Assembly (NCBI RefSeq): GCF_000376805.1 | Contig: NZ_AQXT01000002.1 | Span: 2,914,001-2,978,000, forward strand | Reading direction: 5' to 3' | Origin: Henriciella marina DSM 19595 | GTDB lineage: Bacteria; Pseudomonadota; Alphaproteobacteria; Caulobacterales; Hyphomonadaceae | Length of the DNA stretch: 64,000 bases | In this document: piece by piece, positions 1-64,000 of the stretch | Numbering within the stretch: the first letter of the stretch is position 1 | Layout: each line of letters begins with the position of its first letter | Made by a program: the position numbers and the translations under genes | The notes under the pieces: generated by a model | What the model saw: only the letters and a program-made list of their open reading frames with translations | The model's database searches: none | What the model was told of the DNA's origin: nothing

Positions 1-1289
1 CCCAGCATGAGGCCGATCGCGACAGGTTCGGTCAGGCGGCGGTTCAGACAATACAGGGTCAGCAGGGGGGCAAAGGCCACGGCCAGCGTCGACCACGACA
101 GGATCACGAGCGTGAAGACGCTCTGATTGTCGAGAAGCGCGATCCCGAGCGCGGCAAGCGTCACGACAGCGGTGGCTGCCTTCAGCATCAGCGGATGTTC
201 GAGGCGTTCGGGCGTCAAATCATGCGTGATGGCGGCCGAGCAGGAGAGGACTACGGAGTCCGCGGTCGACATGGTCGCGGCGAAGATGCCGGCAAGGATC
301 AACCCGACCATGACATCGGGGAGCAGGTCCTCAGCCATGCGGGGCAGGGCAAGCTCAACATCGATGTCGCCTGCTTCCGGCATGTAAAATCTCGCCATCA
401 GAGAGAGCCCTGCCGCGAGCAGGTAGAAGACAACGAAAAAGCCATAGTACCAGGCACGGGTGCGCTGCATGTTCTTTTCGTCATCGAGCGCCATGAAGCG
501 CACCATGATGTGCGGCTGTCCGACAACGGAGAAGCCAGCGAAAAGCCAGCCAAGCACGAAGAAAACGATGCCCAGAACGCCGGTCATCAGGATCTCGTTG
601 TTCTCAGGAAAAAGGTTCAGATACGTTCCGTTATCCATGGTGCTCAGCTGGCCCAGCATGCCGTCAAATCCGCCTGCCCCTGAAAGGCCGACGAAGAAGA
701 GAGCAAAGAGGGCGACAAGCATGGAAATGGACTGCACCGCATCGGTCCAGATGGAGGCACGAATGCCGCCAGCAATGGAATAGGCGAGAATGATCACGGC
801 AGAGCCGATCGCGCCGATGCGCCAGTCAAAGCCTTCAAACACGCCGTCCAGCGCCTTGGCGCCAGCCGTGATCTGGGCGGCGCCGTAAACCACAAGCAGG
901 ATCACCATGATAACCGCGGCCATCCGGCGCCAGACCGAGAAATCCTCTCCGTGCCAGTTGGAAAGGACTGAGGCGAACGAGGCTTGTTTGGTGACGCCGG
1001 TCGCCTTGCGCAGCTGTCTGTGGATGAAGAGCGAGCCGAGATAGTCCCCGACAATCCAGCCAAACATCAGCCAGACGGCCGATAGACCGGTTGCATAACC
1101 ATAGCCGATGACGCCGATGAAGAGATAACCGGAATTGTTCGTTGCAACGGCAGAAAGCCCGGCAAGCCATGGCGAGACTGATTGGCCGGCCATGTAGTAA
1201 TCATTTCTCTCCCCGGTGGATTTTCTGGCAGAGGCAAGCCCTACGCCCAGGAAGATGATCAGGATAACTACAAAGCTCGCAATAATCAT
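1..1289 (-). CDS. Sodium:solute symporter (SSS/PutP-like), partial at left edge
   Basis: Reading leftwards from the ATG at 1287-1289 gives about 429 residues with no stop, so the C-terminus lies outside the window. The protein starts MIIASFVVILIIFLGVGLAS and is a string of hydrophobic segments. It carries features of the sodium:solute symporter family: an early polar stretch with YYMAGQS, then VSPWLAGLSAVATNNSG, and later a helix containing STADSVVLSCSAAI. The family (PutP, PanF and relatives) imports proline, betaine, pantothenate and similar solutes with Na+ across the inner membrane. The start overlaps the stop of the MFS gene (ATGA, 4 bases), making it the last visible gene of the ectoine operon. 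An osmolyte such as proline or ectoine is a reasonable substrate by context; this is inference. No substrate-specific residue is decisive. Confidence 0.85.
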   Translation of the reverse strand, partial: MIIASFVVILIIFLGVGLASARKSTGERNDYYMAGQSVSPWLAGLSAVATNNSGYLFIGVIGYGYATGLSAVWLMFGWIVGDYLGSLFIHRQLRKATGVTKQASFASVLSNWHGEDFSVWRRMAAVIMVILLVVYGAAQITAGAKALDGVFEGFDWRIGAIGSAVIILAYSIAGGIRASIWTDAVQSISMLVALFALFFVGLSGAGGFDGMLGQLSTMDNGTYLNLFPENNEILMTGVLGIVFFVLGWLFAGFSVVGQPHIMVRFMALDDEKNMQRTRAWYYGFFVVFYLLAAGLSLMARFYMPEAGDIDVELALPRMAEDLLPDVMVGLILAGIFAATMSTADSVVLSCSAAITHDLTPERLEHPLMLKAATAVVTLAALGIALLDNQSVFTLVILSWSTLAVAFAPLLTLYCLNRRLTEPVAIGLML

Positions 1290-2623
1290 TCGTCGTTCTC
1301 GTTTGAGGCCATCCAGGCTAGAAACAGGTCGAACTGCTCATTTTCTTCCTCGCCGCGTGGGTCTAGGTCCGACAGGGCGAGGCTGGTTGCCTGGGTGGCA
1401 TTGAAGGGTTCCTTGTCGATCTCTTCGACAGGGTCGGCATTCACTGTACGTGTGAACATGAGCGCGGCAAGTAGAGCAAGGGCACCCGACGCATAGAAAA
1501 AGAGGCCTGGCCCACCGAGAGGCGTCATGACGAGGCCTGCCACGGCGGGTCCGGCGATGGACCCGATCCCCCACAAAACGATGATACCAGCCATCATTGG
1601 CGTTGTCTGACTGGCTTCGGCCCGGTCTGCGGCATGTGCGACAGCGATCGCGTAGAATGACAGCGCGCCCAGGCCATAGCCAAATCCCAGCATGAAGATC
1701 AGAATTTGCGGCACCAGACCCGCTGCGAGGCCAAGTCCAAGCGCGCAGACAGCCCCGATCAGACCGGTGGCTGCTATGACCAGGCGTCTGTCGATACGGT
1801 CAGAAATCATGCCTGCTGGCCAGAGACCAACGATGGCGCCTGCCAGGATTGCGGCGTTGAAGTTGGCTGCGAAAGAAGCGGCCTGATCAGGGGCGATGGT
1901 CTGGGCATAGACGGGGTAAAGCTGGGCGACCGAATTGTTCACGGCACCAGCGCAGAAGGCTGCAATCGCGGCGGCGGGGGCCAGCCGGAACATCCTGCGG
2001 GGGCCGAACGGCTTGCCGGTGCTCAACTCTGGCTGGCTCTGCCGCGTGGCGGTTATCGGCATTATCGTGAGGGCGAAGAGCACGGCGACGATAAGAAAGC
2101 CGCCCGCGCCACCCGCGCCGGCCATGATCAGGAATGGGCCACCGACAGCGCCTAGCTTTGAGACAACGTGATAGAAACTGAGGATTGAACCGCGGCGGTC
2201 TGCTGGCGCAGCGTCTGCGACCCAGCTTTCACCAGCCGTGAAGAGCGCCGACGTGCAGATGCCGATGACGCCCTGGACAAGCGCCCAGCCCATAAGACTA
2301 ACGCCCAGTGTGAAGCTGAGCGATGCAATAATGGCGATGGCGGCAAAGAAGGCGAAAGATCGGATATGCCCTATCCGTGAAATCTGCGCTGGCGATAGCA
2401 AGGCTCCTGTGAGGAAGCCGCCCGCGAAGAATGCCGCAACCAGACCAAGGCCAGCATTCGACGCACCGGCATTTGCCAGGCTCAGCGCGATCGTCACGGA
2501 CAGGGCAGCCGATGCGCCCTGAAGCATAGTCAGAGCACTCGTGACAGCCAGAACGTTGCGGTACGACCCCAGACGTTCTTTCCATCCAGTTTCTTGCCGG
2601 GTGACGGACCCCGAACTTGCCAT
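1286..2623 (-). CDS. MFS transporter of the ectoine operon (YcaD-like)
   Basis: 445 residues, about 12 predicted membrane helices. The loop with ESWVADAAPADRRGSILSFY resembles the YcaD branch of the major facilitator superfamily; a second loop has DRIDRR. The last ~60 residues form an acidic cytoplasmic tail (EEIDKE, RGEEENEQFD). The ATG overlaps the aspartokinase stop (TGATG) and the stop overlaps the SSS symporter start (ATGA), so all three are probably translationally coupled. Position suggests movement of ectoine or a precursor, or an osmotic role, but MFS substrates cannot be read from sequence. The acidic tail is long for the family and could be regulatory. Confidence 0.8.
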   Translation of the reverse strand: MASSGSVTRQETGWKERLGSYRNVLAVTSALTMLQGASAALSVTIALSLANAGASNAGLGLVAAFFAGGFLTGALLSPAQISRIGHIRSFAFFAAIAIIASLSFTLGVSLMGWALVQGVIGICTSALFTAGESWVADAAPADRRGSILSFYHVVSKLGAVGGPFLIMAGAGGAGGFLIVAVLFALTIMPITATRQSQPELSTGKPFGPRRMFRLAPAAAIAAFCAGAVNNSVAQLYPVYAQTIAPDQAASFAANFNAAILAGAIVGLWPAGMISDRIDRRLVIAATGLIGAVCALGLGLAAGLVPQILIFMLGFGYGLGALSFYAIAVAHAADRAEASQTTPMMAGIIVLWGIGSIAGPAVAGLVMTPLGGPGLFFYASGALALLAALMFTRTVNADPVEEIDKEPFNATQATSLALSDLDPRGEEENEQFDLFLAWMASNENDE

Positions 2624-4074
2624 CAGGCGGCGGTTCTGATTTCCGAGGAATCACCATCGCGGGTGGCGGAATCCTCTTCCACCAGAGCCCGGTGAAGGAC
2701 GCGGACGGTCTCGTCGTAATCCTCTTCGGCGACGATTGTCTGAAGATCCGTGCTCCGGGTCAGTTTCTGGAGGCCGAGCATGTTGATGCCAGCCTCAAAC
2801 AGCGCTGTCGTCGCCTTTGCAGTCATGCCGGGCACGTCAAGATTGGCACCGATCACCGAAACGATGGCCACCTTGCGGATCGTCACCTCGGCGTTTTCGT
2901 ACATGGCTTCAAGGTCTGCTGCTGCCCGTTTCAGCGACTGACGCGTGCAGTCGACATAGTGGGTGATCGTATTGGCGTTGGAGCACTTCGACACGATCCA
3001 GATATTATGGCGTGTCAGGGCTTTCAGCGCCTCAGCGTCATAACCTTTCACGCCGACCATATCCTGTTCGAACAGCTCAAAAGCGTAGATGTTCTTGATC
3101 CCTGTGACGATCTCGGCGCGGCCGATTTCAGGGTGGAAGTCATCGGTGATGATCGTCCCGGCGTCAGACGGGTCGAATGTGTTCTTGACCCGAAGCGGCA
3201 CGCCGGCCTGGCGAAGGCCCTTGGCGGCTTTCGGATGAACCGCTTCCATGCCCATATTCGAGAGCTGGTCGGCAACATCGTAATTGGTCTTGCCGATCTT
3301 CAGCACCTTGTCGTTACCGACCAGTTTCGGATCGGCACTGGAAAGGTGGAATTCCTTATGAATGATCGCTTCGGCAGCGCCGGTAAGCGCGCCAATCCGC
3401 GAGAAGGTCACTTCGGTGTAGCCACGGTCATAAAGCTTCACCATGCCTTCGGTGCAACTTGCATAACCGGTACAGATCGCCAGTTCCTTGGAGAAATCAA
3501 TGTTGCGGAATGAGGTTTCAATGCGCTCATCCAGCGTCATCTTTTCTTCGTCGCGCCACCCGGTGAGATCAACGAAGACCGAGTTGATATCATGCTGGCG
3601 AAGCAGGAGCGTCGTATTGTGCGCCGAATGGGCTTCGCCGAGGGCGGCCAGCATTTCGCGAACCGTCAGGAGATGTTCGTCAAGGCGGAACTGGCCGTAG
3701 GAACAAAGACGGTGAAGGTCGATCAGGCAGTTGCGGACGCCTTCGACGCGTTCAAGAACGAAATTGTCTGCAACCTTGCAATCTGGATGGTCGCCGAAGA
3801 CTTCCTCATTCTTTTCGCGCATGGCCGCCGACAGCTCAGTCAGTGCCTCGCTCCACTGCCACTTGTTTTCGGCGCTTGCGAAAAGGCTGTAGACGCCCGG
3901 CTTGCCGGTTTTCTTGTGTTCCAGAAGAAGGTTGGTCATGCCCGCATAGGCGGACACGACGAAAATACGGTTGTACAGATCAGCGCCCTCGCGCCCATTT
4001 ATCAGGACATTGTCCAGGATGACCGGCGTGTTGGCGATTGATGTGCCGCCGATTTTTTCAACAGTGTGGGTCAT
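2623..4074 (-). CDS. ask: Ectoine-type aspartate kinase (Ask_ect)
   Basis: 483 residues. Phosphorylates L-aspartate, the first committed step toward aspartate semialdehyde, the precursor of diaminobutyrate and ectoine. The N-terminus HTVEKIGGTSIAN carries the aspartokinase K-x-G-G-T-S motif. The middle has the kinase core (FSRIGALTGAAEAI) and the last ~140 residues form paired ACT regulatory domains (IVSVIGANLDVPGMTAKATT). It is of the dedicated type found in ectABC-ask operons, reported to be less feedback-sensitive than general aspartokinases. It lies 84 bases after ectC and overlaps the following MFS start by one base. Preceded by GGGGGCTTTAAGCC before ATG, a usable ribosome-binding site. 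Confidence 0.93.
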   Translation of the reverse strand: MTHTVEKIGGTSIANTPVILDNVLINGREGADLYNRIFVVSAYAGMTNLLLEHKKTGKPGVYSLFASAENKWQWSEALTELSAAMREKNEEVFGDHPDCKVADNFVLERVEGVRNCLIDLHRLCSYGQFRLDEHLLTVREMLAALGEAHSAHNTTLLLRQHDINSVFVDLTGWRDEEKMTLDERIETSFRNIDFSKELAICTGYASCTEGMVKLYDRGYTEVTFSRIGALTGAAEAIIHKEFHLSSADPKLVGNDKVLKIGKTNYDVADQLSNMGMEAVHPKAAKGLRQAGVPLRVKNTFDPSDAGTIITDDFHPEIGRAEIVTGIKNIYAFELFEQDMVGVKGYDAEALKALTRHNIWIVSKCSNANTITHYVDCTRQSLKRAAADLEAMYENAEVTIRKVAIVSVIGANLDVPGMTAKATTALFEAGINMLGLQKLTRSTDLQTIVAEEDYDETVRVLHRALVEEDSATRDGDSSEIRTAA

Positions 4075-4109
4075 GGCTTAAAGCCCCCTAGGATTTGGTC
4101 TGGTTGAAG

Positions 4110-4146
4110 CCGCAGCCTGCCTGTTCGTGCCAGGGGCAGGCTGCGG
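4110..4146 (-). promoter_or_regulatory. Perfect 12-bp hairpin between ectC and ask
   Basis: CCGCAGCCTGCC (4110-4121) is exactly complementary to GGCAGGCTGCGG (4135-4146), with a 13-base loop. It sits in the 84-base ectC-ask gap, the only sizeable gap in this part of the operon. No U run follows on the minus strand, so a factor-independent terminator is unlikely. It may stabilise the upstream ectABC mRNA 3' end or damp read-through into ask. Confidence 0.65.
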
Positions 4147-4158
4147 GAGACAGGGTAT

Positions 4159-4566
4159 TCAGGCGTCGTTGATGTCCTCAAGGTCTTCGGCGGCTGCATA
4201 GGACCCATCCGGCAGGTGGACTTCCTTGCCGGTCACAGGCGGATTGAAGCAGCAGGCCATGTGCAGTTCTTCCTCGGCACGCAGCGTATGCTTGTCGTGC
4301 AGGTTCAGCGCATACATGACGCCAGGCCTGATCTCATGGGTCTCGCCGGTGCCGTGATCCGTGATCGAGCCCTTGCCCTTCATGCAGTACACACTCTCGA
4401 AGTGGTTCTTGTAGTGAAAGATGTGCTCTGAGCCAGCTTCCAGGATCGTGATATGGAAGCTGAAACCCATTTTCTCATCGGCCAGGAGCATCCGGTAGGA
4501 TGTCCATTTGGCGTCAGAGACGGCACGGTCTGTGCCTTTGAGGTCGTTCAGGTCGCGTACAATCAT
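4159..4566 (-). CDS. ectC: L-ectoine synthase EctC
   Basis: 135 residues, normal for EctC. Catalyses cyclising dehydration of N-gamma-acetyl-diaminobutyrate to ectoine in the cytoplasm. It is a small cupin: SEHIFHYKNHFESVYCMKGKG and the later LHDKHTLRAEEELHMACCFNPP contain the conserved metal-cupin and substrate residues (Glu and Tyr of FESVYC, His of LHDKH). It follows ectB by 6 bases; its GGAG lies inside the end of ectB. No ectD (ectoine hydroxylase) is found beside it, so the window supports ectoine rather than hydroxyectoine production. Confidence 0.97.
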   Translation of the reverse strand: MIVRDLNDLKGTDRAVSDAKWTSYRMLLADEKMGFSFHITILEAGSEHIFHYKNHFESVYCMKGKGSITDHGTGETHEIRPGVMYALNLHDKHTLRAEEELHMACCFNPPVTGKEVHLPDGSYAAAEDLEDINDA

Positions 4567-4572
4567 GCTAGC

Positions 4573-5871
4573 TTACTCCGCTGCGACTTTGGTACTGTCG
4601 GATGCTTCGCGCGCGGACTCGAGCAGAATGTCGAGGCCCTTGCGAAGGGTGGCTTCCGGCACGGTGAGGGCAACGAGCACCTTCACCACTTCATCGTCTC
4701 CGCCGGAGGTCTCGATGATGAGGCCTTTTTGGAATGCGCGGGCGCAGATGTCGGAGGCGAGATCGCCGCTTTCGACGTCAATACCCTGCATCATCCCGCG
4801 GCCCTTGAGCCGTGCGTCAGGAAGAATGTCGATAATCTTCTGGAGGCCTTCGGTGAGGATTTCCGACTTGGCCCGGACGTCCTTCTGGAAAGAGTCGTCC
4901 TTCCAGAACTTGTCGAGGGCAACCTTGCCGGTCACGAAAGCATGATTGTTGCCACGGAACGTGCCGTTGTGCTCGGCCGGCTTCCAGATGTCGTGCTCTT
5001 TCTTGATCAGTACGCAGGCGAAAGGCAGGCCCATGCCGGACAGCGATTTGGCCTGGGTGATGATGTCCGGCTTGATGCCGGCAATCTCGAAGCCGAAATA
5101 GTCGCCCGAACGGCCGCAGCCCGACTGAATATCGTCGATGATGAGCAGCGCGCCATGCTTCTTCGCAAGATCTGCAATTCCTTTCATCCACTCCTTTGAC
5201 GCGGCATTCAGTCCGCCTTCGCCCTGGATCGGTTCGAAGATGAAGGCCGCCGGGGCATCGACGCCGGAGGATGGATTGTCGAGCATGGTCTCGATCTGTT
5301 TCAGCGTGTCGATGTCGTCGCCGAACGCGCCGGCATAGGGCATGTGGGTCGTGCCGGTCAGGCCAACGCTACCCGTGCCCGAACCGCCGCGCTTGCCGGC
5401 ATTGCCGGTCAGCGCCAAAGCGCCCATGGTCATGCCGTGAAAGCCGTTGGTGAAGGCAATCACATTGGTGCGGCCGGTAACCTTGCGGGCCAGCTTGACG
5501 GCGGCCTCGACGGCATTCGTGCCGGTCGGGCCAGTCATCATGATCTTGTAGTCGCCCATGCCGCGCGGCTCGAGAATGTTCTCCTCGAACGCTTTCAGCC
5601 ATTCGGCTTTTGCGTCTGTATACATGTCGAGACCGTGGGCGATGCCATCACGTTCGATATGCGCGATAAGAGCGGCCTTCATGTCCGGATCGTTGTGACC
5701 GTAATTGAGGGTCGAACAACCGGCGAGAAAGTCGATATAGGTTTCGCCATCGGCGTCGGTCATTTCCGAGCCTTTGGCGCTCACGAAAAGCGCGTCGAAG
5801 TTGCGGCAATAGCTGCGCACGATCGACTCGCGCCTTTCAAAGATGTCTTCCTGAGTGTCTGTGAACGGCAT
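4573..5871 (-). CDS. ectB: Diaminobutyrate-2-oxoglutarate transaminase EctB
   Basis: 432 residues from the chosen ATG at 5869-5871, which is preceded by AGGAG at 8 bases; an upstream in-frame ATG at 5889 would add six residues that contain this ribosome-binding site. PLP-dependent class-III aminotransferase converting aspartate semialdehyde plus glutamate to L-2,4-diaminobutyrate. Visible motifs are TGPTGTNAVEAAVKLAR (cofactor phosphate), IIDDIQSGCGRSG (the Asp contacting the pyridine nitrogen) and ITQAKSLSGMGLP with the Schiff-base lysine. Second gene of the ectoine operon, 59 bases after ectA. Confidence 0.96.
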   Translation of the reverse strand: MPFTDTQEDIFERRESIVRSYCRNFDALFVSAKGSEMTDADGETYIDFLAGCSTLNYGHNDPDMKAALIAHIERDGIAHGLDMYTDAKAEWLKAFEENILEPRGMGDYKIMMTGPTGTNAVEAAVKLARKVTGRTNVIAFTNGFHGMTMGALALTGNAGKRGGSGTGSVGLTGTTHMPYAGAFGDDIDTLKQIETMLDNPSSGVDAPAAFIFEPIQGEGGLNAASKEWMKGIADLAKKHGALLIIDDIQSGCGRSGDYFGFEIAGIKPDIITQAKSLSGMGLPFACVLIKKEHDIWKPAEHNGTFRGNNHAFVTGKVALDKFWKDDSFQKDVRAKSEILTEGLQKIIDILPDARLKGRGMMQGIDVESGDLASDICARAFQKGLIIETSGGDDEVVKVLVALTVPEATLRKGLDILLESAREASDSTKVAAE

Positions 5872-5930
5872 GCGTTCTGCTCCTGTCATTGGTCTGGTTT
5901 TGGGCGTCTCTAAACGCGAGAAGTGTCGGC

Positions 5931-6437
5931 TCAGCTATTGGCCGGCCGGCCAAAAGGCCCGATTGTCACGAGAATCTCGCTGTCGTGACGGCCTTTGAAA
6001 TGTGTGTCCTTGTCGAAGAACTTGGTGTCTCTCAATGGCGCTTCAAGCCAGCGCGCGAGGCTTTTGAAGAGGCCCCATGATGCCTCATTATCTGGTGTTA
6101 TAGTGGTCTTCAGATAACGCACATCCTTGCAGGACGGGCGGGAGAAGATGTCGGCGACAAGGCGCTTTGGAATGCGTTTGCCACGCGCCTTTTCGCCAAT
6201 GGCCACCTGCCAGAGAAAAAAGACATCCGGCTCGCCGGGTGGAATATGCCCGCTGACCCAACCGATCACCTCGCCATCCTCACGCGCGAGCGCGCACGTC
6301 TCAGCAAAGTGGGTCGTCTGGATCAGGTTCATGTAAAGCGAGTTGGTATCAAGCGGAGGACATGCAGCGATGAGGTCGTGAACGGCTGCGCCGTCCTCGC
6401 TTTTCGGTGCCTCGATTGTGACGGCGTCTGTGATCAT
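5931..6437 (-). CDS. ectA: L-2,4-diaminobutyrate acetyltransferase EctA
   Basis: 168 residues, GNAT fold. Acetylates the gamma amino group of diaminobutyrate using acetyl-CoA. The N-terminal LIAACPPLDTNSLYMNLI is characteristic of EctA, and the acetyl-CoA loop is seen in VAIGEKARGKRIPKRL; KTTITPDNEASWGLFKSLAR follows. First gene of the operon, divergent from ectR with 238 bases between them. The ribosome-binding site is weak (GAAG just before ATG), and a perfect TATAAT lies close upstream. Confidence 0.96.
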   Translation of the reverse strand: MITDAVTIEAPKSEDGAAVHDLIAACPPLDTNSLYMNLIQTTHFAETCALAREDGEVIGWVSGHIPPGEPDVFFLWQVAIGEKARGKRIPKRLVADIFSRPSCKDVRYLKTTITPDNEASWGLFKSLARWLEAPLRDTKFFDKDTHFKGRHDSEILVTIGPFGRPANS

Positions 6438-6675
6438 GTCTTCAAGCCTGCTTCAATTATACAATGGCCAAAGCGCCGCCGAGTTCCCGGTCGAGCGCTT
6501 GCCTGGTAAATATTGTTTGACTATCTATATAAGTATGGCGCAAACGGGGTCAACCCGTGCACGCCGAAGAACTGGATTGAGAGACATCGTTCCTCAAAAG
6601 CCGGAATAAAGACAAAAATAGCCCTAAGAACTGTTTGATACAAAAATATTTTTTAACCAAAGGATCATTGATAAT
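6438..6675. promoter_or_regulatory. ectA/ectR divergent control region
   Basis: 238 AT-rich bases between divergent ectA and ectR. On the minus strand a perfect TATAAT lies at 6461-6456, 19 bases before the ectA ATG; its -35 region is poor, as expected for an activated or repressed promoter. A second AT-rich block (about 6507-6533, TATTGTTTGACTATCTATAT) resembles in composition the pseudopalindromic EctR sites described in methylotrophs and is the most likely operator. A 12-base palindrome AAAAATATTTTT lies at 6642-6653, 22 bases before the ectR ATG. Roles are inferred. Confidence 0.5.
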
Positions 6676-7242
6676 ATGGCGCAACTCTCGGAAGGTTTTG
6701 ATTCCCTGCGCCTGTCAGCGGCGCATGCAGATATGTGGAGCGAGGACATGCAGGATCAGGCGGAAGTTGCACTTGTCGCATTGCGGCGTGTCCTCAAAGC
6801 TACGGCCAGCAACGTGAAGTCGGTTGCCCAGAAGACCGGCCTGACCGCATCGCAACTGCTCGTGCTTCAGGTGCTGCGGACGCAAGGCGATACGCTGACC
6901 GGAGACTTGGCGCGCGCCGTTGACCTCAAGCAGGCGACAATTTCGATCCTGATCGACAAGTTGCAGGAAAACGGTCTTGTTGATCGCAAGCGTGGCGAGA
7001 CCGACCGTCGCCGCGTCTGGGTTCGTCTCACCGACAAGGGCCTCGCCGCGCTTGAGGGCGCGCCCGATCTTCTGCAGGACAGGTTTCGCACGCGATTTGG
7101 CAAACTTGCAGATTGGGAACAGGCGAGCATTACCGCCTCGCTTTTGCGTGTCGTTTCGCTGCTGGATGCAGAAAAGATAGAGGCATCGCCCATCCTTGAC
7201 GTTGCCGATGTGAACGATCCGCCCGTCGGCAAGAAAGCGTGA
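6676..7242 (+). CDS. ectR: MarR-family regulator EctR
   Basis: 188 residues. Winged-helix core is visible: LTASQLLVLQVLRTQGDTLT, then recognition helix LARAVDLKQATISILIDKL, then wing DRKRGETDRRRVWVRLTDKG, the classic MarR D-x-R-D/E-x-R-R type. Divergent from ectABC-ask, the arrangement in which EctR is known to repress ectoine genes at low salinity. The C-terminus carries ~25 extra residues after the dimerisation helix. A small stem-loop (GGCTT-TTT-AAGCC, 7266-7278) follows the stop but lacks a clear U tract. Confidence 0.9.
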   Translation: MAQLSEGFDSLRLSAAHADMWSEDMQDQAEVALVALRRVLKATASNVKSVAQKTGLTASQLLVLQVLRTQGDTLTGDLARAVDLKQATISILIDKLQENGLVDRKRGETDRRRVWVRLTDKGLAALEGAPDLLQDRFRTRFGKLADWEQASITASLLRVVSLLDAEKIEASPILDVADVNDPPVGKKA

Positions 7243-7363
7243 TCGCCGTCGCGGCCACCAATTCAGGCTTTTTAAGCCACCTCTTCCTGTTTTCCTTTTG
7301 CAAGCCGGGGCCGCTGGCCTAGTGTTATGACTGTTCGTTCCAAAGGTTGATGGGAGAGACGAA

Positions 7364-7918
7364 ATGAAATTTCGCATGAGCGCACTGGCGCTGGTTCTGG
7401 CTACGGGTCTTGGCGCTTGCGGCGGCGCGGATGAACCGGCTGATATCGAAGCCGATACGCCGCCTGCAGAGATGTCCACGCCGGATGAAGCTGACGCCGA
7501 AGCGGATACCGAGGCCCCTGTGGAGGCAGAGACCGCATCTGGCCCGGCAGAGGAGAGCGCGCAGCTTGCAAGCCTGCCCGCGCCATATGCCAGCGCCGAT
7601 TACGCGACAGGCAAGCGCCTCTTCATGCAGTGCTCGTCCTGCCACTCGCTGGCTGAAGGCGGCCCGACGCTGCTAGGCCCGAACCTTTACGGCATGTTCG
7701 ACCGTCAGGTCGGCGGCCTCGATAATTTCGACTATTCGCAGGCGCTGCAGGAAGCCGATTTTGAATGGACGCCGGAGCAGCTCGACCAGTGGCTTGCCAG
7801 CCCGCGTAATTTCCTGCCCGGCAACCGTATGAGCTTTGCGGGCGTGCCGCGCGAAGACAACCGCGTTGCGGTCATCGCCTATATCATGAGCGAAACCGGC
7901 TACACGCCGGAGAGCTAG
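7364..7918 (+). CDS. Class I c-type cytochrome, lipoprotein-like
   Basis: 184 residues. A signal sequence ends in LGACGG, a lipobox, so the protein is probably anchored by lipid in the periplasm. Residues ~20-65 form an unusual linker almost entirely of Ala, Asp, Glu, Pro and Thr. The mature domain has one haem site CSSCH and the distal ligand Met in LPGNRMSFAGVP, as in cytochromes c2/c550. Preceded by GGGAGAGACGAA before ATG. The linker would let the haem domain reach partners away from the membrane, for example electrons from FccAB or the molybdenum hydroxylase encoded across the junction; this is inference. Its stop shares the palindrome CTAG with the stop of moeA on the other strand. Confidence 0.9.
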   Translation: MKFRMSALALVLATGLGACGGADEPADIEADTPPAEMSTPDEADAEADTEAPVEAETASGPAEESAQLASLPAPYASADYATGKRLFMQCSSCHSLAEGGPTLLGPNLYGMFDRQVGGLDNFDYSQALQEADFEWTPEQLDQWLASPRNFLPGNRMSFAGVPREDNRVAVIAYIMSETGYTPES

Positions 7919-9126
7919 GCCTCAGACTGAATATGCGCCGGGCTGGTCACCAGAAAGTCGACCAGCTCGCCGCGTTTTCGGGCATCGGCATTCGGCAGGC
8001 GGCGCAGTAGACCTGCGCTATTCACAAACGGCTTTATGAGCGAGCTATCCTGATCGGGTGCCGGGTCGGCCATGAGTTGGCCGCCCACGCCGAAAGACAG
8101 GAAGGCGCGCATGTAGTGCTCACGCGGGCCGTTCGCGGTGAGGTCACAAGCCAGGGTGGCCTGTACGAACTGATGCGGCGTGCCGGTGATCAGCGGTTTC
8201 AGAAACAGTTGCGCGCAAACCAGCGCCGAGGCCGGATTTCCAGGTAGGCCCAGGACGCGCGTCTGCTGGCGCGTTGAAAACCATGTCGGCTTGCCAGGGC
8301 GCACGGCGATTTTCTCAAAGACAGGATCGAAGCCAGCCGCCGCGAAAGCGGGGCGCATCAAATCATGATCGCCAACAGACGCGCCGCCGACAGGCAGGAA
8401 AATGTCGATGTCATTTGCTGCCGCGATGCGCTCGGCGATGGCGTCCAGCGTGTCCTCTGCAATCCCGAGATCGACCGGTTCGCCGCCCCATTCGCGGATG
8501 AGCGCGGCCAGCGCCACCGGGTTGGAATTGACGATTTCTCCGCGGCCGAGCTCACTGCCCGGAGGCTTCAGCTCATTGCCATTTGCAAGGATGCCGATGC
8601 GCAAGCGCCGGGTAACTTCAACGGTGCCGATATTCCCGGCTGCGAGCAGTCCAAGCTCTGCCGCACCGAGAAAAACGCCTTCGCGAAGCAGAACGTCTCC
8701 CTGATCGAAATCGCGGCCCGCCTTGCGGATGAACTGCGACGCGTCATAGCTTTCAGCGCAGACAATCGTGTCGCCGTCGCGTGTCGCATCTTCCTGAATG
8801 ACAATGTGGTCGGCGCCAGCTGGAATCTCACCGCCGGTGAAGATGCGGACGGCCTCGCCGGATGTGATGCTTTCAGTAAACGGTGTGCCTGCCGGGGATG
8901 CACCAACGACGCTCAGGCGCGCGCCTTTCTGGCGGACATCTTCCAGTCTGACCGCGTACCCATCCATCGCGGAGAGATCAGCGGGCGGGCGGCTGACCCC
9001 CGCGGTGATCGTCTCCGCCAGTTGTCGGCCATGGGCGGTTTCGAGCTCAATCGTTTCCGTGCTTTGGGGCAGGGCATGGCGCTGTAGCGCGGCCATCGCT
9101 TCATCGACGCTGATCAGGCCGCTCAT
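7915..9126 (-). CDS. moeA: Molybdopterin molybdenumtransferase MoeA
   Basis: 403 residues, normal length. Inserts molybdate into adenylated molybdopterin. Seen in order: N-terminal [42 protein letters not shown], the MoCF-binding domain with [12 protein letters not shown] and [14 protein letters not shown], and [20 protein letters not shown]. Last gene of the molybdenum run; its ATG overlaps the moaC stop (ATGA). Confidence 0.95.
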
Positions 9127-9605
9127 GAGCCTGCCTTGCGATAGTCGCCCGACTTGCCGCCGGTCTTTTCCAGCAATTCTATGCCCTCAATCGTCATGGA
9201 TTTATCGATCGCCTTCAGCATGTCGTAGAGCGTCAGGCAGGCGGCTGAAACCGCCGTCAGCGCTTCCATTTCGACGCCGGTACGCCCGCTTGTCTTCACC
9301 CGGGCCGTAACGCGCAGGCCGGTGCCCGCATCATTTGGTTCGATCTCCACCTTTACCGACGAAAGCGGCAGCGGATGGCAGAGCGGGATGAGGTCTGACG
9401 TCCTCTTGGCGGCCATGATGCCGGCCAGCTCAGCGATGGAGATGGGGTCGCCCTTCTTGGTGTCGCGTCCGGTCGCCGCCTTCAGAGTCTCGGCGTCCAT
9501 CCGCACCCGGCCATGGGCGACCGCGACACGCTCGGTGACGTCCTTGGCGCCGACATCGACCATGCGAGCGCGGCCATCGGGGCCGATATGGGTGAGATCG
9601 CTCAA
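9123..9605 (-). CDS. moaC: Cyclic pyranopterin monophosphate synthase MoaC
   Basis: 160 residues. Converts the MoaA product (3',8-cyclo-GTP) to cyclic pyranopterin monophosphate. Motifs: [28 protein letters not shown] (active-site region), [20 protein letters not shown] and the KAIDKSM segment with catalytic Asp/Lys. The start is a TTG whose last bases overlap the moaB stop (TTGA); GGAG lies 8 bases upstream, supporting it. Coupled also to moeA downstream. Confidence 0.95.
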
Positions 9606-10147
9606 TGGCCCGGCTCCATATGCTCCATGAGGCGGGGCATCAGCTCCACGAGGTTGCAGGGCTTGTGGCGGCTATCGAGCTGCAGCGAGATGACCTTGTC
9701 CCAGCCATCTTTCACGGCTCCGTTAGAGCCAGGCAGGCAGAAAATGAAGGTGCCGCTGGCGAGGCCTGCAACCGCGCGAGACTGGAGGGTCGAGAGGCCG
9801 ACGCTCTGAAAACTGACCTGATGAAAGATGACCGAGAAGCCGTCGATTACCTTGTCGAACAGCGGCGTGATCGCTTCGGGGGTAATATCGCGGCCGGTGA
9901 GGCCCGTGCCACCTGATGTGATCACGACATCGACGTCCGGATCGGCAATCCAGGCGGAGACCTGCGCCCGGATGGCGGCCTTGTCGTCCGGCACGATCTT
10001 GCGGTCAGCAACGATGTGTCCCGCCGCTTCGATCCGCTTCACCAGCGTGAAGCCGGACGTGTCCGTGTCCAGTGTGCGCGTATCGCTCATCACCAGAACG
10101 GCGATGCGGACGGCGTGAAATTCGAGGCTTTCATTGATGCCGTGCAT
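9602..10147 (-). CDS. moaB: Molybdenum cofactor biosynthesis protein MoaB
   Basis: 181 residues, MoaB/Mog family, which adenylates molybdopterin before metal insertion by MoeA. Motifs: [36 protein letters not shown] (the conserved TSGGTG substrate loop) and [18 protein letters not shown]. One base separates it from the moaE stop, and its own stop overlaps moaC. Confidence 0.93.
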
Positions 10148-10148
10148 G

Positions 10149-10616
10149 TCAGGCTCTCTCTTCGTCTGTCTTCGCCCAGCGGGCGCTGTCGGTATAATCC
10201 TGCTGGCGCGGTTCTATCCAGCGGCTGCCAGTCGGGGTGAGTTCTTTTTTCCAGAAAACCGCTTCGGTCTTGAGGTAGTCCATAAGGAAGTCGGCGGCCT
10301 CGAAGGCGGCGCGTCTATGGGCAGACGCCGTCGCAACGAAAACGATCGGGTCGAACGGCTGCATGTCCCCTGTACGATGAATGACACGGACCGCATCGAG
10401 CGGCCATCGGGCGCGGGCCTGCGAGACGGCCGTTTCGATGCCGTTTTCCGTCATCGGCGAGTATGCCTGAAGGTGAAGTCCGGTCACCTCGCCGTCCGAG
10501 GCGGTGTCCCGCACAAGACCGGTGAAGCTGACAATTGCGCCAGCCCCGCGCGCTGCTGTCTCGAAGGCGGCAAGCGCCTCAGATGGGCGGAAAGGATCGG
10601 GGGAAAGCGTGATCAT
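10149..10616 (-). CDS. moaE: Molybdopterin synthase catalytic subunit MoaE
   Basis: 155 residues. Pairs with thiocarboxylated MoaD to add the two dithiolene sulfurs to cyclic pyranopterin. Visible: GAIVSFTGLVRDTASDGEV, VRVIHRTGDMQPFDPIVFVATASAHRRAAFEA and MDYLKTEAVFWKKELT with the catalytic lysines. It lies between moaD and moaB in the same direction. Confidence 0.95.
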   Translation of the reverse strand: MITLSPDPFRPSEALAAFETAARGAGAIVSFTGLVRDTASDGEVTGLHLQAYSPMTENGIETAVSQARARWPLDAVRVIHRTGDMQPFDPIVFVATASAHRRAAFEAADFLMDYLKTEAVFWKKELTPTGSRWIEPRQQDYTDSARWAKTDEERA

Positions 10617-10624
10617 GGAAAGGC

Positions 10625-10873
10625 TTAGCCGCCACCTACGGGCGGCATGAAAGCGATTTCGTCGGTGGGCGCGACCGGATGTGGATCGACCACAATCTCG
10701 CTGTTCACCGCTAGCCTGACGCTCGCCTCGAGAAAGGCGCCATTTGCCGATTTGGCGTCGTCGAGCCAGCGCCGGAGCGCGGCTGTGTCTGTAATGTCCA
10801 CGGGTATGTCGAGCGTTTCGGCGCCCGTGCCTGTAACATCGCTGAGCCGTCCGAAATAGAGGATATCAGCCAT
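10625..10873 (-). CDS. moaD: Molybdopterin synthase sulfur carrier MoaD
   Basis: 82 residues from the ATG at 10871-10873, 4 bases after the moaA stop; an upstream in-frame start would add 40 residues overlapping moaA and not matching the family. Ubiquitin-like fold beginning MADILYFGRLSDVTG and ending FMPPVGGG, whose terminal Gly-Gly is the site of adenylation and thiocarboxylation. Next gene is its partner moaE. Confidence 0.93.
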   Translation of the reverse strand: MADILYFGRLSDVTGTGAETLDIPVDITDTAALRRWLDDAKSANGAFLEASVRLAVNSEIVVDPHPVAPTDEIAFMPPVGGG

Positions 10874-10877
10874 GGGC

Positions 10878-11909
10878 TCAGCCCCCTGTAACTGACATGT
10901 GGCGATCAAGGGCCGGGTCCTGATTGCGACGATCGATCGCGAAGTCATGACGTTCCGGCTTGGCGATGAGGGCCCGGTCCAGCGCCTCATCAAGCGCTGC
11001 CATTAGATCGTCGCTTTCTCTCAGGGCGGCGCGCAGGTCAATGTGATCATCCTGACCGAGGCACATATAGATGCGGCCCGTGCACGTAACGCGCACGCGG
11101 TTGCAGCCGGCGCAGAAATTATTGGTCAGCGGGGTAATGAAGCCGAGGCGGCCGCCGGTTTCGGCGATGCGGACATAGCGCGACGGGCCGCCATTGGTGT
11201 CGTTCGCCTCTTCAGGCGTCAGTGTCCAGCGGCGTTCCAGTTGGTCGCGGATGTCGAAAAGCGGGATGTACTGGTCGTAGCGATCCTCGCCGGTCAGGCC
11301 GAGTGGCATGACCTCAATCAGCGTCATGTCATGGCCGCGGGCATGGGCCCATTCGACCATTCTGGGGATTTCATCGGCGTTCTGATGGCGCAGGGCGACG
11401 GTGTTGATCTTGATCTTGAGGCCCGCATTCGCGCCTGCCTCAATGCCGCGCATGACCTTGTCATAGTCGCCGCGACGCGTGATCTGGTGGAACATGTCGG
11501 GATCGAGCGTATCGAGCGAGACGTTCACCCGGCGCACGCCAGCTGCGATGAGCGCTTCGGCATTCGCTTCAAGCTGCGTCGCATTGGTGGTGAGGGTGAG
11601 CTCATCGAGGCCATCGCCCAAACGCGCGCCCAGCCCTTCGAAAAGCCGCATGATATCTTTGCGGACCAGTGGCTCCCCGCCTGTGATACGGATCTTCCGG
11701 ACACCGCGCCGGATGAAGGCATCGGCAACGGTCTGCATCTCATCGAGGCTGAGAAGATCCTTCTTGGGCAGGAAGGTCATATGCTCTGCCATGCAATAGG
11801 TGCAGCGAAGGTCGCAGCGGTCCGTGACCGACAGGCGGAGATAGCTGATCTCGCGTCCGAAGCGGTCGATAAGCGGGGCAGGCTTCAGGGCGGTATGTCC
11901 GTCAGGCAT
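10878..11909 (-). CDS. moaA: GTP 3',8-cyclase MoaA
   Basis: 343 residues from the ATG at 11907-11909, which overlaps the end of the upstream fusion gene by 8 bases. Radical-SAM enzyme starting molybdopterin synthesis from GTP. The N-terminal cluster is CDLRCTYCM and the SAM-binding region is [11 protein letters not shown]. The C-terminal substrate-binding 4Fe-4S cluster motif is [16 protein letters not shown] followed by CLG. The usual C-terminal GG of MoaA is present (HMSVTGG). Confidence 0.95.
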
Positions 11910-13395
11910 GCGTAAGTCCTTTCGCGCGATCAAGATCGGCGGTCGTGTCGATGTCCAGCGCGCGGTCAGGCGCAAGATCGACAGTGGCGGTATTGGAAAG
12001 CTGGTTGAAGAGCGACTTGGCGCCGGTGTCGCCAGAGAGCTTTGTCAGCGCATCAAACGTCGAATGATGGAAGATGGCAGGCGGGCAGAGGATACCGTCG
12101 ACCTTGCTCATCGCGGCAGTACGGCCCTGCCTGAAGGCGTCTTTAAGGGCGTGAAGATGGGCGTCGTCGATGTGCGGCATGTCGGCGAGCAGGATGAGCG
12201 CAGCGTTTGCGCCTGTTTTCTGCGCGGCGCGAATACCGACGCTGAGCGATGTGGCCTGACCCTCGGCGGCGTCCGGGTTCTGGGCGACTTGCCAGCCAGA
12301 TGCCGACAGCGCTTCAGCGCGGGGTGCATCGTCTGGGCCAACGATAGCGATGTTTCCGGCGGTCTGTTGCCCGTCCAGAAGATGGGCCGCGTGCTCGAGC
12401 ACGGCTTTGCCGTCCAGCTTGGCCAGCAATTTGTCGCCATTCTCAAACCGGCGAGACTGTCCGGCGGCGAGAAGGATGAGCGCGGTGTCTGCAAAGGCTT
12501 TGCGAAGCGCGTCGTGATAGGCCGCGACGATCTCCGCCAGCACGGAAACCGCCAGCATCGAGGCATCGCGCATGGACGGGATGAGGCCGATCGGTCCGCG
12601 CACGCGTTCAAAGGCGACATCGGACACGCCATTGGCCTTCAGCGCTTCCCAGCGGCGGGCATGGGTTTTCCGGCTGCCGACAGCGCCGATATAGAAGGCC
12701 GGTCCGTCCAGCGCCTGTTTCAGCAGCGGGCCTTCCCAATGGGTGTCGTGGAACATCAGGATAAAGGCCGTCCACGCATCATCATTGGTGGTTGGAATGT
12801 CAGACGGCGTCTCAAGTGGGGTGACACGCTCGAAGCCCTGGTCCTTTGCCGCGGTGACGTCTTCGCCATCGCGAAGCTGGAGGTGAACATCAAGTCCTGC
12901 CGCATGTGCGACGCGGGCGAGGGCGAGGCAGTCGGCGCCGCGTCCGGCAATGCGCAGGCGAGGCTTGGGGACATAGACAGGCGCGAAGCCATCCAGCGGG
13001 TCAAGGTCCAGCCGTGCCGTCTTTCGCGACAGCAGCTGATCGCGAACGGACTTTAGGCTGGCGGTGTCGGCATCCGGAATGATCGTAACTTTGATCGCGC
13101 CGCCGCAGGGGAGCGGCAGGTCTGTGAAGGGCGAACCCGCGCCGTAGCGTAGCTGTTTGGCCTTGCCGGTGCGCAGCGTGTTCTGGGCCTGCAGGGCGAC
13201 ATCTGAATCGATGCACCCGCCAGAGATGTAGCCAGCAATTGCGCCAGCTTCATTCACGGCCATCAGGGCGCCGGGCGCACGCACGGCGCCGCCTTCGATT
13301 GCAGTGACCACGACAAGCGCCGCCGGGCCATCGGCTCGCCAGTCCAGCCATTGGCTGAGCACGTCTTCTGGATGTTCAGGATAGGTCTGCTGCAT
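11902..13395 (-). CDS. XdhC-MocA fusion: MCD cofactor synthesis and delivery
   Basis: About 497 residues; start is ATG 13393-13395 or GTG 13401-13399, and neither has a strong ribosome-binding site. Residues 1-~310 are XdhC/CoxI-like: [49 protein letters not shown], then a Rossmann part with [16 protein letters not shown] and GPIGLIPSM. Residues ~315-497 are a MobA-like nucleotidyltransferase: [33 protein letters not shown], with [11 protein letters not shown] near the end. XdhC chaperones the cofactor and MocA attaches CMP, giving the cytosine dinucleotide form used by xanthine-dehydrogenase-family enzymes such as the IorAB-type one upstream. Confidence 0.9.
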
Positions 13396-13408
13396 GGCCA
13401 CGATGTGT

Positions 13409-13436
13409 TTCGTTCTAAACCATCATTTAGAACGAA
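13409..13436. promoter_or_regulatory. Perfect 11-bp dyad, candidate ModE-type Mo box
   Basis: TTCGTTCTAAA (13409-13419) and TTTAGAACGAA (13426-13436) are exact inverted repeats separated by 6 bases (CCATCA). The layout (CG-containing outer arms, A/T inner arms, N6 spacer) resembles known ModE/Mop molybdate boxes. It lies between the ModE-like gene and the XdhC-MocA gene, 13 bases before the latter's ATG. A third half-site-like GTTCTAA is at 13446-13452. No U run, so not an obvious terminator. Confidence 0.6.
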
Positions 13437-13448
13437 GCCAGCCGAGTT

Positions 13449-13793
13449 CTAACCTTGAAGGCCGCAAAGGGCCTCGATGGATGACATCGAGGCGGTCTCA
13501 GCCGTTTCGGTCACGTCGCCATAGAGCGTGAGGACACGCTTGCCGAGATCGGTGAGCTCGGAGCCGCCGCCCGATGCCCCGCCATGCGATGACGCGATAA
13601 GCGGCTGCGCGAAGTCGGCTTTCATCTCATCGATAAGCTTCAGGGCGCGCGGGTAGGACATGGAGAGCGCCGCCGCGGCCTTGCTGATCGATCCTTCGCT
13701 GTCGATCGCGAGCAGGAGCGCCGCCTTGCCGGGGCCGAAACGGCCGCCATTCGGCAGGTCTATACGTACGCTGAGCTTTGCCTTGCCGGTCAT
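13449..13793 (-). CDS. ModE-like winged-helix regulator lacking TOBE domains
   Basis: 114 residues. Matches only the N-terminal DNA-binding part of ModE (LysR-type HTH): GPGKAALLLAIDSEGSISKAAAALSMSYPRALKLIDEM, followed by SSHGGASGGGSELTDLGKRVL, the ModE wing. Full ModE is about 260 residues with two molybdate-binding TOBE domains; these are absent, as in known short ModE homologues. Its start overlaps the soxA stop (ATGA), so it is translated with the Sox genes. Probably binds the dyad 13 bases beyond its stop; this is inference. Confidence 0.85.
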   Translation of the reverse strand: MTGKAKLSVRIDLPNGGRFGPGKAALLLAIDSEGSISKAAAALSMSYPRALKLIDEMKADFAQPLIASSHGGASGGGSELTDLGKRVLTLYGDVTETAETASMSSIEALCGLQG

Positions 13794-14575
13794 CTGCGGA
13801 CCCCCGGGGCCTCGAGGGTCAGGCCTTGTGCGCGTTTGGCGAGATAGAGCTCAACGGCGAGGTAGTCATCAGAGCCATAGTCGCGGGGCTGTGCCCGCAC
13901 GCCCGCATCGCAGTCGCGCAGCCGTCTGTGGAGCGAGCCAAGCGATTGCCATTCGAGGCGGTAGGCCGGGAAGCCCGTGCCGTGGCCCTGACTGATCGTA
14001 TCGCCGCGCAGTTTCTTGCCCCAATTGTCGTCATGGCACTGGGTGCAGGCGAGGTTGAACTGGCCCCGACGTGTCTCGAAATAGTCGCGTCCGCGGGCAT
14101 ACCAGTTGGCTGCGGCACCTTCGATATCGACGGAGATTGGCGCGCCGCGCGAAAGACTGGCGGTGTAGGCGGTCAGCGCGAGGAGATCGTCGCTTTCATA
14201 TTCCAGCGGCTGAAGGCCTTGATGGCGGGTCCGGCAGAGATTGATCCGGCCTTCAATATTCACAAGGTCGCCGCTCTCTTCGTCGATCTGGGGATAGTGA
14301 GCCGCCGCGCCCGCAAGGGAGAGGCCGTCGTCATTGTGGCAGGTGCTGCAGGCCTTCCCGTCGGCAGGTGCTTCGGAGAAAAGCGCCTCGCCCCTGTCCA
14401 CCCAGAGGAAGCCTGGATTGGCGAAGTCATCATCCTGAAGGGCCTGCGTCTGCGCCTGCAGGAAGTCATAGCCGGATTTGAGCGGGTCGGGGGCGCTATC
14501 GGCAGGCGCCGGACTTGTGTCCGGCTGGCATGCCACAAGAGACAGGATGGCTGAAATGGCGGCGAGGCGCTTCAT
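13790..14575 (-). CDS. soxA: Sulfur-oxidation c-type cytochrome SoxA
   Basis: 261 residues. Signal peptide with lipobox-like LSLVACQP. Haem sites CSTCH (~residue 76) and CTQCH (~180), and the catalytic persulfide cysteine in LRDCDAGVRAQP, equivalent to R-x-C-x-x-G-V-R-A-E-P of SoxA. INLCRTRHQGLQPLEYESDDLLALTAY is also typical. With SoxX it joins a sulfur substrate to the SoxY cysteine in the periplasm. Start overlaps the soxZ stop; stop overlaps the ModE-like start. Confidence 0.93.
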   Translation of the reverse strand: MKRLAAISAILSLVACQPDTSPAPADSAPDPLKSGYDFLQAQTQALQDDDFANPGFLWVDRGEALFSEAPADGKACSTCHNDDGLSLAGAAAHYPQIDEESGDLVNIEGRINLCRTRHQGLQPLEYESDDLLALTAYTASLSRGAPISVDIEGAAANWYARGRDYFETRRGQFNLACTQCHDDNWGKKLRGDTISQGHGTGFPAYRLEWQSLGSLHRRLRDCDAGVRAQPRDYGSDDYLAVELYLAKRAQGLTLEAPGVRR

Positions 14576-14892
14576 TCCACCGTCAGCTCATGGGTCTCGG
14601 ACCAGGTCTCGCCATTCTGGCCGGTCCATGTGAATGCGATGGGTCCGGACGCTGTGGCGCGGGTGTAGAAGGTGAGGATCGGATTGGCTGCAATTCCGGG
14701 TTTGAGCTCAGCCTCGAAAACGGTCTCGCCATCATAGGTGACTTCAAAGCTCTTGATGATGTCCTGTTCGATCGCCTTGCCATCAGGGCCGCTTCGATAC
14801 CCGGTTTCCATAGGGTGCTGGATCAACGCCTTCAGCTCGATGATTTCGCCGCGGCTTGCGGTGTCCGGGGCGGCTATGCGGATGGTTGCCAT
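14572..14892 (-). CDS. soxZ: Sulfur-carrier scaffold SoxZ
   Basis: 106 residues, no signal peptide, as expected because SoxZ is exported as a complex with Tat-dependent SoxY. Immunoglobulin-like: RGEIIELKALIQHPMETGYR near the start, which is the SoxZ signature, then ELKPGIAANPILTFYTRA and FTWTGQNGETW. Follows soxY by 12 bases. Confidence 0.93.
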   Translation of the reverse strand: MATIRIAAPDTASRGEIIELKALIQHPMETGYRSGPDGKAIEQDIIKSFEVTYDGETVFEAELKPGIAANPILTFYTRATASGPIAFTWTGQNGETWSETHELTVE

Positions 14893-14904
14893 TTTTCTGT
14901 CTCC

Positions 14905-15378
14905 CTACCCGATCAGGCAGGCGGCGAGTGTCACCACCGTGCTCGCGGAGCCGTGCCAGAGTGTCCCGTCGCTCATCTCGGCGACGGCCCTGATACGCTG
15001 CGTGCCCGCCATCCGGATACGTGTCGAGACCTCAGCCTTACCGGCGCGGGCCCCAAGTTTGAACAGTGCGACTTCGGCGACCGGATTACGCGGCGAGATG
15101 ATGGCCATGCGTGTCACATGGTTCTTACGCGTCATCGGGCTTTCGGCAGAGATGGTGATGGCGACCGAGTTTCCGTTCTCTGCGATTGGCGGCAGATCGA
15201 CGGTTACGCGGCCCTCATTGAGGGGTTTGTCGCCGAAAATCTCGCGGATCGCAGCGTCAGCATCTGCGGCATCGGCCACCGCGCCAAGCGGGAGGGAGGC
15301 GGCAACGAGACCGGCCGCGCCGGTGAGCAGGAATGCGCGCCGGGCGATGATGAGGGGTGTTTTGCCTGTCGCTGTCAT
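14905..15378 (-). CDS. soxY: Sulfur-carrier SoxY with atypical C-terminus
   Basis: 157 residues. Tat signal (ARRAFLLTGAAGLVAASL). Body matches SoxY: GRVTVDLPPIAENGNSVAI, VTRMAIISPRNPVAEVALFK, and R-M-A-G-T-Q. SoxY normally ends Gly-Gly-Cys-Gly-Gly, with the cysteine carrying the sulfur on a swinging arm. Here the end is T-L-A-A-C-L-I-G: the cysteine (codon 14917-14919) is kept at nearly the right place but the flanking glycines are replaced. See findings. Confidence 0.9.
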   Translation of the reverse strand: MTATGKTPLIIARRAFLLTGAAGLVAASLPLGAVADAADADAAIREIFGDKPLNEGRVTVDLPPIAENGNSVAITISAESPMTRKNHVTRMAIISPRNPVAEVALFKLGARAGKAEVSTRIRMAGTQRIRAVAEMSDGTLWHGSASTVVTLAACLIG

Positions 15379-15833
15379 GTCTGTTCACCATCAAGTGTTG
15401 CGAGGTAAGCCACGAGATCCTCGATCTGCTGGGCATCGAGCGCGGGCTCGCCTCTATATTCATCGCCGACCTGATTAAGGCCGTCTGCTCGATAATATGA
15501 GGGCATTACCGTTTCTGGCCAGAGGCGCTGCGCGTCTGCGATGCGAAGACGGACCTGGCCCTCGCTCAGCCGCGCGCCAACCAGAGTGAGATCTGGACCG
15601 ACACTTCCCTGAAATTCCGTGTCCAGTTGTTGGGCTGCGTGGCAAAGGACGCAGTGGCCTTGCGCGCGCTCGGTGAACACAGCCTCGCCTCTCGTCGCAT
15701 CCCCTTTGAGGCCAAGAAGTGGCGCGTTGATCGCGTCGCCTTCGATCTCTGCCGGAGTAGCAAGCCGAACGTCTGCCTCTGAGCTGCAGGCGGCGAGGCA
15801 GCAGACAATAAGCGGAAAAGCTACGAGCCTCAT
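15375..15833 (-). CDS. soxX: Sulfur-oxidation c-type cytochrome SoxX
   Basis: 152 residues. Signal peptide with lipobox CLAACSS, haem site GHCVLCHAA, distal Met in ETVMPSYYRADGLNQV, and the conserved SVGPDLTLVGARLSEGQ. SoxX is the electron-accepting partner of SoxA. ATGA overlaps on both sides (fccB before, soxY after). Confidence 0.93.
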   Translation of the reverse strand: MRLVAFPLIVCCLAACSSEADVRLATPAEIEGDAINAPLLGLKGDATRGEAVFTERAQGHCVLCHAAQQLDTEFQGSVGPDLTLVGARLSEGQVRLRIADAQRLWPETVMPSYYRADGLNQVGDEYRGEPALDAQQIEDLVAYLATLDGEQT

Positions 15834-17104
15834 CCAAATGTCTGACGGGTGATCTGTTTGAACCAGGCTTCCGCTTCTGCCGCTTCTGCGGCCCGGATGG
15901 CGGGCGCAGCACCTGCGGGGCTGAGACCGCCTGCGCCGTCCATGCTGGAGAGTTTGCCGTCTGCGTTCGAGTAGACGCCGGTGATCGAGACGGCCGCGTC
16001 AGGCGTGACGTAGGAATAGCAGGTATTGGCCAGCACGGTCGGCTCAATGGCGGCGCCGCTGAGGTCGCGCGCAATTTGAAGCGCGCAGAGTTTGGCCTGC
16101 AGGTTGGCGGAGAATGCCGACTTTGGCATCGGGGCCGCAATGGTCGCGTCTCCGATGACGTAGATGTTGTCTTGAAGCGTAGACGAGAAATCGACCGGAT
16201 TGATCGGGCACCAGCCGGTCTGGTCGGCGACGCCTGCGCGGGCCGCAATCTCTCCGGCCTTCTGAGGCGGGATGACGTTGGCGACATCGGCTTTGTAGGT
16301 GTCGAAATCTGTCGAGAGCGTCATGGCTGCCGGATCAACGGAGACGACGCGGCCGAAGTCGCTCGCGCCGACCCATTGCAGATGATCTGGATAGTGCTGC
16401 GCCCACGCTTCCAGAAAGAGCGGCTGCTTGGAGAACTGGTCCTTGGCGTCAAGGATTATGAGCTTCGAGGCTGGCTTCTGCGTCTTGAGATAATGCGCGA
16501 TCAGGCTGGCGCGTTCATATGGGCCGGGCGGACAGCGATAGGGGGCGGCGGGGACCGACATGACGACGAGGCCGCCGTCTTCCATCGCCTCGAGTTGATC
16601 GCGTAGCAGCGTTGTCTGCGGCCCGGCTTTCCAGGCATGCGGCATCACCTGCTGCGCGTCTGGTCCATAGCCTTCGAGCGCGTCCCAGCGGATATCGATC
16701 CCCGGGGACAGGATGAGCCGGTCATAGGACAGGGTGTCGCTAGAGCCGAGCGTCACGGTGCGGGCGGATGGATCGACGTCTTCGGCTCTCTCTTGAATAA
16801 CATTGATGCCTTCGGTTTTCAGCCTGTCGTAGCCGAACGTCTGCGCGCTCATTTCGCGCAGACCTCCGATGACGAGGTTGCTGAACGGACAGGCTGTGTA
16901 GGTCGCCTGCGGCTCGATCAGCGTGACGTCGGCGTCGGCTATGTAGGTCTTGAGGAAACGGGCTGCTGTTGCCCCGCCAAAGCCGCCGCCGATGACCACC
17001 AGACGAGGGCGGGGTTGCGCAAGCGCGGGCGAACCTATGAAGGGCAGGGCGGCGGCGCCCGCCAGTCCGGCGAGCAAGCTTCGTCGCTGCGGGGTCCAGA
17101 CCAT
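15830..17104 (-). CDS. fccB: Flavocytochrome c sulfide dehydrogenase flavoprotein (FccB/SoxF)
   Basis: 424 residues. Tat signal (QRRSLLAGLAGAAAL). FAD-binding RLVVIGGGFGGATAARFL, then YTACPFSNLVIGG and later VLANTCYSYVTPD, which supply the two redox-active cysteines of FccB; NIYVIGDATIAAPMPKSAF is the second FAD motif. Oxidises sulfide or SoxY-bound sulfur in the periplasm, passing electrons to the FccA cytochrome encoded just before it (TAATG overlap). Stop overlaps soxX. Confidence 0.93.
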   Translation of the reverse strand: MVWTPQRRSLLAGLAGAAALPFIGSPALAQPRPRLVVIGGGFGGATAARFLKTYIADADVTLIEPQATYTACPFSNLVIGGLREMSAQTFGYDRLKTEGINVIQERAEDVDPSARTVTLGSSDTLSYDRLILSPGIDIRWDALEGYGPDAQQVMPHAWKAGPQTTLLRDQLEAMEDGGLVVMSVPAAPYRCPPGPYERASLIAHYLKTQKPASKLIILDAKDQFSKQPLFLEAWAQHYPDHLQWVGASDFGRVVSVDPAAMTLSTDFDTYKADVANVIPPQKAGEIAARAGVADQTGWCPINPVDFSSTLQDNIYVIGDATIAAPMPKSAFSANLQAKLCALQIARDLSGAAIEPTVLANTCYSYVTPDAAVSITGVYSNADGKLSSMDGAGGLSPAGAAPAIRAAEAAEAEAWFKQITRQTFG

Positions 17105-17487
17105 TAGTGGGTCTCCTCAAGCGTTGAGAGATACCTGCTGACGGCGGCTATCTCATTGTCGCTATAGCCGCGCATCAGCCTGTGCATGACGGTCGTGCCA
17201 CTCGCATCTTGCTTGTAGGAGAGGAGCCGTGCCTCAAGCTCTTCGTGGGTCAGCACGCCGTAGTCCGGAATGGCCTCACCCTCGCCGCCATGACAGCCAG
17301 AGCATGTCAGCGCGAGGCTTTTGCCGGGATCGATGGCTGCTGAGGGGTCTGCGGCGGACTGCGCCACATTCTCTGGCTGCGGGTCCGCCTGCGCGATGTT
17401 CGGCTCACCGCTACAGGCCGCCAGCAAAAAGCCCGCTGCCGCGGCGAACGCGGCAACGGGCGAAGTCATCTTACGATCAGACCTCAC
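17104..17487 (-). CDS. fccA: Monohaem cytochrome subunit FccA-like
   Basis: 127 residues from a GTG at 17487-17485 that overlaps the upstream stop (GTGA) and has GAGG at 5 bases; an internal ATG six codons on has a badly spaced site. Signal with LLAACSGEP lipobox, one haem site LTCSGCHGGEG, distal Met in TTVMHRLMRGYSDNEI, typical of the cytochrome subunit of sulfide dehydrogenase (one-haem version). Electron acceptor for FccB. Confidence 0.88.
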   Translation of the reverse strand: MRSDRKMTSPVAAFAAAAGFLLAACSGEPNIAQADPQPENVAQSAADPSAAIDPGKSLALTCSGCHGGEGEAIPDYGVLTHEELEARLLSYKQDASGTTVMHRLMRGYSDNEIAAVSRYLSTLEETH

Positions 17488-19688
17488 GCTTTCCTCAGGT
17501 CTTGGTCCTTTACAGGCATGCGGCGGATACGCTTGCCGGTGGCGGCATAAATGGCGTTGAGCACGGCCGGCGCTGCGACAGCGATCGTCGGTTCGCCAAC
17601 GCCGCCCCAGAAACCGCCGGACGGCATGACGATGGTCTCGACTTCCGGCATGTCGCGCACGCGCATCGAGTCGTAGGTGTCGAAATTGGTTTCCTGCACC
17701 TCGCCATTCTCGAAGGTGATCTCTTCGAAGAGCGCTGCCGATAGGCCGTAGACGAAGGAGCCAGCAACCTGTGCATCGATCTGCTGCGGATTGACGGCAT
17801 AGCCGGGATCGGTCGCGGCAACGATGCGGTGGATCTTCAGGCGGCCTTCATCGCTGACGGTCACCTCGGCACAGGCGGCTGTATAGCTGCCGAACGAGTA
17901 GAAGACACAAAGCCCGCGGGCCTTGCCGTCATCGCTGCCCCAGCCGGATTTCTCCGCCACGGCATTGAGAACAGCGGCCATCTGTGGGCTGTCTTTCAGA
18001 TAGTCCAGCCTGAATTCGAGCGGGTCGCGGCCCGCTGCGTGGGCCATCTCGTCCATGAAGCATTCAAGATAGATGGCGTTCTGGTTGGCGTTCACACCGC
18101 GCCAGAAACCCGGCCGGACCGGCGGGTTGCGCATGGCATGGTCCACCTTCAGGGCTGGGAAGGTGTATTTCAGGGTCTGGTCTTCAGCCCGCGCATCCAT
18201 CCCGCTCGGAAGGAGGCCCTGGAAGACATATGGGTCCATCCCGTTCATCAGCGCCTGCGGCATCAGACCTGCGAGGATCGACTGTCCCGCAAGTCGGATC
18301 TTCATGCCGATCAGATTGCCATCAGCGTCGAGAGCACCCTGACAGCGCGCCTGCGTGGTCGGGTGATAGAAGCCATGCTTCATGTCTTCTTCGCGCGACC
18401 AGAGAAGCTTGACCGGTGTGCCGGGCATCTCCTTGGCGATGTTCACGACCTGGGTGACATAGTCGCTCATCCCGCGCCGCCCAAAACCGCCGCCGAGATG
18501 GATCTTGTAGACGTCGCACTGCTCGATAGGCAGGCCAGCGGCCTCTGACGCGGCGCCGAGTGCGGCCTCGCCATTCTGTGTCGGGCACCAGACTTCGCAT
18601 TTGTCCTCGGTCCAGATCGCCGTCGCATTCATCGGCTCCATGCAGGCATGGTTCTGGTTCGGGACGCGATAGGTTGCTTCGACGGTCTGGGCAGCATTGG
18701 AAAATGCGCTGTCGACATCGCCTGCGGTATTACCAACAAAGGCCTCATCAGATGTCAGCGCCTCTTCGAGGCTTTCATCAAATGCAGCGCTCGAATAATC
18801 GGAGCCTTCGCCATCGGTCCATTCGACCTGTAGCGCATCGAGCGCCGTCTTTGCCTGCCACCAATAGTCGGCGACGACCGCGACAGAGCGGTCATCGACA
18901 CGGACGACCTTGCGGACGCCTGGCATCGAGGTCACGGCGCTCTCATCATAAGAGGCGAGCGTTGCGCCGCGTTTTGGGGCCTGAAGGATGGCCGCATTGA
19001 CCATGCCCTCCATCTGAAGGTCCGCACCGTACTTCTGCGCACCCGTGACCTTTTCTTTCGTGTCGAGACGGAGGACGGGCTGCCCGACCAGTTTCCATTC
19101 TGACGGGTCCTTGACTTTCACACCGGTTGGCGGCGTGAGCTTGCTGGCGGCGTCGGCCACTTCGCCAAACCGCAGTTCCTTGCCTGAGGCTCCATGCGTG
19201 ATGACGCCCTTGGAGACCGAACATTCGCCGATCGGAACGCCCCATTGATCAGCAGCCGCCTGGGTCAGCATGACCCGTGCGACGGCGCCGCCTTCGCGGA
19301 CATAATCAACGCTGGCGCGGATACCTTGCGAGCCACCGGTTGAGAAGTCGCGCCAGACGCGGTCGCGCGCGAGATTTTCGCCGGGTGTTGGATATTCGGT
19401 GACGACCTTGTCCCAGTCGCATTCAAGCTCTTCAGCGACGAGCTGGGCGAGGCCTGTCAGCGTGCCCTGGCCCATCTCGGAGCGGGCGATCCGGATCGTG
19501 ACAACATCGTCATTGCCGACATGGACCCATGCATTGACCTCTGGGTTCGGGGCCGCGTTTGCAGCTTGGTCGGCGTCGGGCGCGTCATCTGACCCGCCAG
19601 AACAGGAGGCCAGGATGCCGATTGAAAGCCCGGCGGCGCCAGTGCCGATAATGAAATTGCGGCGTGAAAGCCTGATCGTGTCAGCCAT
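17484..19688 (-). CDS. Molybdenum hydroxylase large subunit, IorB-type, Tat-exported
   Basis: 734 residues from the ATG at 19686-19688. Tat signal LSRRNFIIGTGAAGLSIG followed by ILASCSGG, a possible Tat lipobox. Xanthine-oxidase-family molybdopterin subunit of the isoquinoline 1-oxidoreductase/membrane aldehyde dehydrogenase branch: TRIARS-type RIARSEMGQGTLTGLAQLV, HLGGGFGRRGMSDYV, RPGFWRGVNANQNA, and GGVGEPTIAVAAP with the catalytic Glu. The branch hydroxylates N-heterocycles or aldehydes and feeds electrons to cytochrome c. The substrate is not determinable. It precedes fccA with a GTGA overlap, tying it to the sulfur genes. Confidence 0.9.
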   Translation of the reverse strand: MADTIRLSRRNFIIGTGAAGLSIGILASCSGGSDDAPDADQAANAAPNPEVNAWVHVGNDDVVTIRIARSEMGQGTLTGLAQLVAEELECDWDKVVTEYPTPGENLARDRVWRDFSTGGSQGIRASVDYVREGGAVARVMLTQAAADQWGVPIGECSVSKGVITHGASGKELRFGEVADAASKLTPPTGVKVKDPSEWKLVGQPVLRLDTKEKVTGAQKYGADLQMEGMVNAAILQAPKRGATLASYDESAVTSMPGVRKVVRVDDRSVAVVADYWWQAKTALDALQVEWTDGEGSDYSSAAFDESLEEALTSDEAFVGNTAGDVDSAFSNAAQTVEATYRVPNQNHACMEPMNATAIWTEDKCEVWCPTQNGEAALGAASEAAGLPIEQCDVYKIHLGGGFGRRGMSDYVTQVVNIAKEMPGTPVKLLWSREEDMKHGFYHPTTQARCQGALDADGNLIGMKIRLAGQSILAGLMPQALMNGMDPYVFQGLLPSGMDARAEDQTLKYTFPALKVDHAMRNPPVRPGFWRGVNANQNAIYLECFMDEMAHAAGRDPLEFRLDYLKDSPQMAAVLNAVAEKSGWGSDDGKARGLCVFYSFGSYTAACAEVTVSDEGRLKIHRIVAATDPGYAVNPQQIDAQVAGSFVYGLSAALFEEITFENGEVQETNFDTYDSMRVRDMPEVETIVMPSGGFWGGVGEPTIAVAAPAVLNAIYAATGKRIRRMPVKDQDLRKA

Positions 19689-19702
19689 GTGTCTGCCCTC
19701 CC

Positions 19703-20155
19703 TCAGGCTTTCGTCTTGGCAAGGTGGACACCCTTGCGGACCCGGGCGAGTGTACCGCACCGGCAGATATTGGTGACCTGAGCGTCGATGTCGTCATCGG
19801 TCGGGTCAGGCGTGTTGTTCAGAAGGCCGGCGACGGCCATGATCATGCCAGGCTGGCAATAGCCGCACTGGGGGATGTCCATCTCGACCCAGGCCTGCTG
19901 GACCGGATGGCTTCCATCCTCCGAGAGGCCCTCAATCGTCGTGATCTCTTCGGCACCAGAGAGGGCGCCAACCGGGTACGTACATGAGCGTACGGCCTGG
20001 CCATCGATATGGATCGTGCAGGTGCCGCACTGGGCGATCCCGCACCCATATTTGGCGCCGGTAAGGCCCAGATGCTCACGAAGCACCCACAGAAGCGGTG
20101 TGCTGTCGTCGGCGTCGACGGTGACTGATTTTCCGTTGACCTTGATATCTGCCAT
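19703..20155 (-). CDS. Molybdenum hydroxylase [2Fe-2S] subunit, IorA-type
   Basis: 150 residues from the ATG at 20153-20155, preceded by AGAGGAGGATC. Plant-type ferredoxin cluster ligands in YGCGIAQCGTCTIHIDG plus C in RSCTYP, and the second cluster CGYCQPGMIM with NICRCGT. Small subunit partner of the next gene. It has no signal peptide, so is presumably carried across the membrane with the Tat-tagged large subunit. First gene of the 16-gene run. Confidence 0.93.
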   Translation of the reverse strand: MADIKVNGKSVTVDADDSTPLLWVLREHLGLTGAKYGCGIAQCGTCTIHIDGQAVRSCTYPVGALSGAEEITTIEGLSEDGSHPVQQAWVEMDIPQCGYCQPGMIMAVAGLLNNTPDPTDDDIDAQVTNICRCGTLARVRKGVHLAKTKA

Positions 20156-20368
20156 GCGCTGATCCTCCTCTCGCATTGCGAACAGGCACCAGCATCAAAC
20201 GCCTTGACGTTTATGGATGGGCAGACCGCAATTTCAGACGCAAGTCTTCATCGCGGCAGCAATCCATTCCCTCAGCCGGACCTTCACGCAGATAAGCCTA
20301 GCGCGCTTGCCCCCACCCGACCAGCGACGCGGCCAAAAAAATCGATCACATCTGGTTGAGGCGGCAGA
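20156..20368. promoter_or_regulatory. Leader/promoter region of the molybdenum-sulfur operon
   Basis: 213 bases between the leftward iorA-type gene and the upstream leftward SDR. It must hold the main promoter of the long operon unless transcription continues from the SDR. An imperfect dyad CATCAAACG-CCTTGA-CGTTTATG lies at about 20193-20216. No strong -35/-10 pair, terminator or RNA element was recognised. Confidence 0.35.
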
Positions 20369-21118
20369 TCAGCTTCCGCCATCGACACGCAGGATGGTGC
20401 CCGTGGTGAAACTGGAGGCCTCACTGGCAAGACAGAGCGCGGCGGTGACGATCTCTTCAGGCCTGCCGGGGCGGCCAAGCGCGTTGTCGGCTTTTTCCCG
20501 CATCTGTTCGGGCCACGCTTTCGAAATATCGGTCAGGAAAGGCCCGGCCGAAATCGTGTTGACGCGAACCTTTGGTCCGTACTCGCGGGCGAACGAGACG
20601 GTCATCGCATTCAGCGCGGCCTTGGCGCCGCTATAGGGCACAACCTCCGGCAGCGGCATGAGCGCACCGGTTGACGAGATGTTGATGATGACCCCGCCAT
20701 CGCCGTCTGCCATGCGCTTGCCGATCTGCGAGCCGATCCTGAACGGGCCCTTGAAGTTGAGGTTCAGGACGCTGTCGAACAGGGTTTCCGGCACCTCATG
20801 GCTCGGGACGCGCGGGCTCATCCCGGCATTGTTGATGAGGATGTCGACCTTGCCGAACGCCTTATAGACTTGCTCGATCATCGGGTCGATTTCTTCCCAC
20901 TTGCCGCAATGGGCGCTGAGCGCGAGCGCTTTCCTGCCGAGTGCGCGAACCTCTTCGGCAACCTCCTCGCAGGCATCCAGCTTGCGGCTGACGATGATTA
21001 CGTCGGCGCCCTGCTGCGCGAACGCCTTTACCATCTCATAGCCGAGCCCCCGGCTGCCCCCTGTCACCAGAACAGTCTTGCCCGTGAAATCAAACAGTCG
21101 GCTTGCAAGGTCGGCCAT
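20369..21118 (-). CDS. SDR-family NAD(P)-dependent oxidoreductase
   Basis: 249 residues from the ATG at 21116-21118. Classical SDR: VLVTGGSRGLGYEMV cofactor motif, ILINNAGMSPR, catalytic Ser in INISSTGA, YSGAK (Tyr-x-x-x-Lys) and C-terminal TGTILRVDGGS. Glucose/ribitol dehydrogenase-like branch; substrate unknown. It stands 213 bases upstream of the molybdenum-sulfur operon in the same direction, so co-transcription is possible. Confidence 0.88.
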   Translation of the reverse strand: MADLASRLFDFTGKTVLVTGGSRGLGYEMVKAFAQQGADVIIVSRKLDACEEVAEEVRALGRKALALSAHCGKWEEIDPMIEQVYKAFGKVDILINNAGMSPRVPSHEVPETLFDSVLNLNFKGPFRIGSQIGKRMADGDGGVIINISSTGALMPLPEVVPYSGAKAALNAMTVSFAREYGPKVRVNTISAGPFLTDISKAWPEQMREKADNALGRPGRPEEIVTAALCLASEASSFTTGTILRVDGGS

Positions 21119-21242
21119 CTTGTCTCTCCCTTTGATTTTCGCAGAAGGTATCCGGGAAGCCGGGGCCAAGACAATCGGGCTGGAGGCTTTCCCGCGCGGC
21201 AGGCGCTCGACATCAGGTCCCCAATCCTCCTAGGGTCTGCTC

Positions 21243-23660
21243 ATGTTAAAAATGGAGAGCATGTCCGTGCGCCAGACCATCATCGGTTTCCTCATCACCG
21301 CCCTTTTCAGCCTGTCCTCGGTGGCAAGCGCGCAAGACGTTTCGATGAGCGGCTTCATCGATATGGAAGTCACTGATGAGAACAAGGTGCTGGCGACCCT
21401 GCCGGCCCCCGGCGATGACGGGGTCATGCTGCGGATGATCCATGCGGTGCGGCTCAAGGCGGGCCTCGGCTCCAACCCTGTCGGGCTTGACCGCGGATGG
21501 GGCTCGAGCGGAGAGATCCTGGCCTTTCGCAAGATTGGCAACCGCGTCCTGCTGGAAGTTGAAAACCAGACCTATCGCGCAAACCCGGAAAATCCGCTCG
21601 AAGCGCGCGCGGTTGCAGAAAGCTTTGCCAATTCCTTCGTTGGAGAGGCAGAGATCACCGCGCAGGAAGGCGGAAATGTTACCTTCGATCTGACAAGCTT
21701 TCTGGTCGCTGACAGCCTTAATCTGGTCCAGCATCTGAAGGACGCAGAGCAGGGCACGTTCACCGTCGCGGAAAAGCGCTCGCTTGTGGACCCCGACAAT
21801 ATTCTCGTCTTCCCCGACAATGTGGAAGTCGATGTCTTCCTGACGCTGTCGAGCAAGGACCCTGGCCGCGAAGTGGCGACGACGGCGGCGAGCGGGAATG
21901 ACGTGACGCTGGTTCAGCATCATTCCTTCGTCCGCCTGCCGGAAGAGGGGTACACACCGCTCGCATCTGATCCGCGTGCAGGTGTCATTGACCAGATCTA
22001 TTTCGATTACAGTGCCGCCCTCGATGAGCCAGTGGTCAAGCGGCTGGCGCGTCGTTACCGCCTGCAGAAGAACGCCGATGGCGAGACAATCAATCCCATC
22101 ACTTTCTACATCGATAGCGGTGCGCCGGTACAGATCCAGGAGGCCCTTCTCGATGGGGCGCGCTGGTGGGGAGATGGGTTCGCCGCAGCCGGCTATCCGG
22201 ATGGCTACCGTGTTGAAATCCTGCCGGAAGACGCCCATCCGCTCGATATCCGGTACAATGTGGTCCAGTGGGTCCATCGCCAGACGCGCGGCTGGTCCTA
22301 TGGCGGCGGCATTTCCGACCCGCGCACGGGCGAAATGCTGAAAGGTCATGTCATCCTCGGGTCGCTCCGGGTGCGGCAGGACCGGATGATCTTTGAAGGG
22401 CTGGCAGGGACGGGAGAGACCGGAACAGGATCGAACAATGATCCAGTTGAGCTGGCCTTGGCACGTATTCGCCAGCTTTCAGCCCATGAGATCGGCCATG
22501 CGCTTGGCTTCCAGCACAATTTCGCGGCCAGCACCTATGGCAAAGGCTCTGTCATGGATTACCCGGCGCCCGACGTCCGGGTGAAGCGTGGCGAGCTCGA
22601 TTTCAGCAATGTCTATGGTGTCGGCATCGGCGCATGGGACAAGTTCACGGCGACGTGGCTTTACGGCGACCTTACCGGCGAAGAGCGTGATGCGATGGTG
22701 CTCGAGGCGCGCTCCGACGGGCTGATCTATGTCGCCGATCAGGATGCGCGCAGTGCTGCCACGGGCCATCCGCTCGGCAACATCTGGGACAATGGAAGCG
22801 ACCCGGTAGATGCGCTTCGTGAGACGCTCGAGATCCGCCGGATCGCGCTTGAGAGTTTTGGGCCTGACCGCGTCGCGCAAGGCCAGCCGATTTCAGACCT
22901 CAATGATGTGATCGTGCCGATCTATCTCTATCACCGCTATCAGACGGCGGCGGCCGCCAAGCTGATTGGCGGGATGAGTTTCAACTATGCCGAGCGCGGT
23001 GACGGCCAGCCGGCGGCGTCTATCGTTTCGCCTGAGCGGCAGATGGAAGCGCTTGATATCTTGCTGGAAACTGTTGATCCGGCGCGGCTCGACCTGCCGG
23101 ACGATGTGCTGGCGCTGCTTACACCCGGCATGGCGAATTACGAGCTGGCCGACTGGGACCGGGAGAGGTTTGCGGGGGCGGCCAGCCCGGCTTTTGATGT
23201 TGTGTCGGCAGCTGACACGGCAGCGGCAACGACGTTCAGCATTCTTCTTGAGCCGCAGCGTGTTGCACGCTTGATCGAATTTCATCGTCGCGACCCCGAA
23301 AATCCCGGTGTCTCCACGGTGCTTGGGCGGGTCCAGGAGGGTGTCTTGGCGAGCGCTCCGTCGGCGCGCACCCGCCCGATCGCAGAGGCGGTCCGGGCCC
23401 GGTACGCTTTCTCGCTGATGGACCTTGCCGCCGCTGATACGACCGTCGCGGTGAAGGCCGCGGCAGAAGCCGGACTGCGCGACCTTTCCGAAGCGCTTGG
23501 AAGCACAAGCGGTGATCATGCGGCCTGGCTGCAGGCGCGTATTGAGGACTTCCTTGAGGCCCCGGCTGATGTGAACCCGCCTGCCATTGAGGCGGAGGCG
23601 CTGCCACCTGGCGGGCCGATTGGGTTTACGCCTTATGAGACCTGCTGGCACTGCGAGTAG
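21243..23660 (+). CDS. Secreted zinc-dependent metalloprotease (DUF5117/DUF4953 type)
   Basis: 805 residues. Signal peptide ends SSVASAQ; further in-frame ATGs at 21252 and 21261 are possible starts. The large N-terminal part (IGNRVLLEVENQTYRA, VDVFLTLSSKDPGRE) is the accessory domain of this family. The catalytic motif is SAHEIGHALGFQHNFAAS (His ~415, H-E-x-x-H-x-x-G-x-x-H) followed by GSVMDYPAP, the methionine turn, as in metzincins. The C-terminal part is helical, ending YETCWHCE with a CxxC. Alone between divergent and convergent neighbours; no partner visible. Confidence 0.88.
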   Translation: MLKMESMSVRQTIIGFLITALFSLSSVASAQDVSMSGFIDMEVTDENKVLATLPAPGDDGVMLRMIHAVRLKAGLGSNPVGLDRGWGSSGEILAFRKIGNRVLLEVENQTYRANPENPLEARAVAESFANSFVGEAEITAQEGGNVTFDLTSFLVADSLNLVQHLKDAEQGTFTVAEKRSLVDPDNILVFPDNVEVDVFLTLSSKDPGREVATTAASGNDVTLVQHHSFVRLPEEGYTPLASDPRAGVIDQIYFDYSAALDEPVVKRLARRYRLQKNADGETINPITFYIDSGAPVQIQEALLDGARWWGDGFAAAGYPDGYRVEILPEDAHPLDIRYNVVQWVHRQTRGWSYGGGISDPRTGEMLKGHVILGSLRVRQDRMIFEGLAGTGETGTGSNNDPVELALARIRQLSAHEIGHALGFQHNFAASTYGKGSVMDYPAPDVRVKRGELDFSNVYGVGIGAWDKFTATWLYGDLTGEERDAMVLEARSDGLIYVADQDARSAATGHPLGNIWDNGSDPVDALRETLEIRRIALESFGPDRVAQGQPISDLNDVIVPIYLYHRYQTAAAAKLIGGMSFNYAERGDGQPAASIVSPERQMEALDILLETVDPARLDLPDDVLALLTPGMANYELADWDRERFAGAASPAFDVVSAADTAAATTFSILLEPQRVARLIEFHRRDPENPGVSTVLGRVQEGVLASAPSARTRPIAEAVRARYAFSLMDLAAADTTVAVKAAAEAGLRDLSEALGSTSGDHAAWLQARIEDFLEAPADVNPPAIEAEALPPGGPIGFTPYETCWHCE

Positions 23661-23678
23661 CGCGCGAAAAGGTGGCTG

Positions 23679-24461
23679 TCATTGATCGCTTGTGGCGAAG
23701 AAGGCCTGCCAGCGTTTGAGGCCGTCTTCATTATAGGTCCGCATCGTGTCGACCATTTTCAGGAAGCCTGCCTGATCGGCGAGGTCGGGCGGCAGGAGCG
23801 GGTCGTAATTGATCAGGCGAATGACGGCCTGACCGATGAGCAGCGTCTCACGGGCCGCGTCCGGGACCGGCAGGTCTGGTAGTCCAGCGAGGCTGGTCTC
23901 CATTGCGGTGGTCGCTTCCTCATAGGTTGCCGCGAGCGCTTCGGTGGACCACAGGGTTCGCCAGTCTGAGGGAGCTGGTGCGCTGATCCTGTCGGCGTGA
24001 ACGAGCAGAATGTCGGGGTCGGCGCCAATCGCGATCAGCTCCTCCCGGTGCTCATCTAGCGCAAGCGCCAGATTGGCCGGGCGGGTCCAGACGCCTTCCG
24101 GCGTGCGGCGGTAGCCTGAAAGACCAAGCGCCCTTTCGCGGGCCCCGAGCTGCTTGCGGTCGGTGCGCCCGAGGTGCTGGGTCAGCGCGATCAGCCAGCT
24201 GCCGCTCCAGGGGGCGATCTTGTGCTCGACGTTCTGCCAGTCCTGCAGCCTGCGAATGAGCGAGCGTGATCTGGGTCCCGGCTGGTAAAGGCCGCGTGAC
24301 GGGCTTTCCAGAAGGTCCTCTTTCAGAAGGCGGGTGACCGCCACGCGCAGGGTCGACGCCCCAACGTCGAAGAGGCCGCCCGCCTGTATCAGCCGCGAGA
24401 TCGATTCTGGCTCATCGCGGCGACTGCTCAGGAGAGACAGGACAAGCGCGCGCGCCGACAT
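23679..24461 (-). CDS. PaaX-like transcriptional regulator
   Basis: 260 residues from the ATG giving MSARALVLSLLSSRR; an upstream in-frame ATG (24497) lies in promoter-like AT-rich DNA without a ribosome-binding site. PaaX family: N-terminal winged helix (FDVGASTLRVAVTRLLKEDLL, then GLYQPGPRS) and a PaaX central part with PWSGSWLIALTQ and GVWTRPANLA. PaaX represses phenylacetate catabolism by sensing phenylacetyl-CoA; relatives sense other acyl-CoAs. It is divergent from the desaturase gene, which it may control. Confidence 0.82.
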   Translation of the reverse strand: MSARALVLSLLSSRRDEPESISRLIQAGGLFDVGASTLRVAVTRLLKEDLLESPSRGLYQPGPRSRSLIRRLQDWQNVEHKIAPWSGSWLIALTQHLGRTDRKQLGARERALGLSGYRRTPEGVWTRPANLALALDEHREELIAIGADPDILLVHADRISAPAPSDWRTLWSTEALAATYEEATTAMETSLAGLPDLPVPDAARETLLIGQAVIRLINYDPLLPPDLADQAGFLKMVDTMRTYNEDGLKRWQAFFATSDQ

Positions 24462-24557
24462 GCTGGTTTTCTCGAGAGGCTTAAAATAATACGACATTTG
24501 ACAATTAGTGCTTATAAATGTAATAAAGAAGAAACGCCAGGGATCAGGAGTTCGCTC

Positions 24558-25475
24558 ATGCAACAGGGTATGAAGCTTTCGCAAGCGCTCACAAAGGCTG
24601 AGCTGCGCGCCTTTCAGAAAAAGTCGAATATCCGCGCCCTTGGCGGCTTGGTGTTCAACTGGGCGATCATCGCGCTAGCCTTTGCCATTGCGATCATCTG
24701 GACCAATCCGCTGACGATCCTGGCAGGTATCGTGATCCTTGGCGGGCGCCAGCTTGGCCTTGGCGTGATGAACCATGATTGCGCGCATCACGCTTTCTTC
24801 AAGAGCCCGAAGGTTGATGAGTTTGTCGGTCACTGGCTGGCCGGCGCGCCGATGAATACATCGCTCAAGGCCTACCGTGCCTATCATCTGAAGCACCACA
24901 AATATGCTGGCACACCCGATGATCCCGATATCGGTTTCGTGAAGAATTACCCGGTGTCCAAGGACAGCCTGAAGCGAAAATTCATTCGCGACTTCACCGG
25001 CCAGACCGGGTTTCGCGATACGATGAATGATTTCAAGAAGTTCAAGCTTTCGCGCAATTACCCTTGGCTGATGTTCCACTTCGCTTTGCTTGGCACGCTG
25101 ACACTGGTTGGCGCGCCATGGGCGTATCTGATGTGGTGGGCAGCGCGCCTCTTTGTTTTCCCGGCCATCGTACGCCTTCGCCAGATTGGGGAGCATGGCA
25201 CCGCGCTCGACCGCACCAGCCTTGATGCGCGTTTGAATACGGGGACCACGGTCGCACCGCTCTGGCAGCGGCTCATCGTGGCGCCGAATGACGTGAACTA
25301 TCACCTGGAGCATCATCTGCTGGCCAGCGTGCCGCCCTACAGGCTGGGCCGCCTGCACAGGCTGCTGGCAGAGCGTGGCTATTATGAAGGCTATGACTGC
25401 ATTTCGAAGGACTATTTCGACGTTATACGCCGGGCCATGAAGCCTAATGAGCCGCGCATGGTAGCCGCCGAGTAG
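24558..25475 (+). CDS. Membrane fatty-acid desaturase
   Basis: 305 residues from the ATG at 24558-24560, which has AGGAG at 7 bases. Three histidine boxes for the di-iron centre: HDCAHH (preceded by GVMNHD), YHLKHHKYAG and YHLEHHLLASVPPYRL. Two or more hydrophobic hairpins flank them. The family introduces double bonds into (or hydroxylates) acyl chains in the inner membrane. The close relation of divergent PaaX-like gene suggests acyl-CoA-responsive control. Confidence 0.9.
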   Translation: MQQGMKLSQALTKAELRAFQKKSNIRALGGLVFNWAIIALAFAIAIIWTNPLTILAGIVILGGRQLGLGVMNHDCAHHAFFKSPKVDEFVGHWLAGAPMNTSLKAYRAYHLKHHKYAGTPDDPDIGFVKNYPVSKDSLKRKFIRDFTGQTGFRDTMNDFKKFKLSRNYPWLMFHFALLGTLTLVGAPWAYLMWWAARLFVFPAIVRLRQIGEHGTALDRTSLDARLNTGTTVAPLWQRLIVAPNDVNYHLEHHLLASVPPYRLGRLHRLLAERGYYEGYDCISKDYFDVIRRAMKPNEPRMVAAE

Positions 25476-25482
25476 GTCTCTG

Positions 25483-26244
25483 TCAGGCCGCGCCTTCGAT
25501 ATCGACAGCCCGGCCGTCGACCCGGGCCTTTACGCCGAAGATGTCCGCCAGACGCGCTTCGGTCAGTGTTTCTTCGGTCGGGCCATCCGCCTGAATACGG
25601 GCATCCTTCATCCAGATCATGCGGCTGGCATAGCGCGAAGCGAGCGGTATGTGGTGAAGTACGACGAGGGCGCCGCCGCCTGCTGCAACGTATTGCTGGA
25701 TGATGTCCATGATGCGGAACTGGTGACGCGGGTCCAGCGCTGCCACGGGCTCATCGGCAATCAGCAATCCAGCCTCGGATGCAAAGGCGCGGGCACAATG
25801 AACGCGGGCGAGCTCGCCGCCTGAGAGCGTGTCTGTCTGACGGTCTGCGAGAGGGCAGAGTCCGCATTTCGTCAGCGCGCGGTTTACGGCCTCGCGGTCC
25901 TCATCACCCAGCCTTCCCGGCGCGGCGCCATAGGCATACCGGCCGAGCGCGACGACATCGCGGACCGTGTTTGGCCAGGCAAGCGGGCGCTGCTGGGGGA
26001 GGTAGGCAACGCGGCGGGCGCGCTGCATCGGCGCAAGCTTTGCGCTATCATCGCCATCCAGCGTTGCCGTGCCAGAGCTGGTCTTTTCAAGGCCCAGCGA
26101 TGCGCGAAGCAAGCTGGTCTTGCCAGCGCCGTTTGGGCCAAGGAGCGCGACAAGTTCGCCCGGCCCGACGCGGAAGCTTGCGTCTTCCACCAGCACCGCG
26201 CCCTGCGTTTTCACGCCGAGGCCTTTTACGACAAGCTCAGTCAT
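25483..26244 (-). CDS. btuD: Cobalamin ABC transporter ATPase (BtuD-type)
   Basis: 253 residues. Walker A GPNGAGKTSLLRASLGL, Q-loop LPQQRPLAWP, signature LSGGELARVHCARAF, Walker B LLIADEPVAALDP, switch His in LHHIPLASRY. FecE/BtuD/HmuV branch. Start overlaps the permease stop by 8 bases. B12 specificity is taken from the riboswitch-controlled btuB at the head of the operon. Confidence 0.9.
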   Translation of the reverse strand: MTELVVKGLGVKTQGAVLVEDASFRVGPGELVALLGPNGAGKTSLLRASLGLEKTSSGTATLDGDDSAKLAPMQRARRVAYLPQQRPLAWPNTVRDVVALGRYAYGAAPGRLGDEDREAVNRALTKCGLCPLADRQTDTLSGGELARVHCARAFASEAGLLIADEPVAALDPRHQFRIMDIIQQYVAAGGGALVVLHHIPLASRYASRMIWMKDARIQADGPTEETLTEARLADIFGVKARVDGRAVDIEGAA

Positions 26245-27229
26245 GAATGGCGCGCCTTCCCATCGCGATCCAGATGAAGGCGGGCGCGCCGATCAGCGCC
26301 GCGACAACGCCGAGCTTCAGCTCATTCGTGGTTGGCATGATACGCACGCCAATGTCCGCCAGCACCAGGATGAGCCCGGCCAGCAAAGCAGACGGGACGA
26401 GCGAGCGGGCTGGATCATGGTTCACGAAGGGCCGGATCGTGTGAGGCGCGACGATGCCGACAAAGCCGATGGCGCCCGCAAGGGCGACAGAGCCGCCGGT
26501 CGCGATCCCGGCACCCAGCACGGTCAGAATACGTTGGTTGCGGAGGTTAAGGCCGACGCCGCTTGCAGCTTCTTCGCCGAGCGTGAGCGCCGAAAGCCCC
26601 CGGCGCGAGAGAAGCAGGATGGCGGTGCCTGCGATGAGGAAAGGTGCGGCAAAGCCAAGCTCGCGGAAGCTGCGATTGGCGACGGAGCCGAGCATCCAGT
26701 TGATCATGTCAGACAGGGTGAAAGGGTTCGGCGCGAGGTTCATCAGGAGGCTCATCGCAGCGCCCGCAAAGGACGAAATGCCGACACCGATCAGGATGAG
26801 GGTGACGACCGACCGGGTCTTGATGGCGGCAAGCGCGATGAGGGTGGTTGCGACTAACGCGCCGACGATAGCGGCCAGTGGCAGGATCCATGGCGAGAGG
26901 GCGGCGAGGCCATAATAGATCGAAAAGGTCGCAAAGAGGGAAGCCGAGGCGGAGACACCAAGGACGCCCGGTTCGGCGAGCGGGTTGCGCAGGAGACCCT
27001 GAAGCGCTGCGCCGCTGATGCCGAGGGCTGCGCCGACAAGCAATGCGGCAAGCGCGCGGGGCAGGCGGATCTGCCAGACCACGATCCTGTCACCAGCCTC
27101 GCCGCCGCCAAAGAGCGCGGCGAGCACGCGGTCAGGCGACATGGGTGTGGATCCAAGAAGACAGGCGGCGAATACCGCCAGCAGGCACGCTGCGGCGAGA
27201 CCGGGGATGAGAAGGCGGTGCGCCGTCAA
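26237..27229 (-). CDS. btuC: Cobalamin ABC transporter permease (BtuC-type)
   Basis: 330 residues from a TTG at 27229-27227, which overlaps the btuF stop (TTGA) and has GGGGAGG at 7 bases. A GTG at 27277 is possible but deep inside btuF. FecCD family, about 10 helices: LPRALAALLVGAALGISGAALQ, NPLAEPGVLGVS, IGFVGIVAPHTIRPFVNHD, and PAFIWIAMGRRAIHD at the end. Confidence 0.9.
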   Translation of the reverse strand: MTAHRLLIPGLAAACLLAVFAACLLGSTPMSPDRVLAALFGGGEAGDRIVVWQIRLPRALAALLVGAALGISGAALQGLLRNPLAEPGVLGVSASASLFATFSIYYGLAALSPWILPLAAIVGALVATTLIALAAIKTRSVVTLILIGVGISSFAGAAMSLLMNLAPNPFTLSDMINWMLGSVANRSFRELGFAAPFLIAGTAILLLSRRGLSALTLGEEAASGVGLNLRNQRILTVLGAGIATGGSVALAGAIGFVGIVAPHTIRPFVNHDPARSLVPSALLAGLILVLADIGVRIMPTTNELKLGVVAALIGAPAFIWIAMGRRAIHD

Positions 27230-28074
27230 GATGCGTCCTCCCCTGCCAGAGCTTCGATCGCGTCCATAAGAAACCACGCGCCGCAGGCCGTCCAGGCGCC
27301 CTCGACTGGCACGGTCCTTTCCGGGGTCAGTTGCTCGCGTGCGATGGGGTGGTTCGACGCGCTCCAGATATCGGGCGTGAAGCCGCCGCGACTGGCGAAC
27401 TGGGCCGGAACGACAATGTCGGGCTTTTCGCGTGTCAGACGCTCTAGCGGAAGCGGGTTCCAGCCAGGGGTGTCCTGGTAATTTTGAAGCCCTGCCGCAA
27501 GCAGCATCTCATGCACGAGTGAACCCGGGCCGGAGGTGACGCCGCCGGAGGCCATGTAAAGGGCGGTTTTCTTTTCGCTGCGCTGCTGCACCGCCGCCAG
27601 ACGGCGGCGGAAATCCTCGATCAGACGCGCGCCGCGTTCGGGCTGGCCGAGACCATCGGCCATATGCTCGATCACGCCGGGGATGGAGGTCAGGCCTTCG
27701 CCGTCGATGCTGGACGTCCAGCCGACGTTCAGAACCGGCACGCCCGCCTGTTCAAAGAAGCTTTCTGCGTTTGGCCCGCCGCCATAGGAGCGGACGATGA
27801 GGTCAGGCTTGAGGACAAGAACGCTTTCGGCGTCGGCCCGCACCGTTGGAAACGCTTTGGCCGTTTCGCGCATATAAGAGAAGCTGCCAGTGCCACCGGG
27901 GGAGATCGCCAGGATCTGCTCGGGGTCGGCAAGTTTGAGGACATACTGGTCGGCGCAATAGTCCAGGCTGACGATCCGCATGGGCCGCTCAGCCGCCTGC
28001 TGGGGGGGAGGTGCAGGGGGCTTGCCGCATGCTGTTGCCGCAAGCGCGGCAAGAAGGATCGCCAGCCTGATCAT
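27226..28074 (-). CDS. btuF: Cobalamin-binding periplasmic lipoprotein (BtuF-type)
   Basis: 282 residues. Signal with lipobox LAATACGKPP. Class III substrate-binding fold: MRIVSLDYCADQYVLKLADPEQILAI, VLVLKPDLIVRS, AGVPVLNVGW, LIEDFRRRLAAV. Starts directly after the btuB stop (TAAATG). Confidence 0.88.
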   Translation of the reverse strand: MIRLAILLAALAATACGKPPAPPPQQAAERPMRIVSLDYCADQYVLKLADPEQILAISPGGTGSFSYMRETAKAFPTVRADAESVLVLKPDLIVRSYGGGPNAESFFEQAGVPVLNVGWTSSIDGEGLTSIPGVIEHMADGLGQPERGARLIEDFRRRLAAVQQRSEKKTALYMASGGVTSGPGSLVHEMLLAAGLQNYQDTPGWNPLPLERLTREKPDIVVPAQFASRGGFTPDIWSASNHPIAREQLTPERTVPVEGAWTACGAWFLMDAIEALAGEDAS

Positions 28075-29952
28075 TTATCGCAGCTTCAGGCCGATGAACG
28101 CGCCAGCGCCCGGGCCGCGATACCCGAAGACGTCGGTGACATCCTTATCAAAGAGGTTGCTGCCGCGCAGTGTGATGGCGAGGCGTTCGGTGACAGGAAT
28201 CTCTGCTGTGAGAGAGGCCAGCGTATAGGCGTCCAGGCTCACGCGCCGCGAGGGGAATGACCCGAAGTCGAAGTCATCCTGCTCACCGACATAATCGAGT
28301 GCAGCACCGATGCGCAGGCCGTTATCGTTGACCCGCCAATTGGCGGCGAGGCTTGCCGTATCTGCAGGCACGCGGATTTCGTCACTGCCATCATCGGCTT
28401 CGCTGTCGATGGACGTGAACTGCCCCGAAATGTCGAGACGGTCGGTCGGTGTCCACCTAGCCGCCAATTCGAGCCCCGAGCGCTTGCTGTCGCCCGCCCG
28501 GTTCGCTGCGGTCGACATGAAGGTGGGGGTGAAGGCGGTGTAGATCTCGTCTTCGAGCTCTGCCTCGAAATAGGTGATCGAGGCGGTGAAGCGTTCCCAG
28601 CTCTGGTCCCAGCCGATTTCCCAGCTGGTGGATTTTTCAGGCTGAAGATCAGGATTTCCGATGAAGCTGCCGGGATAGAAGCCGAACAGTTCGGTAAAGG
28701 TCGGGTTCTTGACCCCGGTCCCTGCAGAGGCCCGAAGGCGCCCGCCAAAGCCGAAGCTGTAGGCTGCGCCGGTCCGCCATGTGGCCGCGTCGTCAAAGCG
28801 GCCATCATTGTCGTCGAAGCGTGCGGATGCGTTGGCCGTGAAGGCGTCGATTTCGACGCGGTATTCAGCGGCGAGGCCAGTGGTCTCGAAGCTTTGCGAC
28901 TGGTTCGGATCGCCGAAGGCAAGGTCTGTGGATTGGCGCTCATAGTCTTCGCTCTCATGGTCGACGAGGGCGCTGAGTGTGTGCTGGACCGTGTCATCGC
29001 CGAACGAGACCGAGGGGCTCCAGGAGAGCTTGGTGCGCTGGCCATTGGTTGAGTCTGTGTACGTGCCATCCGCCAGATTGGTGCGGTCGACTTCATTGTA
29101 ATTGGCGCGGAAGATATGATCGAGCGCGCCTGTCTTGCCGGTCAGCGCCGCGCCGAGGATCACCTGTTCGCTTTCGGTTTCGCGGTCGACATTGTTGAGG
29201 AGGCCGTCGAAATCAGTATCGGAATCGAACTGGGAGTCGGCCTCGCGATAGGTGGCGAGCGCGGAAATGTTCCAGTTTTCACCAAGCGCCGCGCCCGCCC
29301 GGGCAAGCACGGTCCGGTTGGACGAGCCGTCCTTTTCGCCATCGAGGCCAGCGCTGTCGACGCCGTCGGTCGTGTAGCCGGAAACGGCCCCGCCAAAGCT
29401 GTAGCGGTCCTCTGCAATGTTGAAGCCTGCGGACCCGTTCAGGGTGTCGCGGGAGCCTGCTTCGATCTCTGCATTGAAACCGCCAGTGTCGGCTGTCTCA
29501 AAAGCGATGACACCGCCGACAGCGTCAGAGCCATAGAGGGAGGATTGCTCGCCGCGCAGAACTTCGACGCGGTCAATATCCAGCCCGGAGAGGAGCCCGA
29601 AATCTGTCTCGCCGGTGACCGGGTCCGAGAACTCGACACCGTCGAGGAAGACAAGCGTGTGATTGGCCTCTGCGCCGCGCACGCGCACCTGCGTCAGCCC
29701 GCCAAGTGAGCCGGAGCGCGAGATGGCGACGCCCGGCACAGCGCGCAGCTGGTCTGCGATAAAGGGCGTGTCGCGGATGGCGAGGTCATCTTCGGTGAGG
29801 ATGGCGACATCTTCGGTCAGCGTGTCTGTGGCAACAGGCTGGAGGCCGGATACGGTGACGGTGTCGAGGCGTCGCTCATCGAGTGTCTGGGCAGAGGTGA
29901 GGGGGGTAAAAGCGATAAGGGCCGAACCGGCCAACAAGGTTAGTCTGAACAT
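28075..29952 (-). CDS. btuB: TonB-dependent cobalamin receptor BtuB
   Basis: 625 residues from the ATG at 29950-29952, with GGAG at 8 bases. Signal peptide ends PLTSAQ. Plug domain: LDTVTVSG TonB box, RDTPFIADQLRAVPGVAISR, VRVRGAEANHTLVFLDGVE, VEVLRGEQSSLYGSDAVGG. The rest is a 22-strand barrel with a calcium-loop-like DSDTDFDG, ending AFIGLKLR. Imports cobalamin across the outer membrane. Downstream of a cobalamin riboswitch. Confidence 0.92.
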   Translation of the reverse strand: MFRLTLLAGSALIAFTPLTSAQTLDERRLDTVTVSGLQPVATDTLTEDVAILTEDDLAIRDTPFIADQLRAVPGVAISRSGSLGGLTQVRVRGAEANHTLVFLDGVEFSDPVTGETDFGLLSGLDIDRVEVLRGEQSSLYGSDAVGGVIAFETADTGGFNAEIEAGSRDTLNGSAGFNIAEDRYSFGGAVSGYTTDGVDSAGLDGEKDGSSNRTVLARAGAALGENWNISALATYREADSQFDSDTDFDGLLNNVDRETESEQVILGAALTGKTGALDHIFRANYNEVDRTNLADGTYTDSTNGQRTKLSWSPSVSFGDDTVQHTLSALVDHESEDYERQSTDLAFGDPNQSQSFETTGLAAEYRVEIDAFTANASARFDDNDGRFDDAATWRTGAAYSFGFGGRLRASAGTGVKNPTFTELFGFYPGSFIGNPDLQPEKSTSWEIGWDQSWERFTASITYFEAELEDEIYTAFTPTFMSTAANRAGDSKRSGLELAARWTPTDRLDISGQFTSIDSEADDGSDEIRVPADTASLAANWRVNDNGLRIGAALDYVGEQDDFDFGSFPSRRVSLDAYTLASLTAEIPVTERLAITLRGSNLFDKDVTDVFGYRGPGAGAFIGLKLR

Positions 29953-30084
29953 AAAAAATGCTCCGCGGGGCGCACCATGGGTGCGCATTACAAGACGAAG
30001 CTGCGCCATGGGGCACAGCTGACGAATTGTCGTGAAACGGAGAAAGCTCCGCCGCCCGCTGGCTTTTCCCGGCCTTGGGCAAAC

Positions 30085-30255
30085 GACGCGATGGCAGGTT
30101 TCCTGGCTCGCCGATCAACGCTTCTGGCCGTCTTCCCGGGGCTTTCACCCCAGTGACATACTGGCCATCAGCTCCTGGCTGACAGTTGCGGGTACAGCAC
30201 CGGATTTGCACCGGCTTCCCTCTTAGCCCCCGGTCAAGGGAGGCACCATCTGCGG
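30085..30255 (-). ncRNA. Cobalamin riboswitch controlling btuBFCD
   Basis: Reading the minus strand, the order of conserved elements is that of the AdoCbl class: GGGAAGCCGGTGCAAATCCG, then CCGCAACTGTCAGCCAGGAG, then GTCACTGGGGTGAAAGCCCC (B12 box region), GGGAAGACGGC, and a closing GAGCCAGGAAACCTGCCATC. It lies 130 bases upstream of btuB. Downstream, CGGAGCTTTCTCCG could form an expression-platform hairpin. High cobalamin would switch btuB off. Confidence 0.93.
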
Positions 30256-30392
30256 CTGGTCATGTTGCAAGTGCGAATGGGTGTCAATAGCGCGAATTTA
30301 TTGCGCCCACTCACCCGTTTGGGTGATGCGGCCCAATTCTGGCCCGCCTAGCATGGCCCCCGGGACCGTAGCTGGGATTTGGGGGGACGCAC

Positions 30393-33300
30393 GTGGACAT
30401 CTTCAGGAAACGACTGAGCACTTTTGCGAGATGGGGCATCCGGGGACTGGGCCTGGCGCTTGGGGCGAGCATGTTTGCGTCCATTGCGCAGGCGGTTCCT
30501 GACCCTACCGTCCCGATAGGTTTCTCGATGAAATTCGTGGATGGTTCGGGAGCAGAGATAACAAGTGTCCCCGCCGGACAGCCGGTGTCACTCGAGTACT
30601 CGTTGGACAACCCCAACGGGACCCTGGTTTCGGTTGTATTTTCGCATCTTTTTCCCACCGGCATGTCAGTTGCGGCAAGCCCGAACCTCTCGGGGAACTG
30701 CCACTCAACTAGCCTGACTGGGGGGGTGGCGATGTCCACCTTGGTTCAGGTCGAGAGCACTATTTCGGAAAACTCATCCTGCAAAGTCGTCGTGGACGTC
30801 GTGATGTCGACGCCGGGGTCTCTTTCAACCTCGACAACTGCGCTGGAGACAGAAATCGGGCCAAGCGGGCCTGCCAGCGCCACGATTGAAGTCTCGAGCC
30901 CTCCCAGCTTCAGCATGTATTATAATCCGACCTCGACGACGAATAACGACAGCGCGACGCTCACTTATTTCATCAACAATGTGTTGAACGGCGTCGAGGC
31001 AACCGGTCTGAATTTCAACCATGCCTTCCAGACTGGTATCAACAGCGTCGAGATTGCGGACCCCGCCAATGCGTCGACAACATGTACAGGTGGAACACTT
31101 ACAGCGGTCGCGGGTGGTACGTCGGTCACCTATACTGGCGGGTCGGTCGGCGCAGGAGCAAGCTGTAGAGTAGATGTGCATGTGAAATCAGATGAGGCGG
31201 GGACGTTCGCTGAGCAGACGGGCGACCTCACATCTTCCCTGGGCAATAGCGGCACGGCGTCTGGCACGCTGACGGTCAGCGACGTCATACTGCCGAAATT
31301 ATTGAATGTTTTCTCGAACGACCGGTCGCCTACTTCCAACGACCTGGTAAGCTTTGATTTTGAGTTCAGCGAACCGATGAGCGAGGCGTCCATAAACGCT
31401 GACGACTTCATCATATCGGGCACGACGGCTACGGCTTCGGTCAGCCAGGTGATAAATTCGGCGCGTTTTCGCGTGGTGCTGTCGGGCGGCAATCTGGCAA
31501 ATGTGAACGGGACGGTTTCCGTCTCGCTGCGGAGTGGTGCCACCGTGAATGACCTGGCGGGCAATGCGTTGGTCAATATCAATGCCACCAACACGAACCA
31601 GAATTCGGTTGAGGTCGTGAACGATAGCACGCAGCCGACACTGGTCGCGTTTGAGCGCCTCAATCCGTTGGATCAGAAGACCGCGGACGACACGCTGGTT
31701 TTCAAGATCAGTTTCAGTGAGCCCGTCAGGAATGTGACCGCAGACAGCTTCAGGATCAATGGCACGAGCGCGACAGGCGCACTCGTCAGCACCAGCAAGG
31801 GCGATCCGGTCGGGAGGCGTGAAGCGTCTGCCTCGTTCATCCTGGGCAGTCCATCAAAAGATGGTCCCGTGATGGGGGACTTGGAAGGTCTTGCCGGGCA
31901 GGAGTTCACCCTGACAGTGTCCGGCGGCGACCTTGCCGACCTGAATGGCGAAGTCAGTCTTGATCTGGCGGCGCCGATCGTGCCCACGGAATTTAGCACG
32001 TTCAGCATGGACGGGCCGCCTCCCATGGTGCGTTTCGGTATAACTGACTTTTCAGGCAATCCGCTTGTCCAGGCAGAACCTGCAACCGACGAGAGCTATT
32101 CTGTTTACAATGGCGACCTGGTCCTGAACTCGATTAAACGTAGGGCGCCAGAGACAGAGACGACCGACGCTGACGAGCTGGAATGGGATTTTCAGTTCAG
32201 CGCGCTGTCGCGTGACTTCGCGCTAACAGCGGATAACTTCACGCTAACGGGAACAACTGCGACCCTATCGGTCACACGCTATTCCATCGGCTTTTACGTC
32301 AAGGCTTCGGGCGGTGATCTGGCGGCGCTCAATGGTGATGTCACAATCGCCCTGAAAGCCGGCATCACCGATGGTTTCGGCAATACCCTCCAAGGGCCGA
32401 CCGGTGCGAACGAAAACAGCTATAAAGTTCAGAACGACGCGACCATTGAGGATGGCGCGCCGCCGGTTCTCAGCATCAATCTGCCGGGGACGGAGACGAC
32501 CAAGGCCTTCGATGCAGTCTTCAAATTCAATGAGGCTGTAACCGGGTTCGAGCTGGCCGACATCACGGTCGCCAATGGCGTTGCAAGTGAGTTCACAGTG
32601 ACGAGCGCTTCTGAATACAAGGCGCTGATCACCCCTCAGGCACCGGGAACGGTAACGATCAGCGTGGCCGCAGCGGCCGCGAACGATACAGCCGGAAATG
32701 CGAGCGGCGCCCAGAGCGCGGCAATCGAAGCCGTGTCCAGTACGCCTGAAGTATCGGTGGTCCTCTCGTCTGAAACAGCAGATCCGGGCGCCGTTGTCGC
32801 AGCGGCGACGATTTCGAACCCGGGGTCCGAACCTCTGCCGTTTACAGCGTCCGTCGACGTGCCATGGATCGATATCACGCCAACGACGGGCACGATCTCT
32901 CCGCTTGGTACGTTTGATATCTCGGTCAGCCTGAATGACGGCGTAAATGAGCTGCAGGCTGGTGACTATCGCGGCACCGTTACCGTTGTGGTTGGCTCTG
33001 CGCCGGTGGCTTCGGCCGGTTTCTCTGGCGGCGCTGACGGTCAGCCTGTCCAGTCCGGCGGGTCCGGCGGCAATCCACTTGCTGTCGGTCTGAGTGCGGG
33101 AACAATCCTTGTGGAGTTGCCAGTGAATGTTGCGATCCAGCAGCGTTTCGGGAACGTCCAACTGGTCACGACGACGCCGTCCGGTGTCTCTGGCGAAGCG
33201 AGCTTCACCTACACTTCCGACGTTCCGGCGTTTAACAATCTGACGCTGTCGACGAGCGGCAATACCGCCAATGCAAGCAGCGGATCGATCCTGTTTGGCA

Positions 33301-34670
33301 GCTATGCGATCACGCAATCGGCGCCTCTAGGCTGGCGGGTGAAGAACTTCGATTGTTCCGGCGATGTTGATGGGGGGACCCAATATGACGCGGCAACAGC
33401 CACAGCGACGATCGACGTCGACCCGGGCGAGAACATCGTCTGCGTCTATGAAAATGTCCGCGACGAAGATGCGGTTCGCCTCGCCACCCAGAGGGCCATC
33501 CGGAACTTTATGGTCCGCCGGGCCGACCGGATCGTTGACGCTGCGCCAGACCTTTCGCGCCGGTTCACCGAGCGCCTGTCCAACCAGCGCGGAGGCATGT
33601 CCGCCAATGTGGCCGGGACGGGCTTTTACCAGATGAACGTCAGCGCATCACTGGCGGGCATGCGCAATCAGGCAGCCGCCGAAGAGGCCAATAGCCGCGC
33701 CAGATACAACACTACCGAAATACCGTTCATGGATGGCTGGGACATCTGGCTGGCGGCCGAAATCTCCGGCATCTCCGACGACCGCGCAGGCGAGCGGGCG
33801 AGCACCGACTTTGCCATGGGCCAGCTGGGCGTCGATTACCTCCTGAAGGACAACCTCATCATCGGCGCGATGGCGCAATATGACTGGATGGACGATCAGG
33901 CGCGCGAAGTGTTCGCTAATGCGGGGGCTGTTCGCGGGGCGCAGGTTCAGGGGGAAGGCTGGATGGCCGGGCCATATGCGGTCTGGAATATCAAGGACAC
34001 ACTCGTCCTCGACGTCTCTGCCACCTATGGCGAATCCGATAACCGGGTGAACCCGCTGGGGCTTTACAGCGACGACTTCGATACCGAACGGTTCATGCTG
34101 CGCGCGAACCTGACGGGCGAGTTCCGCTCAGGTCCGTGGAGCCTGCGCCCGCAGGCAGGTATCACCCATTTCGAGGAGAGCCAGGACGCCTATACCGACA
34201 GCCTTGGCATAGCCATTCCGGGCCAGAACATCACGCTCGGACGTCTGCGCGCAGGCCCGGAAGTTTCCTGGCGCGGCGAGACCGATGGGGGTGGCTGGCT
34301 AGAGGTCAGCGGCGCCGTTCGCGCGGTCTGGGACTATGATAGCGCCGACCTTCTGACCGAGTCGGGCCAGTTGACGAGCGGAGGCCGGGACATGCGCGCC
34401 GATGCCGAGATCGGCTTTGCAGCCCAGACCAAATGGGGACCACTGATCCGGTTTGAGTTTGGCCACTCCGGGCTCGGTGTGAGCGACTATGAGGCGCAAA
34501 CGGCGCGACTGGAAATCCGCGTGCCGTTTGGCGCGGCTGGCACCGTGTCCGGCATGATGCCTCTTGCCGCTTCAGGAATGGGTGCCGCTTCCGGTTGCGG
34601 TATCCCGGGCGGCGGGATCCATAGCACCTTCGCCAGCCAGCGCGGCTGCGGGACGTCCATGCTTCAGTAG
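30393..34670 (+). CDS. Large autotransporter with Ig-like passenger repeats
   Basis: 1425 residues from a GTG with GGGGGG at 6 bases. Signal peptide ends SIAQAV. Residues ~30-300: two DUF11-like surface domains with disulfide candidates (NLSGNC...SSCKV; TTCTGG...ASCRV). Residues ~305-690: three Ig-like repeats with matching F-x-F-S-E-P and SGGDLA-x-LNG motifs. Then a Big_12-like domain (~695-785), a BACON-like segment, and a prealbumin-like domain (ITQSAPLGWRVKNFDCSG). The autotransporter barrel runs ~1113-1379, closing LEIRVPF. A 46-residue tail follows the barrel. Likely an adhesin. Isolated: riboswitch-controlled genes upstream on the other strand, terminator downstream. Confidence 0.85.
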   Translation: MDIFRKRLSTFARWGIRGLGLALGASMFASIAQAVPDPTVPIGFSMKFVDGSGAEITSVPAGQPVSLEYSLDNPNGTLVSVVFSHLFPTGMSVAASPNLSGNCHSTSLTGGVAMSTLVQVESTISENSSCKVVVDVVMSTPGSLSTSTTALETEIGPSGPASATIEVSSPPSFSMYYNPTSTTNNDSATLTYFINNVLNGVEATGLNFNHAFQTGINSVEIADPANASTTCTGGTLTAVAGGTSVTYTGGSVGAGASCRVDVHVKSDEAGTFAEQTGDLTSSLGNSGTASGTLTVSDVILPKLLNVFSNDRSPTSNDLVSFDFEFSEPMSEASINADDFIISGTTATASVSQVINSARFRVVLSGGNLANVNGTVSVSLRSGATVNDLAGNALVNINATNTNQNSVEVVNDSTQPTLVAFERLNPLDQKTADDTLVFKISFSEPVRNVTADSFRINGTSATGALVSTSKGDPVGRREASASFILGSPSKDGPVMGDLEGLAGQEFTLTVSGGDLADLNGEVSLDLAAPIVPTEFSTFSMDGPPPMVRFGITDFSGNPLVQAEPATDESYSVYNGDLVLNSIKRRAPETETTDADELEWDFQFSALSRDFALTADNFTLTGTTATLSVTRYSIGFYVKASGGDLAALNGDVTIALKAGITDGFGNTLQGPTGANENSYKVQNDATIEDGAPPVLSINLPGTETTKAFDAVFKFNEAVTGFELADITVANGVASEFTVTSASEYKALITPQAPGTVTISVAAAAANDTAGNASGAQSAAIEAVSSTPEVSVVLSSETADPGAVVAAATISNPGSEPLPFTASVDVPWIDITPTTGTISPLGTFDISVSLNDGVNELQAGDYRGTVTVVVGSAPVASAGFSGGADGQPVQSGGSGGNPLAVGLSAGTILVELPVNVAIQQRFGNVQLVTTTPSGVSGEASFTYTSDVPAFNNLTLSTSGNTANASSGSILFGSYAITQSAPLGWRVKNFDCSGDVDGGTQYDAATATATIDVDPGENIVCVYENVRDEDAVRLATQRAIRNFMVRRADRIVDAAPDLSRRFTERLSNQRGGMSANVAGTGFYQMNVSASLAGMRNQAAAEEANSRARYNTTEIPFMDGWDIWLAAEISGISDDRAGERASTDFAMGQLGVDYLLKDNLIIGAMAQYDWMDDQAREVFANAGAVRGAQVQGEGWMAGPYAVWNIKDTLVLDVSATYGESDNRVNPLGLYSDDFDTERFMLRANLTGEFRSGPWSLRPQAGITHFEESQDAYTDSLGIAIPGQNITLGRLRAGPEVSWRGETDGGGWLEVSGAVRAVWDYDSADLLTESGQLTSGGRDMRADAEIGFAAQTKWGPLIRFEFGHSGLGVSDYEAQTARLEIRVPFGAAGTVSGMMPLAASGMGAASGCGIPGGGIHSTFASQRGCGTSMLQ

Positions 34671-34696
34671 AGTAGCTCGATGAAAGATCGGGTTGA

Positions 34697-34731
34697 GGGC
34701 CGGCAGGCGTTACGTCTGCCGGCCCTTTTTT
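34697..34731 (+). terminator. Strong intrinsic terminator of the autotransporter gene
   Basis: GGGCCGGCAG (34697-34706) pairs with CTGCCGGCCC (34716-34725), extendable through inner pairs of the loop and an outer A-T, followed by six T. Classic factor-independent terminator 26 bases after the stop. Confidence 0.95.
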
Positions 34732-34853
34732 ATTCTGCGCGGCAATGGCGGGCGCTCAGCGGGCGTCGCCAGGCTTTGCGTATCCGGGACCAAAAAGCTT
34801 GCGACAAAAACCATAACGTGTTCTAAAAAAAGAAAACGAAGAGGGAGGTCGAA

Positions 34854-35096
34854 ATGGCCAATAGCAATCTTTCGGTCGTCAGGAAGTCCATCCTGCCGCA
34901 AGCTGGCGATTCCTGGGCGTCGATCGCCCAGCGGGAGCTGTTGGATCTCAGCGAGAAGGATGGCGTCGCCAGCCTGCAAAGCTGGAACCTTCATGTCTTC
35001 ATGCGAGCACCGGCGCCCGACGATAGCCCGCGCGCAGGCAATCCTGTCCTGCCCAGCGATGTCATCTTCGTAGAGCCACCGCTTGCTGGCAAATGA
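34854..35096 (+). CDS. Small unknown protein, LysM-like pattern
   Basis: 80 residues, no signal peptide, preceded by GGGAGGTCGAA before ATG. I do not recognise a named family. The pattern L-P-Q-A-G-D-S-W-A-S-I-A-Q-R-E at 14-28, then SWNLHV at ~43-48 and VLPSDVIFVEPP at ~65-76, is similar to the start and end of a LysM domain (G-D-S/T-L-x-x-I-A, then L-x-x-G-x-x-L-x-I-P), but in a cytoplasmic protein. First gene of the coupled five-gene operon, overlapping the next by ATGA. A non-catalytic subunit or substrate carrier is possible. Confidence 0.7.
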   Translation: MANSNLSVVRKSILPQAGDSWASIAQRELLDLSEKDGVASLQSWNLHVFMRAPAPDDSPRAGNPVLPSDVIFVEPPLAGK

Positions 35097-35365
35097 GCGC
35101 GGCAACCATCCACCATGTTGAGGTCGCCGCTGCCCATGATGGCATCGCTGAGCTCAATGTGACGCTGGAATACGAAAATGGCGGACGCGCGCTCATCACG
35201 CTCGATGAATACGCCACCCGCATCCTGATGCAGTCGACAGGCGTCGACGATCCGGAAGACTTGACCGGCAAGGGCTGGGAGCATGTGCGCGACGCGCTCG
35301 CCGCCTCGTCTGCCCGCTATTTGAACGACCAAACCTCAGACCAAAGGGAAAATTCCCATGTATGA
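35093..35365 (+). CDS. Small unknown acidic protein
   Basis: 90 residues, family unknown to me. Two halves: beta-rich (IAELNVTLEYENGGRALITLDEYATRIL) and helical (DLTGKGWEHVRDALAASSARYLN). The start overlaps the preceding stop (ATGA) and its last codons overlap the amidohydrolase start by 8 bases, so the three are made together. No signal peptide or membrane segment. The strict coupling suggests a complex with a neighbour. Confidence 0.7.
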   Translation: MSAATIHHVEVAAAHDGIAELNVTLEYENGGRALITLDEYATRILMQSTGVDDPEDLTGKGWEHVRDALAASSARYLNDQTSDQRENSHV

Positions 35366-37055
35366 CCTAATCATCCGCAATGGCACCGTCGTCGACGGGT
35401 CTGGCCTGCCAGGCTATCAGGCCGATGTCGCAATCACCGGCAACCGTATCGCGAAGATCGGCCGTATAAGCGAGACCGCCGAGCGTGAAGTCGATGCGGC
35501 CGGGAAAGTGGTGTCACCGGGCTTTATCGACCCGCACACGCATTTCGATGCGCAGCTGCTCTGGGATGGTTATGCCAAACCGGCCCTCTCGCATGGCGTG
35601 ACGACCATTGTGCCAGGCAATTGCTCGCTCTCGCTGGCGCCGCTCAAGGCCGACCACAGAATGCGGCTTGTTGGTATGTTCAACCAGATCGAGGAAATGC
35701 CGTACAAGGCGTTCCGCGAAGGCGTCGTCTGGGACTGGGAGACGTTTTCGGAATACATCACGCGCATTCGCAAGGGCCTTGCCATCAACGTGGCGCCGCT
35801 TGTCGGCCATAGCGTCATCCGGCTCTGGGTCATGAATGATGCAGCCACCGAACGCACAGCCACCGATGCCGAGATCGCGGAGATGCAGAACGTCCTGCGC
35901 GAATGTCTCGATGCGGGCGCGGCCGGCCTCTCGACCAGCTATGTCGACATGGACGAAAAGCTCCAGCCTGTCCCGAGCCGCTATGCTGAGGCCCGCGAGG
36001 TTGAAGCGCTGGCCGAAGTGCTCGGCGAATATGGCCGCATGCTGCAGATCGTGCCGGAGTTCTACGATCCTGATCTGACGATTGCCCGCCTCGACCAGCT
36101 GGCTGAACTGTCGATCAAATATCAGATCCCGACGACCTTTTCGCCGCTCTTCCTGAATGCTGACAATGTCGAGGCTGTCGACCGGGTCATGAAACGCGTC
36201 GATGAGCAGTTCGAACGCGGCGCACGTGTCTGGCCGCAGGTTCAGACGCGGCCGATCGATATCTCGTTCAGCTTTGCCGTGCCGAGCCTGCTCTTCATCC
36301 GCTTCCGCGGCTGGTACAACATCATGCGCTTCGGCAGCCCTGATGAGATCATTGCGACATTCTCAGACCCGGAAAAGCGCAAGTCTCTGGTTGAAGAGGC
36401 GCAAGGCTACAAGGATCTCTGGCCGATCCTCGTGCTGCGTCAGGTCAAGACGGACGCGAACCAGAAATATGTCGGCAAGACGCTTGGCGAGATTGCCGAG
36501 ATGCGCGGGACGACACCTGTCGAGGCGATGATCGATCTGTCGCTGGAAGAAGAGCTCGACGCGCATTTCCTGGCTGAAAGCATGGGCCATAATGATGATG
36601 CGCGCGTTGCGCGGCTTCTCAACCATCCGCGCGTCCATATTGGCGCAAGCGATGGCGGGGCGCACATCCTGTCCTTCTCGACCTATGGCGACACCGGCTA
36701 TCTTCTTGGGCGCTTTGTGCGCGAGCTGAAATCGGTGCGCATGGAAGACGCGATCAAGAAGGTTACGTCCGATACGGCCTCGATCTGGGGCATTCCTGAC
36801 CGCGGGCTGCTGCGGACCGGCTATATCGCCGACATCGCCGTCTTCGACGCCGCAAAAATCGATCGGGGCGTCGAGAAGTTCGTTCAGGATGTGCCGGGTG
36901 ATGGCAGCCGCTATGTCCGCGATTCCCATGGCGTCGATACGGTCATTGTGGGCGGCGGCATCGCGTGGACGGCGAAGGATGGCTATCAGGATGCCCGCGG
37001 CGAAGTGCTGCCGGGCGAGACCGCTCGCCAGCCTGAGCTGGTCGCAGCCGAATGA
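35358..37055 (+). CDS. D-aminoacylase-like amidohydrolase, altered metal site
   Basis: 565 residues, cytoplasmic. N-acyl-D-amino-acid deacylase family: MYDLIIRNGTVVDGSGLPGY, VVSPGFIDPHTHFDAQLLWD (metal His60, His62), TTIVPGNCSLSLAPL (bridging Cys89), and HIGASDGGAHILSF (catalytic Asp432). The two histidines of the second metal site (usual T-H-x-R and S-H-H motifs) are not seen: the matching stretches read QIVPEFYD (~230-237) and TTFSPLF (~259-265). A one-metal enzyme with a non-standard amide, lactam or cyclic substrate is likely. Ends 1 codon into the next gene (ATGA). Confidence 0.88.
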   Translation: MYDLIIRNGTVVDGSGLPGYQADVAITGNRIAKIGRISETAEREVDAAGKVVSPGFIDPHTHFDAQLLWDGYAKPALSHGVTTIVPGNCSLSLAPLKADHRMRLVGMFNQIEEMPYKAFREGVVWDWETFSEYITRIRKGLAINVAPLVGHSVIRLWVMNDAATERTATDAEIAEMQNVLRECLDAGAAGLSTSYVDMDEKLQPVPSRYAEAREVEALAEVLGEYGRMLQIVPEFYDPDLTIARLDQLAELSIKYQIPTTFSPLFLNADNVEAVDRVMKRVDEQFERGARVWPQVQTRPIDISFSFAVPSLLFIRFRGWYNIMRFGSPDEIIATFSDPEKRKSLVEEAQGYKDLWPILVLRQVKTDANQKYVGKTLGEIAEMRGTTPVEAMIDLSLEEELDAHFLAESMGHNDDARVARLLNHPRVHIGASDGGAHILSFSTYGDTGYLLGRFVRELKSVRMEDAIKKVTSDTASIWGIPDRGLLRTGYIADIAVFDAAKIDRGVEKFVQDVPGDGSRYVRDSHGVDTVIVGGGIAWTAKDGYQDARGEVLPGETARQPELVAAE

Positions 37056-38014
37056 GCTGGGCGGGGGTGAGCCAGCGGCGTGTTGCCACGAATGGCATCG
37101 AGCTGAACATAGCAGAAGCGGGCGAGGGGCCTCTTGTCCTGCTTCTGCATGGCTTCCCGGAGTCCTGGTACTCCTGGCGCCATCAGTTCGCGCCAATCGC
37201 AGGCGCTGGCTATCACGTTGTTGCGCCGGACATGCGGGGCTATGGCAAGAGCGACCGGCCGAAAGAAATCGAGGCGTATAATCAGGTCGAGGTCCGCAAG
37301 GATATCATCGGCCTGATCGATACGCTCGGTTACGACAAGGCCATTGTCATCGGTCATGACTGGGGCGCGCCGACCGCCTGGGCGACCGCTCTTCATCATC
37401 CTGACAAGGTACGGGCCGTCGGGGCGCTGTCGGTGCCATTTATGCCGCGCTCTCCTGTCCAGCCGATGCCAGCCATGCGGGAGATGTTCAAGGGGCAGTT
37501 CTTCTATCAGCTCTACTTCTTTGAGCCGGGCATTGCCGAGGCCGAGTTCGAGGCCGACATTCGCACCGCACTGAAGAAGTTTCTGGTCATGGCGGGCGGT
37601 GAGACGGACCTCACGACCCTCCCTGCGAAGGGGCCAGAGGACGACATGTTCTCCGGCCTGCCAAACCCGGACACGCTGCCGCCCTGGCTGAGCGAGGAAG
37701 ATCTCGATTTCTATACCGAGGAGTTCGAGCGTTCAGGCATGCGCGGGCCGCTGAACTATTATCGCAATCACGATCTTGCCTGGAAACTGACGGAAGGCGC
37801 GCCCACGACCATCGAGCAGCCAGCCTTCTTTGCTGGCGGACTCAATGACGGGGTCATCATGATGGCGGCTGAGGCGCTCCAGGCAATGCCGACCTTTGTG
37901 AAGGACCTGCGGATGAATGAGCTGATCCCCGGTATCGGCCACTGGACGCAGCAGGAAGCGCCCGAGCGGGTGAATGAGATCATTCTCGAATTTCTGAAGG
38001 ATGTGGACGGATGA
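37052..38014 (+). CDS. Epoxide-hydrolase-like alpha/beta hydrolase
   Basis: 320 residues. Oxyanion motif LLHGFPESWYSWRHQ, nucleophile Asp103 in VIGHDWGAPTAW, and catalytic His near 297 in IPGIGHWTQQEAPERVN: the pattern of soluble epoxide hydrolases (Asp nucleophile) rather than esterases. Cap-domain tyrosines are plausible (FYQLYFFEPG, RGPLNYYRN). ATGA overlaps link it to both neighbours. Its presence beside an FAD oxygenase-like gene suggests an epoxide intermediate, an inference. Confidence 0.88.
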   Translation: MSWAGVSQRRVATNGIELNIAEAGEGPLVLLLHGFPESWYSWRHQFAPIAGAGYHVVAPDMRGYGKSDRPKEIEAYNQVEVRKDIIGLIDTLGYDKAIVIGHDWGAPTAWATALHHPDKVRAVGALSVPFMPRSPVQPMPAMREMFKGQFFYQLYFFEPGIAEAEFEADIRTALKKFLVMAGGETDLTTLPAKGPEDDMFSGLPNPDTLPPWLSEEDLDFYTEEFERSGMRGPLNYYRNHDLAWKLTEGAPTTIEQPAFFAGGLNDGVIMMAAEALQAMPTFVKDLRMNELIPGIGHWTQQEAPERVNEIILEFLKDVDG

Positions 38015-39531
38015 GCGAAGACGTTCTCGTAATTGGCGCCGGTATTGGCGGGCTTTGCACGGCGCTCTCACTGTCACCCACTGGCCGGCACATCACGCTT
38101 CTCGAACGTGACCAGCCGCCGCCAAGTACAGACGCCGACGTGGTCTTCCTGGACTGGCACCGGCGCGGGGCAGGACATGTGCGCCAGAGCCACGCTTTCC
38201 TTGCGCGCCTGCGCGGGATCATCAAGGCGCACCACCCGGGCCTTCTGGATGAGCTGAAGGCGCTCGGCGCGCGCGAGCTGACGTTTGAGATGATGTTGTC
38301 GGACATCCAGCGCGAGCTTTATGAGCCGAAGCCGGAAGACGAAGAGCTGACCATCATCACAAGCCGGCGCACAACGCTTGAGCTCGCGCTCCGCAGCTAT
38401 GTCGAGCGGCTCGAAAATGTGACGATCCGGCCCGGCGTCTTTGTCCGCAAACTGCTCACCCGGCCCGCCGATGATGGCTCGGTTGAAGTGTATGGAGTCA
38501 CCGGCGAAGAGAATGATGCCCCGCTTGAGCTGCATGCCGATCTGATCGTCGATGCGAGCGGCAAGTCAGGCTTCCTGATCCAGCAGCTGATGGACGAAGG
38601 CGCCAAGATTACCGAGGAATCTGAAACTGCCGGTATCCTCTATTTTACGCGCCACTATCGCCTGCTTCCCGGACAGGAAGAGCCTTCGCGCACAGAGAAC
38701 CCGCCAGCGAGTGGCGATCTTGGCTATATCAAGTTCGGCGTCTTCCCGGGCGACAATGGCTGCTTTTCCATCACGATCTCGGTCGCTGAAGTGGAAACCG
38801 AACTTCGCAAGTCGATCATGAACCCGGATGTTTTTCATGCCATTACGATGGAGCTGCCAGGGATCCGTCCATGGACAGACCCTGCGCGTTCAGAGCCGCG
38901 CGGCAAGGTGCACGGGATGGGTGATCTTCACAGCCGCTGGCGCGACATCGTGGTTGAGGGCGTCCCGGCGACCCGCAATTATTTTCCGCTGGGGGACACG
39001 CTGGTGCGGACCAATCCGCTCTATGGGCGGGGCTGCTCATTTGCGGCGGTGAGCGCAGAAATGCTGCGCGAAACGCTGGACGAGACAGCCGATCCCGTGG
39101 CGCGCCAGACCGCGTATCATGCGCGCCTGCGCAAGGAGCTTCGGCCCTATTATGTGAACCAGCGGGCGCAGGACCGATCCGCCATCAAGCGGGCCGAAGC
39201 CGCGCTGACGCCGGGTTATCGCAAGAGCTGGTGGGGCCGGATGGTCCAGAGCTTCTTCGAAGACGGCGTAAGCATTGCGGTGCGCTCGGATATCGCCATG
39301 CTGCGTGAGGCCATGCGCGGTTTTCATATGTTGGAGCATCCGAACAAATGGCTGGGCAGGCCGAGGAATTTTTGCCGGGTCCTGTATTACTGGGCGCGTG
39401 GCAAGAAACGGAACGCTGCCGCCTATCCGCCGAGCGCTGGTCCTGACCGCGAAACCCTTCTGAGCACTCTCGCTATCGACCACCGTGCCGATTTGCGCCA
39501 GTCTCTCGCTCAACGTGAACTGGCTGCCTGA
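38011..39531 (+). CDS. FAD-dependent oxidoreductase (monooxygenase/halogenase-like)
   Basis: 506 residues. FAD-binding VLVIGAGIGGLCTALSLS, HVRQSHAFLARLRGI (a conserved stretch of this subgroup), LIVDASGKSGFL, and NYFPLGDTLVRTNPLYGRGCSFAA, the second FAD motif. Related to geranylgeranyl-reductase/tryptophan-halogenase-type flavoproteins; I see no WxWxIP halogenase motif, so epoxidation, hydroxylation or dehydrogenation is more likely. Last enzyme gene of the operon. Confidence 0.82.
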   Translation: MSEDVLVIGAGIGGLCTALSLSPTGRHITLLERDQPPPSTDADVVFLDWHRRGAGHVRQSHAFLARLRGIIKAHHPGLLDELKALGARELTFEMMLSDIQRELYEPKPEDEELTIITSRRTTLELALRSYVERLENVTIRPGVFVRKLLTRPADDGSVEVYGVTGEENDAPLELHADLIVDASGKSGFLIQQLMDEGAKITEESETAGILYFTRHYRLLPGQEEPSRTENPPASGDLGYIKFGVFPGDNGCFSITISVAEVETELRKSIMNPDVFHAITMELPGIRPWTDPARSEPRGKVHGMGDLHSRWRDIVVEGVPATRNYFPLGDTLVRTNPLYGRGCSFAAVSAEMLRETLDETADPVARQTAYHARLRKELRPYYVNQRAQDRSAIKRAEAALTPGYRKSWWGRMVQSFFEDGVSIAVRSDIAMLREAMRGFHMLEHPNKWLGRPRNFCRVLYYWARGKKRNAAAYPPSAGPDRETLLSTLAIDHRADLRQSLAQRELAA

Positions 39532-39557
39532 AGCCAGGAGGAGAGGGGCGGGTTAGA

Positions 39558-40259
39558 TTGCAGGACATCGGTAAACGCGAGCAGGCGAAGGCGCAGCGCC
39601 GCTCACGAATAATACGTGCGGCCCGGGACCTCATCAGGGAGACCGGTGATACTGATCTCTCCATGAGGATGCTGGCGCAACGCGCCGAGGTCAGCCTGTC
39701 CACGCCCTACAATCTGTTTGGATCCAAGCGAGCGGTCGTGCTGGCCGTGCTCGAGGATGAGCGCGATTTCGTTGAACGGTTCGGAAAGCTCGACAGAGGC
39801 AATAGTATCGACCGTATCTTTGGCGCGCATGAGCTGGCTTTTAGCTACTATACGGGCGACCCGGAGTTCTATCGCACGCTATGGCGCGCCTTGCTCAGTA
39901 CGACGGGGCAGGACGATATGGGGCTCGCCACGCCCGAACGTCTTGCCCAGACGCAAGCGATCTGGCGGGCACTTCTTCACAACGCGGTCAAGGATGGAAG
40001 TCTGGCAGACGATGTGCCTGCCGATCTGACGCTACAGGCAATGGCACATACGACGGGCGGCGCTCTTCTTTCATGGGCGGTCGGCAGCCTTTCGACCGCG
40101 GCGCTAACGCCAACCGTCGGTATCGGGTATGCCATCTGCCTTCGCGGTGTTGCCACGGTAAAGGGCGCCCCCCTGCTGACCAAACGGATTGAGGCGTATC
40201 GAAATGATCTGGCGATCGCCGGAACCAGGGTCAGCGATCGGTCGCCCGAGACGCTGTAG
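39558..40259 (+). CDS. TetR-family regulator
   Basis: 233 residues from a TTG at 39558 in a purine-rich leader. HTH: RSRIIRAARDLIRETGDTDLSMRMLAQRAEVSLSTPYNLFGSKRAVV. The C-terminal ligand domain has no recognisable specificity. Lies 26 bases after the FAD oxidoreductase and is probably part of, and controls, the preceding operon. Confidence 0.88.
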   Translation: MQDIGKREQAKAQRRSRIIRAARDLIRETGDTDLSMRMLAQRAEVSLSTPYNLFGSKRAVVLAVLEDERDFVERFGKLDRGNSIDRIFGAHELAFSYYTGDPEFYRTLWRALLSTTGQDDMGLATPERLAQTQAIWRALLHNAVKDGSLADDVPADLTLQAMAHTTGGALLSWAVGSLSTAALTPTVGIGYAICLRGVATVKGAPLLTKRIEAYRNDLAIAGTRVSDRSPETL

Positions 40260-40383
40260 GCGCCGGTATTCCGGAAGTTTTGGCCGGTCTCGGCGCTGGG
40301 GGAGAGTCTGCGCCTGGATGGGCGCCCAGCCCGCTCCAATGAGTTCTTGATAAGTTAAACCTTTTGCCTGCAAGGTTGCAGGT

Positions 40384-42162
40384 ATGACGGGGGCGGCAGA
40401 ACCATTTCCAGATCTTGTTGGATCGGCAAGGATCGAGCTTGAGCAGGCTCGGCTGCTTCGCGCCAATCTTGTAAGATCCTGCCTCTTCGTTGAGGCGGTG
40501 ATTGTTTATCTGACCGTGATGATTGTCGCTTTCGGCACGGTTGAGTTTGCCTTGCTCTGGTTGCTTGCCGCGTCTGTCATGGTCGGCGTCACTTTCGTCC
40601 ATGCCAAGCTTCGCGCGCCGGGTGAGGTCACATCTGAGAACTACAAACCCTATCTTCGCGGGCACATTGTAGTGTGCAGCCTGACGGGGCTCGTCTGGGC
40701 TTTGTTCGCCAGCCTGAAACTGAATCCAGGCGATGTGCTGTCGATGTTTGTTGCCGCGAACATGATCTTTGCCATCACGGTCGGCGGTATCCTGCCCGGA
40801 TCGGAATATCGGCCGGGCTATATTGCGCTCGCCAGCTTTGCGATCCTCCCCTTTGGGGCCTACTGGATCTATGCGCTCGACGGAACAACCCGTGTCGCAG
40901 CTCTCGGCCTTCTCCTTTATTATGTGTTTGGCCTTCTCGTCAGCGGCCAGACCGACCGTGATATGCGCGATGGGATTATCGCCCGAACCAACAGGCGTCT
41001 CACGGAGGAGCTCGTTGAACGCAACAAGACGATAGAAAAAGTGAGCGCCGAACGCACTCGGTTTCTTGCAGCGACGAGCCATGACCTTTCCCAACCGCTT
41101 CACGCGCAGGGCTTTTTCATTCAGGCGTTGCGCGGTGAACTCTCAACCGGAAAGCAGCGCCAGCTTCTGGACAGGATCGAGGCGACATGGCGCAGTCAGA
41201 TCGAATTGTTGCGCGGCATCGTGGACATTACGCGTATCGATAGCGGGTCTGTCGTTCCCGCTCTCCAGACGATTGAGCTAAACACGGTCACGGGTAGCCT
41301 GGCGGACGAGTTTTCCAGGCAGGCCCAGGAGAAAGGGCTGACCTTCGATAGTTCTTCAGCGAACGTTGTTGTCAGTACGGATCCGGTTCTGCTGTCGCGC
41401 ATTCTGCGCAACCTTCTCTCCAATGCCGTGCGCTATACGCCTCAGCATGGCGAGGTCTTTCTGCGCACCCGGTCTCAAGACGGTGTGGTCGAAATCGAGA
41501 TTGGCGATACGGGCCCCGGCATTCCGGTCGAGCGACAAGAGGATATTTTTGAGGAATACGTGCGGCTTGAGGATGAAGACCCCGCCAAGCCGGGCCTCGG
41601 GCTTGGTTTGTCAATCGTCAGGCGCCTGGTCGACATCCTTGGTCTGGACCTGGAGCTGAAGTCTAGCGCGGGGAATGGGACAAGATGGGTACTGCGGCTG
41701 CCTGAAGGCGCCGAGGCCGAGACGCCAGAACCTTTACCGGTGAAAACGGGCCGCCCCGTCTTCGCTCGACCTCCTAACTGTCTGATCGTCGATGACAATC
41801 AGGAGATCCTGGACAGTATGAGCGAAATGCTGACGGCCTGGGGGTGCCGGACCAGGGCAGCCATGTCGGGTGATCAGGCAGTGTCATTGCTGGAATCCAG
41901 CGTAAAGCCGCCAGACATTCTGTTCGTCGACCGGCGTCTGGCAAACCAGGAGGACGGGGTCGACACAATCGCCCGGCTGCGCGACGTGCTGGACGAGCAG
42001 ACGCCTGCGGTTCTGATGACAGGGGATATCGCCGCGCTCGATACGCTCACTTCCAGCCTGTCTATTCAGGTTATGCTGAAGCCTGTTGTGCCAGACGATC
42101 TGGAGCAGGTTTTGCGGACTCTGGATCGACGTAAGGGTGCAGGTCCGGCCGCAGTGTCCTGA
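40384..42162 (+). CDS. Hybrid histidine kinase with C-terminal receiver
   Basis: 592 residues. N-terminal region (~25-200) has five or six membrane helices with no named sensor domain. Short coiled coil (TNRRLTEELVERNKTIEKV), HisKA with phospho-acceptor His233 in AATSHDLSQPLHAQG, ATPase with NLLSNAVRYTP, GDTGPGIP and GLGLGLSIVRRL. The receiver starts CLIVDDNQEI, phospho-Asp in ILFVDRRLA, Lys in VMLKPV. HDLSQPL-type kinases often pair with LuxR-type regulators; one is encoded convergently 7 bases away. Confidence 0.9.
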   Translation: MTGAAEPFPDLVGSARIELEQARLLRANLVRSCLFVEAVIVYLTVMIVAFGTVEFALLWLLAASVMVGVTFVHAKLRAPGEVTSENYKPYLRGHIVVCSLTGLVWALFASLKLNPGDVLSMFVAANMIFAITVGGILPGSEYRPGYIALASFAILPFGAYWIYALDGTTRVAALGLLLYYVFGLLVSGQTDRDMRDGIIARTNRRLTEELVERNKTIEKVSAERTRFLAATSHDLSQPLHAQGFFIQALRGELSTGKQRQLLDRIEATWRSQIELLRGIVDITRIDSGSVVPALQTIELNTVTGSLADEFSRQAQEKGLTFDSSSANVVVSTDPVLLSRILRNLLSNAVRYTPQHGEVFLRTRSQDGVVEIEIGDTGPGIPVERQEDIFEEYVRLEDEDPAKPGLGLGLSIVRRLVDILGLDLELKSSAGNGTRWVLRLPEGAEAETPEPLPVKTGRPVFARPPNCLIVDDNQEILDSMSEMLTAWGCRTRAAMSGDQAVSLLESSVKPPDILFVDRRLANQEDGVDTIARLRDVLDEQTPAVLMTGDIAALDTLTSSLSIQVMLKPVVPDDLEQVLRTLDRRKGAGPAAVS

Positions 42163-42169
42163 GAGGGCT

Positions 42170-42823
42170 TTAGACGAGACCGAGTTGCTGAGCTTTCTGC
42201 ATGCATTCGGTGCGACGGCTGACACCAAGTTCAACGAAGATGAACTTCAGGTGCGTCTTGACGGTGTTCTCGCTGATATTGAGCTTGGCGGCAATCTCGC
42301 TATTCGGCGCACCCGTGCACAGAAGCCGAAGAACATCGGACTGGCGCTCACCAAGTTTCGGAAGATCGAAGCAAGGCGGCGCTTCAGTGTCCAGATCTTC
42401 AATGGTGCCGGCTTTCTGGCTGGAGAATTCATGGAAACTATGCGGGTCGCTGAGAACGGTATTGACCGCATTAACCAGAGCTTCCCGGCCTTCGGACTTG
42501 TGAATGAAACCGTTTGCCCCAAGCTGGCGCATCTCATCGACCGGCGCATTTGTGTTTATGCCCGACAGCATGAGAATTGGTGTTCTCAGCCCCATGGAGC
42601 GGACCTCGTCTATGAAGGTCAGTCCGTTCATTTCCTTCATGATGAGATCGCAGATGATGAGATCGTGCCGCTCGCCAGACTTGAACCGGCGGAGAAGCTG
42701 GGACGCTACGGATACGGTCTCAATGCAATATTCAGGCAGCTCCTGCTCAACGATCAGGGCGAGCCCCTGAAGGAACAGGTCGTGGTCATCGACAATTGCG
42801 ATTGATTTCGATGCCTCACCCAT
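42170..42823 (-). CDS. NarL/LuxR-type response regulator
   Basis: 217 residues from the ATG at 42821-42823. Receiver: [14 protein letters not shown], phospho-Asp in [13 protein letters not shown], Lys in GFIHKSEG. Lux[49 protein letters not shown]. Likely partner of the hybrid kinase with which it converges. The ribosome-binding site is weak. Confidence 0.9.
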
Positions 42824-43183
42824 AGCTTGTGTATATCCGCTCAAGCAGCCAGTGCAAATCACGTGTTCCGTAATGACCAGTACAGATTACAAGAAAACAT
42901 GACATGAGACCGTTCGGCGCATGCAAGCGCCGCGCCGAAAACTTCGATCTCCAAAAAAATCATTCATCAAAAGCTTCGGGTGTGAAGAGCCATTCCAGAA
43001 ATGAAGATAGCCCGACTTACCGTGGAGCGCACTCAGGCCCATCATTTGCCGGCTGCTCGATGTGGGTTGGTTCTATAACGAGTTCCAGCTGATGTAATGT
43101 TCTGTAAATGCCGGTTGAGCAGATGATGTTGCGCGCTGAGAAAAGGCGATGGTCTACGATGAAGAGGGACATATGTCCTAGCC
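42824..43183. promoter_or_regulatory. 360-base divergent control region
   Basis: Separates the leftward LuxR-type regulator from the rightward diguanylate cyclase. It contains an 8-bp inverted repeat TTCGGCGC (42913-42920)/GCGCCGAA (42932-42939) and, at 43167-43178, a perfect 12-base palindrome GGACATATGTCC ending 5 bases before the cyclase ATG, where the ribosome-binding site should be. No open frame with good coding character and no standard promoter pair were seen. Confidence 0.45.
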
Positions 43184-44275
43184 ATGCAGGATGTTGCACC
43201 GAGAACCTCTAAAGTAGAGGAACACTATGCGCCAGCGGACGAGTTCTTTCAGAACATCGTCTCCTTGCTGCGCAACATGCTCGGCGTTGAATCAACGACG
43301 ATTACGGTCACTGATGGTCAACAACGCTGGCTAAAGGCGTCGACCGGTCTCGACCCGGACGAGATATACAGCGACGTAAAATTTTACGCCGGCGTGCCCA
43401 TTCACTCGGCCGATGACGAGATCATTGGGACCATATCAGCGCTCGATTCTAATGAGCGAGAACTGCCGCCCGGTCAGCTCAAAGCCATGGAGGACGTCGC
43501 CAAGGTTGTAACTGATTTCTATGAGTTACGGCGTCTTGCCGTGAATGATGGCCTGACGGGGCTTCTCACGCGCCGCGCTTTCGAAAATGAGGCGGATCGG
43601 CTCTTGCAGCTTTGCACCCGCCACAGACACCCCCTGAACCTCATTTACTTCGACCTCGACCACTTCAAATCGATCAATGACACCTACGGGCATCATGCCG
43701 GCGATAAGGTTCTCAAGGCTGTCGCTGAAACCTGCAGAGGTTATCTCCGGCAGTCCGACGTATTTGGCCGGCTTGGCGGTGAGGAGTTCGCGGTGCTGCT
43801 GCCGGAGACTGAAGAGTCCGGTGCCATACTCGTGGCCGAGAAACTCCGCAGGGCCATAAGTGCACTGCGTTTCACCTTCAATGATGAGACAATTGCGGTG
43901 ACATCGAGTTTTGGTCTGGCGACGCAAAAGGATCGAAAATACGATCTGCCCACTCTGATGAGCCGTGCTGATGCCGTGATGTATGAGGCCAAGAATTCAG
44001 GCCGCAACCGTTGCCTCGTTTGGGGCGCGACCGATCGCGTCGAACGCGCTGTTCGCAGACGCGTGCTTAAAGCCGGCCAGATCGCCTTTACCGGCTCGCA
44101 TGCATCGATCGACTGCACGGTCCGTTCCCTTGGGCAGGAAGGCGCTGGTCTCGACCTTGTCACCACCACGAACGTGCCGAATGAGTTTCGCCTCTTCATA
44201 CGATCCGATGAGCTGAGCGTTTCGTGCAAGGTGGTGTCACGGACGCGAACCCATCTGGATGTTGAGTTCACCTAG
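43184..44275 (+). CDS. GAF-GGDEF diguanylate cyclase with C-terminal PilZ-like domain
   Basis: 363 residues. Residues ~10-115 GAF-like (MLGVESTTITVTDGQQ, FYAGVPIHSADDEIIGTISALD). GGDEF ~125-280: YFDLDHFKSINDTYGHHAGD, the active-site RLGGEEFAVLLPE, and RQSD five residues before it, an intact RxxD inhibitory site. Residues ~285-363 look like PilZ (RRRVLKAGQIAFTG, CKVVSRTRTHLDVEF), although the D-x-S-x-x-G motif is degenerate. Cytoplasmic. Makes c-di-GMP, probably with product feedback. Confidence 0.9.
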   Translation: MQDVAPRTSKVEEHYAPADEFFQNIVSLLRNMLGVESTTITVTDGQQRWLKASTGLDPDEIYSDVKFYAGVPIHSADDEIIGTISALDSNERELPPGQLKAMEDVAKVVTDFYELRRLAVNDGLTGLLTRRAFENEADRLLQLCTRHRHPLNLIYFDLDHFKSINDTYGHHAGDKVLKAVAETCRGYLRQSDVFGRLGGEEFAVLLPETEESGAILVAEKLRRAISALRFTFNDETIAVTSSFGLATQKDRKYDLPTLMSRADAVMYEAKNSGRNRCLVWGATDRVERAVRRRVLKAGQIAFTGSHASIDCTVRSLGQEGAGLDLVTTTNVPNEFRLFIRSDELSVSCKVVSRTRTHLDVEFT

Positions 44276-44428
44276 CTTCGCCTTGCCAATTGCCTGCTGC
44301 GTTTTGGCAGATGCCTGAGCATGCAAACATCCAGTTTCGACCGCCTCAATAAGTGGTTGTAAAGACTGGTCCCGTATTCGGTGCCTTCAGTGGCGGCAAC
44401 GCCGCCAACGATCTGAAGGTGAACACCG

Positions 44429-47400
44429 ATGGGCATTGCAGAGACAGCGTTTAATCAGGCAAACCATTATCTGTCGCAAAGACCGATCGTTAAGACGGTT
44501 CTTGGCATCACCTGTCTGACAATCTGTCTCCACTTCTTGGCGGTTCTTGCGATTGAGCTTACGCAAGCGCAGGGACGGATCGCCGCAATCTGGCCTGTGA
44601 CTGCGGTTGTTCTCGCTTTCATGCTCGGGCGTAGCCGGCGTGAATGGCCCCTCCTGATTTCGTCGCTTCTGGTGGCCTTGCTTACCGCCAATATCGCGGC
44701 GGGAGACGGCCTCGTCAGGGCTGGATGGCTTTCGTCCGCCTATGCGCTCGAAGCGGTCCTGGTTGCATTGCTCTTTCGTTTCAGGAAAACACCGAAACTC
44801 ATCAGCCGGGCAGGCATCCTCAAGCTGATGGCCGCGGCCGCTATTGGTTGTTTCGCCTCGACAGCTATTGCCGTTTCAGGTCTGGCGATTACAGGGTCGA
44901 GCGTGCTGGTGCGTGAAGCCACGATCTGGTTTGTTGCAGACACGCTGGGCATCATCCTGTTTACCCCGGTCATCAAGATACTTATCCAGAGAAAAGGCCG
45001 CTCCGAGGCCTTTCCCTATGACCGAAGCCAGATTCTCGGCTTCGGCATGGTCTGCCTTGTCGCTGTGCTTGTCTTCGCTCAGTCGGAGTATCCGTTCCTG
45101 TTCTTCGTGCCGCCGGCTCTGGTTGCACTGGCGTTTGTAAGTGGACTGCGAGGCGCCGCGACCGGCCTCTTGGCCGTCACCTTCATTTCGCTTCCTTTTG
45201 CCCTCATAGACCGGGGGCCAACCTCGCTGATGCAGACGGATATGGAATCCAAGGTTCTGGTCCTGCAGAGCTTTCTGGTTGTGAACTCAATTCTCGCGCT
45301 GGCTGTTGGGGGAACGGTGACCGACCGGCGGCGGCTCATCTCCTATCTGGAGAGATCGAAGCGCAGGCTGAAGACCCGCACCCGCGAGTTGAATGAAATG
45401 CTGGGAAAGTCCCGTCTGGCAGAACAGATGTCCGGCGTAGGACACTGGTCGCTCAATCCGAAAACGTCTGCTGTCTATTGGTCGCCCCATGTCTATGATA
45501 TTCACGGCGTCACGCCGGAGAATTTCGATCCCTCATACGGGGACGCTGTCTCGTTCTATGATGCTGAAGACCAGAAGATGGTGGACGAGACCGTCCAGCG
45601 TAGCATCCAACGCGGAGAGGGTTGGGAGTTCGAGGCGACGCTGAATACGCCAGACGGTAAACAGCGCCGCGTCCGCTCGCTCGCAGAATGCCTGATAGAT
45701 AAGAATGGCGAGGTCGAGCTGATAATTGGCGTTTTCAAGGACGTCACCGAATCCACGCGCGTCTATGAAGAGCTCGCCAGGAGTGAGCAGCAATATCGCA
45801 TTCTAGCCGAGCACGCGACGGATATCGTTCTGAAATATAATCTCGACGGCGAGATCACGTTTGTATCGCCGTCCTGTCGCATTCTGGGCATCGATCCAGA
45901 GGAAGCCATAGGCAACTCAGCTCTGCAGTTTGTGATTCCCGAGGATCGTCCGGCAGCGGCGAAGGCGTTCCGAAAACTTCTGGAGCATGATCCGCGCAAA
46001 GGCGTCTTTCGCAGCGAACATCGTGCCCCTTCGGCGGGTGGCGGGTTCATCTGGCTTGAGAGCAGCCCAACGGTCATTCACGACGAAACAGGCAAACCGG
46101 TTTCGGTCATTGCCTCCTACAGGGACGTAACGGACCGGCGCGAACGCGAGGAGGCGCTGGCGGCTGCGCGCGAAGAAGCCGAAGAGGCGACGCGCGTGAA
46201 GGCTGACTTTCTCTCGAATATGAGCCACGAAATCCGCACGCCGCTGAACGGTGTCCTTGGTTTCACCCAGCTCTTCGGCCGAACAGACCTTACCGATGAC
46301 CAGACGCTTTATCTCGACCGAATTCGCGGCGCCGGGCAAATGCTTCGCGATATCGTTGACGACATACTCGACTTCTCAAAAATGGAAGCCGGGCGGCTCG
46401 AGATCGAAGACAGGCCTTTTTGTATCAAGCAACTGATCAACGAGACGGTGGATCTCGTCGAAGCGGGTCGGGCAAACGGCAACGTCCCGATTTTCCGTCA
46501 CATCGACGAAAAAGCTGATGTGATGCTCATGGCCGATGATACCCGTGTCCGGCAGATTCTCACCAATCTTATTGGAAATGCAGCCAAATTTACCAGTGAG
46601 GGCCGGATCGACGTTTCCGTGAGTATTGACGATCAATCGGTAAACGTCACGGTCGCCGATACCGGCATCGGCATAGCGAAAGACAAGCTTGGCCGGGTAT
46701 TTGACGGCTTTCGCCAGGCGGATACGACGATCACCAGAAAGTTTGGCGGCACCGGGCTTGGGTTGACGATCAGCCGGTCGCTCGCGCGGATGATGGGCGG
46801 AAACCTCGGGCTCGACAGCATTGAGGGCGAGGGGACAAAAGTCAGCTTCTGGATACCCTACAAGCTTGCACCGCAAACGCTTGAGAACCAAGCAGAGGCC
46901 GCCGCTTTGTCTGAGGCACGCGATAATCTGACCATCATGGTTGTTGATGATGTTGAAGCCAATCTCAGCCTTATCGAGCTTGGCCTGCGCCGGACCGGAT
47001 TTGCGATCCTGACCTTCACATCAGCTCGAAATGCGCTCGGCGCGCTCGCAGATGGGGAACGGCCGGATATCATTCTGATGGACGTCCAGATGCCTGATAT
47101 GGACGGTCTCACGGCAACCCGGGCCATACGAAGACTGGAAGGCCCTGTCGGCCAGGTCCCGATCATGGCGCTGACGGCCAATGCGCTGCCCTCCCAAATC
47201 GCTGAATGCGAGGCTGCAGGTATGGATGACCATCTGCCCAAACCCGTCGATCTTGATATTCTGGAGAAAAAGATACTCCAGATGTGCGGGGCCGCGGCCA
47301 AGAGCGGCAATGCCGCGCAGATTCACGAAGAGGACCTGGATGAATTCGAGGTTCTTCGACGTGAGTACAAGGATTATCTGGCATCGCTGAAGTCGGACCT

Positions 47401-47635
47401 GACCATGCTGATGGGAAATCTCAAAGACGACAGTGCGGCAAAAGCAATATCCGCCCTGGCGCACTCCATTGCTGGCACGGCGGGGAGTTTCGGCTTCTCT
47501 GATGTATCGACCGCCGCATTCGAGCTTGAGGAAATCGCGGCCGCGGCTGTGGCAAGGTCTGAGGACGCTGAGATCAGGGGGAAACTCGACGAAAAGATAC
47601 GAGCCTTTCTCCAACTGACGCAGGCGGCAGCATGA
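44429..47635 (+). CDS. MASE1-PAS-PAS hybrid histidine kinase with receiver and HPt
   Basis: 1068 residues. MASE1 membrane domain (~20-310, about 8 helices: IAAIWPVTAVVLAFMLG), two PAS domains with PAC motifs (~330-450, ~450-575), HisKA with His600 in FLSNMSHEIRTPLNGV, ATPase (NLIGNAAKFTSEG, DTGIGIA, GTGLGLTI), receiver with Asp885 in IILMDVQMPDMDG, and a C-terminal HPt with His1012. In the HPt the usual H-x-x-K-G reads HSIAG, losing the lysine. GAAGGTGAACACCG precedes ATG. An inverted repeat TGGCGGC-AAC-GCCGCCA lies at 44391-44407 in the leader. Confidence 0.92.
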   Translation: MGIAETAFNQANHYLSQRPIVKTVLGITCLTICLHFLAVLAIELTQAQGRIAAIWPVTAVVLAFMLGRSRREWPLLISSLLVALLTANIAAGDGLVRAGWLSSAYALEAVLVALLFRFRKTPKLISRAGILKLMAAAAIGCFASTAIAVSGLAITGSSVLVREATIWFVADTLGIILFTPVIKILIQRKGRSEAFPYDRSQILGFGMVCLVAVLVFAQSEYPFLFFVPPALVALAFVSGLRGAATGLLAVTFISLPFALIDRGPTSLMQTDMESKVLVLQSFLVVNSILALAVGGTVTDRRRLISYLERSKRRLKTRTRELNEMLGKSRLAEQMSGVGHWSLNPKTSAVYWSPHVYDIHGVTPENFDPSYGDAVSFYDAEDQKMVDETVQRSIQRGEGWEFEATLNTPDGKQRRVRSLAECLIDKNGEVELIIGVFKDVTESTRVYEELARSEQQYRILAEHATDIVLKYNLDGEITFVSPSCRILGIDPEEAIGNSALQFVIPEDRPAAAKAFRKLLEHDPRKGVFRSEHRAPSAGGGFIWLESSPTVIHDETGKPVSVIASYRDVTDRREREEALAAAREEAEEATRVKADFLSNMSHEIRTPLNGVLGFTQLFGRTDLTDDQTLYLDRIRGAGQMLRDIVDDILDFSKMEAGRLEIEDRPFCIKQLINETVDLVEAGRANGNVPIFRHIDEKADVMLMADDTRVRQILTNLIGNAAKFTSEGRIDVSVSIDDQSVNVTVADTGIGIAKDKLGRVFDGFRQADTTITRKFGGTGLGLTISRSLARMMGGNLGLDSIEGEGTKVSFWIPYKLAPQTLENQAEAAALSEARDNLTIMVVDDVEANLSLIELGLRRTGFAILTFTSARNALGALADGERPDIILMDVQMPDMDGLTATRAIRRLEGPVGQVPIMALTANALPSQIAECEAAGMDDHLPKPVDLDILEKKILQMCGAAAKSGNAAQIHEEDLDEFEVLRREYKDYLASLKSDLTMLMGNLKDDSAAKAISALAHSIAGTAGSFGFSDVSTAAFELEEIAAAAVARSEDAEIRGKLDEKIRAFLQLTQAAA

Positions 47636-47740
47636 TCGAATTAACCCTTTGTGAATTTCGAACGTCAACTTTGCCGGTCTGGCCCAATAAAACCCTATGA
47701 TTAATCAACTAGGACTCAGGGACTGTAGAAGGAGTTTCCG

Positions 47741-48151
47741 ATGCAATCCTGTAGAATACTGATCGCTGACGACGACCGCATGCTTCGTGCGCTGCTTGTC
47801 CACAAGATGAAAAAAATCGACTGCGAAGTGATTGAGGCTTCCGATGGCAAGCAAGCGCTGGACCTGCTCGCGAGTGAGCAGGTCAATCTTGTGATTCTGG
47901 ACGGGATGATGCCCGGAATGGACGGCGTGGAAGCCCTGCAGCATATCCGGCGCGACCCGGCGACCAAGACCATTCCAGTCATGATGCTGACGGCGCGGCG
48001 CGGGCAGGAAGATGCCATGAATGCCATCAGGCTCGGCGCCACCGACTACATTTCCAAACCTTTCAATCCAGAAGACCTTCTCTTGAGGGTAAAAGCACTC
48101 TTGGCGCCCGAAGGAGACACCAGCGGGTATCGCGAAAGCAGGCAGGCATAG
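47741..48151 (+). CDS. Single-domain response regulator
   Basis: 136 residues, receiver only: RILIADDDRMLRALL, phospho-Asp in LVILDGMMPGMDG, Thr/Lys in MMLTARRG and YISKPFNPEDLLLRV. GAAGGAG at 6 bases. It follows the MASE1 kinase by 105 bases and is a natural acceptor for its HPt. CheY/DivK-like by length, but not assignable. Confidence 0.92.
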   Translation: MQSCRILIADDDRMLRALLVHKMKKIDCEVIEASDGKQALDLLASEQVNLVILDGMMPGMDGVEALQHIRRDPATKTIPVMMLTARRGQEDAMNAIRLGATDYISKPFNPEDLLLRVKALLAPEGDTSGYRESRQA

Positions 48152-48157
48152 AACGCA

Positions 48158-49210
48158 CTAAAATGCTTCTTTGCTTTGAAAGGCGCGTGACAGGCTGCGG
48201 CCCAGTCTCTGAAAGAAGCCTTTCACCGCTTCGAGCTTCTGCGTCACGGCCTGTCCGCGTTCGATCAACGCTGGCGGGTGAGGGCTCTCATAGGTGTCGA
48301 GGCCGTACGTTTCCCGAATATTCTCGACAGGCTGATGCCAGACATCTTCCCAAGGAATAAGGATCAGCGCTGGCGATTGCCTACCGTGCACCCATGCGCT
48401 GGTGATCGTGTCCATGAGAACGCTATAGGCTGGGCCAGGTGCATCGGCGCCCAACACGGCGGTGATCGAGAGAAACTGCGCCGAATAGTTGTGGCCGAAC
48501 TGCGCCATCTGAAATGCCGAGATGGCAATCTCGTGCAGGGCCGTTGTCTCGTAGCCCCCCGTTATGTGCCAAAGGTCATGTGCCTGGAGCATGCGTGTGT
48601 TGAGGTAGGCGAGCGGCTGAGGCAAGTCTGAAAGCCCGATCTCATCGCGGTCCAGGACTTCCAGATCGAACTTGTTGTCCACGATAAGGTCGTGGAATTG
48701 TCGGCCGAGCGATTTGGGCGGGCAGGCTGCTAGCGTTTCCAGCGTGATGAGGTCGGGCATCGGTCCGGCCGCTGCTTCGTCCACGCCTTCGAAATTGCTG
48801 GCAAATTCGGCGATGCGGCCGACCGTTTCCGGCGTCATGAACTTGCCGAGGGCAGCTGTGCGGGCGGTGATCGAAAGCGCGTCGAGCTTGCCAGCCTTTC
48901 CGTCCTCTACAACGTTCCAATAGGCGTCCCAAAGACCGTCAGGTGAGGGTTCTGCGGGCCGGTCCAGCGATAGGATTGGCGCGGCATCAAGGGGTGTGCC
49001 CGTCCAGCCGATCGCCAGAGCGTCATAGATTTCGGCAATCCGATCCGGCGCCAGAAAGGCTGCATGGGCGAGCGTTGCAGCGATGTGCAGCCGGTCGGTT
49101 CCTTCCGCCTTGTTCGATGCGCACCGAGAGGCTGCGGCTTTCAGCGCTTCCGGCTGGAGGGGTGTATCCAGCGCGTTCAGAAAATTCGATTTCATCTCTG
49201 GCGTTTCCAT
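48158..49210 (-). CDS. Coq4-family protein with N-terminal extension
   Basis: 350 residues, preceded by AGAGGGACAAGAA. Central part matches Coq4: ARMLQAHDLWHITGGYETTALHE has the H-D-x-x-H-x(11)-E metal motif, followed by EIAISAFQMAQFGHNYSAQFL. Coq4 acts in ubiquinone biosynthesis (C1 decarboxylation/hydroxylation step). Usual members are ~220-270 residues; here there is an extra ~90-residue N-terminus and an amphipathic C-terminal helix (VTQKLEAVKGFFQRLGRSL). It starts 19 bases after the fucose FAH gene in the same direction. Confidence 0.82.
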   Translation of the reverse strand: METPEMKSNFLNALDTPLQPEALKAAASRCASNKAEGTDRLHIAATLAHAAFLAPDRIAEIYDALAIGWTGTPLDAAPILSLDRPAEPSPDGLWDAYWNVVEDGKAGKLDALSITARTAALGKFMTPETVGRIAEFASNFEGVDEAAAGPMPDLITLETLAACPPKSLGRQFHDLIVDNKFDLEVLDRDEIGLSDLPQPLAYLNTRMLQAHDLWHITGGYETTALHEIAISAFQMAQFGHNYSAQFLSITAVLGADAPGPAYSVLMDTITSAWVHGRQSPALILIPWEDVWHQPVENIRETYGLDTYESPHPPALIERGQAVTQKLEAVKGFFQRLGRSLSRAFQSKEAF

Positions 49211-49229
49211 TTCTTGTCCCTCTTAAGCC

Positions 49230-50072
49230 CTATGCATTGATGCAGACTTGTCGCTGCGCTCCGATGCCCTCAATGCCGAGGGTCACCACATCGCCTGCGC
49301 GAAGAAAGCGCGGCGGCGTCATAGACAGGCCCACGCCGGGCGGTGTGCCTGTCGAGATAATGTCGCCTGGCTGCAGGCTCATATATTGGGAAAGATAGCT
49401 CACCAGGTGAGACACGCCAAATACCATGGTCGAGGTCGATCCGCGCTGCATCGCTTCACCGTTCAGGTCGAGCCACATTGACAGGTTCTGCGGATCCTCG
49501 ACTTCATCGCGTGTTACGAGCCATGGGCCGATCGGTCCGAACGTGTCGGCGCTCTTGCCCTTTACCCATTGGCCAGTGCCTTCCAGCTGAAACGCCCGCT
49601 CGGACACATCATGGACCACACAATAGCCTGCGACATGGTCGAGCGCTTCGGCTTCGCTGACATATTTGGCCTCTTTGCCGATCACGACGCCAAGCTCGAC
49701 TTCCCAGTCTGTCTTTTCTGATTTTCGCGGAATTTCGAGCTTGTCGTCAGGCCCGCAGATTGCGCTGGTTGCCTTGAAGAAGATGACCGGCTCTGCTGGC
49801 ACATCAGCGCCGGTTTCGGCCGCATGGTCTGCATAGTTGAGACCGATGCAGACAAATTTGCCGACGTTGGCGACGCACGGACCGATCCGGTCGTGAGGGT
49901 CGAGGCAAGGCAAGGTCGTCAGATCGACCTTGCGAAGTTGATCAAGCACCACATCATCGAGGGCCAGACCGTCCCAGTCATCGATCAGATCGCTTACATC
50001 CCGGATGTCGCCATCCCGGTCGAGAATGCCCGGCCGTTCACGCCCCTTTGCACCAACCCTGAGAAGCTTCAT
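49230..50072 (-). CDS. FAH-family hydrolase, likely 2,4-diketo-3-deoxy-L-fuconate hydrolase
   Basis: 280 residues. Fumarylacetoacetate-hydrolase fold: KFVCIGLNYADHAAETG, FFKATSAICGPDD, DWEVELGVVIGKEAKYV (metal Glu residues), CVVHDVSERAFQLE (metal Asp), GKSADTFGPIGPWLV, and DIISTGTPPGVGL. In the oxidative fucose route this splits 2,4-diketo-3-deoxy-L-fuconate into pyruvate and L-lactate. The gene order after the KDF dehydrogenase supports the specific role. Confidence 0.88.
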   Translation of the reverse strand: MKLLRVGAKGRERPGILDRDGDIRDVSDLIDDWDGLALDDVVLDQLRKVDLTTLPCLDPHDRIGPCVANVGKFVCIGLNYADHAAETGADVPAEPVIFFKATSAICGPDDKLEIPRKSEKTDWEVELGVVIGKEAKYVSEAEALDHVAGYCVVHDVSERAFQLEGTGQWVKGKSADTFGPIGPWLVTRDEVEDPQNLSMWLDLNGEAMQRGSTSTMVFGVSHLVSYLSQYMSLQPGDIISTGTPPGVGLSMTPPRFLRAGDVVTLGIEGIGAQRQVCINA

Positions 50073-50084
50073 TGCGACATCTCC

Positions 50085-50822
50085 CTAATTGGTCCAGCCG
50101 CCGTCGACGACATGTACGGCTCCGGTCGTGAAAGCGGATTCATCCGAAACGAGATAGACGGCGAGTTCCGCAATCTCCTCGGGTTTGCCCAGCCGGCCCA
50201 TGGGCTGGCGTGAGACAAACATCTGCCGGGCTTGTTCATAGTTGCCCTGAGCCTCCATGCGGCCCTGAAGCGATGGACTGTCGACAGTCCCGGGGCAGAT
50301 GACATTGCATCTGATGTTCTGTCCGACATAGTCGGCGGCAATTGCCTTGGTGAGACCAATAACGCCGGCTTTCGTTGCACCGTAAGCAAACCGGTTCGGT
50401 GCGCCGGTGACGCTCGACGCCACAGAGCTCATATTGAGGATCACGCCCTTGCCTTGTTGCACCATGCACGGAAGGACGGCGCGCGACATCTCATACATCG
50501 AGGTCAAATTGATCAGGATCGATTTGTCCCAGTCCTCGCGGTCGCAGTCTTCGATCGTGCCGTGATGGACCCAACCGGCCACGTTGAAAAGAATGTCCAG
50601 CCCTGACTCGCGATCAATCAGATCGGCGATGGCTACACGATCGGTCACGTCGAGAAGGCGTGTCTCGATATTGCGAATACCGGAGAGGCTCTCCAGAGCC
50701 GTCGGATCTATATCGGTTGCGATGACCCGCGCATTCTCACGCGCGAAAGCGATCGCCGATGCGCGGCCAATTCCGGCCCCAGCAGCGGTTATCAAAGCGG
50801 TCTTGCCGTCAAGCCTGCCCAA
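50085..50822 (-). CDS. SDR, likely 2-keto-3-deoxy-L-fuconate dehydrogenase
   Basis: 245 residues from a TTG at 50822-50820 with AGGAGG at 5 bases; overlaps the lactonase end by 14 bases. An ATG at 50861 without a good site would add 13 residues. Family numbering fits the TTG start (L-G-R-L-D-G-K-T-A-L-I-T). Motifs: TAAGAGIGRASAIAF, ILFNVAGWVHHG, LNMSSVASS, AYGATKAGV, VDGGWTN. Oxidises KDF to the 2,4-diketo compound with NAD+. The role is inferred from homology and neighbours. Confidence 0.85.
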   Translation of the reverse strand: MGRLDGKTALITAAGAGIGRASAIAFARENARVIATDIDPTALESLSGIRNIETRLLDVTDRVAIADLIDRESGLDILFNVAGWVHHGTIEDCDREDWDKSILINLTSMYEMSRAVLPCMVQQGKGVILNMSSVASSVTGAPNRFAYGATKAGVIGLTKAIAADYVGQNIRCNVICPGTVDSPSLQGRMEAQGNYEQARQMFVSRQPMGRLGKPEEIAELAVYLVSDESAFTTGAVHVVDGGWTN

Positions 50823-51666
50823 GCTGGCCTCCTGAGTGTTCGAGGTAGATGCGCGCGGCATTTGTTCGCCAGATAGCGTCTTCGTGTCCGGCGAAATATC
50901 GCGCGATAAGGCGCTCGCTCTGAGCGGCCCAGTCGGCATAGCTCGCTGCCATGGTCAGCACGGGCCAGTCGCTGCCCCAGAGAACGCGTTCAGGCCCAAA
51001 GCAGGTCGCAACATGCTGCACGATGTCGCCAATCGACGCGTCGTCGGTGCGCGCGCCGGCTTCGGTAAGCAGACCGGACAATTTCGTGGATACGTTCGGG
51101 CAAGTTGCCAGAGCTTCGATATCGGTGCGCCAATCACCGAGGTCACCGTTTTCGATAGGCGGCTTTCCGGCATGGTTGAGCACGATGCTCAAGTCCGGAT
51201 GGCGCTTCGCCAGTGTGGTCATGACGCCAATGAGGTCGGGACGGGCATGCCCATCAAACACAAGGCCAGTGTCGCTCATCGCTTCGAGAGCCGGGGCAAA
51301 TTGGTCCTGCAGGATCCAGTTCGGGTCGGAAAGGTCGGCAATCATCGGCCGTATTCCGACGAGACTGTTCTGCGCGGCGCGGCGATTGATCTCGTCGGCG
51401 GCGGTTTCTGCCTCGAAGTCTACCCAGCCAACAACGCCAGCGACACGCTTGTCTGCCGCCGCCAGTGACAAGAGAAAGTCGGTTTCTGCCGCGCTTGCCG
51501 CAGCCTGAACGAGGATGCAGTTCTGGACGCCAGCTTCATGGGCTTCAGTCCAGGCGTCGTCGATGCCGAAATCCCTGTAGATGTCTGAGAGCGCTGGCGT
51601 CAGCCAGGTGTAATCGCCGCGAGCCAGCGTCCAGACGTGCATATGAGCATCCAGCTTCGCGATCAT
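50809..51666 (-). CDS. L-fuconolactone hydrolase-like amidohydrolase
   Basis: 285 residues. TIM-barrel amidohydrolase of COG3618: AKLDAHMHVWTLARGDYTWL (metal HxH), LVFDGHARPDLIG, LSIVLNHAGKPP, VSTKLSGLL, RVLWGSDWPVL (catalytic Asp). The family includes L-fucono-1,5-lactonase. Between the fucose dehydrogenase (ATGA overlap) and KDF dehydrogenase genes, matching the pathway step. Confidence 0.88.
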   Translation of the reverse strand: MIAKLDAHMHVWTLARGDYTWLTPALSDIYRDFGIDDAWTEAHEAGVQNCILVQAAASAAETDFLLSLAAADKRVAGVVGWVDFEAETAADEINRRAAQNSLVGIRPMIADLSDPNWILQDQFAPALEAMSDTGLVFDGHARPDLIGVMTTLAKRHPDLSIVLNHAGKPPIENGDLGDWRTDIEALATCPNVSTKLSGLLTEAGARTDDASIGDIVQHVATCFGPERVLWGSDWPVLTMAASYADWAAQSERLIARYFAGHEDAIWRTNAARIYLEHSGGQLGQA

Positions 51667-52667
51667 GCGGGCACCGGAGCATTTTCAGCGATCAGCCCAG
51701 CGTCGCGCAGGGCGTCCCAGAGGTCCGGGACGATCTTTTTGCCTGTCCAGTCTGCAATCTGGTGGACCTCGCTGCGCGCGCGGGCGCCGGCGAGAACCGT
51801 CCTCACGGCTGGGTGGGCAGCGCAGAACTGGAGCGCTGCGGCAGGCAGGGGGGCATTAAATCTGGCGCAGACCTCACGAAGCCGGGCGGTCTTCTCGATG
51901 GCCCATTCAGGGGCTGTGTCATAGTCATAGCGGAGGGGCTGGTTCTCGCTCGAGACAAGCAGGCCCGAATTGAAAGCCCCACCAATCATGACATCAATCC
52001 CGCGATCGTGGCAGCTATCGAGGAAAGTCAGTGACGCTTTATGTTCCAGCAGGGTATAGCGGCCTGCGATCAGGAGGATGTCGAGGTCGAACTGGTCGAT
52101 CACCTCCTGGCAGACCTCAATTTCATTTACGCCGAGACCAATGCGGCGGGTCAGCCCTTCAGCCTTCATCCTGGCCATCTCAGGCAGGGCTTCCTTGAGC
52201 GCCTGAGACAGAATCTTTTCATGTGCGTCGCCATGGGTGAGGCGTCCGATATCATGCAGCAGGAGTGTATCGACGGTGTCTACGCCGAGCCGTGCCTTGC
52301 TGTCGTCGAAGGCCTGGCGGATGCCGCCGGCCGAATAATCAAAGCGAGGAATGAAGGGCGCAGGCGAAGCAAACCCATTGTCTGGCACCGGGCCATCCCC
52401 GGCAGGATCGAGGACGCGGCCAACCTTGGTCGAGAGGGCCGGTCGCCAGCTTACCTGCGCCAGGCAGTCACCTATGCGCTGTTCACTGAGCCCGTGTCCA
52501 TAAAAGGGCGATGTGTCGATAAGGTCGAGCCCAGCGTCGCGGGCCGCCAGAAGCGCATCCAGCGCCTCGACTTCCGAGACTTCGCTATAGAGGTTGCCGA
52601 GCCCTGCCGCGCCGAGGCCGAAACGCGGCAGCTCACTCAGTACGGAGGGCTCAGCCTGAAGTGTCAC
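51663..52667 (-). CDS. Aldo/keto reductase, likely L-fucose dehydrogenase
   Basis: 334 residues from a GTG at 52667-52665 overlapping the dehydratase stop (GTGA). AKR fold: LPRFGLGAAGLGNLYSEV, LDLIDTSPFYGHGLSEQRIG (catalytic Asp/Tyr), STKVGRVL (Lys), VDTLLLHDIGRL (His), and HPAVRTVLAGAR with the cofactor loop. D-threo-aldose 1-dehydrogenase group, which oxidises L-fucose to the lactone with NAD(P)+. Pathway context supports it. Confidence 0.88.
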   Translation of the reverse strand: MTLQAEPSVLSELPRFGLGAAGLGNLYSEVSEVEALDALLAARDAGLDLIDTSPFYGHGLSEQRIGDCLAQVSWRPALSTKVGRVLDPAGDGPVPDNGFASPAPFIPRFDYSAGGIRQAFDDSKARLGVDTVDTLLLHDIGRLTHGDAHEKILSQALKEALPEMARMKAEGLTRRIGLGVNEIEVCQEVIDQFDLDILLIAGRYTLLEHKASLTFLDSCHDRGIDVMIGGAFNSGLLVSSENQPLRYDYDTAPEWAIEKTARLREVCARFNAPLPAAALQFCAAHPAVRTVLAGARARSEVHQIADWTGKKIVPDLWDALRDAGLIAENAPVPA

Positions 52668-53965
52668 GGATGGACCACCTCTGCCCAGACCACGCCATTT
52701 GGGAACTCGTGATCGGCAAGGCTCTGCGGCCACATATCTATCGAGTAGCCCGGCTTCGTCGGTGCGATGTAGCGCCCGTTCCTGATTTCGATGGGATTGA
52801 GGAAATGCTCATGCAGGTGTGCGGCGTGCTCGATGACGCGGTCATCCATCGTGCCTGAAATGCAGACATAGTCGATCATGGAAAGATGCTGGACATACTC
52901 GCAGAGACCGACGCCACCTGCATGAGGACAGACCGGGATACCGGCCTTGTCGGCCATCATCATGACGGCCAGCACCTCATTCACGCCCGCCAGCCGGCAG
53001 GCATCGATCTGGCAAAAGCCGATCGCCTCAGCCTGCAGGAATTGTTTGAACATCACCTTGTTGTGGGCGTGTTCGCCGGTTGCGAGTTTTAGCGGCGCAA
53101 TCTGGTCGGCGATGGCCTTGTGCCCAAGAACATCATCAGGGCTGGTCGGTTCTTCAATCCAGTAGATATCGTAAGGTGCCATCGCCTTTGAGGCTGCAAC
53201 GGCGTCGGCGACGTCCCAGACCTGATTGGCATCGACGCTCAGTCTGACGTCATTGCCAAGCGTGTTGCGAAACAGCGCGCAGCGCTCAACGTCCTGGCGG
53301 AGATTGCCGCCGACCTTGATCTTGAAGTGGCGCCAGCCTTCGGCGTGGGCAGCTTTCAGCTTCTGTACGATGTCCGCGTCGCTGTACCCGATCCACCCGG
53401 CTGACGTTGTGTAGGCTGGATACCCCTCTTTCAGCAGCCGCTCGATTCGGTCTGCGCGGCCTGCATACTGTTCTTCCAGACGCGCCAGAGCGATGTCCTC
53501 GGGGAGGTAGTCCCGGATGTGCCGGAAATCGATCGCGGAGAGAAGCTTCGCTGGCGGCAAATCGCTGACATAGCGCCAGAGCGGCTTGCCTGCGCGTTTC
53601 GCGAGCGCGTCCCAGACGGCATTGATCAGGGCCGCTGCGGCAAGATGGACGACGCCTTTCTCCGGGCCGAGCCAGCGATACTGGCTGTCATTCAGCAAGA
53701 GGCGAGATGCCAGGCCGAGGTCTTCTTCGAACTCGTCCAGCTGGCGCCCAACAAGATGAGCGCCGAGACCCCTGACCGCAGCAACGCAGAGGTCGTTGCC
53801 GCGTCCGATCGTGAAGGTCAGCCCATTTCCCGTTGGATCGCCGCCGCTCATTTCGATCGAGGCATAGGCGCACGAATAATCAGGATCGGGATTCATTGCA
53901 TCCGATCCATGGCTGTCCCGTGATGTCGGGAAGCGGATATCGCGCGCGCCGATCGCGGTAATCAT
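52664..53965 (-). CDS. L-fuconate dehydratase
   Basis: 433 residues. Enolase superfamily, mandelate racemase subgroup: YTTSAGWIGYSDADI, HFKIKVGGNLRQDVER (K-x-K base), LSVDANQVWDV, IYWIEEPTSPDD, LATGEHAHNK (metal Asp/Glu/Glu) and ICPHAG-like PVCPHAGGVGLCEYVQHL with the catalytic His. N-terminal DIRFPTSRDSHGSDAMNPDPDYS is specific to the fuconate dehydratases. Converts L-fuconate to 2-keto-3-deoxy-L-fuconate. ATGA overlap with the fucosidase. Confidence 0.94.
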   Translation of the reverse strand: MITAIGARDIRFPTSRDSHGSDAMNPDPDYSCAYASIEMSGGDPTGNGLTFTIGRGNDLCVAAVRGLGAHLVGRQLDEFEEDLGLASRLLLNDSQYRWLGPEKGVVHLAAAALINAVWDALAKRAGKPLWRYVSDLPPAKLLSAIDFRHIRDYLPEDIALARLEEQYAGRADRIERLLKEGYPAYTTSAGWIGYSDADIVQKLKAAHAEGWRHFKIKVGGNLRQDVERCALFRNTLGNDVRLSVDANQVWDVADAVAASKAMAPYDIYWIEEPTSPDDVLGHKAIADQIAPLKLATGEHAHNKVMFKQFLQAEAIGFCQIDACRLAGVNEVLAVMMMADKAGIPVCPHAGGVGLCEYVQHLSMIDYVCISGTMDDRVIEHAAHLHEHFLNPIEIRNGRYIAPTKPGYSIDMWPQSLADHEFPNGVVWAEVVHP

Positions 53966-55389
53966 GCAGAAATGTCCAGGGCCAGAATTTGCACGGCCGT
54001 GTCAGACCATTCAGGCACCGAAACCTTCAGGGTGACATTCTCTTGCGACCAGCCGCTGACACTGCCGCCGAGCTGCTTGACGGCCTTCACCGCAGCCACG
54101 TCATCCGGCAGTTCTATCTCTACGTCCGTTTCACCGGGAACGCCTAGGAAATGGATATAGACCTTGTGCGCCTCAGTGTTCTGCGTGGCCCCAATCGCAA
54201 CATCGGCGACTTTGACTTCCGGCATGGCGAGGGGCCGCGTATCCTGGACCGCGGGACCTGCGGTCTCCAGCCACTTTCCGACGGCTTCAAGCCGGGCAGC
54301 CTGGCCGGGCGGGATGATTGTGTCGCCGCGCGGTCCGACATTCAGCAGAACGTTTCCATTGAAGCACGCAGAGCTTGCCAGCATGTGAGCAATGGCGTCG
54401 CGGCTGATATAGTCTTCGTCGCTCTCATTGCGGTTATAGGCAAAGGAATGGCCCATGCCGCGCGTTGTTTCCCACTGGAACGGGAGGATACGATCGAACA
54501 TGCCATATTCCGGCGTGCGGGCGTCCCAGACGGCTGGTTTCGGTGGGATGATGCCGGTCAGGCCCTCAGGCCGTTCGAAGGCGTCGGTCGCGAGCGATCC
54601 ATCCGGGGTGATCCAGCGATCATTGGTCAGACCGTCTGGCACTTCGTTGTAATATTTCGCCAGGATCTCGAACGAGTCCTTCTCCGCCGGGTAGGCAATA
54701 TCGTTCCAGAGATAGTCAGGCTTGTAGCGGTCGATCAGCTCTCTGTAGTGAGCATTGGCGTACTCGATATAATTCTCATCCTTGCCGGGCATGGAGGTCA
54801 GGAAGTCGGCGAAGCTTTCGATCCGCTTGTGTTTGAATGTCCAGTCGACACCGCCAGAGTAGTAGACACCAAACTTCAGACCTTCGGCGCGCACGGCTTC
54901 TGCCAGCTCTCCGACGACATCGCGGGTGGTGTGCCAGTTATCCTTGTTCGGGTTCTCGACGTTGCTCGGCCAGAGGGCGAACCCGTCATGGTGCTTGGTG
55001 ACCAGGACCACATAACGCGCTCCCGACTGCTTGAAGAGCTTGGCCCATGAAGCCGGATCCCACGCGTCCAGCGCTTTATTGAAGGCGGCGCCAAAATTGT
55101 CGTAAGCGTAATCTTCGCCATAGGTTTCGCGGTGGTATTTCGCTGTTGCGCTGTCCTCGAACAACATCGTGTTCTGGTACCAGTCGGCATAGGGCGTATT
55201 CGCGAAGCCGGCTTTTTCATCGGTCGTATCGAGCTGATCGATCTGGACCTTGTGCGGCGCGAAAGCGGGTATAGCGGCAGGCCCCCAATGGATGAAGATG
55301 CCGAACTTGGCGTCCTTGAACCATTCAGGCACCTCGTGCTGGCTGAGGCTTTCGGCGGTCGGCTTGAATTGCCCTGCCATGTCACTCAT
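53962..55389 (-). CDS. Alpha-L-fucosidase, GH29, cytoplasmic
   Basis: 475 residues from the ATG at 55387-55389, which overlaps the stop of a short leader frame. GH29: DAKFGIFIHWGP, YVVLVTKHHDGFALWPS (~126-142), LKFGVYYSGGVDW, and nucleophile Asp230 in PDYLWNDIAYP. The C-terminal beta-sandwich spans ~390-475. No signal peptide, so fucosides must be imported intact, agreeing with the TonB receptor and GPH transporter. The acid/base residue is not certain, as usual in this family. Its own ribosome-binding site is poor; translation probably depends on the leader. Confidence 0.93.
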   Translation of the reverse strand: MSDMAGQFKPTAESLSQHEVPEWFKDAKFGIFIHWGPAAIPAFAPHKVQIDQLDTTDEKAGFANTPYADWYQNTMLFEDSATAKYHRETYGEDYAYDNFGAAFNKALDAWDPASWAKLFKQSGARYVVLVTKHHDGFALWPSNVENPNKDNWHTTRDVVGELAEAVRAEGLKFGVYYSGGVDWTFKHKRIESFADFLTSMPGKDENYIEYANAHYRELIDRYKPDYLWNDIAYPAEKDSFEILAKYYNEVPDGLTNDRWITPDGSLATDAFERPEGLTGIIPPKPAVWDARTPEYGMFDRILPFQWETTRGMGHSFAYNRNESDEDYISRDAIAHMLASSACFNGNVLLNVGPRGDTIIPPGQAARLEAVGKWLETAGPAVQDTRPLAMPEVKVADVAIGATQNTEAHKVYIHFLGVPGETDVEIELPDDVAAVKAVKQLGGSVSGWSQENVTLKVSVPEWSDTAVQILALDISA

Positions 55390-55427
55390 TGAGCCGCACA
55401 CGCGTAGACGTTGACGCTAAAGGTCAT
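55386..55427 (-). CDS. 13-codon leader peptide coupled to fucosidase
   Basis: ATG at 55427-55425 follows GGGAGG at 8 bases, a far better site than the fucosidase has. The frame reads MTFSVNVYACAAQ and ends in a TGA that overlaps the fucosidase ATG (ATGA). No in-frame fusion is possible. It probably delivers ribosomes to the fucosidase; no tandem regulatory codons are visible. Confidence 0.6.
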   Translation of the reverse strand: MTFSVNVYACAAQ

Positions 55428-55494
55428 CGGTATTTCCTCCCATGATGCCATCCTTGTCTGGACGGTCTATAGAGAGATTGTACGTTTAGGACGT

Positions 55495-55525
55495 TTCATA
55501 TGCAAGCATGATGTTTGTATATGAA
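55495..55525. promoter_or_regulatory. Imperfect dyad, candidate IclR operator of fucose genes
   Basis: TTCATATGCAA (55495-55505) and TTTGTATATGAA (55514-55525) form an inverted repeat with one mismatch, 8 bases apart, between the divergent fucosidase and mutarotase genes. The right arm recurs exactly at 56736-56747 upstream of the IclR gene. Length and symmetry suit an IclR dimer. Confidence 0.6.
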
Positions 55526-55603
55526 TAGAAATGTGGAGTATCGCTATTCAGTGCGAACGTCTTAGAGGGCGTTTAAAGATCAGACGACGGAGGGAGAGTG
55601 TGG

Positions 55604-55933
55604 ATGGAACGCAAAGCCTGGATGATAAAGCTCAAGCCGGAAAAGATATCTGAATATAAGGAGCTACATGCAAATGCATGGCCAGCGATCCTGAGGCAGA
55701 TCACCGCGTCCAATATCCGAAACTACAGTATTTACCTGCGAGAGCCAGAGAACATCCTGTTCGGTATTTACGAATACCACGGCACCGATTTCGAGGCTGA
55801 TATGGCCCGTATGGCGGAAGATGCTGAGACCCGTCGATGGTGGGCCGTGACCGATCCGTGCCAAGAGCCCTTGGCATCAGCCGCGCCGGGCGAGTGGTGG
55901 GTGCCGATGGAAGAAGTCTTTCATCTCGACTAG
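55604..55933 (+). CDS. L-rhamnose/L-fucose mutarotase (RhaM family)
   Basis: 109 residues from the ATG at 55604-55606, with AGGGAG at 7 bases; a GTG two codons upstream is possible. RhaM family: AWMIKLKPEKISEYKELHANAWPAIL, RNYSIYLREPENILFGIYEY, WWAVTDPCQEPL. Interconverts anomers of L-fucose so that the dehydrogenase receives its substrate. The only fucose-pathway gene on this strand, divergent from the fucosidase. Its stop shares CTAG with the IclR stop. Confidence 0.92.
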   Translation: MERKAWMIKLKPEKISEYKELHANAWPAILRQITASNIRNYSIYLREPENILFGIYEYHGTDFEADMARMAEDAETRRWWAVTDPCQEPLASAAPGEWWVPMEEVFHLD

Positions 55934-56703
55934 TTTGTCTGGGGGACGTGCCCCAAGGCACTAGAGATCCGATCGGCAGCCGACGCGACAAAAGCGGGCG
56001 CGTCATTCACCGAAATCCTGGTGCGCCGCGTAACGACAAATGGGACGGTAAGGCTGGCGACAGCGGACTCGCTGGTGGAATCAAAAACCGGCGCACCGAT
56101 GTCTGTGACCCCGTCGACCATGCGCGACGGCATGCAGACATAGCCCGCTTCGCGTATACTGACAGCGTGTTGTTGGAGCGCATCTAGTTCGGCCTGTGAG
56201 GTGCCGCTTGTCTTCAGGTATTCCAGGATGCGCTTCTCCTGAGCGTGGGCAGCAAACGCAAAAAGGACGAGGCCCGACGCCGAATTCAGGATGGAGCGAC
56301 GGTGGCCCAGTCTTACACTGAAGCCAACATCATCCGGGCTTTCCGTTCTCGCAATAACGACGATCTGGTCTGAGCTGACGACCGCCAGCTGAATAGACTG
56401 CATCATCTCAGCGGCGAGTGCTGACATTTCGGGAAGGGCCGCTTCATGCAGGTCGCGCTTTGGCGGCGACCGCATGCCGACCTCAAAGAGGCGGTTGGAA
56501 AGCTGAAGCTTCTCCGGGTCCTCGGTGCGCTCGACATAGCCGCGCATCTCCAGCACGACGATCATGCGATAGATCTCATTGCGGGACCGTCCAATGGTGC
56601 GGGCGATTTCAGCAATCGATAGCGGCGTGCGCACACTGGAAAGACATTCCAGAATATCGAGGCCCTTCTCAAGGGCCGGCGCTTTATAGGGGGCGTCAGT
56701 CAT
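55930..56703 (-). CDS. IclR-family regulator of the fucose locus
   Basis: 257 residues. N-terminal winged helix: ALEKGLDILECLSSVRTPLSIAEIARTIGRSRNEIYRMIVVLEMRGYVERTED. C-terminal ligand domain: VIARTESPDDVGFSVRLGHRRSILNSASGLVLFAF, typical of IclR. Probably senses fucose or an intermediate and binds the dyad upstream of the fucosidase and its own promoter, where the same half-site occurs. Confidence 0.92.
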   Translation of the reverse strand: MTDAPYKAPALEKGLDILECLSSVRTPLSIAEIARTIGRSRNEIYRMIVVLEMRGYVERTEDPEKLQLSNRLFEVGMRSPPKRDLHEAALPEMSALAAEMMQSIQLAVVSSDQIVVIARTESPDDVGFSVRLGHRRSILNSASGLVLFAFAAHAQEKRILEYLKTSGTSQAELDALQQHAVSIREAGYVCMPSRMVDGVTDIGAPVFDSTSESAVASLTVPFVVTRRTRISVNDAPAFVASAADRISSALGHVPQTN

Positions 56704-56735
56704 TAAGTGGGCAGCCTGATATCCAGAATGCCTGT

Positions 56736-56747
56736 TTTGTATATGAA
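56736..56747. promoter_or_regulatory. Second copy of the fucose-locus half-site
   Basis: TTTGTATATGAA, identical over 12 bases to the right arm at 55514-55525, 33 bases upstream of the IclR start. A degenerate left arm (CTGATATCCAG, 56716-56726) lies at nearly the same spacing. Suggests autoregulation. Confidence 0.5.
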
Positions 56748-56802
56748 CCGGCCGCTTCGATCCATATCGTATGTGTTAAGGCTAGAAACGAGGGCGACCG
56801 TC

Positions 56803-57477
56803 TCACGCATCAAGGCTGAGCATTTGCTGCGCGGCGGGTTCGGCTGTGTCCAGCGCGCCCGATATGTCCTCAACCGGGTCTGACCGGCGACCTGAATTGA
56901 GCCATTTGCGATAGGCGAGATCTGTCGCAGACAGCAGAAGACCCGCGACCAGATCGGGCCGGTAATCGCTCTCCCGGTCCAGCTCGAATTCCTCGGCGAC
57001 GAAGCGTGCGAAGATATCGGTCTGGTCGGCGTCAAATGTGGTCGACGCAAACGCCAGATCAGGGTCCGTCTGCAAGGCATTCCAGAACGTCAGTTCAGGG
57101 TCCTTTTCTTCAGAGAGCGTTTTTGCCCGGTTCAGGGCTTCCGCGCGAAAGAATGAGAAGAAACCAGTCGATCCGCGCGCGTCAAACGCGCGTTGGCGGA
57201 GCGCATCAATCCGGTTCTGAACCAGACTGAGGGCAAGATCGGCTTTCGTCTTGAAGTGCAGGAAGAGGGTCGTGACGTGGACGTCTGCGCTGTCGGCAAT
57301 CGCCTGCATCGTGGTCGTCGCGTACCCGTCCTTGCGAAAATGATCACCTGCCGCCTTCAAAATCGCTGCGCGTGTGCGACGACGACGTTCTGTTCGACGT
57401 GGATATTTGATTTCCGGGCGCTGCATGGATGCGTCTTGGCCTCCCTTTGTTGTGCCGGATTTCGGTCTCTTTACCAT
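56803..57477 (-). CDS. TetR-family regulator of the fucose locus
   Basis: 224 residues; a second ATG at 57426 gives 207 residues, and neither ribosome-binding site is ideal. HTH: RAAILKAAGDHFRKDGYATTTMQAIADSADVHVTTLFLHFKTKADLAL. C-terminal domain resembles TetR_C groups with FWNALQTDPDLA. Encoded between the IclR gene and the GPH transporter. Ligand unknown. Confidence 0.88.
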   Translation of the reverse strand: MVKRPKSGTTKGGQDASMQRPEIKYPRRTERRRRTRAAILKAAGDHFRKDGYATTTMQAIADSADVHVTTLFLHFKTKADLALSLVQNRIDALRQRAFDARGSTGFFSFFRAEALNRAKTLSEEKDPELTFWNALQTDPDLAFASTTFDADQTDIFARFVAEEFELDRESDYRPDLVAGLLLSATDLAYRKWLNSGRRSDPVEDISGALDTAEPAAQQMLSLDA

Positions 57478-57619
57478 TTTTCGTCTCGTCAGGTCGCAGC
57501 CAGGCGACCGTGGTCCGTATATCAGGGTTGAACACTATGCGGCGTGGTTACCAGCATTGCCTCGAAGGTCAGACCCGCTCTGCTCATATCCGAAGCAGTG
57601 ATCTGCCTTTCCAGCCAGC

Positions 57620-59089
57620 TCATGGCGCTCCTTTCTGCGGAGAAAGCCCTTCGGCCCGTCGGCGCGCAAGCTCATCCACCGCAAATTGGTGGTCTGCACG
57701 GCTGACCGGATAGAAGCTCATGATGATGAGGGCCATCGTTACGAAGCCCGCGATCGACAGCCCGAATACGATCGCAAGCTCATTGACCGTCGACATCTCG
57801 ACGGCGCCGGGTTGAGCATCGTCAGGAAAGCCGACCAATGTCAGCAAAAGTCCGGAGACCAGGATGCCCATGCCAGACACAGTCTTGTTGACGAATGTCG
57901 TGGCGGAAAAGATGAGTCCTTCCGATTGGCGGCCTGTCTTGAGTTGGATCTGATCCGTCACGTCGGCGACCATGGATGCGGTCAGGATCGCGGCGGCTAT
58001 CACGGCCATTATTGTCACGGTCGTGAATGCAAAGAGCAATGGCACCAGCGCGGCGCTTTCATTCGACGGGAAGAGGCCAATCAAGCGTAGCGCGACAGGC
58101 ACGACGACCGTCAGCATGGTAATGAAGTAGAGGGTCAGGGTCGTCCATTTCTTGCCGAAAAGCTTCGAGAGCGGAAGGACGACGACGAAAGCCAGCAAGA
58201 CACCGAGCAGGCCGCTTGATGTCAGCAGCGCAATCTGTCTCGACGATAGCTCCCAGAAATAGGTCTGCATGTAGATATTCAGCGCGGCGCTCAGGCCGCC
58301 GGACATCGAACCGAAGATGCTGCCGAGCAGAAGCGGCGCGTTTGTGCGGTGAAACAGCGTCCCCATCATGTTCCGGACCGTCTGGATGAGCGGTTCTTTT
58401 GGCGGCGGCGGCGGTGCCACCAAAGTGGCGATACGGCCGTGTGTGCCAGCCGTCGAAACCAGGATCGAGATCGCCATCAGCGGCGCAGCTATGGCGGCAT
58501 ATTTCAGGTATCCGGACGGGTCCAAAAGACCGCCAGGCGCGGTTGGGTCATCGGCAAAGATGACACTGAAAACAAAGACACCCATGAGGATGCCGCCGAC
58601 CACCCCAAAGAAAAAGCGATAGGCCACCAGTACGGTGCGCTCATGATAGTCCTGCGTGAACTCTGCTAGCAGCGCCGTCGATGGGATCTCATAGATGCCG
58701 ATGGCAATGCGCGTGCCGCTCGTCAGAATGAGAAGATACGCAAACAGCATCGTGTCCGATGCCCCGTTCGGCGGCGACCACAGAAGAAAGTAAAGAATGC
58801 CAACCGGAACAATGGAGGCATACATGAAGGGATGCCGCCGGCCCCACTTGCTGCGAAAGCTGTCAGACCATTGCCCGACGACCGGGTCGAGGACGGCGTC
58901 GGCCACCATGGCGATCATGATGGCGAGACCTACCCAGGCCGCCGGCAAGCCGACGACCTGGTTGTAGTAGATCATCAGGAGGACATTAAAGCCATTGTCC
59001 TTGATGCCGAACGCGATGGTCCCAACACCATAAACAAGCTTGGTTCTCCAGGGCAGTTTGCCCGCTTTCCGGATCGCTGCGGTCTCCAT
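57620..59089 (-). CDS. GPH-family sugar:cation symporter
   Basis: 489 residues, 12 helices. Glycoside-pentoside-hexuronide family: KLVYGVGTIAFGIKDNGFNVLL, DAVLDPVVGQWSDSFRSKWGRRHPFMYAS (the family signature), and ASMVADVTDQIQLKTGRQSEGLIFS. Imports sugars or glycosides with H+ or Na+ into the cytoplasm; a fucoside is likely given the cytoplasmic fucosidase. Follows the TonB receptor by 8 bases. Confidence 0.92.
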   Translation of the reverse strand: METAAIRKAGKLPWRTKLVYGVGTIAFGIKDNGFNVLLMIYYNQVVGLPAAWVGLAIMIAMVADAVLDPVVGQWSDSFRSKWGRRHPFMYASIVPVGILYFLLWSPPNGASDTMLFAYLLILTSGTRIAIGIYEIPSTALLAEFTQDYHERTVLVAYRFFFGVVGGILMGVFVFSVIFADDPTAPGGLLDPSGYLKYAAIAAPLMAISILVSTAGTHGRIATLVAPPPPPKEPLIQTVRNMMGTLFHRTNAPLLLGSIFGSMSGGLSAALNIYMQTYFWELSSRQIALLTSSGLLGVLLAFVVVLPLSKLFGKKWTTLTLYFITMLTVVVPVALRLIGLFPSNESAALVPLLFAFTTVTIMAVIAAAILTASMVADVTDQIQLKTGRQSEGLIFSATTFVNKTVSGMGILVSGLLLTLVGFPDDAQPGAVEMSTVNELAIVFGLSIAGFVTMALIIMSFYPVSRADHQFAVDELARRRAEGLSPQKGAP

Positions 59090-59097
59090 TCTACCAG

Positions 59098-61695
59098 CTA
59101 GAATTTGAGCTGGAGCTGGACACCGTATGTGCGCGGCGGTGTCAGGTAGAGGGTCTGCGACACGCCGAATGGCTGGATACGGAGCGTGCCGGTCGCCCCG
59201 TCAAAACCCTGCTCATCAAAGACATTCTTCACATATGTCATGATCTGCAGCGTATCGTCCGGATTCCTCCAAAGGCCGATGAGGTCCACCTGATCGTAGG
59301 ATGGGGTCTGGGTGTAGGACCGGTTGAAGACGCCGTGATAGGTTTCGTCGCGCCAAGAATAGTTGCCCGATACTGTCACGTCGCCGCGAGCGCCCAGTGG
59401 AATGTCGTAGCTGACATTGAGGCCAAACTTGTTGGGTATCGTCCGCGGCAGCATTTCGCCCTTCAGGTCCTGTGGCTGGTTTGCCCCTACGGCAGGCCCG
59501 GATGGCTGGGCGCCTGGCTGCTGGGCCAGGGGGTCTGCGACGTCCACAAAGCAGCACGCTTCGCGCACTTCAGAGTCGTTATAGGCATATGTCGCAAGCA
59601 CGCGCAGAGCGTCGGTAGGTGTCCAGGTTGCTTCAAGTTCAAGCCCTTGGGCCCGCGAATCCTCGAGGTTGAAGAAACGGGTGAGCTGGATGCCGTTTTC
59701 AATAACATCTAGCGGCACCTGCAACCCATCATAGGAATAGGAATAGGCTGTCGCGTTCAGCTGGAAATTCGTGCCGAACGATTTCTTGGCGCCGATCTCA
59801 ACCGCATCAAGAAGCTCCTCATCGGTTTGCGGGAACTGGCTGATCCCCCCCGCATTGAAGCCGCCGGATTTATACCCCCGGCTATAGCGAAGGAAGTAGT
59901 TGCTGGACGCATCGGGTTGCCACTGAATACCCGCCGTGCCGGATACCGCATCCCACTCTCCAGAGAGGTCACGTTGTGCCAGACCTGTAACCGGGTCGAT
60001 CGTTACGAGGCTCGCCACACCCGGCGCGTTTGAGTTCGATACAGTCGAGGACGTCAGATCAAGCGCTGGCGCGAGATTACCTGAGCCGCCAACGGTGAAG
60101 CCTGGAATAACGCCATAGGCGATAACCCGAAGAAACTCGGAGCCTTCCTTTTCGTCCATCGAATAGCGAAGGCCGCCCGTCAGGGTGATCGTGTCGGTGA
60201 TCGAGTAGTCGGTTTGCGCAAACAGCGCATAGGACTTGGTGTTGATGTCCGAGATCGCCGTTACGAAGTCGCCGCTCGGATTGGCTGGCCCGCCAACGGG
60301 CGCAAGGAGCTGCGGCTGGGCGGCGTTGCCGAAGTGCGACTCCTGAAGGAAGTTCTCGTCGTACATATAGGCACCGACGATCCACCAGAAGGCGCTATCG
60401 CCTGACGATTGCGCCGTCAGCTCGTGACTCCAGAACTCCTTGTCCTCAGTGTAGTCGAATGTGCGCTGCGGGAAAACCGTGGCCGGGGTACAAACCGGGC
60501 CCAGGGCAACGCGCAGGAACTGACAGTTCGGCCCGCCCAGGAAGACCTCACCCGCGGCTGGATTGGGTGCGTCCAGAGGAAAGGAATAGGAAAGAACGTT
60601 GGTGCTGTCGTCGTCACGGAATGAATTGTAGAAATAAGTCCGATACCCGCCGAGATACTTGATATCGATATTGTCGAGGTTCCACGTCGCGATGGCCGAG
60701 ATTCCGTAATCGTCGTCAAGACTGGAGCGTGTCGACGTGTCGACATTGAACTTGCGAATATCCCTCTGGCCCGGGTTCGTGGTGACATCGCCCGCCAGAA
60801 AAAGATTGGCTTGCGAATACCCGAAAGCTGCGCCGGGAGTGAGGTACCCCGTCGGAACAGGGGAAACATCATAAGGACCAGCAAGATTGGTGGTGCGGTT
60901 GAGAAGATCGCTCTGCGCCGTGTCAGCTCTCAGCCAGACTGAGAAATTATCTGCCAGATCGGCTTCCAGCTGGAGTTCGAGATACGAGCTCTGTTGGGCA
61001 CCGGCTTCGTTTGGCCCGCCTGCTACATTCTCGAAGTACCCTTCGTCCTGGTTGGCGTAGGACAGGCCGAGCTTTGCACGTAGCCTGTCGGTAATCGGGC
61101 CCGAAACAGCAGCCTCGGCAGTGACGGTGTCATAGTTGGCCGCTTCCAACCGTGCTTCGGTCGTGAAGGTGTCGGTTGGACGTTTGGAGATGACATTGAT
61201 CGCCCCGCCAATCGAGTTGCGTCCATAGAGCGTGCCTTGAGGCCCGCGCAGAACTTCAACGCGCTCTACGAAGAAGTCGCTTTTGGACACAGCTCGCGTC
61301 GACGCGTCATAGACGCCGTCGGAATAGGTGGCGACGCCGGGATCAGATCCGTTCGTGTTGGTCTGACGGCCGACACCGCGAATAAAGACGCGGTCGTCGC
61401 CGGCTGAATAGGCAAGGCTCGGGGTGAAGCGGGCAAAGTCACCGAGGTTGTCGAGCGCGAGTTCCTGGCGAAGGTCGGCTGTGAAAGCCGTCACAGAGAC
61501 AGGAACATCCTGCAGGTTCTGTTCGCGCTTCACGGCGGTCACGGTGACCTGCGTGAGCTTGCGCACGCCGTCTTCTTCGTCCTGTGCGGCAGGCACTGCT
61601 TCATCGCTGGCCTGCTCTTGCGCCATGGCAGCGCCGCTGAAAGCCGCAAGAACAGTCAGGCTTGCAGCCGCCAGCAAAGATGATCTCTGTCTCAT
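59098..61695 (-). CDS. TonB-dependent receptor of the fucose locus
   Basis: 865 residues. Signal peptide ends GAAMAQ. Plug domain: QVTVTAVKREQNLQDVPVSV, RVFIRGVGRQTNTNGSDPG, VERVEVLRGPQGTLYGRNSIGGAINVIS. Long barrel with FLRYSRGYKSGGFNAGG and terminal TYGVQLQLKF. Resembles FyuA/IroN-like receptors common in Sphingomonadales and Hyphomonadaceae. First gene of the transport pair; by context takes up fucosylated oligosaccharides. Confidence 0.92.
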   Translation of the reverse strand: MRQRSSLLAAASLTVLAAFSGAAMAQEQASDEAVPAAQDEEDGVRKLTQVTVTAVKREQNLQDVPVSVTAFTADLRQELALDNLGDFARFTPSLAYSAGDDRVFIRGVGRQTNTNGSDPGVATYSDGVYDASTRAVSKSDFFVERVEVLRGPQGTLYGRNSIGGAINVISKRPTDTFTTEARLEAANYDTVTAEAAVSGPITDRLRAKLGLSYANQDEGYFENVAGGPNEAGAQQSSYLELQLEADLADNFSVWLRADTAQSDLLNRTTNLAGPYDVSPVPTGYLTPGAAFGYSQANLFLAGDVTTNPGQRDIRKFNVDTSTRSSLDDDYGISAIATWNLDNIDIKYLGGYRTYFYNSFRDDDSTNVLSYSFPLDAPNPAAGEVFLGGPNCQFLRVALGPVCTPATVFPQRTFDYTEDKEFWSHELTAQSSGDSAFWWIVGAYMYDENFLQESHFGNAAQPQLLAPVGGPANPSGDFVTAISDINTKSYALFAQTDYSITDTITLTGGLRYSMDEKEGSEFLRVIAYGVIPGFTVGGSGNLAPALDLTSSTVSNSNAPGVASLVTIDPVTGLAQRDLSGEWDAVSGTAGIQWQPDASSNYFLRYSRGYKSGGFNAGGISQFPQTDEELLDAVEIGAKKSFGTNFQLNATAYSYSYDGLQVPLDVIENGIQLTRFFNLEDSRAQGLELEATWTPTDALRVLATYAYNDSEVREACCFVDVADPLAQQPGAQPSGPAVGANQPQDLKGEMLPRTIPNKFGLNVSYDIPLGARGDVTVSGNYSWRDETYHGVFNRSYTQTPSYDQVDLIGLWRNPDDTLQIMTYVKNVFDEQGFDGATGTLRIQPFGVSQTLYLTPPRTYGVQLQLKF

Positions 61696-62003
61696 ATATT
61701 CCTCCCATGTGTTCCCGGTTCTCCGACCAGGATTTCCAAGAGAGTAGGATATATTAATCTAGTTGAATAGAGTTACCTAAGGGCAGTCAGGACTGCTCTC
61801 GTAAATGGGGGGCCTGAGGTTGCTCCGAGGACCATCAAAAATCCCGCCCATGTCGTGCGGGTACGGGACTTGCGGAATCTGGTCTTCAGGTTTGAGAGGT
61901 GGGGAGCAGCCGTGCTGTCGGACGACGGCAAAACTGTCTCTGCGTCCCCGCGAAAGGTGCGGGCGGTTGTCTACAAGAAATTCGCGCTCTAGAGCGCCTT
62001 CGG
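61696..62003. other. Promoter region of the TonB receptor; possible coding remnant
   Basis: 308 bases between the receptor start and the FixJ-like stop, both read leftwards, so it must contain the receptor promoter. AT-rich DNA near 61745-61772 (TATATTAATCTAGTTGAATA) is the likely promoter. A rightward frame without ATG, from about 61770 to 61992, reads plausibly as protein at its end (DLRNLVFRFERWGAAVLSDD, then VRAVVYKKFAL and stop), and may be a gene fragment. No IS end or repeat was seen. Confidence 0.4.
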
Positions 62004-62627
62004 TCAGCCGTCTCGGAGCCCCGCGGCGAATGCGATTCTGAGGGCGGCGGACAGGCTGTCCACGTCCAGCTTTTCCATCATGTTCGCGCGGTGAATCTCG
62101 ACCGTGCGAGGGGAAATCTCCAGCGAATTTGCAATTGCCTTATTGGTCAGGCCCTCCACCAGGCCTTCCAGAACGTCGGTCTCCCGGGGCGTAAGATGTG
62201 CGAGGCGTTTTTCCGCATCGGCTTTTTGCATGGCACCGCGAGAATGGCTGTCGAGCTGAGCGAAGGCTTCTAAGAGGGCTTTCAGGAGAACCTGTTTCTC
62301 ATACGGCTTCTCGACGAAATTCAGGGCACCGGCTTTCATGGCCTGCACCGCAACGGAAACATCTCCGTGGCCGGTGAGAACAACAACCGGCATGACAATC
62401 CCGCGGGCATTCAGCTCTTTCTGTACGGCCAGCCCACTCATTTGGGGCATCTGGACGTCCAGCAGGATACAGCCATCTTCCAGCGTATCGACGTCGGCGA
62501 GAAAGCTGACGCCGTCCTTATGGGTCTGGACACGGTAGCCAGCAAGACGAAGCATGAAGCTGGCCGAATGGCGAACCGCTTCGTCATCATCGACGAGGTG
62601 AACGAGGGGCTTTGCGGTTTCAGTCAT
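62004..62627 (-). CDS. FixJ-family response regulator
   Basis: 207 residues from the ATG at 62625-62627, overlapping the kinase stop by 8 bases. Receiver: LVHLVDDDEAVRHSASFMLRLAGY, phospho-Asp in CILLDVQMPQMSG, Thr/Lys in VVLTGHGDVSVAVQAMKAGALNFVEKPYE (FixJ type). LuxR HTH: LTPRETDVLEGLVEGLTNKAIANSLEISPRTVEIHRANMMEKL. Partner of the adjacent FixL-like kinase. Confidence 0.93.
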   Translation of the reverse strand: MTETAKPLVHLVDDDEAVRHSASFMLRLAGYRVQTHKDGVSFLADVDTLEDGCILLDVQMPQMSGLAVQKELNARGIVMPVVVLTGHGDVSVAVQAMKAGALNFVEKPYEKQVLLKALLEAFAQLDSHSRGAMQKADAEKRLAHLTPRETDVLEGLVEGLTNKAIANSLEISPRTVEIHRANMMEKLDVDSLSAALRIAFAAGLRDG

Positions 62628-63747
62628 CCTGCAGCTCCAGAGCTTCGACGGTAAAGACGAAGCGCGTCCCGCCATTTTTGCCGGGCATCGCTTCGATCGT
62701 ACCGCCGTGGGCCTCTACGATCGTCTTGCAGATTGACAGGCCGAGCCCCATTCCTGTCGCCTTTGAACTGGCGAGCGGCCGGAACAACTGATCGGCAACC
62801 TCGCGGTCTATGCCCGGCCCGTTATCCTCGATGGATATCATGACCACGCCGCCGCTCGCAGGGCGGGCATCAATTTGAACGCAGGCGTCGGCGGCTCCGT
62901 CCATCGCTTCCAGCGCGTTTCTGACGAGGTTGATGACGACCTGCTGGATCTGGATCGGCTCAGCGAGGATTTCGGCGACATCTTCAGAAACGCTGACGGT
63001 AATCTGGCCGGATGTCTTTCCCATTTCGGCCTGAACCAGCGCAATTGCGTCACCCAGCAGCGGTACCAGCGCCGTTGGGCGCTTCTCGACCTCGCCGCGC
63101 GAAACGTAATCGCGCAACTTCCGGACGATCTGGCCAGCCCGCACCGATTGCTTCGCCGCCTCGTCCAGCGCCTGCTGGATCATCTTCATGGTTTCTGGAT
63201 CAGGCGTTTCGAGCAGATCCCTTGCCGCTTCCAGGTAGTTTGTAACGACCGTTAGTGGCTGATTGAGCTCATGAGCGAGCGCCGATGCCATAGTACCGAC
63301 AGAGCTTAGACGCGAGAAATGCACGATTTCTGCCTGCAAGGCTTTCATGCGCGTCTCGTTGCGCCGCTGTTCGGTGAGATCTCTCATGAAGGCTGTGAAC
63401 AGATAATTCCCGCCGATATTCGCCTCGCCAATCTTGAGGTCGATCGGGAAGAGGGTGCCGTCGGAATGCCGGGCCGTAACTGTACGGCCAATCCCGATGA
63501 TCCGGCGCTCACCGGTGCGTAGGTATCGAGCGATATATTCGTCGTGCTGGGAGTTTTCGAGGGGCGCCATGAGCACTTTGACGTTCTGCCCGAGCAACTC
63601 TTCGGAGCTATAACCAAATAGCTCTTCGGCCGCGCGGCTGAATGCCGTGATGATGCCGGTTTCGTTGATGACAACCATCGCATCCGGCACCGATTGCAGG
63701 ATCGAGCGGAAGTGCTGATGGAGCGCATCAACGTCCATCTCCGCCAT
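62620..63747 (-). CDS. FixL-like PAS histidine kinase without the haem histidine
   Basis: 375 residues from the ATG at 63745-63747; ATG 63738 is also possible. PAS domain (~12-125) is very FixL-like: HDEYIARYLRTGERRIIGIG, then RHSDGTLFPIDLKIGE. In FixL the His of the D-P-H-I-I-G-I-G-R stretch binds haem; here that position is Arg82 (codon 63502-63504). HisKA with His159 in ASALAHELNQPLTVVTNYL, ATPase with NLVRNALEAMDG, DNGPGID and GMGLGLSICKTIVEAHGG. No membrane helices. It therefore probably does not sense O2 in the FixL manner. Confidence 0.92.
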   Translation of the reverse strand: MAEMDVDALHQHFRSILQSVPDAMVVINETGIITAFSRAAEELFGYSSEELLGQNVKVLMAPLENSQHDEYIARYLRTGERRIIGIGRTVTARHSDGTLFPIDLKIGEANIGGNYLFTAFMRDLTEQRRNETRMKALQAEIVHFSRLSSVGTMASALAHELNQPLTVVTNYLEAARDLLETPDPETMKMIQQALDEAAKQSVRAGQIVRKLRDYVSRGEVEKRPTALVPLLGDAIALVQAEMGKTSGQITVSVSEDVAEILAEPIQIQQVVINLVRNALEAMDGAADACVQIDARPASGGVVMISIEDNGPGIDREVADQLFRPLASSKATGMGLGLSICKTIVEAHGGTIEAMPGKNGGTRFVFTVEALELQDD

Positions 63748-63864
63748 GTCGACTATCAGATTCCGGGATGTCAGCGCAAAGGTCTCCGCGTTGCTGTCCA
63801 CCGGAATGGGACATGCGGGACGCAAAGGTCAATATACTTTGCTCTGGAATGGTGCAGGTCATGT

Positions 63865-64000
63865 TCAGCCGTTTGGTACATGCTTTCGGGCGGAGGCCCG
63901 AAGCGGCAAGACCCATGCGGCCAGCATGGCGACGAGGCCGAAGATCAGAGCCGGACAGGCCGCGCAATGAGCGCCGAACAGACCGGTCTGTGGCGCTGCA
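63865..64000 (-). CDS. C-terminal fragment of a possible small membrane protein
   Basis: The frame runs in from the right edge and ends at a TGA (63865-63867) after 44 residues: a HCAAC motif, a hydrophobic segment (ALIFGLVAMLAAWVLPL) and a basic tail. It is cut by the window edge, so neither start nor family is known. A small inverted repeat (around 63894-63915) falls within it. Confidence 0.3.
   Translation of the reverse strand, partial: AAPQTGLFGAHCAACPALIFGLVAMLAAWVLPLRASARKHVPNG

Follow-up and report, generated by a model that had tools for sequence, protein, structure and literature searches.

Canonical Sox systems of the Paracoccus type comprise SoxXA, SoxYZ, SoxB and SoxCD, with SoxEF. 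Enzymes of the IorAB family hydroxylate carbon, and known IorAB and membrane-bound aldehyde dehydrogenase enzymes carry a three-haem subunit. XdhC-type factors sulfurate these enzymes in the cytoplasm. Fused SoxYZ-like carriers are encoded next to PQQ dehydrogenases, together with rhodanese and SoxH-like genes (TIGR04557; signatures S2/S4 of PMC11237559); they link a carrier of the SoxYZ type to a periplasmic enzyme that dehydrogenates organic compounds (PMC12997753). The locus that we describe here also ties such a carrier to a periplasmic dehydrogenase, but its SoxY and SoxZ are separate and are accompanied by SoxXA and a molybdenum enzyme. Among alphaproteobacterial metagenome-assembled genomes, soxXYZABC has been reported (PMC10654063). 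In the tree building described in PMC11237559, SoxY sequences without the GGC motif were deleted beforehand, and the SoxY type considered below was therefore left out of that tree. One named family, TIGR04487 ('SoxY-related AACIE arm protein'), bears a name without a function. Literature searches for 'AACIE arm', 'SoxY-related' and 'SoxY_para_1' gave no match, and no description of a link between Sox and IorAB was found among the titles and abstracts of the literature searched.

The locus lies in a 64,000-nucleotide stretch of the Henriciella marina DSM 19595 genome, hereafter the window. It shares with canonical Sox the SoxX protein, the active Cys of SoxA, the Cys of SoxY, SoxZ and a flavoprotein of the SoxF/FccB type. 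It differs in having neither SoxB nor SoxCD, in a SoxY arm of the form AAC.. in place of GGCGG, and in SoxYZA proteins that fall in a separate group and are tied to iorAB.

Results

Sixteen genes, all on the (-) strand (as are all features given below), span positions 20155 down to 7915 of the window. Once new start codons had been selected for iorB (19688, giving a Tat signal), moaA (11909) and moaD (10873), nine of the 15 gene junctions are overlaps of 1-8 bases. The remaining six are gaps of 14, 12, 47, 4, 8 and 1 bases, and the 47 bases between modE and xdhC are the sole sizeable spacing. The preliminary description had reported a one-direction run of 16 mostly overlapping genes, and this is borne out. 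Two signals in the operon sense lie inside genes: a terminator-like hairpin of 13 pairs (17461-17431) in the 5' part of the cytochrome gene, and a promoter-like site (15521-15492) in soxX. Promoter-like sites numbered 2 against 2.7 expected by chance, and terminator-like sites 17 against 9.6 +/- 3.3.

The first gene, iorA (19703-20155), starts with an ATG at 20155 preceded by GAGGAG and encodes the [2Fe-2S] subunit of a molybdenum hydroxylase (Fer2 and Fer2_2 above cut-off). The Moco subunit is encoded by iorB (17484-19688; MoCoBD_1/2), with a Tat-like signal and a lipobox, LASC, both read by eye. The Glu of the IorB motif GVGEP is invariant in a 15-row alignment; a wider set shows it in 49 of 58 rows, the nine gaps seeming to be truncated extractions. 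A [2Fe-2S] subunit paired with a MoCoBD subunit that bears the GxGEP Glu is the composition of an IorAB-type enzyme of the xanthine dehydrogenase family, and the signals suggest that this hydroxylase is periplasmic. The best solved relative of IorB is the membrane-bound aldehyde dehydrogenase of Gluconobacter (8gy3_C, E 7.7e-83), with which the window enzyme shares its fold (TM 0.81), the [2Fe-2S] subunit, the Tat-like signal and the GxGEP Glu. Identity in the fold alignment is only 28%, however, and the window enzyme differs from that family in being adjoined by genes for Sox cytochromes and SoxYZ.

A gene for a small c-type cytochrome (17104-17487; Cytochrom_C above cut-off) stands directly before fccB. 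Its product, earlier called FccA, has 127 amino acids, a lipobox and one CxxCH rather than two haem motifs; one-haem FccA proteins are known elsewhere. The gene fccB/soxF (15830-17104) encodes the flavin subunit of flavocytochrome c sulfide dehydrogenase (FCSD_central, FCSD-flav_bind), with a Tat-like signal. Aligned with 5n1t_A (E 8.5e-125), this flavoprotein matches both redox cysteines, those of RCPPGP and TCYS, and both are kept in all 37 FccB sequences compared.

Four sox genes follow. The c-type cytochrome gene soxX (15375-15833; TIGR04485, 75.4 bits, cut-off 61) and soxA (13790-14575; TIGR04484, 228.6 bits, cut-off 110) both encode a lipobox, and SoxA has two haem motifs and an active-site Cys that aligns with that of 1h31 and 2c1d. 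This Cys is kept in 52 of 53 rows, the remaining one being cut by a contig end. Of a further 22 SoxA rows of the GGCGG type, three (L048, L057, L191) appear to be false matches near the ends of their loci. Between the two genes lie soxY (14905-15378) and soxZ (14572-14892; TIGR04490, 87.1 bits, cut-off 76).

SoxY keeps its Cys, but the tail ends in AC.. (VTLAACLIG in the window) where canonical proteins have GGCGG; near SoxB genes, GGCGG was found in all 23 tails read. The window protein scores 102 bits with TIGR04488, the model of the GGCGG arm (cut-off 125), and its top-scoring model is TIGR04487, at 165.5 bits slightly under the cut-off of 172. Five of the seven first-tier relatives tested reach 178-205 bits with that model (L020 204.9, L022 194.0, L027 192.4, L151 192.3, L010 178.0), and two fall slightly under the cut-off (L002 170.7, L040 160.6); the SoxY proteins of second-tier L159 (115.1) and L207 (90.6) score far lower. 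A higher TIGR04487 score alone is not diagnostic, because the GGCGG-type SoxY of L023, too, has its better score with this model (170.3, compared with 152.6 for TIGR04488). With the arm columns left out, a quick tree of SoxY, SoxZ and SoxA sets the 52 non-GGCGG rows apart as one side of a single branch (SH-aLRT 99), and the arm differs from GGCGG in every row of this group. The tree holds 71 rows; 11 of 82 lacked a usable SoxA or SoxY and were dropped (L023, L024, L025, L029, L038, L048, L057, L160, L191, L192, L207). Because these proteins form a separate group and have a changed SoxY arm, the Sox part of the module is, as judged from its sequences, not simply standard Sox from which genes were lost.

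Lipobox-like signals are frequent in the window and loci L002-L019 (IorB 17/18, cytochrome c 19/19, SoxX 13/19, SoxA 18/19) and rare elsewhere (IorB 2/38, cytochrome c 1/11, SoxX 1/29, SoxA 1/32). In the former set none was found in SoxY or FccB. This lipoprotein pattern may be a habit of the family. By eye, a cytochrome at 7364 also has a lipobox.

The absence of soxB and soxCD from the operon, as first described, extends to the whole genome for SoxB and for the SoxC part of SoxCD: SoxB (TIGR04486) and the SoxC/SorA/YedY fold (PF00174) each gave 0 matches at E 0.001. Across 105 genomes of the family, our own included, SoxB was found in none at E 1e-50 (14 controls gave no signal), and the same model scored above cut-off in 24 of 47 other genomes. 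We reject the explanation that SoxB was missed through an assembly gap, because the Henriciella marina genome (two contigs) has a completeness of 100 and SoxB is absent from all 105 family genomes.

The order iorAB-(cytc-fccB)-soxXYZA recurs across Alphaproteobacteria in many families, so that the same gene order is found in related genomes and the arrangement is kept far beyond the genus. Within the family, the genomes with SoxY (E 1e-10) are exactly those with module-type IorB (>1100 bits), 47 of the 105, our own included, a count over phylogenetically non-independent genomes. In 45 of them the two genes share contig and strand at a distance of 2042-2247 bp; in two they lie on different contigs. 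At class level, IorB exceeds 1100 bits in at least 29 of 385 genomes, a lower bound because two candidates were scored per genome. SoxY was searched for in 15 chosen genomes of the 385. Among 27 IorB genomes outside the family, 20 have SoxY adjacent, six encode a non-GGCGG SoxY at another place in the genome, and one (G217) has no SoxY, yet soxX-soxA stands beside iorAB. Starting from SoxY regardless of IorB, we found 47 loci, 23 with GGCGG tails and 24 without; iorB stands beside sox in 23 of these 24, and the other (L001) begins inside fccB. Weak IorB matches (23-24%) occur near GGCGG-type sox genes in L031 and L036.

Module-type IorAB also occurs without Sox neighbours within 6-9 kb on each side, in Sinorhizobium meliloti, Rhizobium sullae, Rhizobium sp. 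007 and Methylosinus trichosporium, and one copy each in genomes G520 and G442 likewise lacks them. In G242 and G278 the IorAB and Sox genes are not adjacent. In an IorB tree of 65 of 67 rows (L021 and L169, both short, were dropped; L207 and L212 sit on very long branches), copies without Sox neighbours nest inside the Sox-linked clade. Because they do, we infer that the IorAB reaction does not need SoxYZ everywhere.

In 17 of 52 loci no fccB separates iorB from the sox genes, and iorAB is retained there. FccAB therefore looks accessory. The proposal that SoxYZ passes sulfur to FccAB is weakened as the core of the system, and we reject FccAB as the core sulfur recipient as a general rule. At L144, one of the 17 loci, an fccB-like gene lies downstream.

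The second half of the operon encodes cofactor functions: a short modE with the DNA-binding part only (13449-13793, 114 aa; TIGR00637, 63.5 bits, below the cut-off of 98.5); a fusion of the maturation factor XdhC with a MocA cytidylyltransferase (11902-13401; XdhC_CoxI, XdhC_C and NTP_transf_3 above cut-off); moaA (10878-11909; TIGR02666, 357.5 bits, cut-off 284.05); moaD (10625-10873; TIGR01682, 63.8 bits, slightly below 66.15); moaE (10149-10616; NF007959, 145.8 bits, below 175); moaB (9602-10147; TIGR02667, 257 bits, cut-off 222.4); moaC (9123-9605; TIGR00581, 199.3 bits, cut-off 141.5); and moeA (7915-9126; NF007960, 284.3 bits, below 440). The suggestion that these genes make the cofactor on the spot stands in part. 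This moaC is the sole copy in the genome, but two further molybdenum hydroxylases encoded there need the same cofactor, and moa/moe genes adjoin the module in Hyphomonadaceae loci only, and not in all of those. In L022, xdhC adjoins the module.

We clustered 461 ORFs not overlapping module genes around 49 loci. The largest group, generic and ABC-ATPase-like, has 14 ORFs in 10 of the 49 loci. Amidase-like (L020, L040, L147, L150) and TRAP-transporter-like (L020, L136, L140, L145) neighbours occur in four loci each, and every other group is present in three loci or fewer. The groups were named by eye, Pfam being used as well for L020 and L040. No shared extra gene or clear catabolic gene that would name a substrate stands out in this set.

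Discussion

The iorAB-soxXYZA core is a conserved module, and its arrangement is more than chance. Of the preliminary interpretation, a real Sox variant without SoxB and SoxCD, tied to a probably periplasmic IorAB-type hydroxylase, is supported by the genome searches and by co-occurrence; the central place given to FccAB is weakened, and the part on the Moco genes survives partly. The organosulfur or heterocyclic substrate that it proposed is hypothetical. That many alphaproteobacteria combine a reduced, SoxB-less Sox with an altered carrier arm and a periplasmic molybdenum enzyme points to a system that handles sulfur.

We tentatively favour a reading that we consider nearly as likely to hold as to fail, in which IorAB is the primary periplasmic dehydrogenase and an altered SoxXA-SoxYZ handles sulfur species for it. 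Under this proposal iorAB-soxXYZA would be a dedicated module of the periplasm, a location suggested by the export signals. The Tat-exported two-subunit IorAB would oxidise a compound at carbon, with electrons presumably passing to c-type cytochromes. SoxXA, its catalytic Cys intact, would oxidatively couple a sulfur species, the sulfur moiety of the IorAB substrate or product, to the Cys of the modified SoxYZ. Because there is no SoxB, the load would stay at the thiol or sulfane level and would not be released as sulfate. FccAB, in about two thirds of loci, would stand by to oxidise sulfide or sulfane sulfur. Several points count against this mechanism: module-type IorAB also occurs without Sox neighbours, the IorAB and Sox genes are apart in G242 and G278, the solved enzyme nearest to IorB is an aldehyde dehydrogenase, and the neighbours include no clear catabolic gene.

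Alternatively, SoxXA, SoxYZ and FccAB could form a lithotrophic or detoxifying system that oxidises sulfide or thiosulfate to sulfane products, with IorAB merely co-regulated. FccB retains both redox cysteines of sulfide dehydrogenase and SoxXA is intact, as such a system would have it. We nevertheless think it unlikely, given that IorAB stays where fccB is not found between iorB and sox, that SoxY tracks the presence and absence of IorAB exactly in 105 genomes, and that the arm is unlike GGCGG throughout the group.

It is similarly improbable, in our judgement, that SoxXA-SoxYZ serves IorAB as a helper, carrying sulfur in the periplasm so as to restore or protect the Mo=S sulfido ligand or needed thiols. 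The module SoxY was not found without IorAB in any genome of the sets examined, whereas IorAB can lack Sox neighbours, an asymmetry expected of a helper. Nor is any substrate-specific gene common to most loci, and with sulfur kept at the sulfane level SoxB and SoxCD would be unneeded. Yet members of the same IorAB clade have no Sox genes next to them in Rhizobiaceae and Methylosinus, XdhC-type factors sulfurate this family in the cytoplasm and xdhC-mocA is in the operon, and SoxXA with FccAB seems more than repair requires. More doubtful again is that the SoxXA-SoxYZ of this arm represents no sulfur-oxidation pathway at all, being instead a periplasmic route of sulfur delivery by which the exported hydroxylase receives its sulfido ligand or has it repaired; if true, this would make SoxYZ a cofactor-maintenance carrier.

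Direct action of IorAB on SoxY-bound sulfur, in replacement of SoxCD, seems very improbable. Both are periplasmic molybdenum enzymes beside SoxYZ, and in four second-tier loci SoxY lies 123-147 bp after iorB (in L161 as a fragment at a contig end); against this, the family is established as hydroxylating carbon, and relatives without Sox neighbours exist. That the gene groups are mere neighbours, redox and cofactor genes brought into one operon by chance, is hardly credible overall. The internal hairpin and promoter-like site (the latter class no more frequent than expected) might suggest it, and it would suit the Moco genes, which stand beside the module in Hyphomonadaceae only. For iorAB-soxXYZA, whose order is kept across many families with co-occurrence in 47 of 47 genomes, it is already hard to hold.

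A SoxY family that has a name but no assigned function gains a constant partner, IorAB, in clusters from which SoxB is absent, and a testable role. This role can be tested now in cultured hosts: Henriciella and Hyphomonas strains, Methylobacterium sp. NMS14P and Neorhizobium galegae. The finding also cautions against taking soxXYZA genes as proof that a bacterium oxidises thiosulfate. More broadly, it suggests that links between SoxYZ carriers and periplasmic dehydrogenases acting on organic compounds arose on more than one occasion.

Results

The operon in the window comprises 16 genes, all on the minus strand, running from iorA at 20155 to moeA at 7915 in the order iorA, iorB, small cytochrome c, fccB, soxX, soxY, soxZ, soxA, short modE, xdhC-mocA, moaA, moaD, moaE, moaB, moaC and moeA. 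With re-chosen start codons for iorB, moaA and moaD, 9 of the 15 junctions overlap by 1-8 bases, in agreement with the preliminary description of sixteen co-directional genes that mostly overlap to this extent. The operon starts 213 bases past an upstream SDR gene, and its 3' end faces, tail-to-tail, a convergent cytochrome c550-like gene with a lipobox (7364-7918, plus strand; 4-base overlap with moeA). Genes resembling ectB and ectA, judged by eye, lie at 4573-6437 (minus strand). Directly past iorB, within the start of the cytochrome gene, a terminator-like hairpin in the operon's sense (17431-17461, minus strand; 13 pairs, 11 of them G-C, then TTTTT) could attenuate the sox part of the operon.

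The absence of soxB and soxCD that the same description noted for the operon extends to the host genome (3.28 Mb, two contigs, completeness rating 100%): whole-genome searches returned no match to the SoxB profile and no sulfite-oxidase-fold protein (SoxC, SorA, YedY). The single PF00384 protein resembles NuoG and, by eye, adjoins a NuoH-like ORF. The molybdenum enzymes detected are three xanthine dehydrogenase-family hydroxylases, the operon's IorB and two more, each of the latter preceded by an FAD-subunit-like ORF (by eye). Because the genome's only moaC lies in the operon, the operon presumably supplies cofactor for all three.

Within the family Hyphomonadaceae (105 genomes including the host), IorB scores split sharply, with 47 genomes at 1116-1461 bits and every other match at or below 515 bits. 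SoxY occurs in the identical 47 genomes, and SoxB in none of the 105 (search at E 1e-50). Among 385 genomes drawn from the class, at least 29 carry IorB above 1100 bits, with two candidates scored per genome and copies cut by contig ends (G273, G298) scoring lower. SoxY adjoins IorB in 20 of the 27 such genomes outside the family. In G244, G222, G242 and G278, SoxY of the non-GGCGG type is encoded on a different contig from IorB; in G520 and G442 it accompanies a second iorAB, 46-48% identical. The one-contig genome G217 gave no SoxY match genome-wide at E 1e-8; its locus retains iorAB-soxX-soxA, so that SoxXA adjoins IorAB where the carrier was not found.

A SoxY-based scan yielded 47 loci, 23 with the canonical GGCGG tail and 24 with other tails, mostly LAAC followed by L, I, V or T. 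In 23 of the 24 non-GGCGG loci iorB adjoins sox, and the remaining locus begins inside fccB. SoxB exceeded the cut-off in 3 of 24 non-GGCGG genomes (G020, G027, G040) versus 21 of 23 GGCGG genomes; the other two of the latter gave a partial match of 443 bits (G035) and one of 131 bits (G038), and G021, from the non-GGCGG set, gave two weak matches (67 and 47 bits). A GGCGG SoxY is encoded next to SoxB in G020 (locus L057) and in G027 (locus L048), and therefore both Sox types can coexist in one genome. All 17 SoxY tails recovered near 20 SoxB loci were GGCGG. SoxB also exceeded the cut-off in 7 of 30 class-level genomes searched (the 27 plus G238, G350 and G273), with GGCGG in all 6 further tails near it.

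Quick, unrooted trees place the 52 non-GGCGG SoxY-Z-A sets on one side of a single branch (SH-aLRT 99, arm columns removed). Module and second-tier IorB cluster together (56 rows, SH-aLRT 96); 44 of these are Sox-adjacent, 5 have Sox elsewhere or are cut by a contig end and 7 lack Sox neighbours. Many rows having been picked via SoxY, these proportions should not be read as a survey. Of the seven, the four from Rhizobiaceae form one group and the two from G520/G442 another; the last is from Methylosinus. Module-type IorAB lacks Sox neighbours at L217 and L223 (Sinorhizobium meliloti) and L218 (Methylosinus trichosporium OB3b); a c-type cytochrome adjoins it at L217 (strain LMB1), and an annotated arylsulfatase, a multihaem cytochrome and xdhC at L218.

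Outside the 56-row group, SoxYZ also adjoins a distant IorAB at two loci. L207 (G242:C24, ~4100-7820) is another IorAB-SoxYZ pairing, in which a second iorAB (IorB 33% identity) is oriented divergently from the adjoining soxYZ; the tail there is VIGACEGLGFTY, and neither soxX nor soxA was matched within 14 kb. The gene order at L212 (G350:C99, 20-4305) is soxY-soxZ-soxA-iorA-iorB; its IorB has diverged strongly (29%), and its SoxY tail, SGACIEPGE, is likewise non-GGCGG.

Across 52 of 58 loci (6 lack an iorB-sox pair; L154 of G217 was measured to soxX), fccB separates iorB from soxY in 35 and does not in 17. Genes of the moa/moe type adjoin the module in Hyphomonadaceae loci only; they lie upstream of iorAB in two Ponticaulis loci (L015, L019), and none was found in the available stretches of L017 and L018. 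In ORF clustering of 49 loci, any further neighbour gene was shared by 10 loci at most. Three of the 49 (L010, L136, L148) have, near the module, an ORF that resembles a sulfatase by a CxPSR motif, judged by eye. In two Henriciella genomes a second iorAB (IorB 32-33% identical) lies directly upstream of the module (L003, 2221-5000; L004, 2290-5000).

The active cysteine of SoxA is kept in 52 of 53 sequences, the remaining one being cut, and both FccB cysteines in 37 of 37. The SoxY structure is predicted with a mean pLDDT of 81.5; confidence is low in the signal region and over the seven C-terminal residues, as for a mobile arm. By sequence and fold comparison, the solved enzyme most similar to IorB is the Gluconobacter membrane-bound aldehyde dehydrogenase. 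In the window and L002-L019, lipobox-like signals mark IorB, the cytochrome, SoxX and SoxA at most loci (rarely in other families), and SoxY and FccB at none.

Discussion

SoxY proteins of this type already have a name at NCBI, 'SoxY-related AACIE arm protein', an annotation carried in Methylobacterium sp. NMS14P and Neorhizobium galegae by proteins surrounded by the same module genes. A 2024 SoxY-variant study excluded sequences without GGC and argued for a role of other SoxYZ variants in the metabolism of alcohols and organosulfur compounds (PMC11237559). We found no published link between IorAB and this SoxY type in the titles and abstracts searched.

In sets collected from SoxY (105 family genomes, 24 loci and two plasmid records from three close matches), the altered SoxY was always accompanied by IorAB wherever the available sequence was informative. 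A functional link between IorAB and the altered Sox set is very probable. Because the altered SoxY always accompanies IorAB in these sets, and IorAB can lack Sox neighbours, we interpret IorAB as the primary enzyme and SoxXA-SoxYZ as its sulfur-handling partner, which would either act downstream, taking over the sulfur of the IorAB substrate or product, or serve as a helper. The helper role ranks second and is unlikely.

The reading we favour, taken as a whole, is that sulfur handling by the altered Sox set is coupled to IorAB catalysis, a proposal that we advance tentatively. In canonical Sox, the SoxY arm enters SoxB. Both the missing SoxB and the altered arm are in keeping with a carrier that has ceased to release sulfate.
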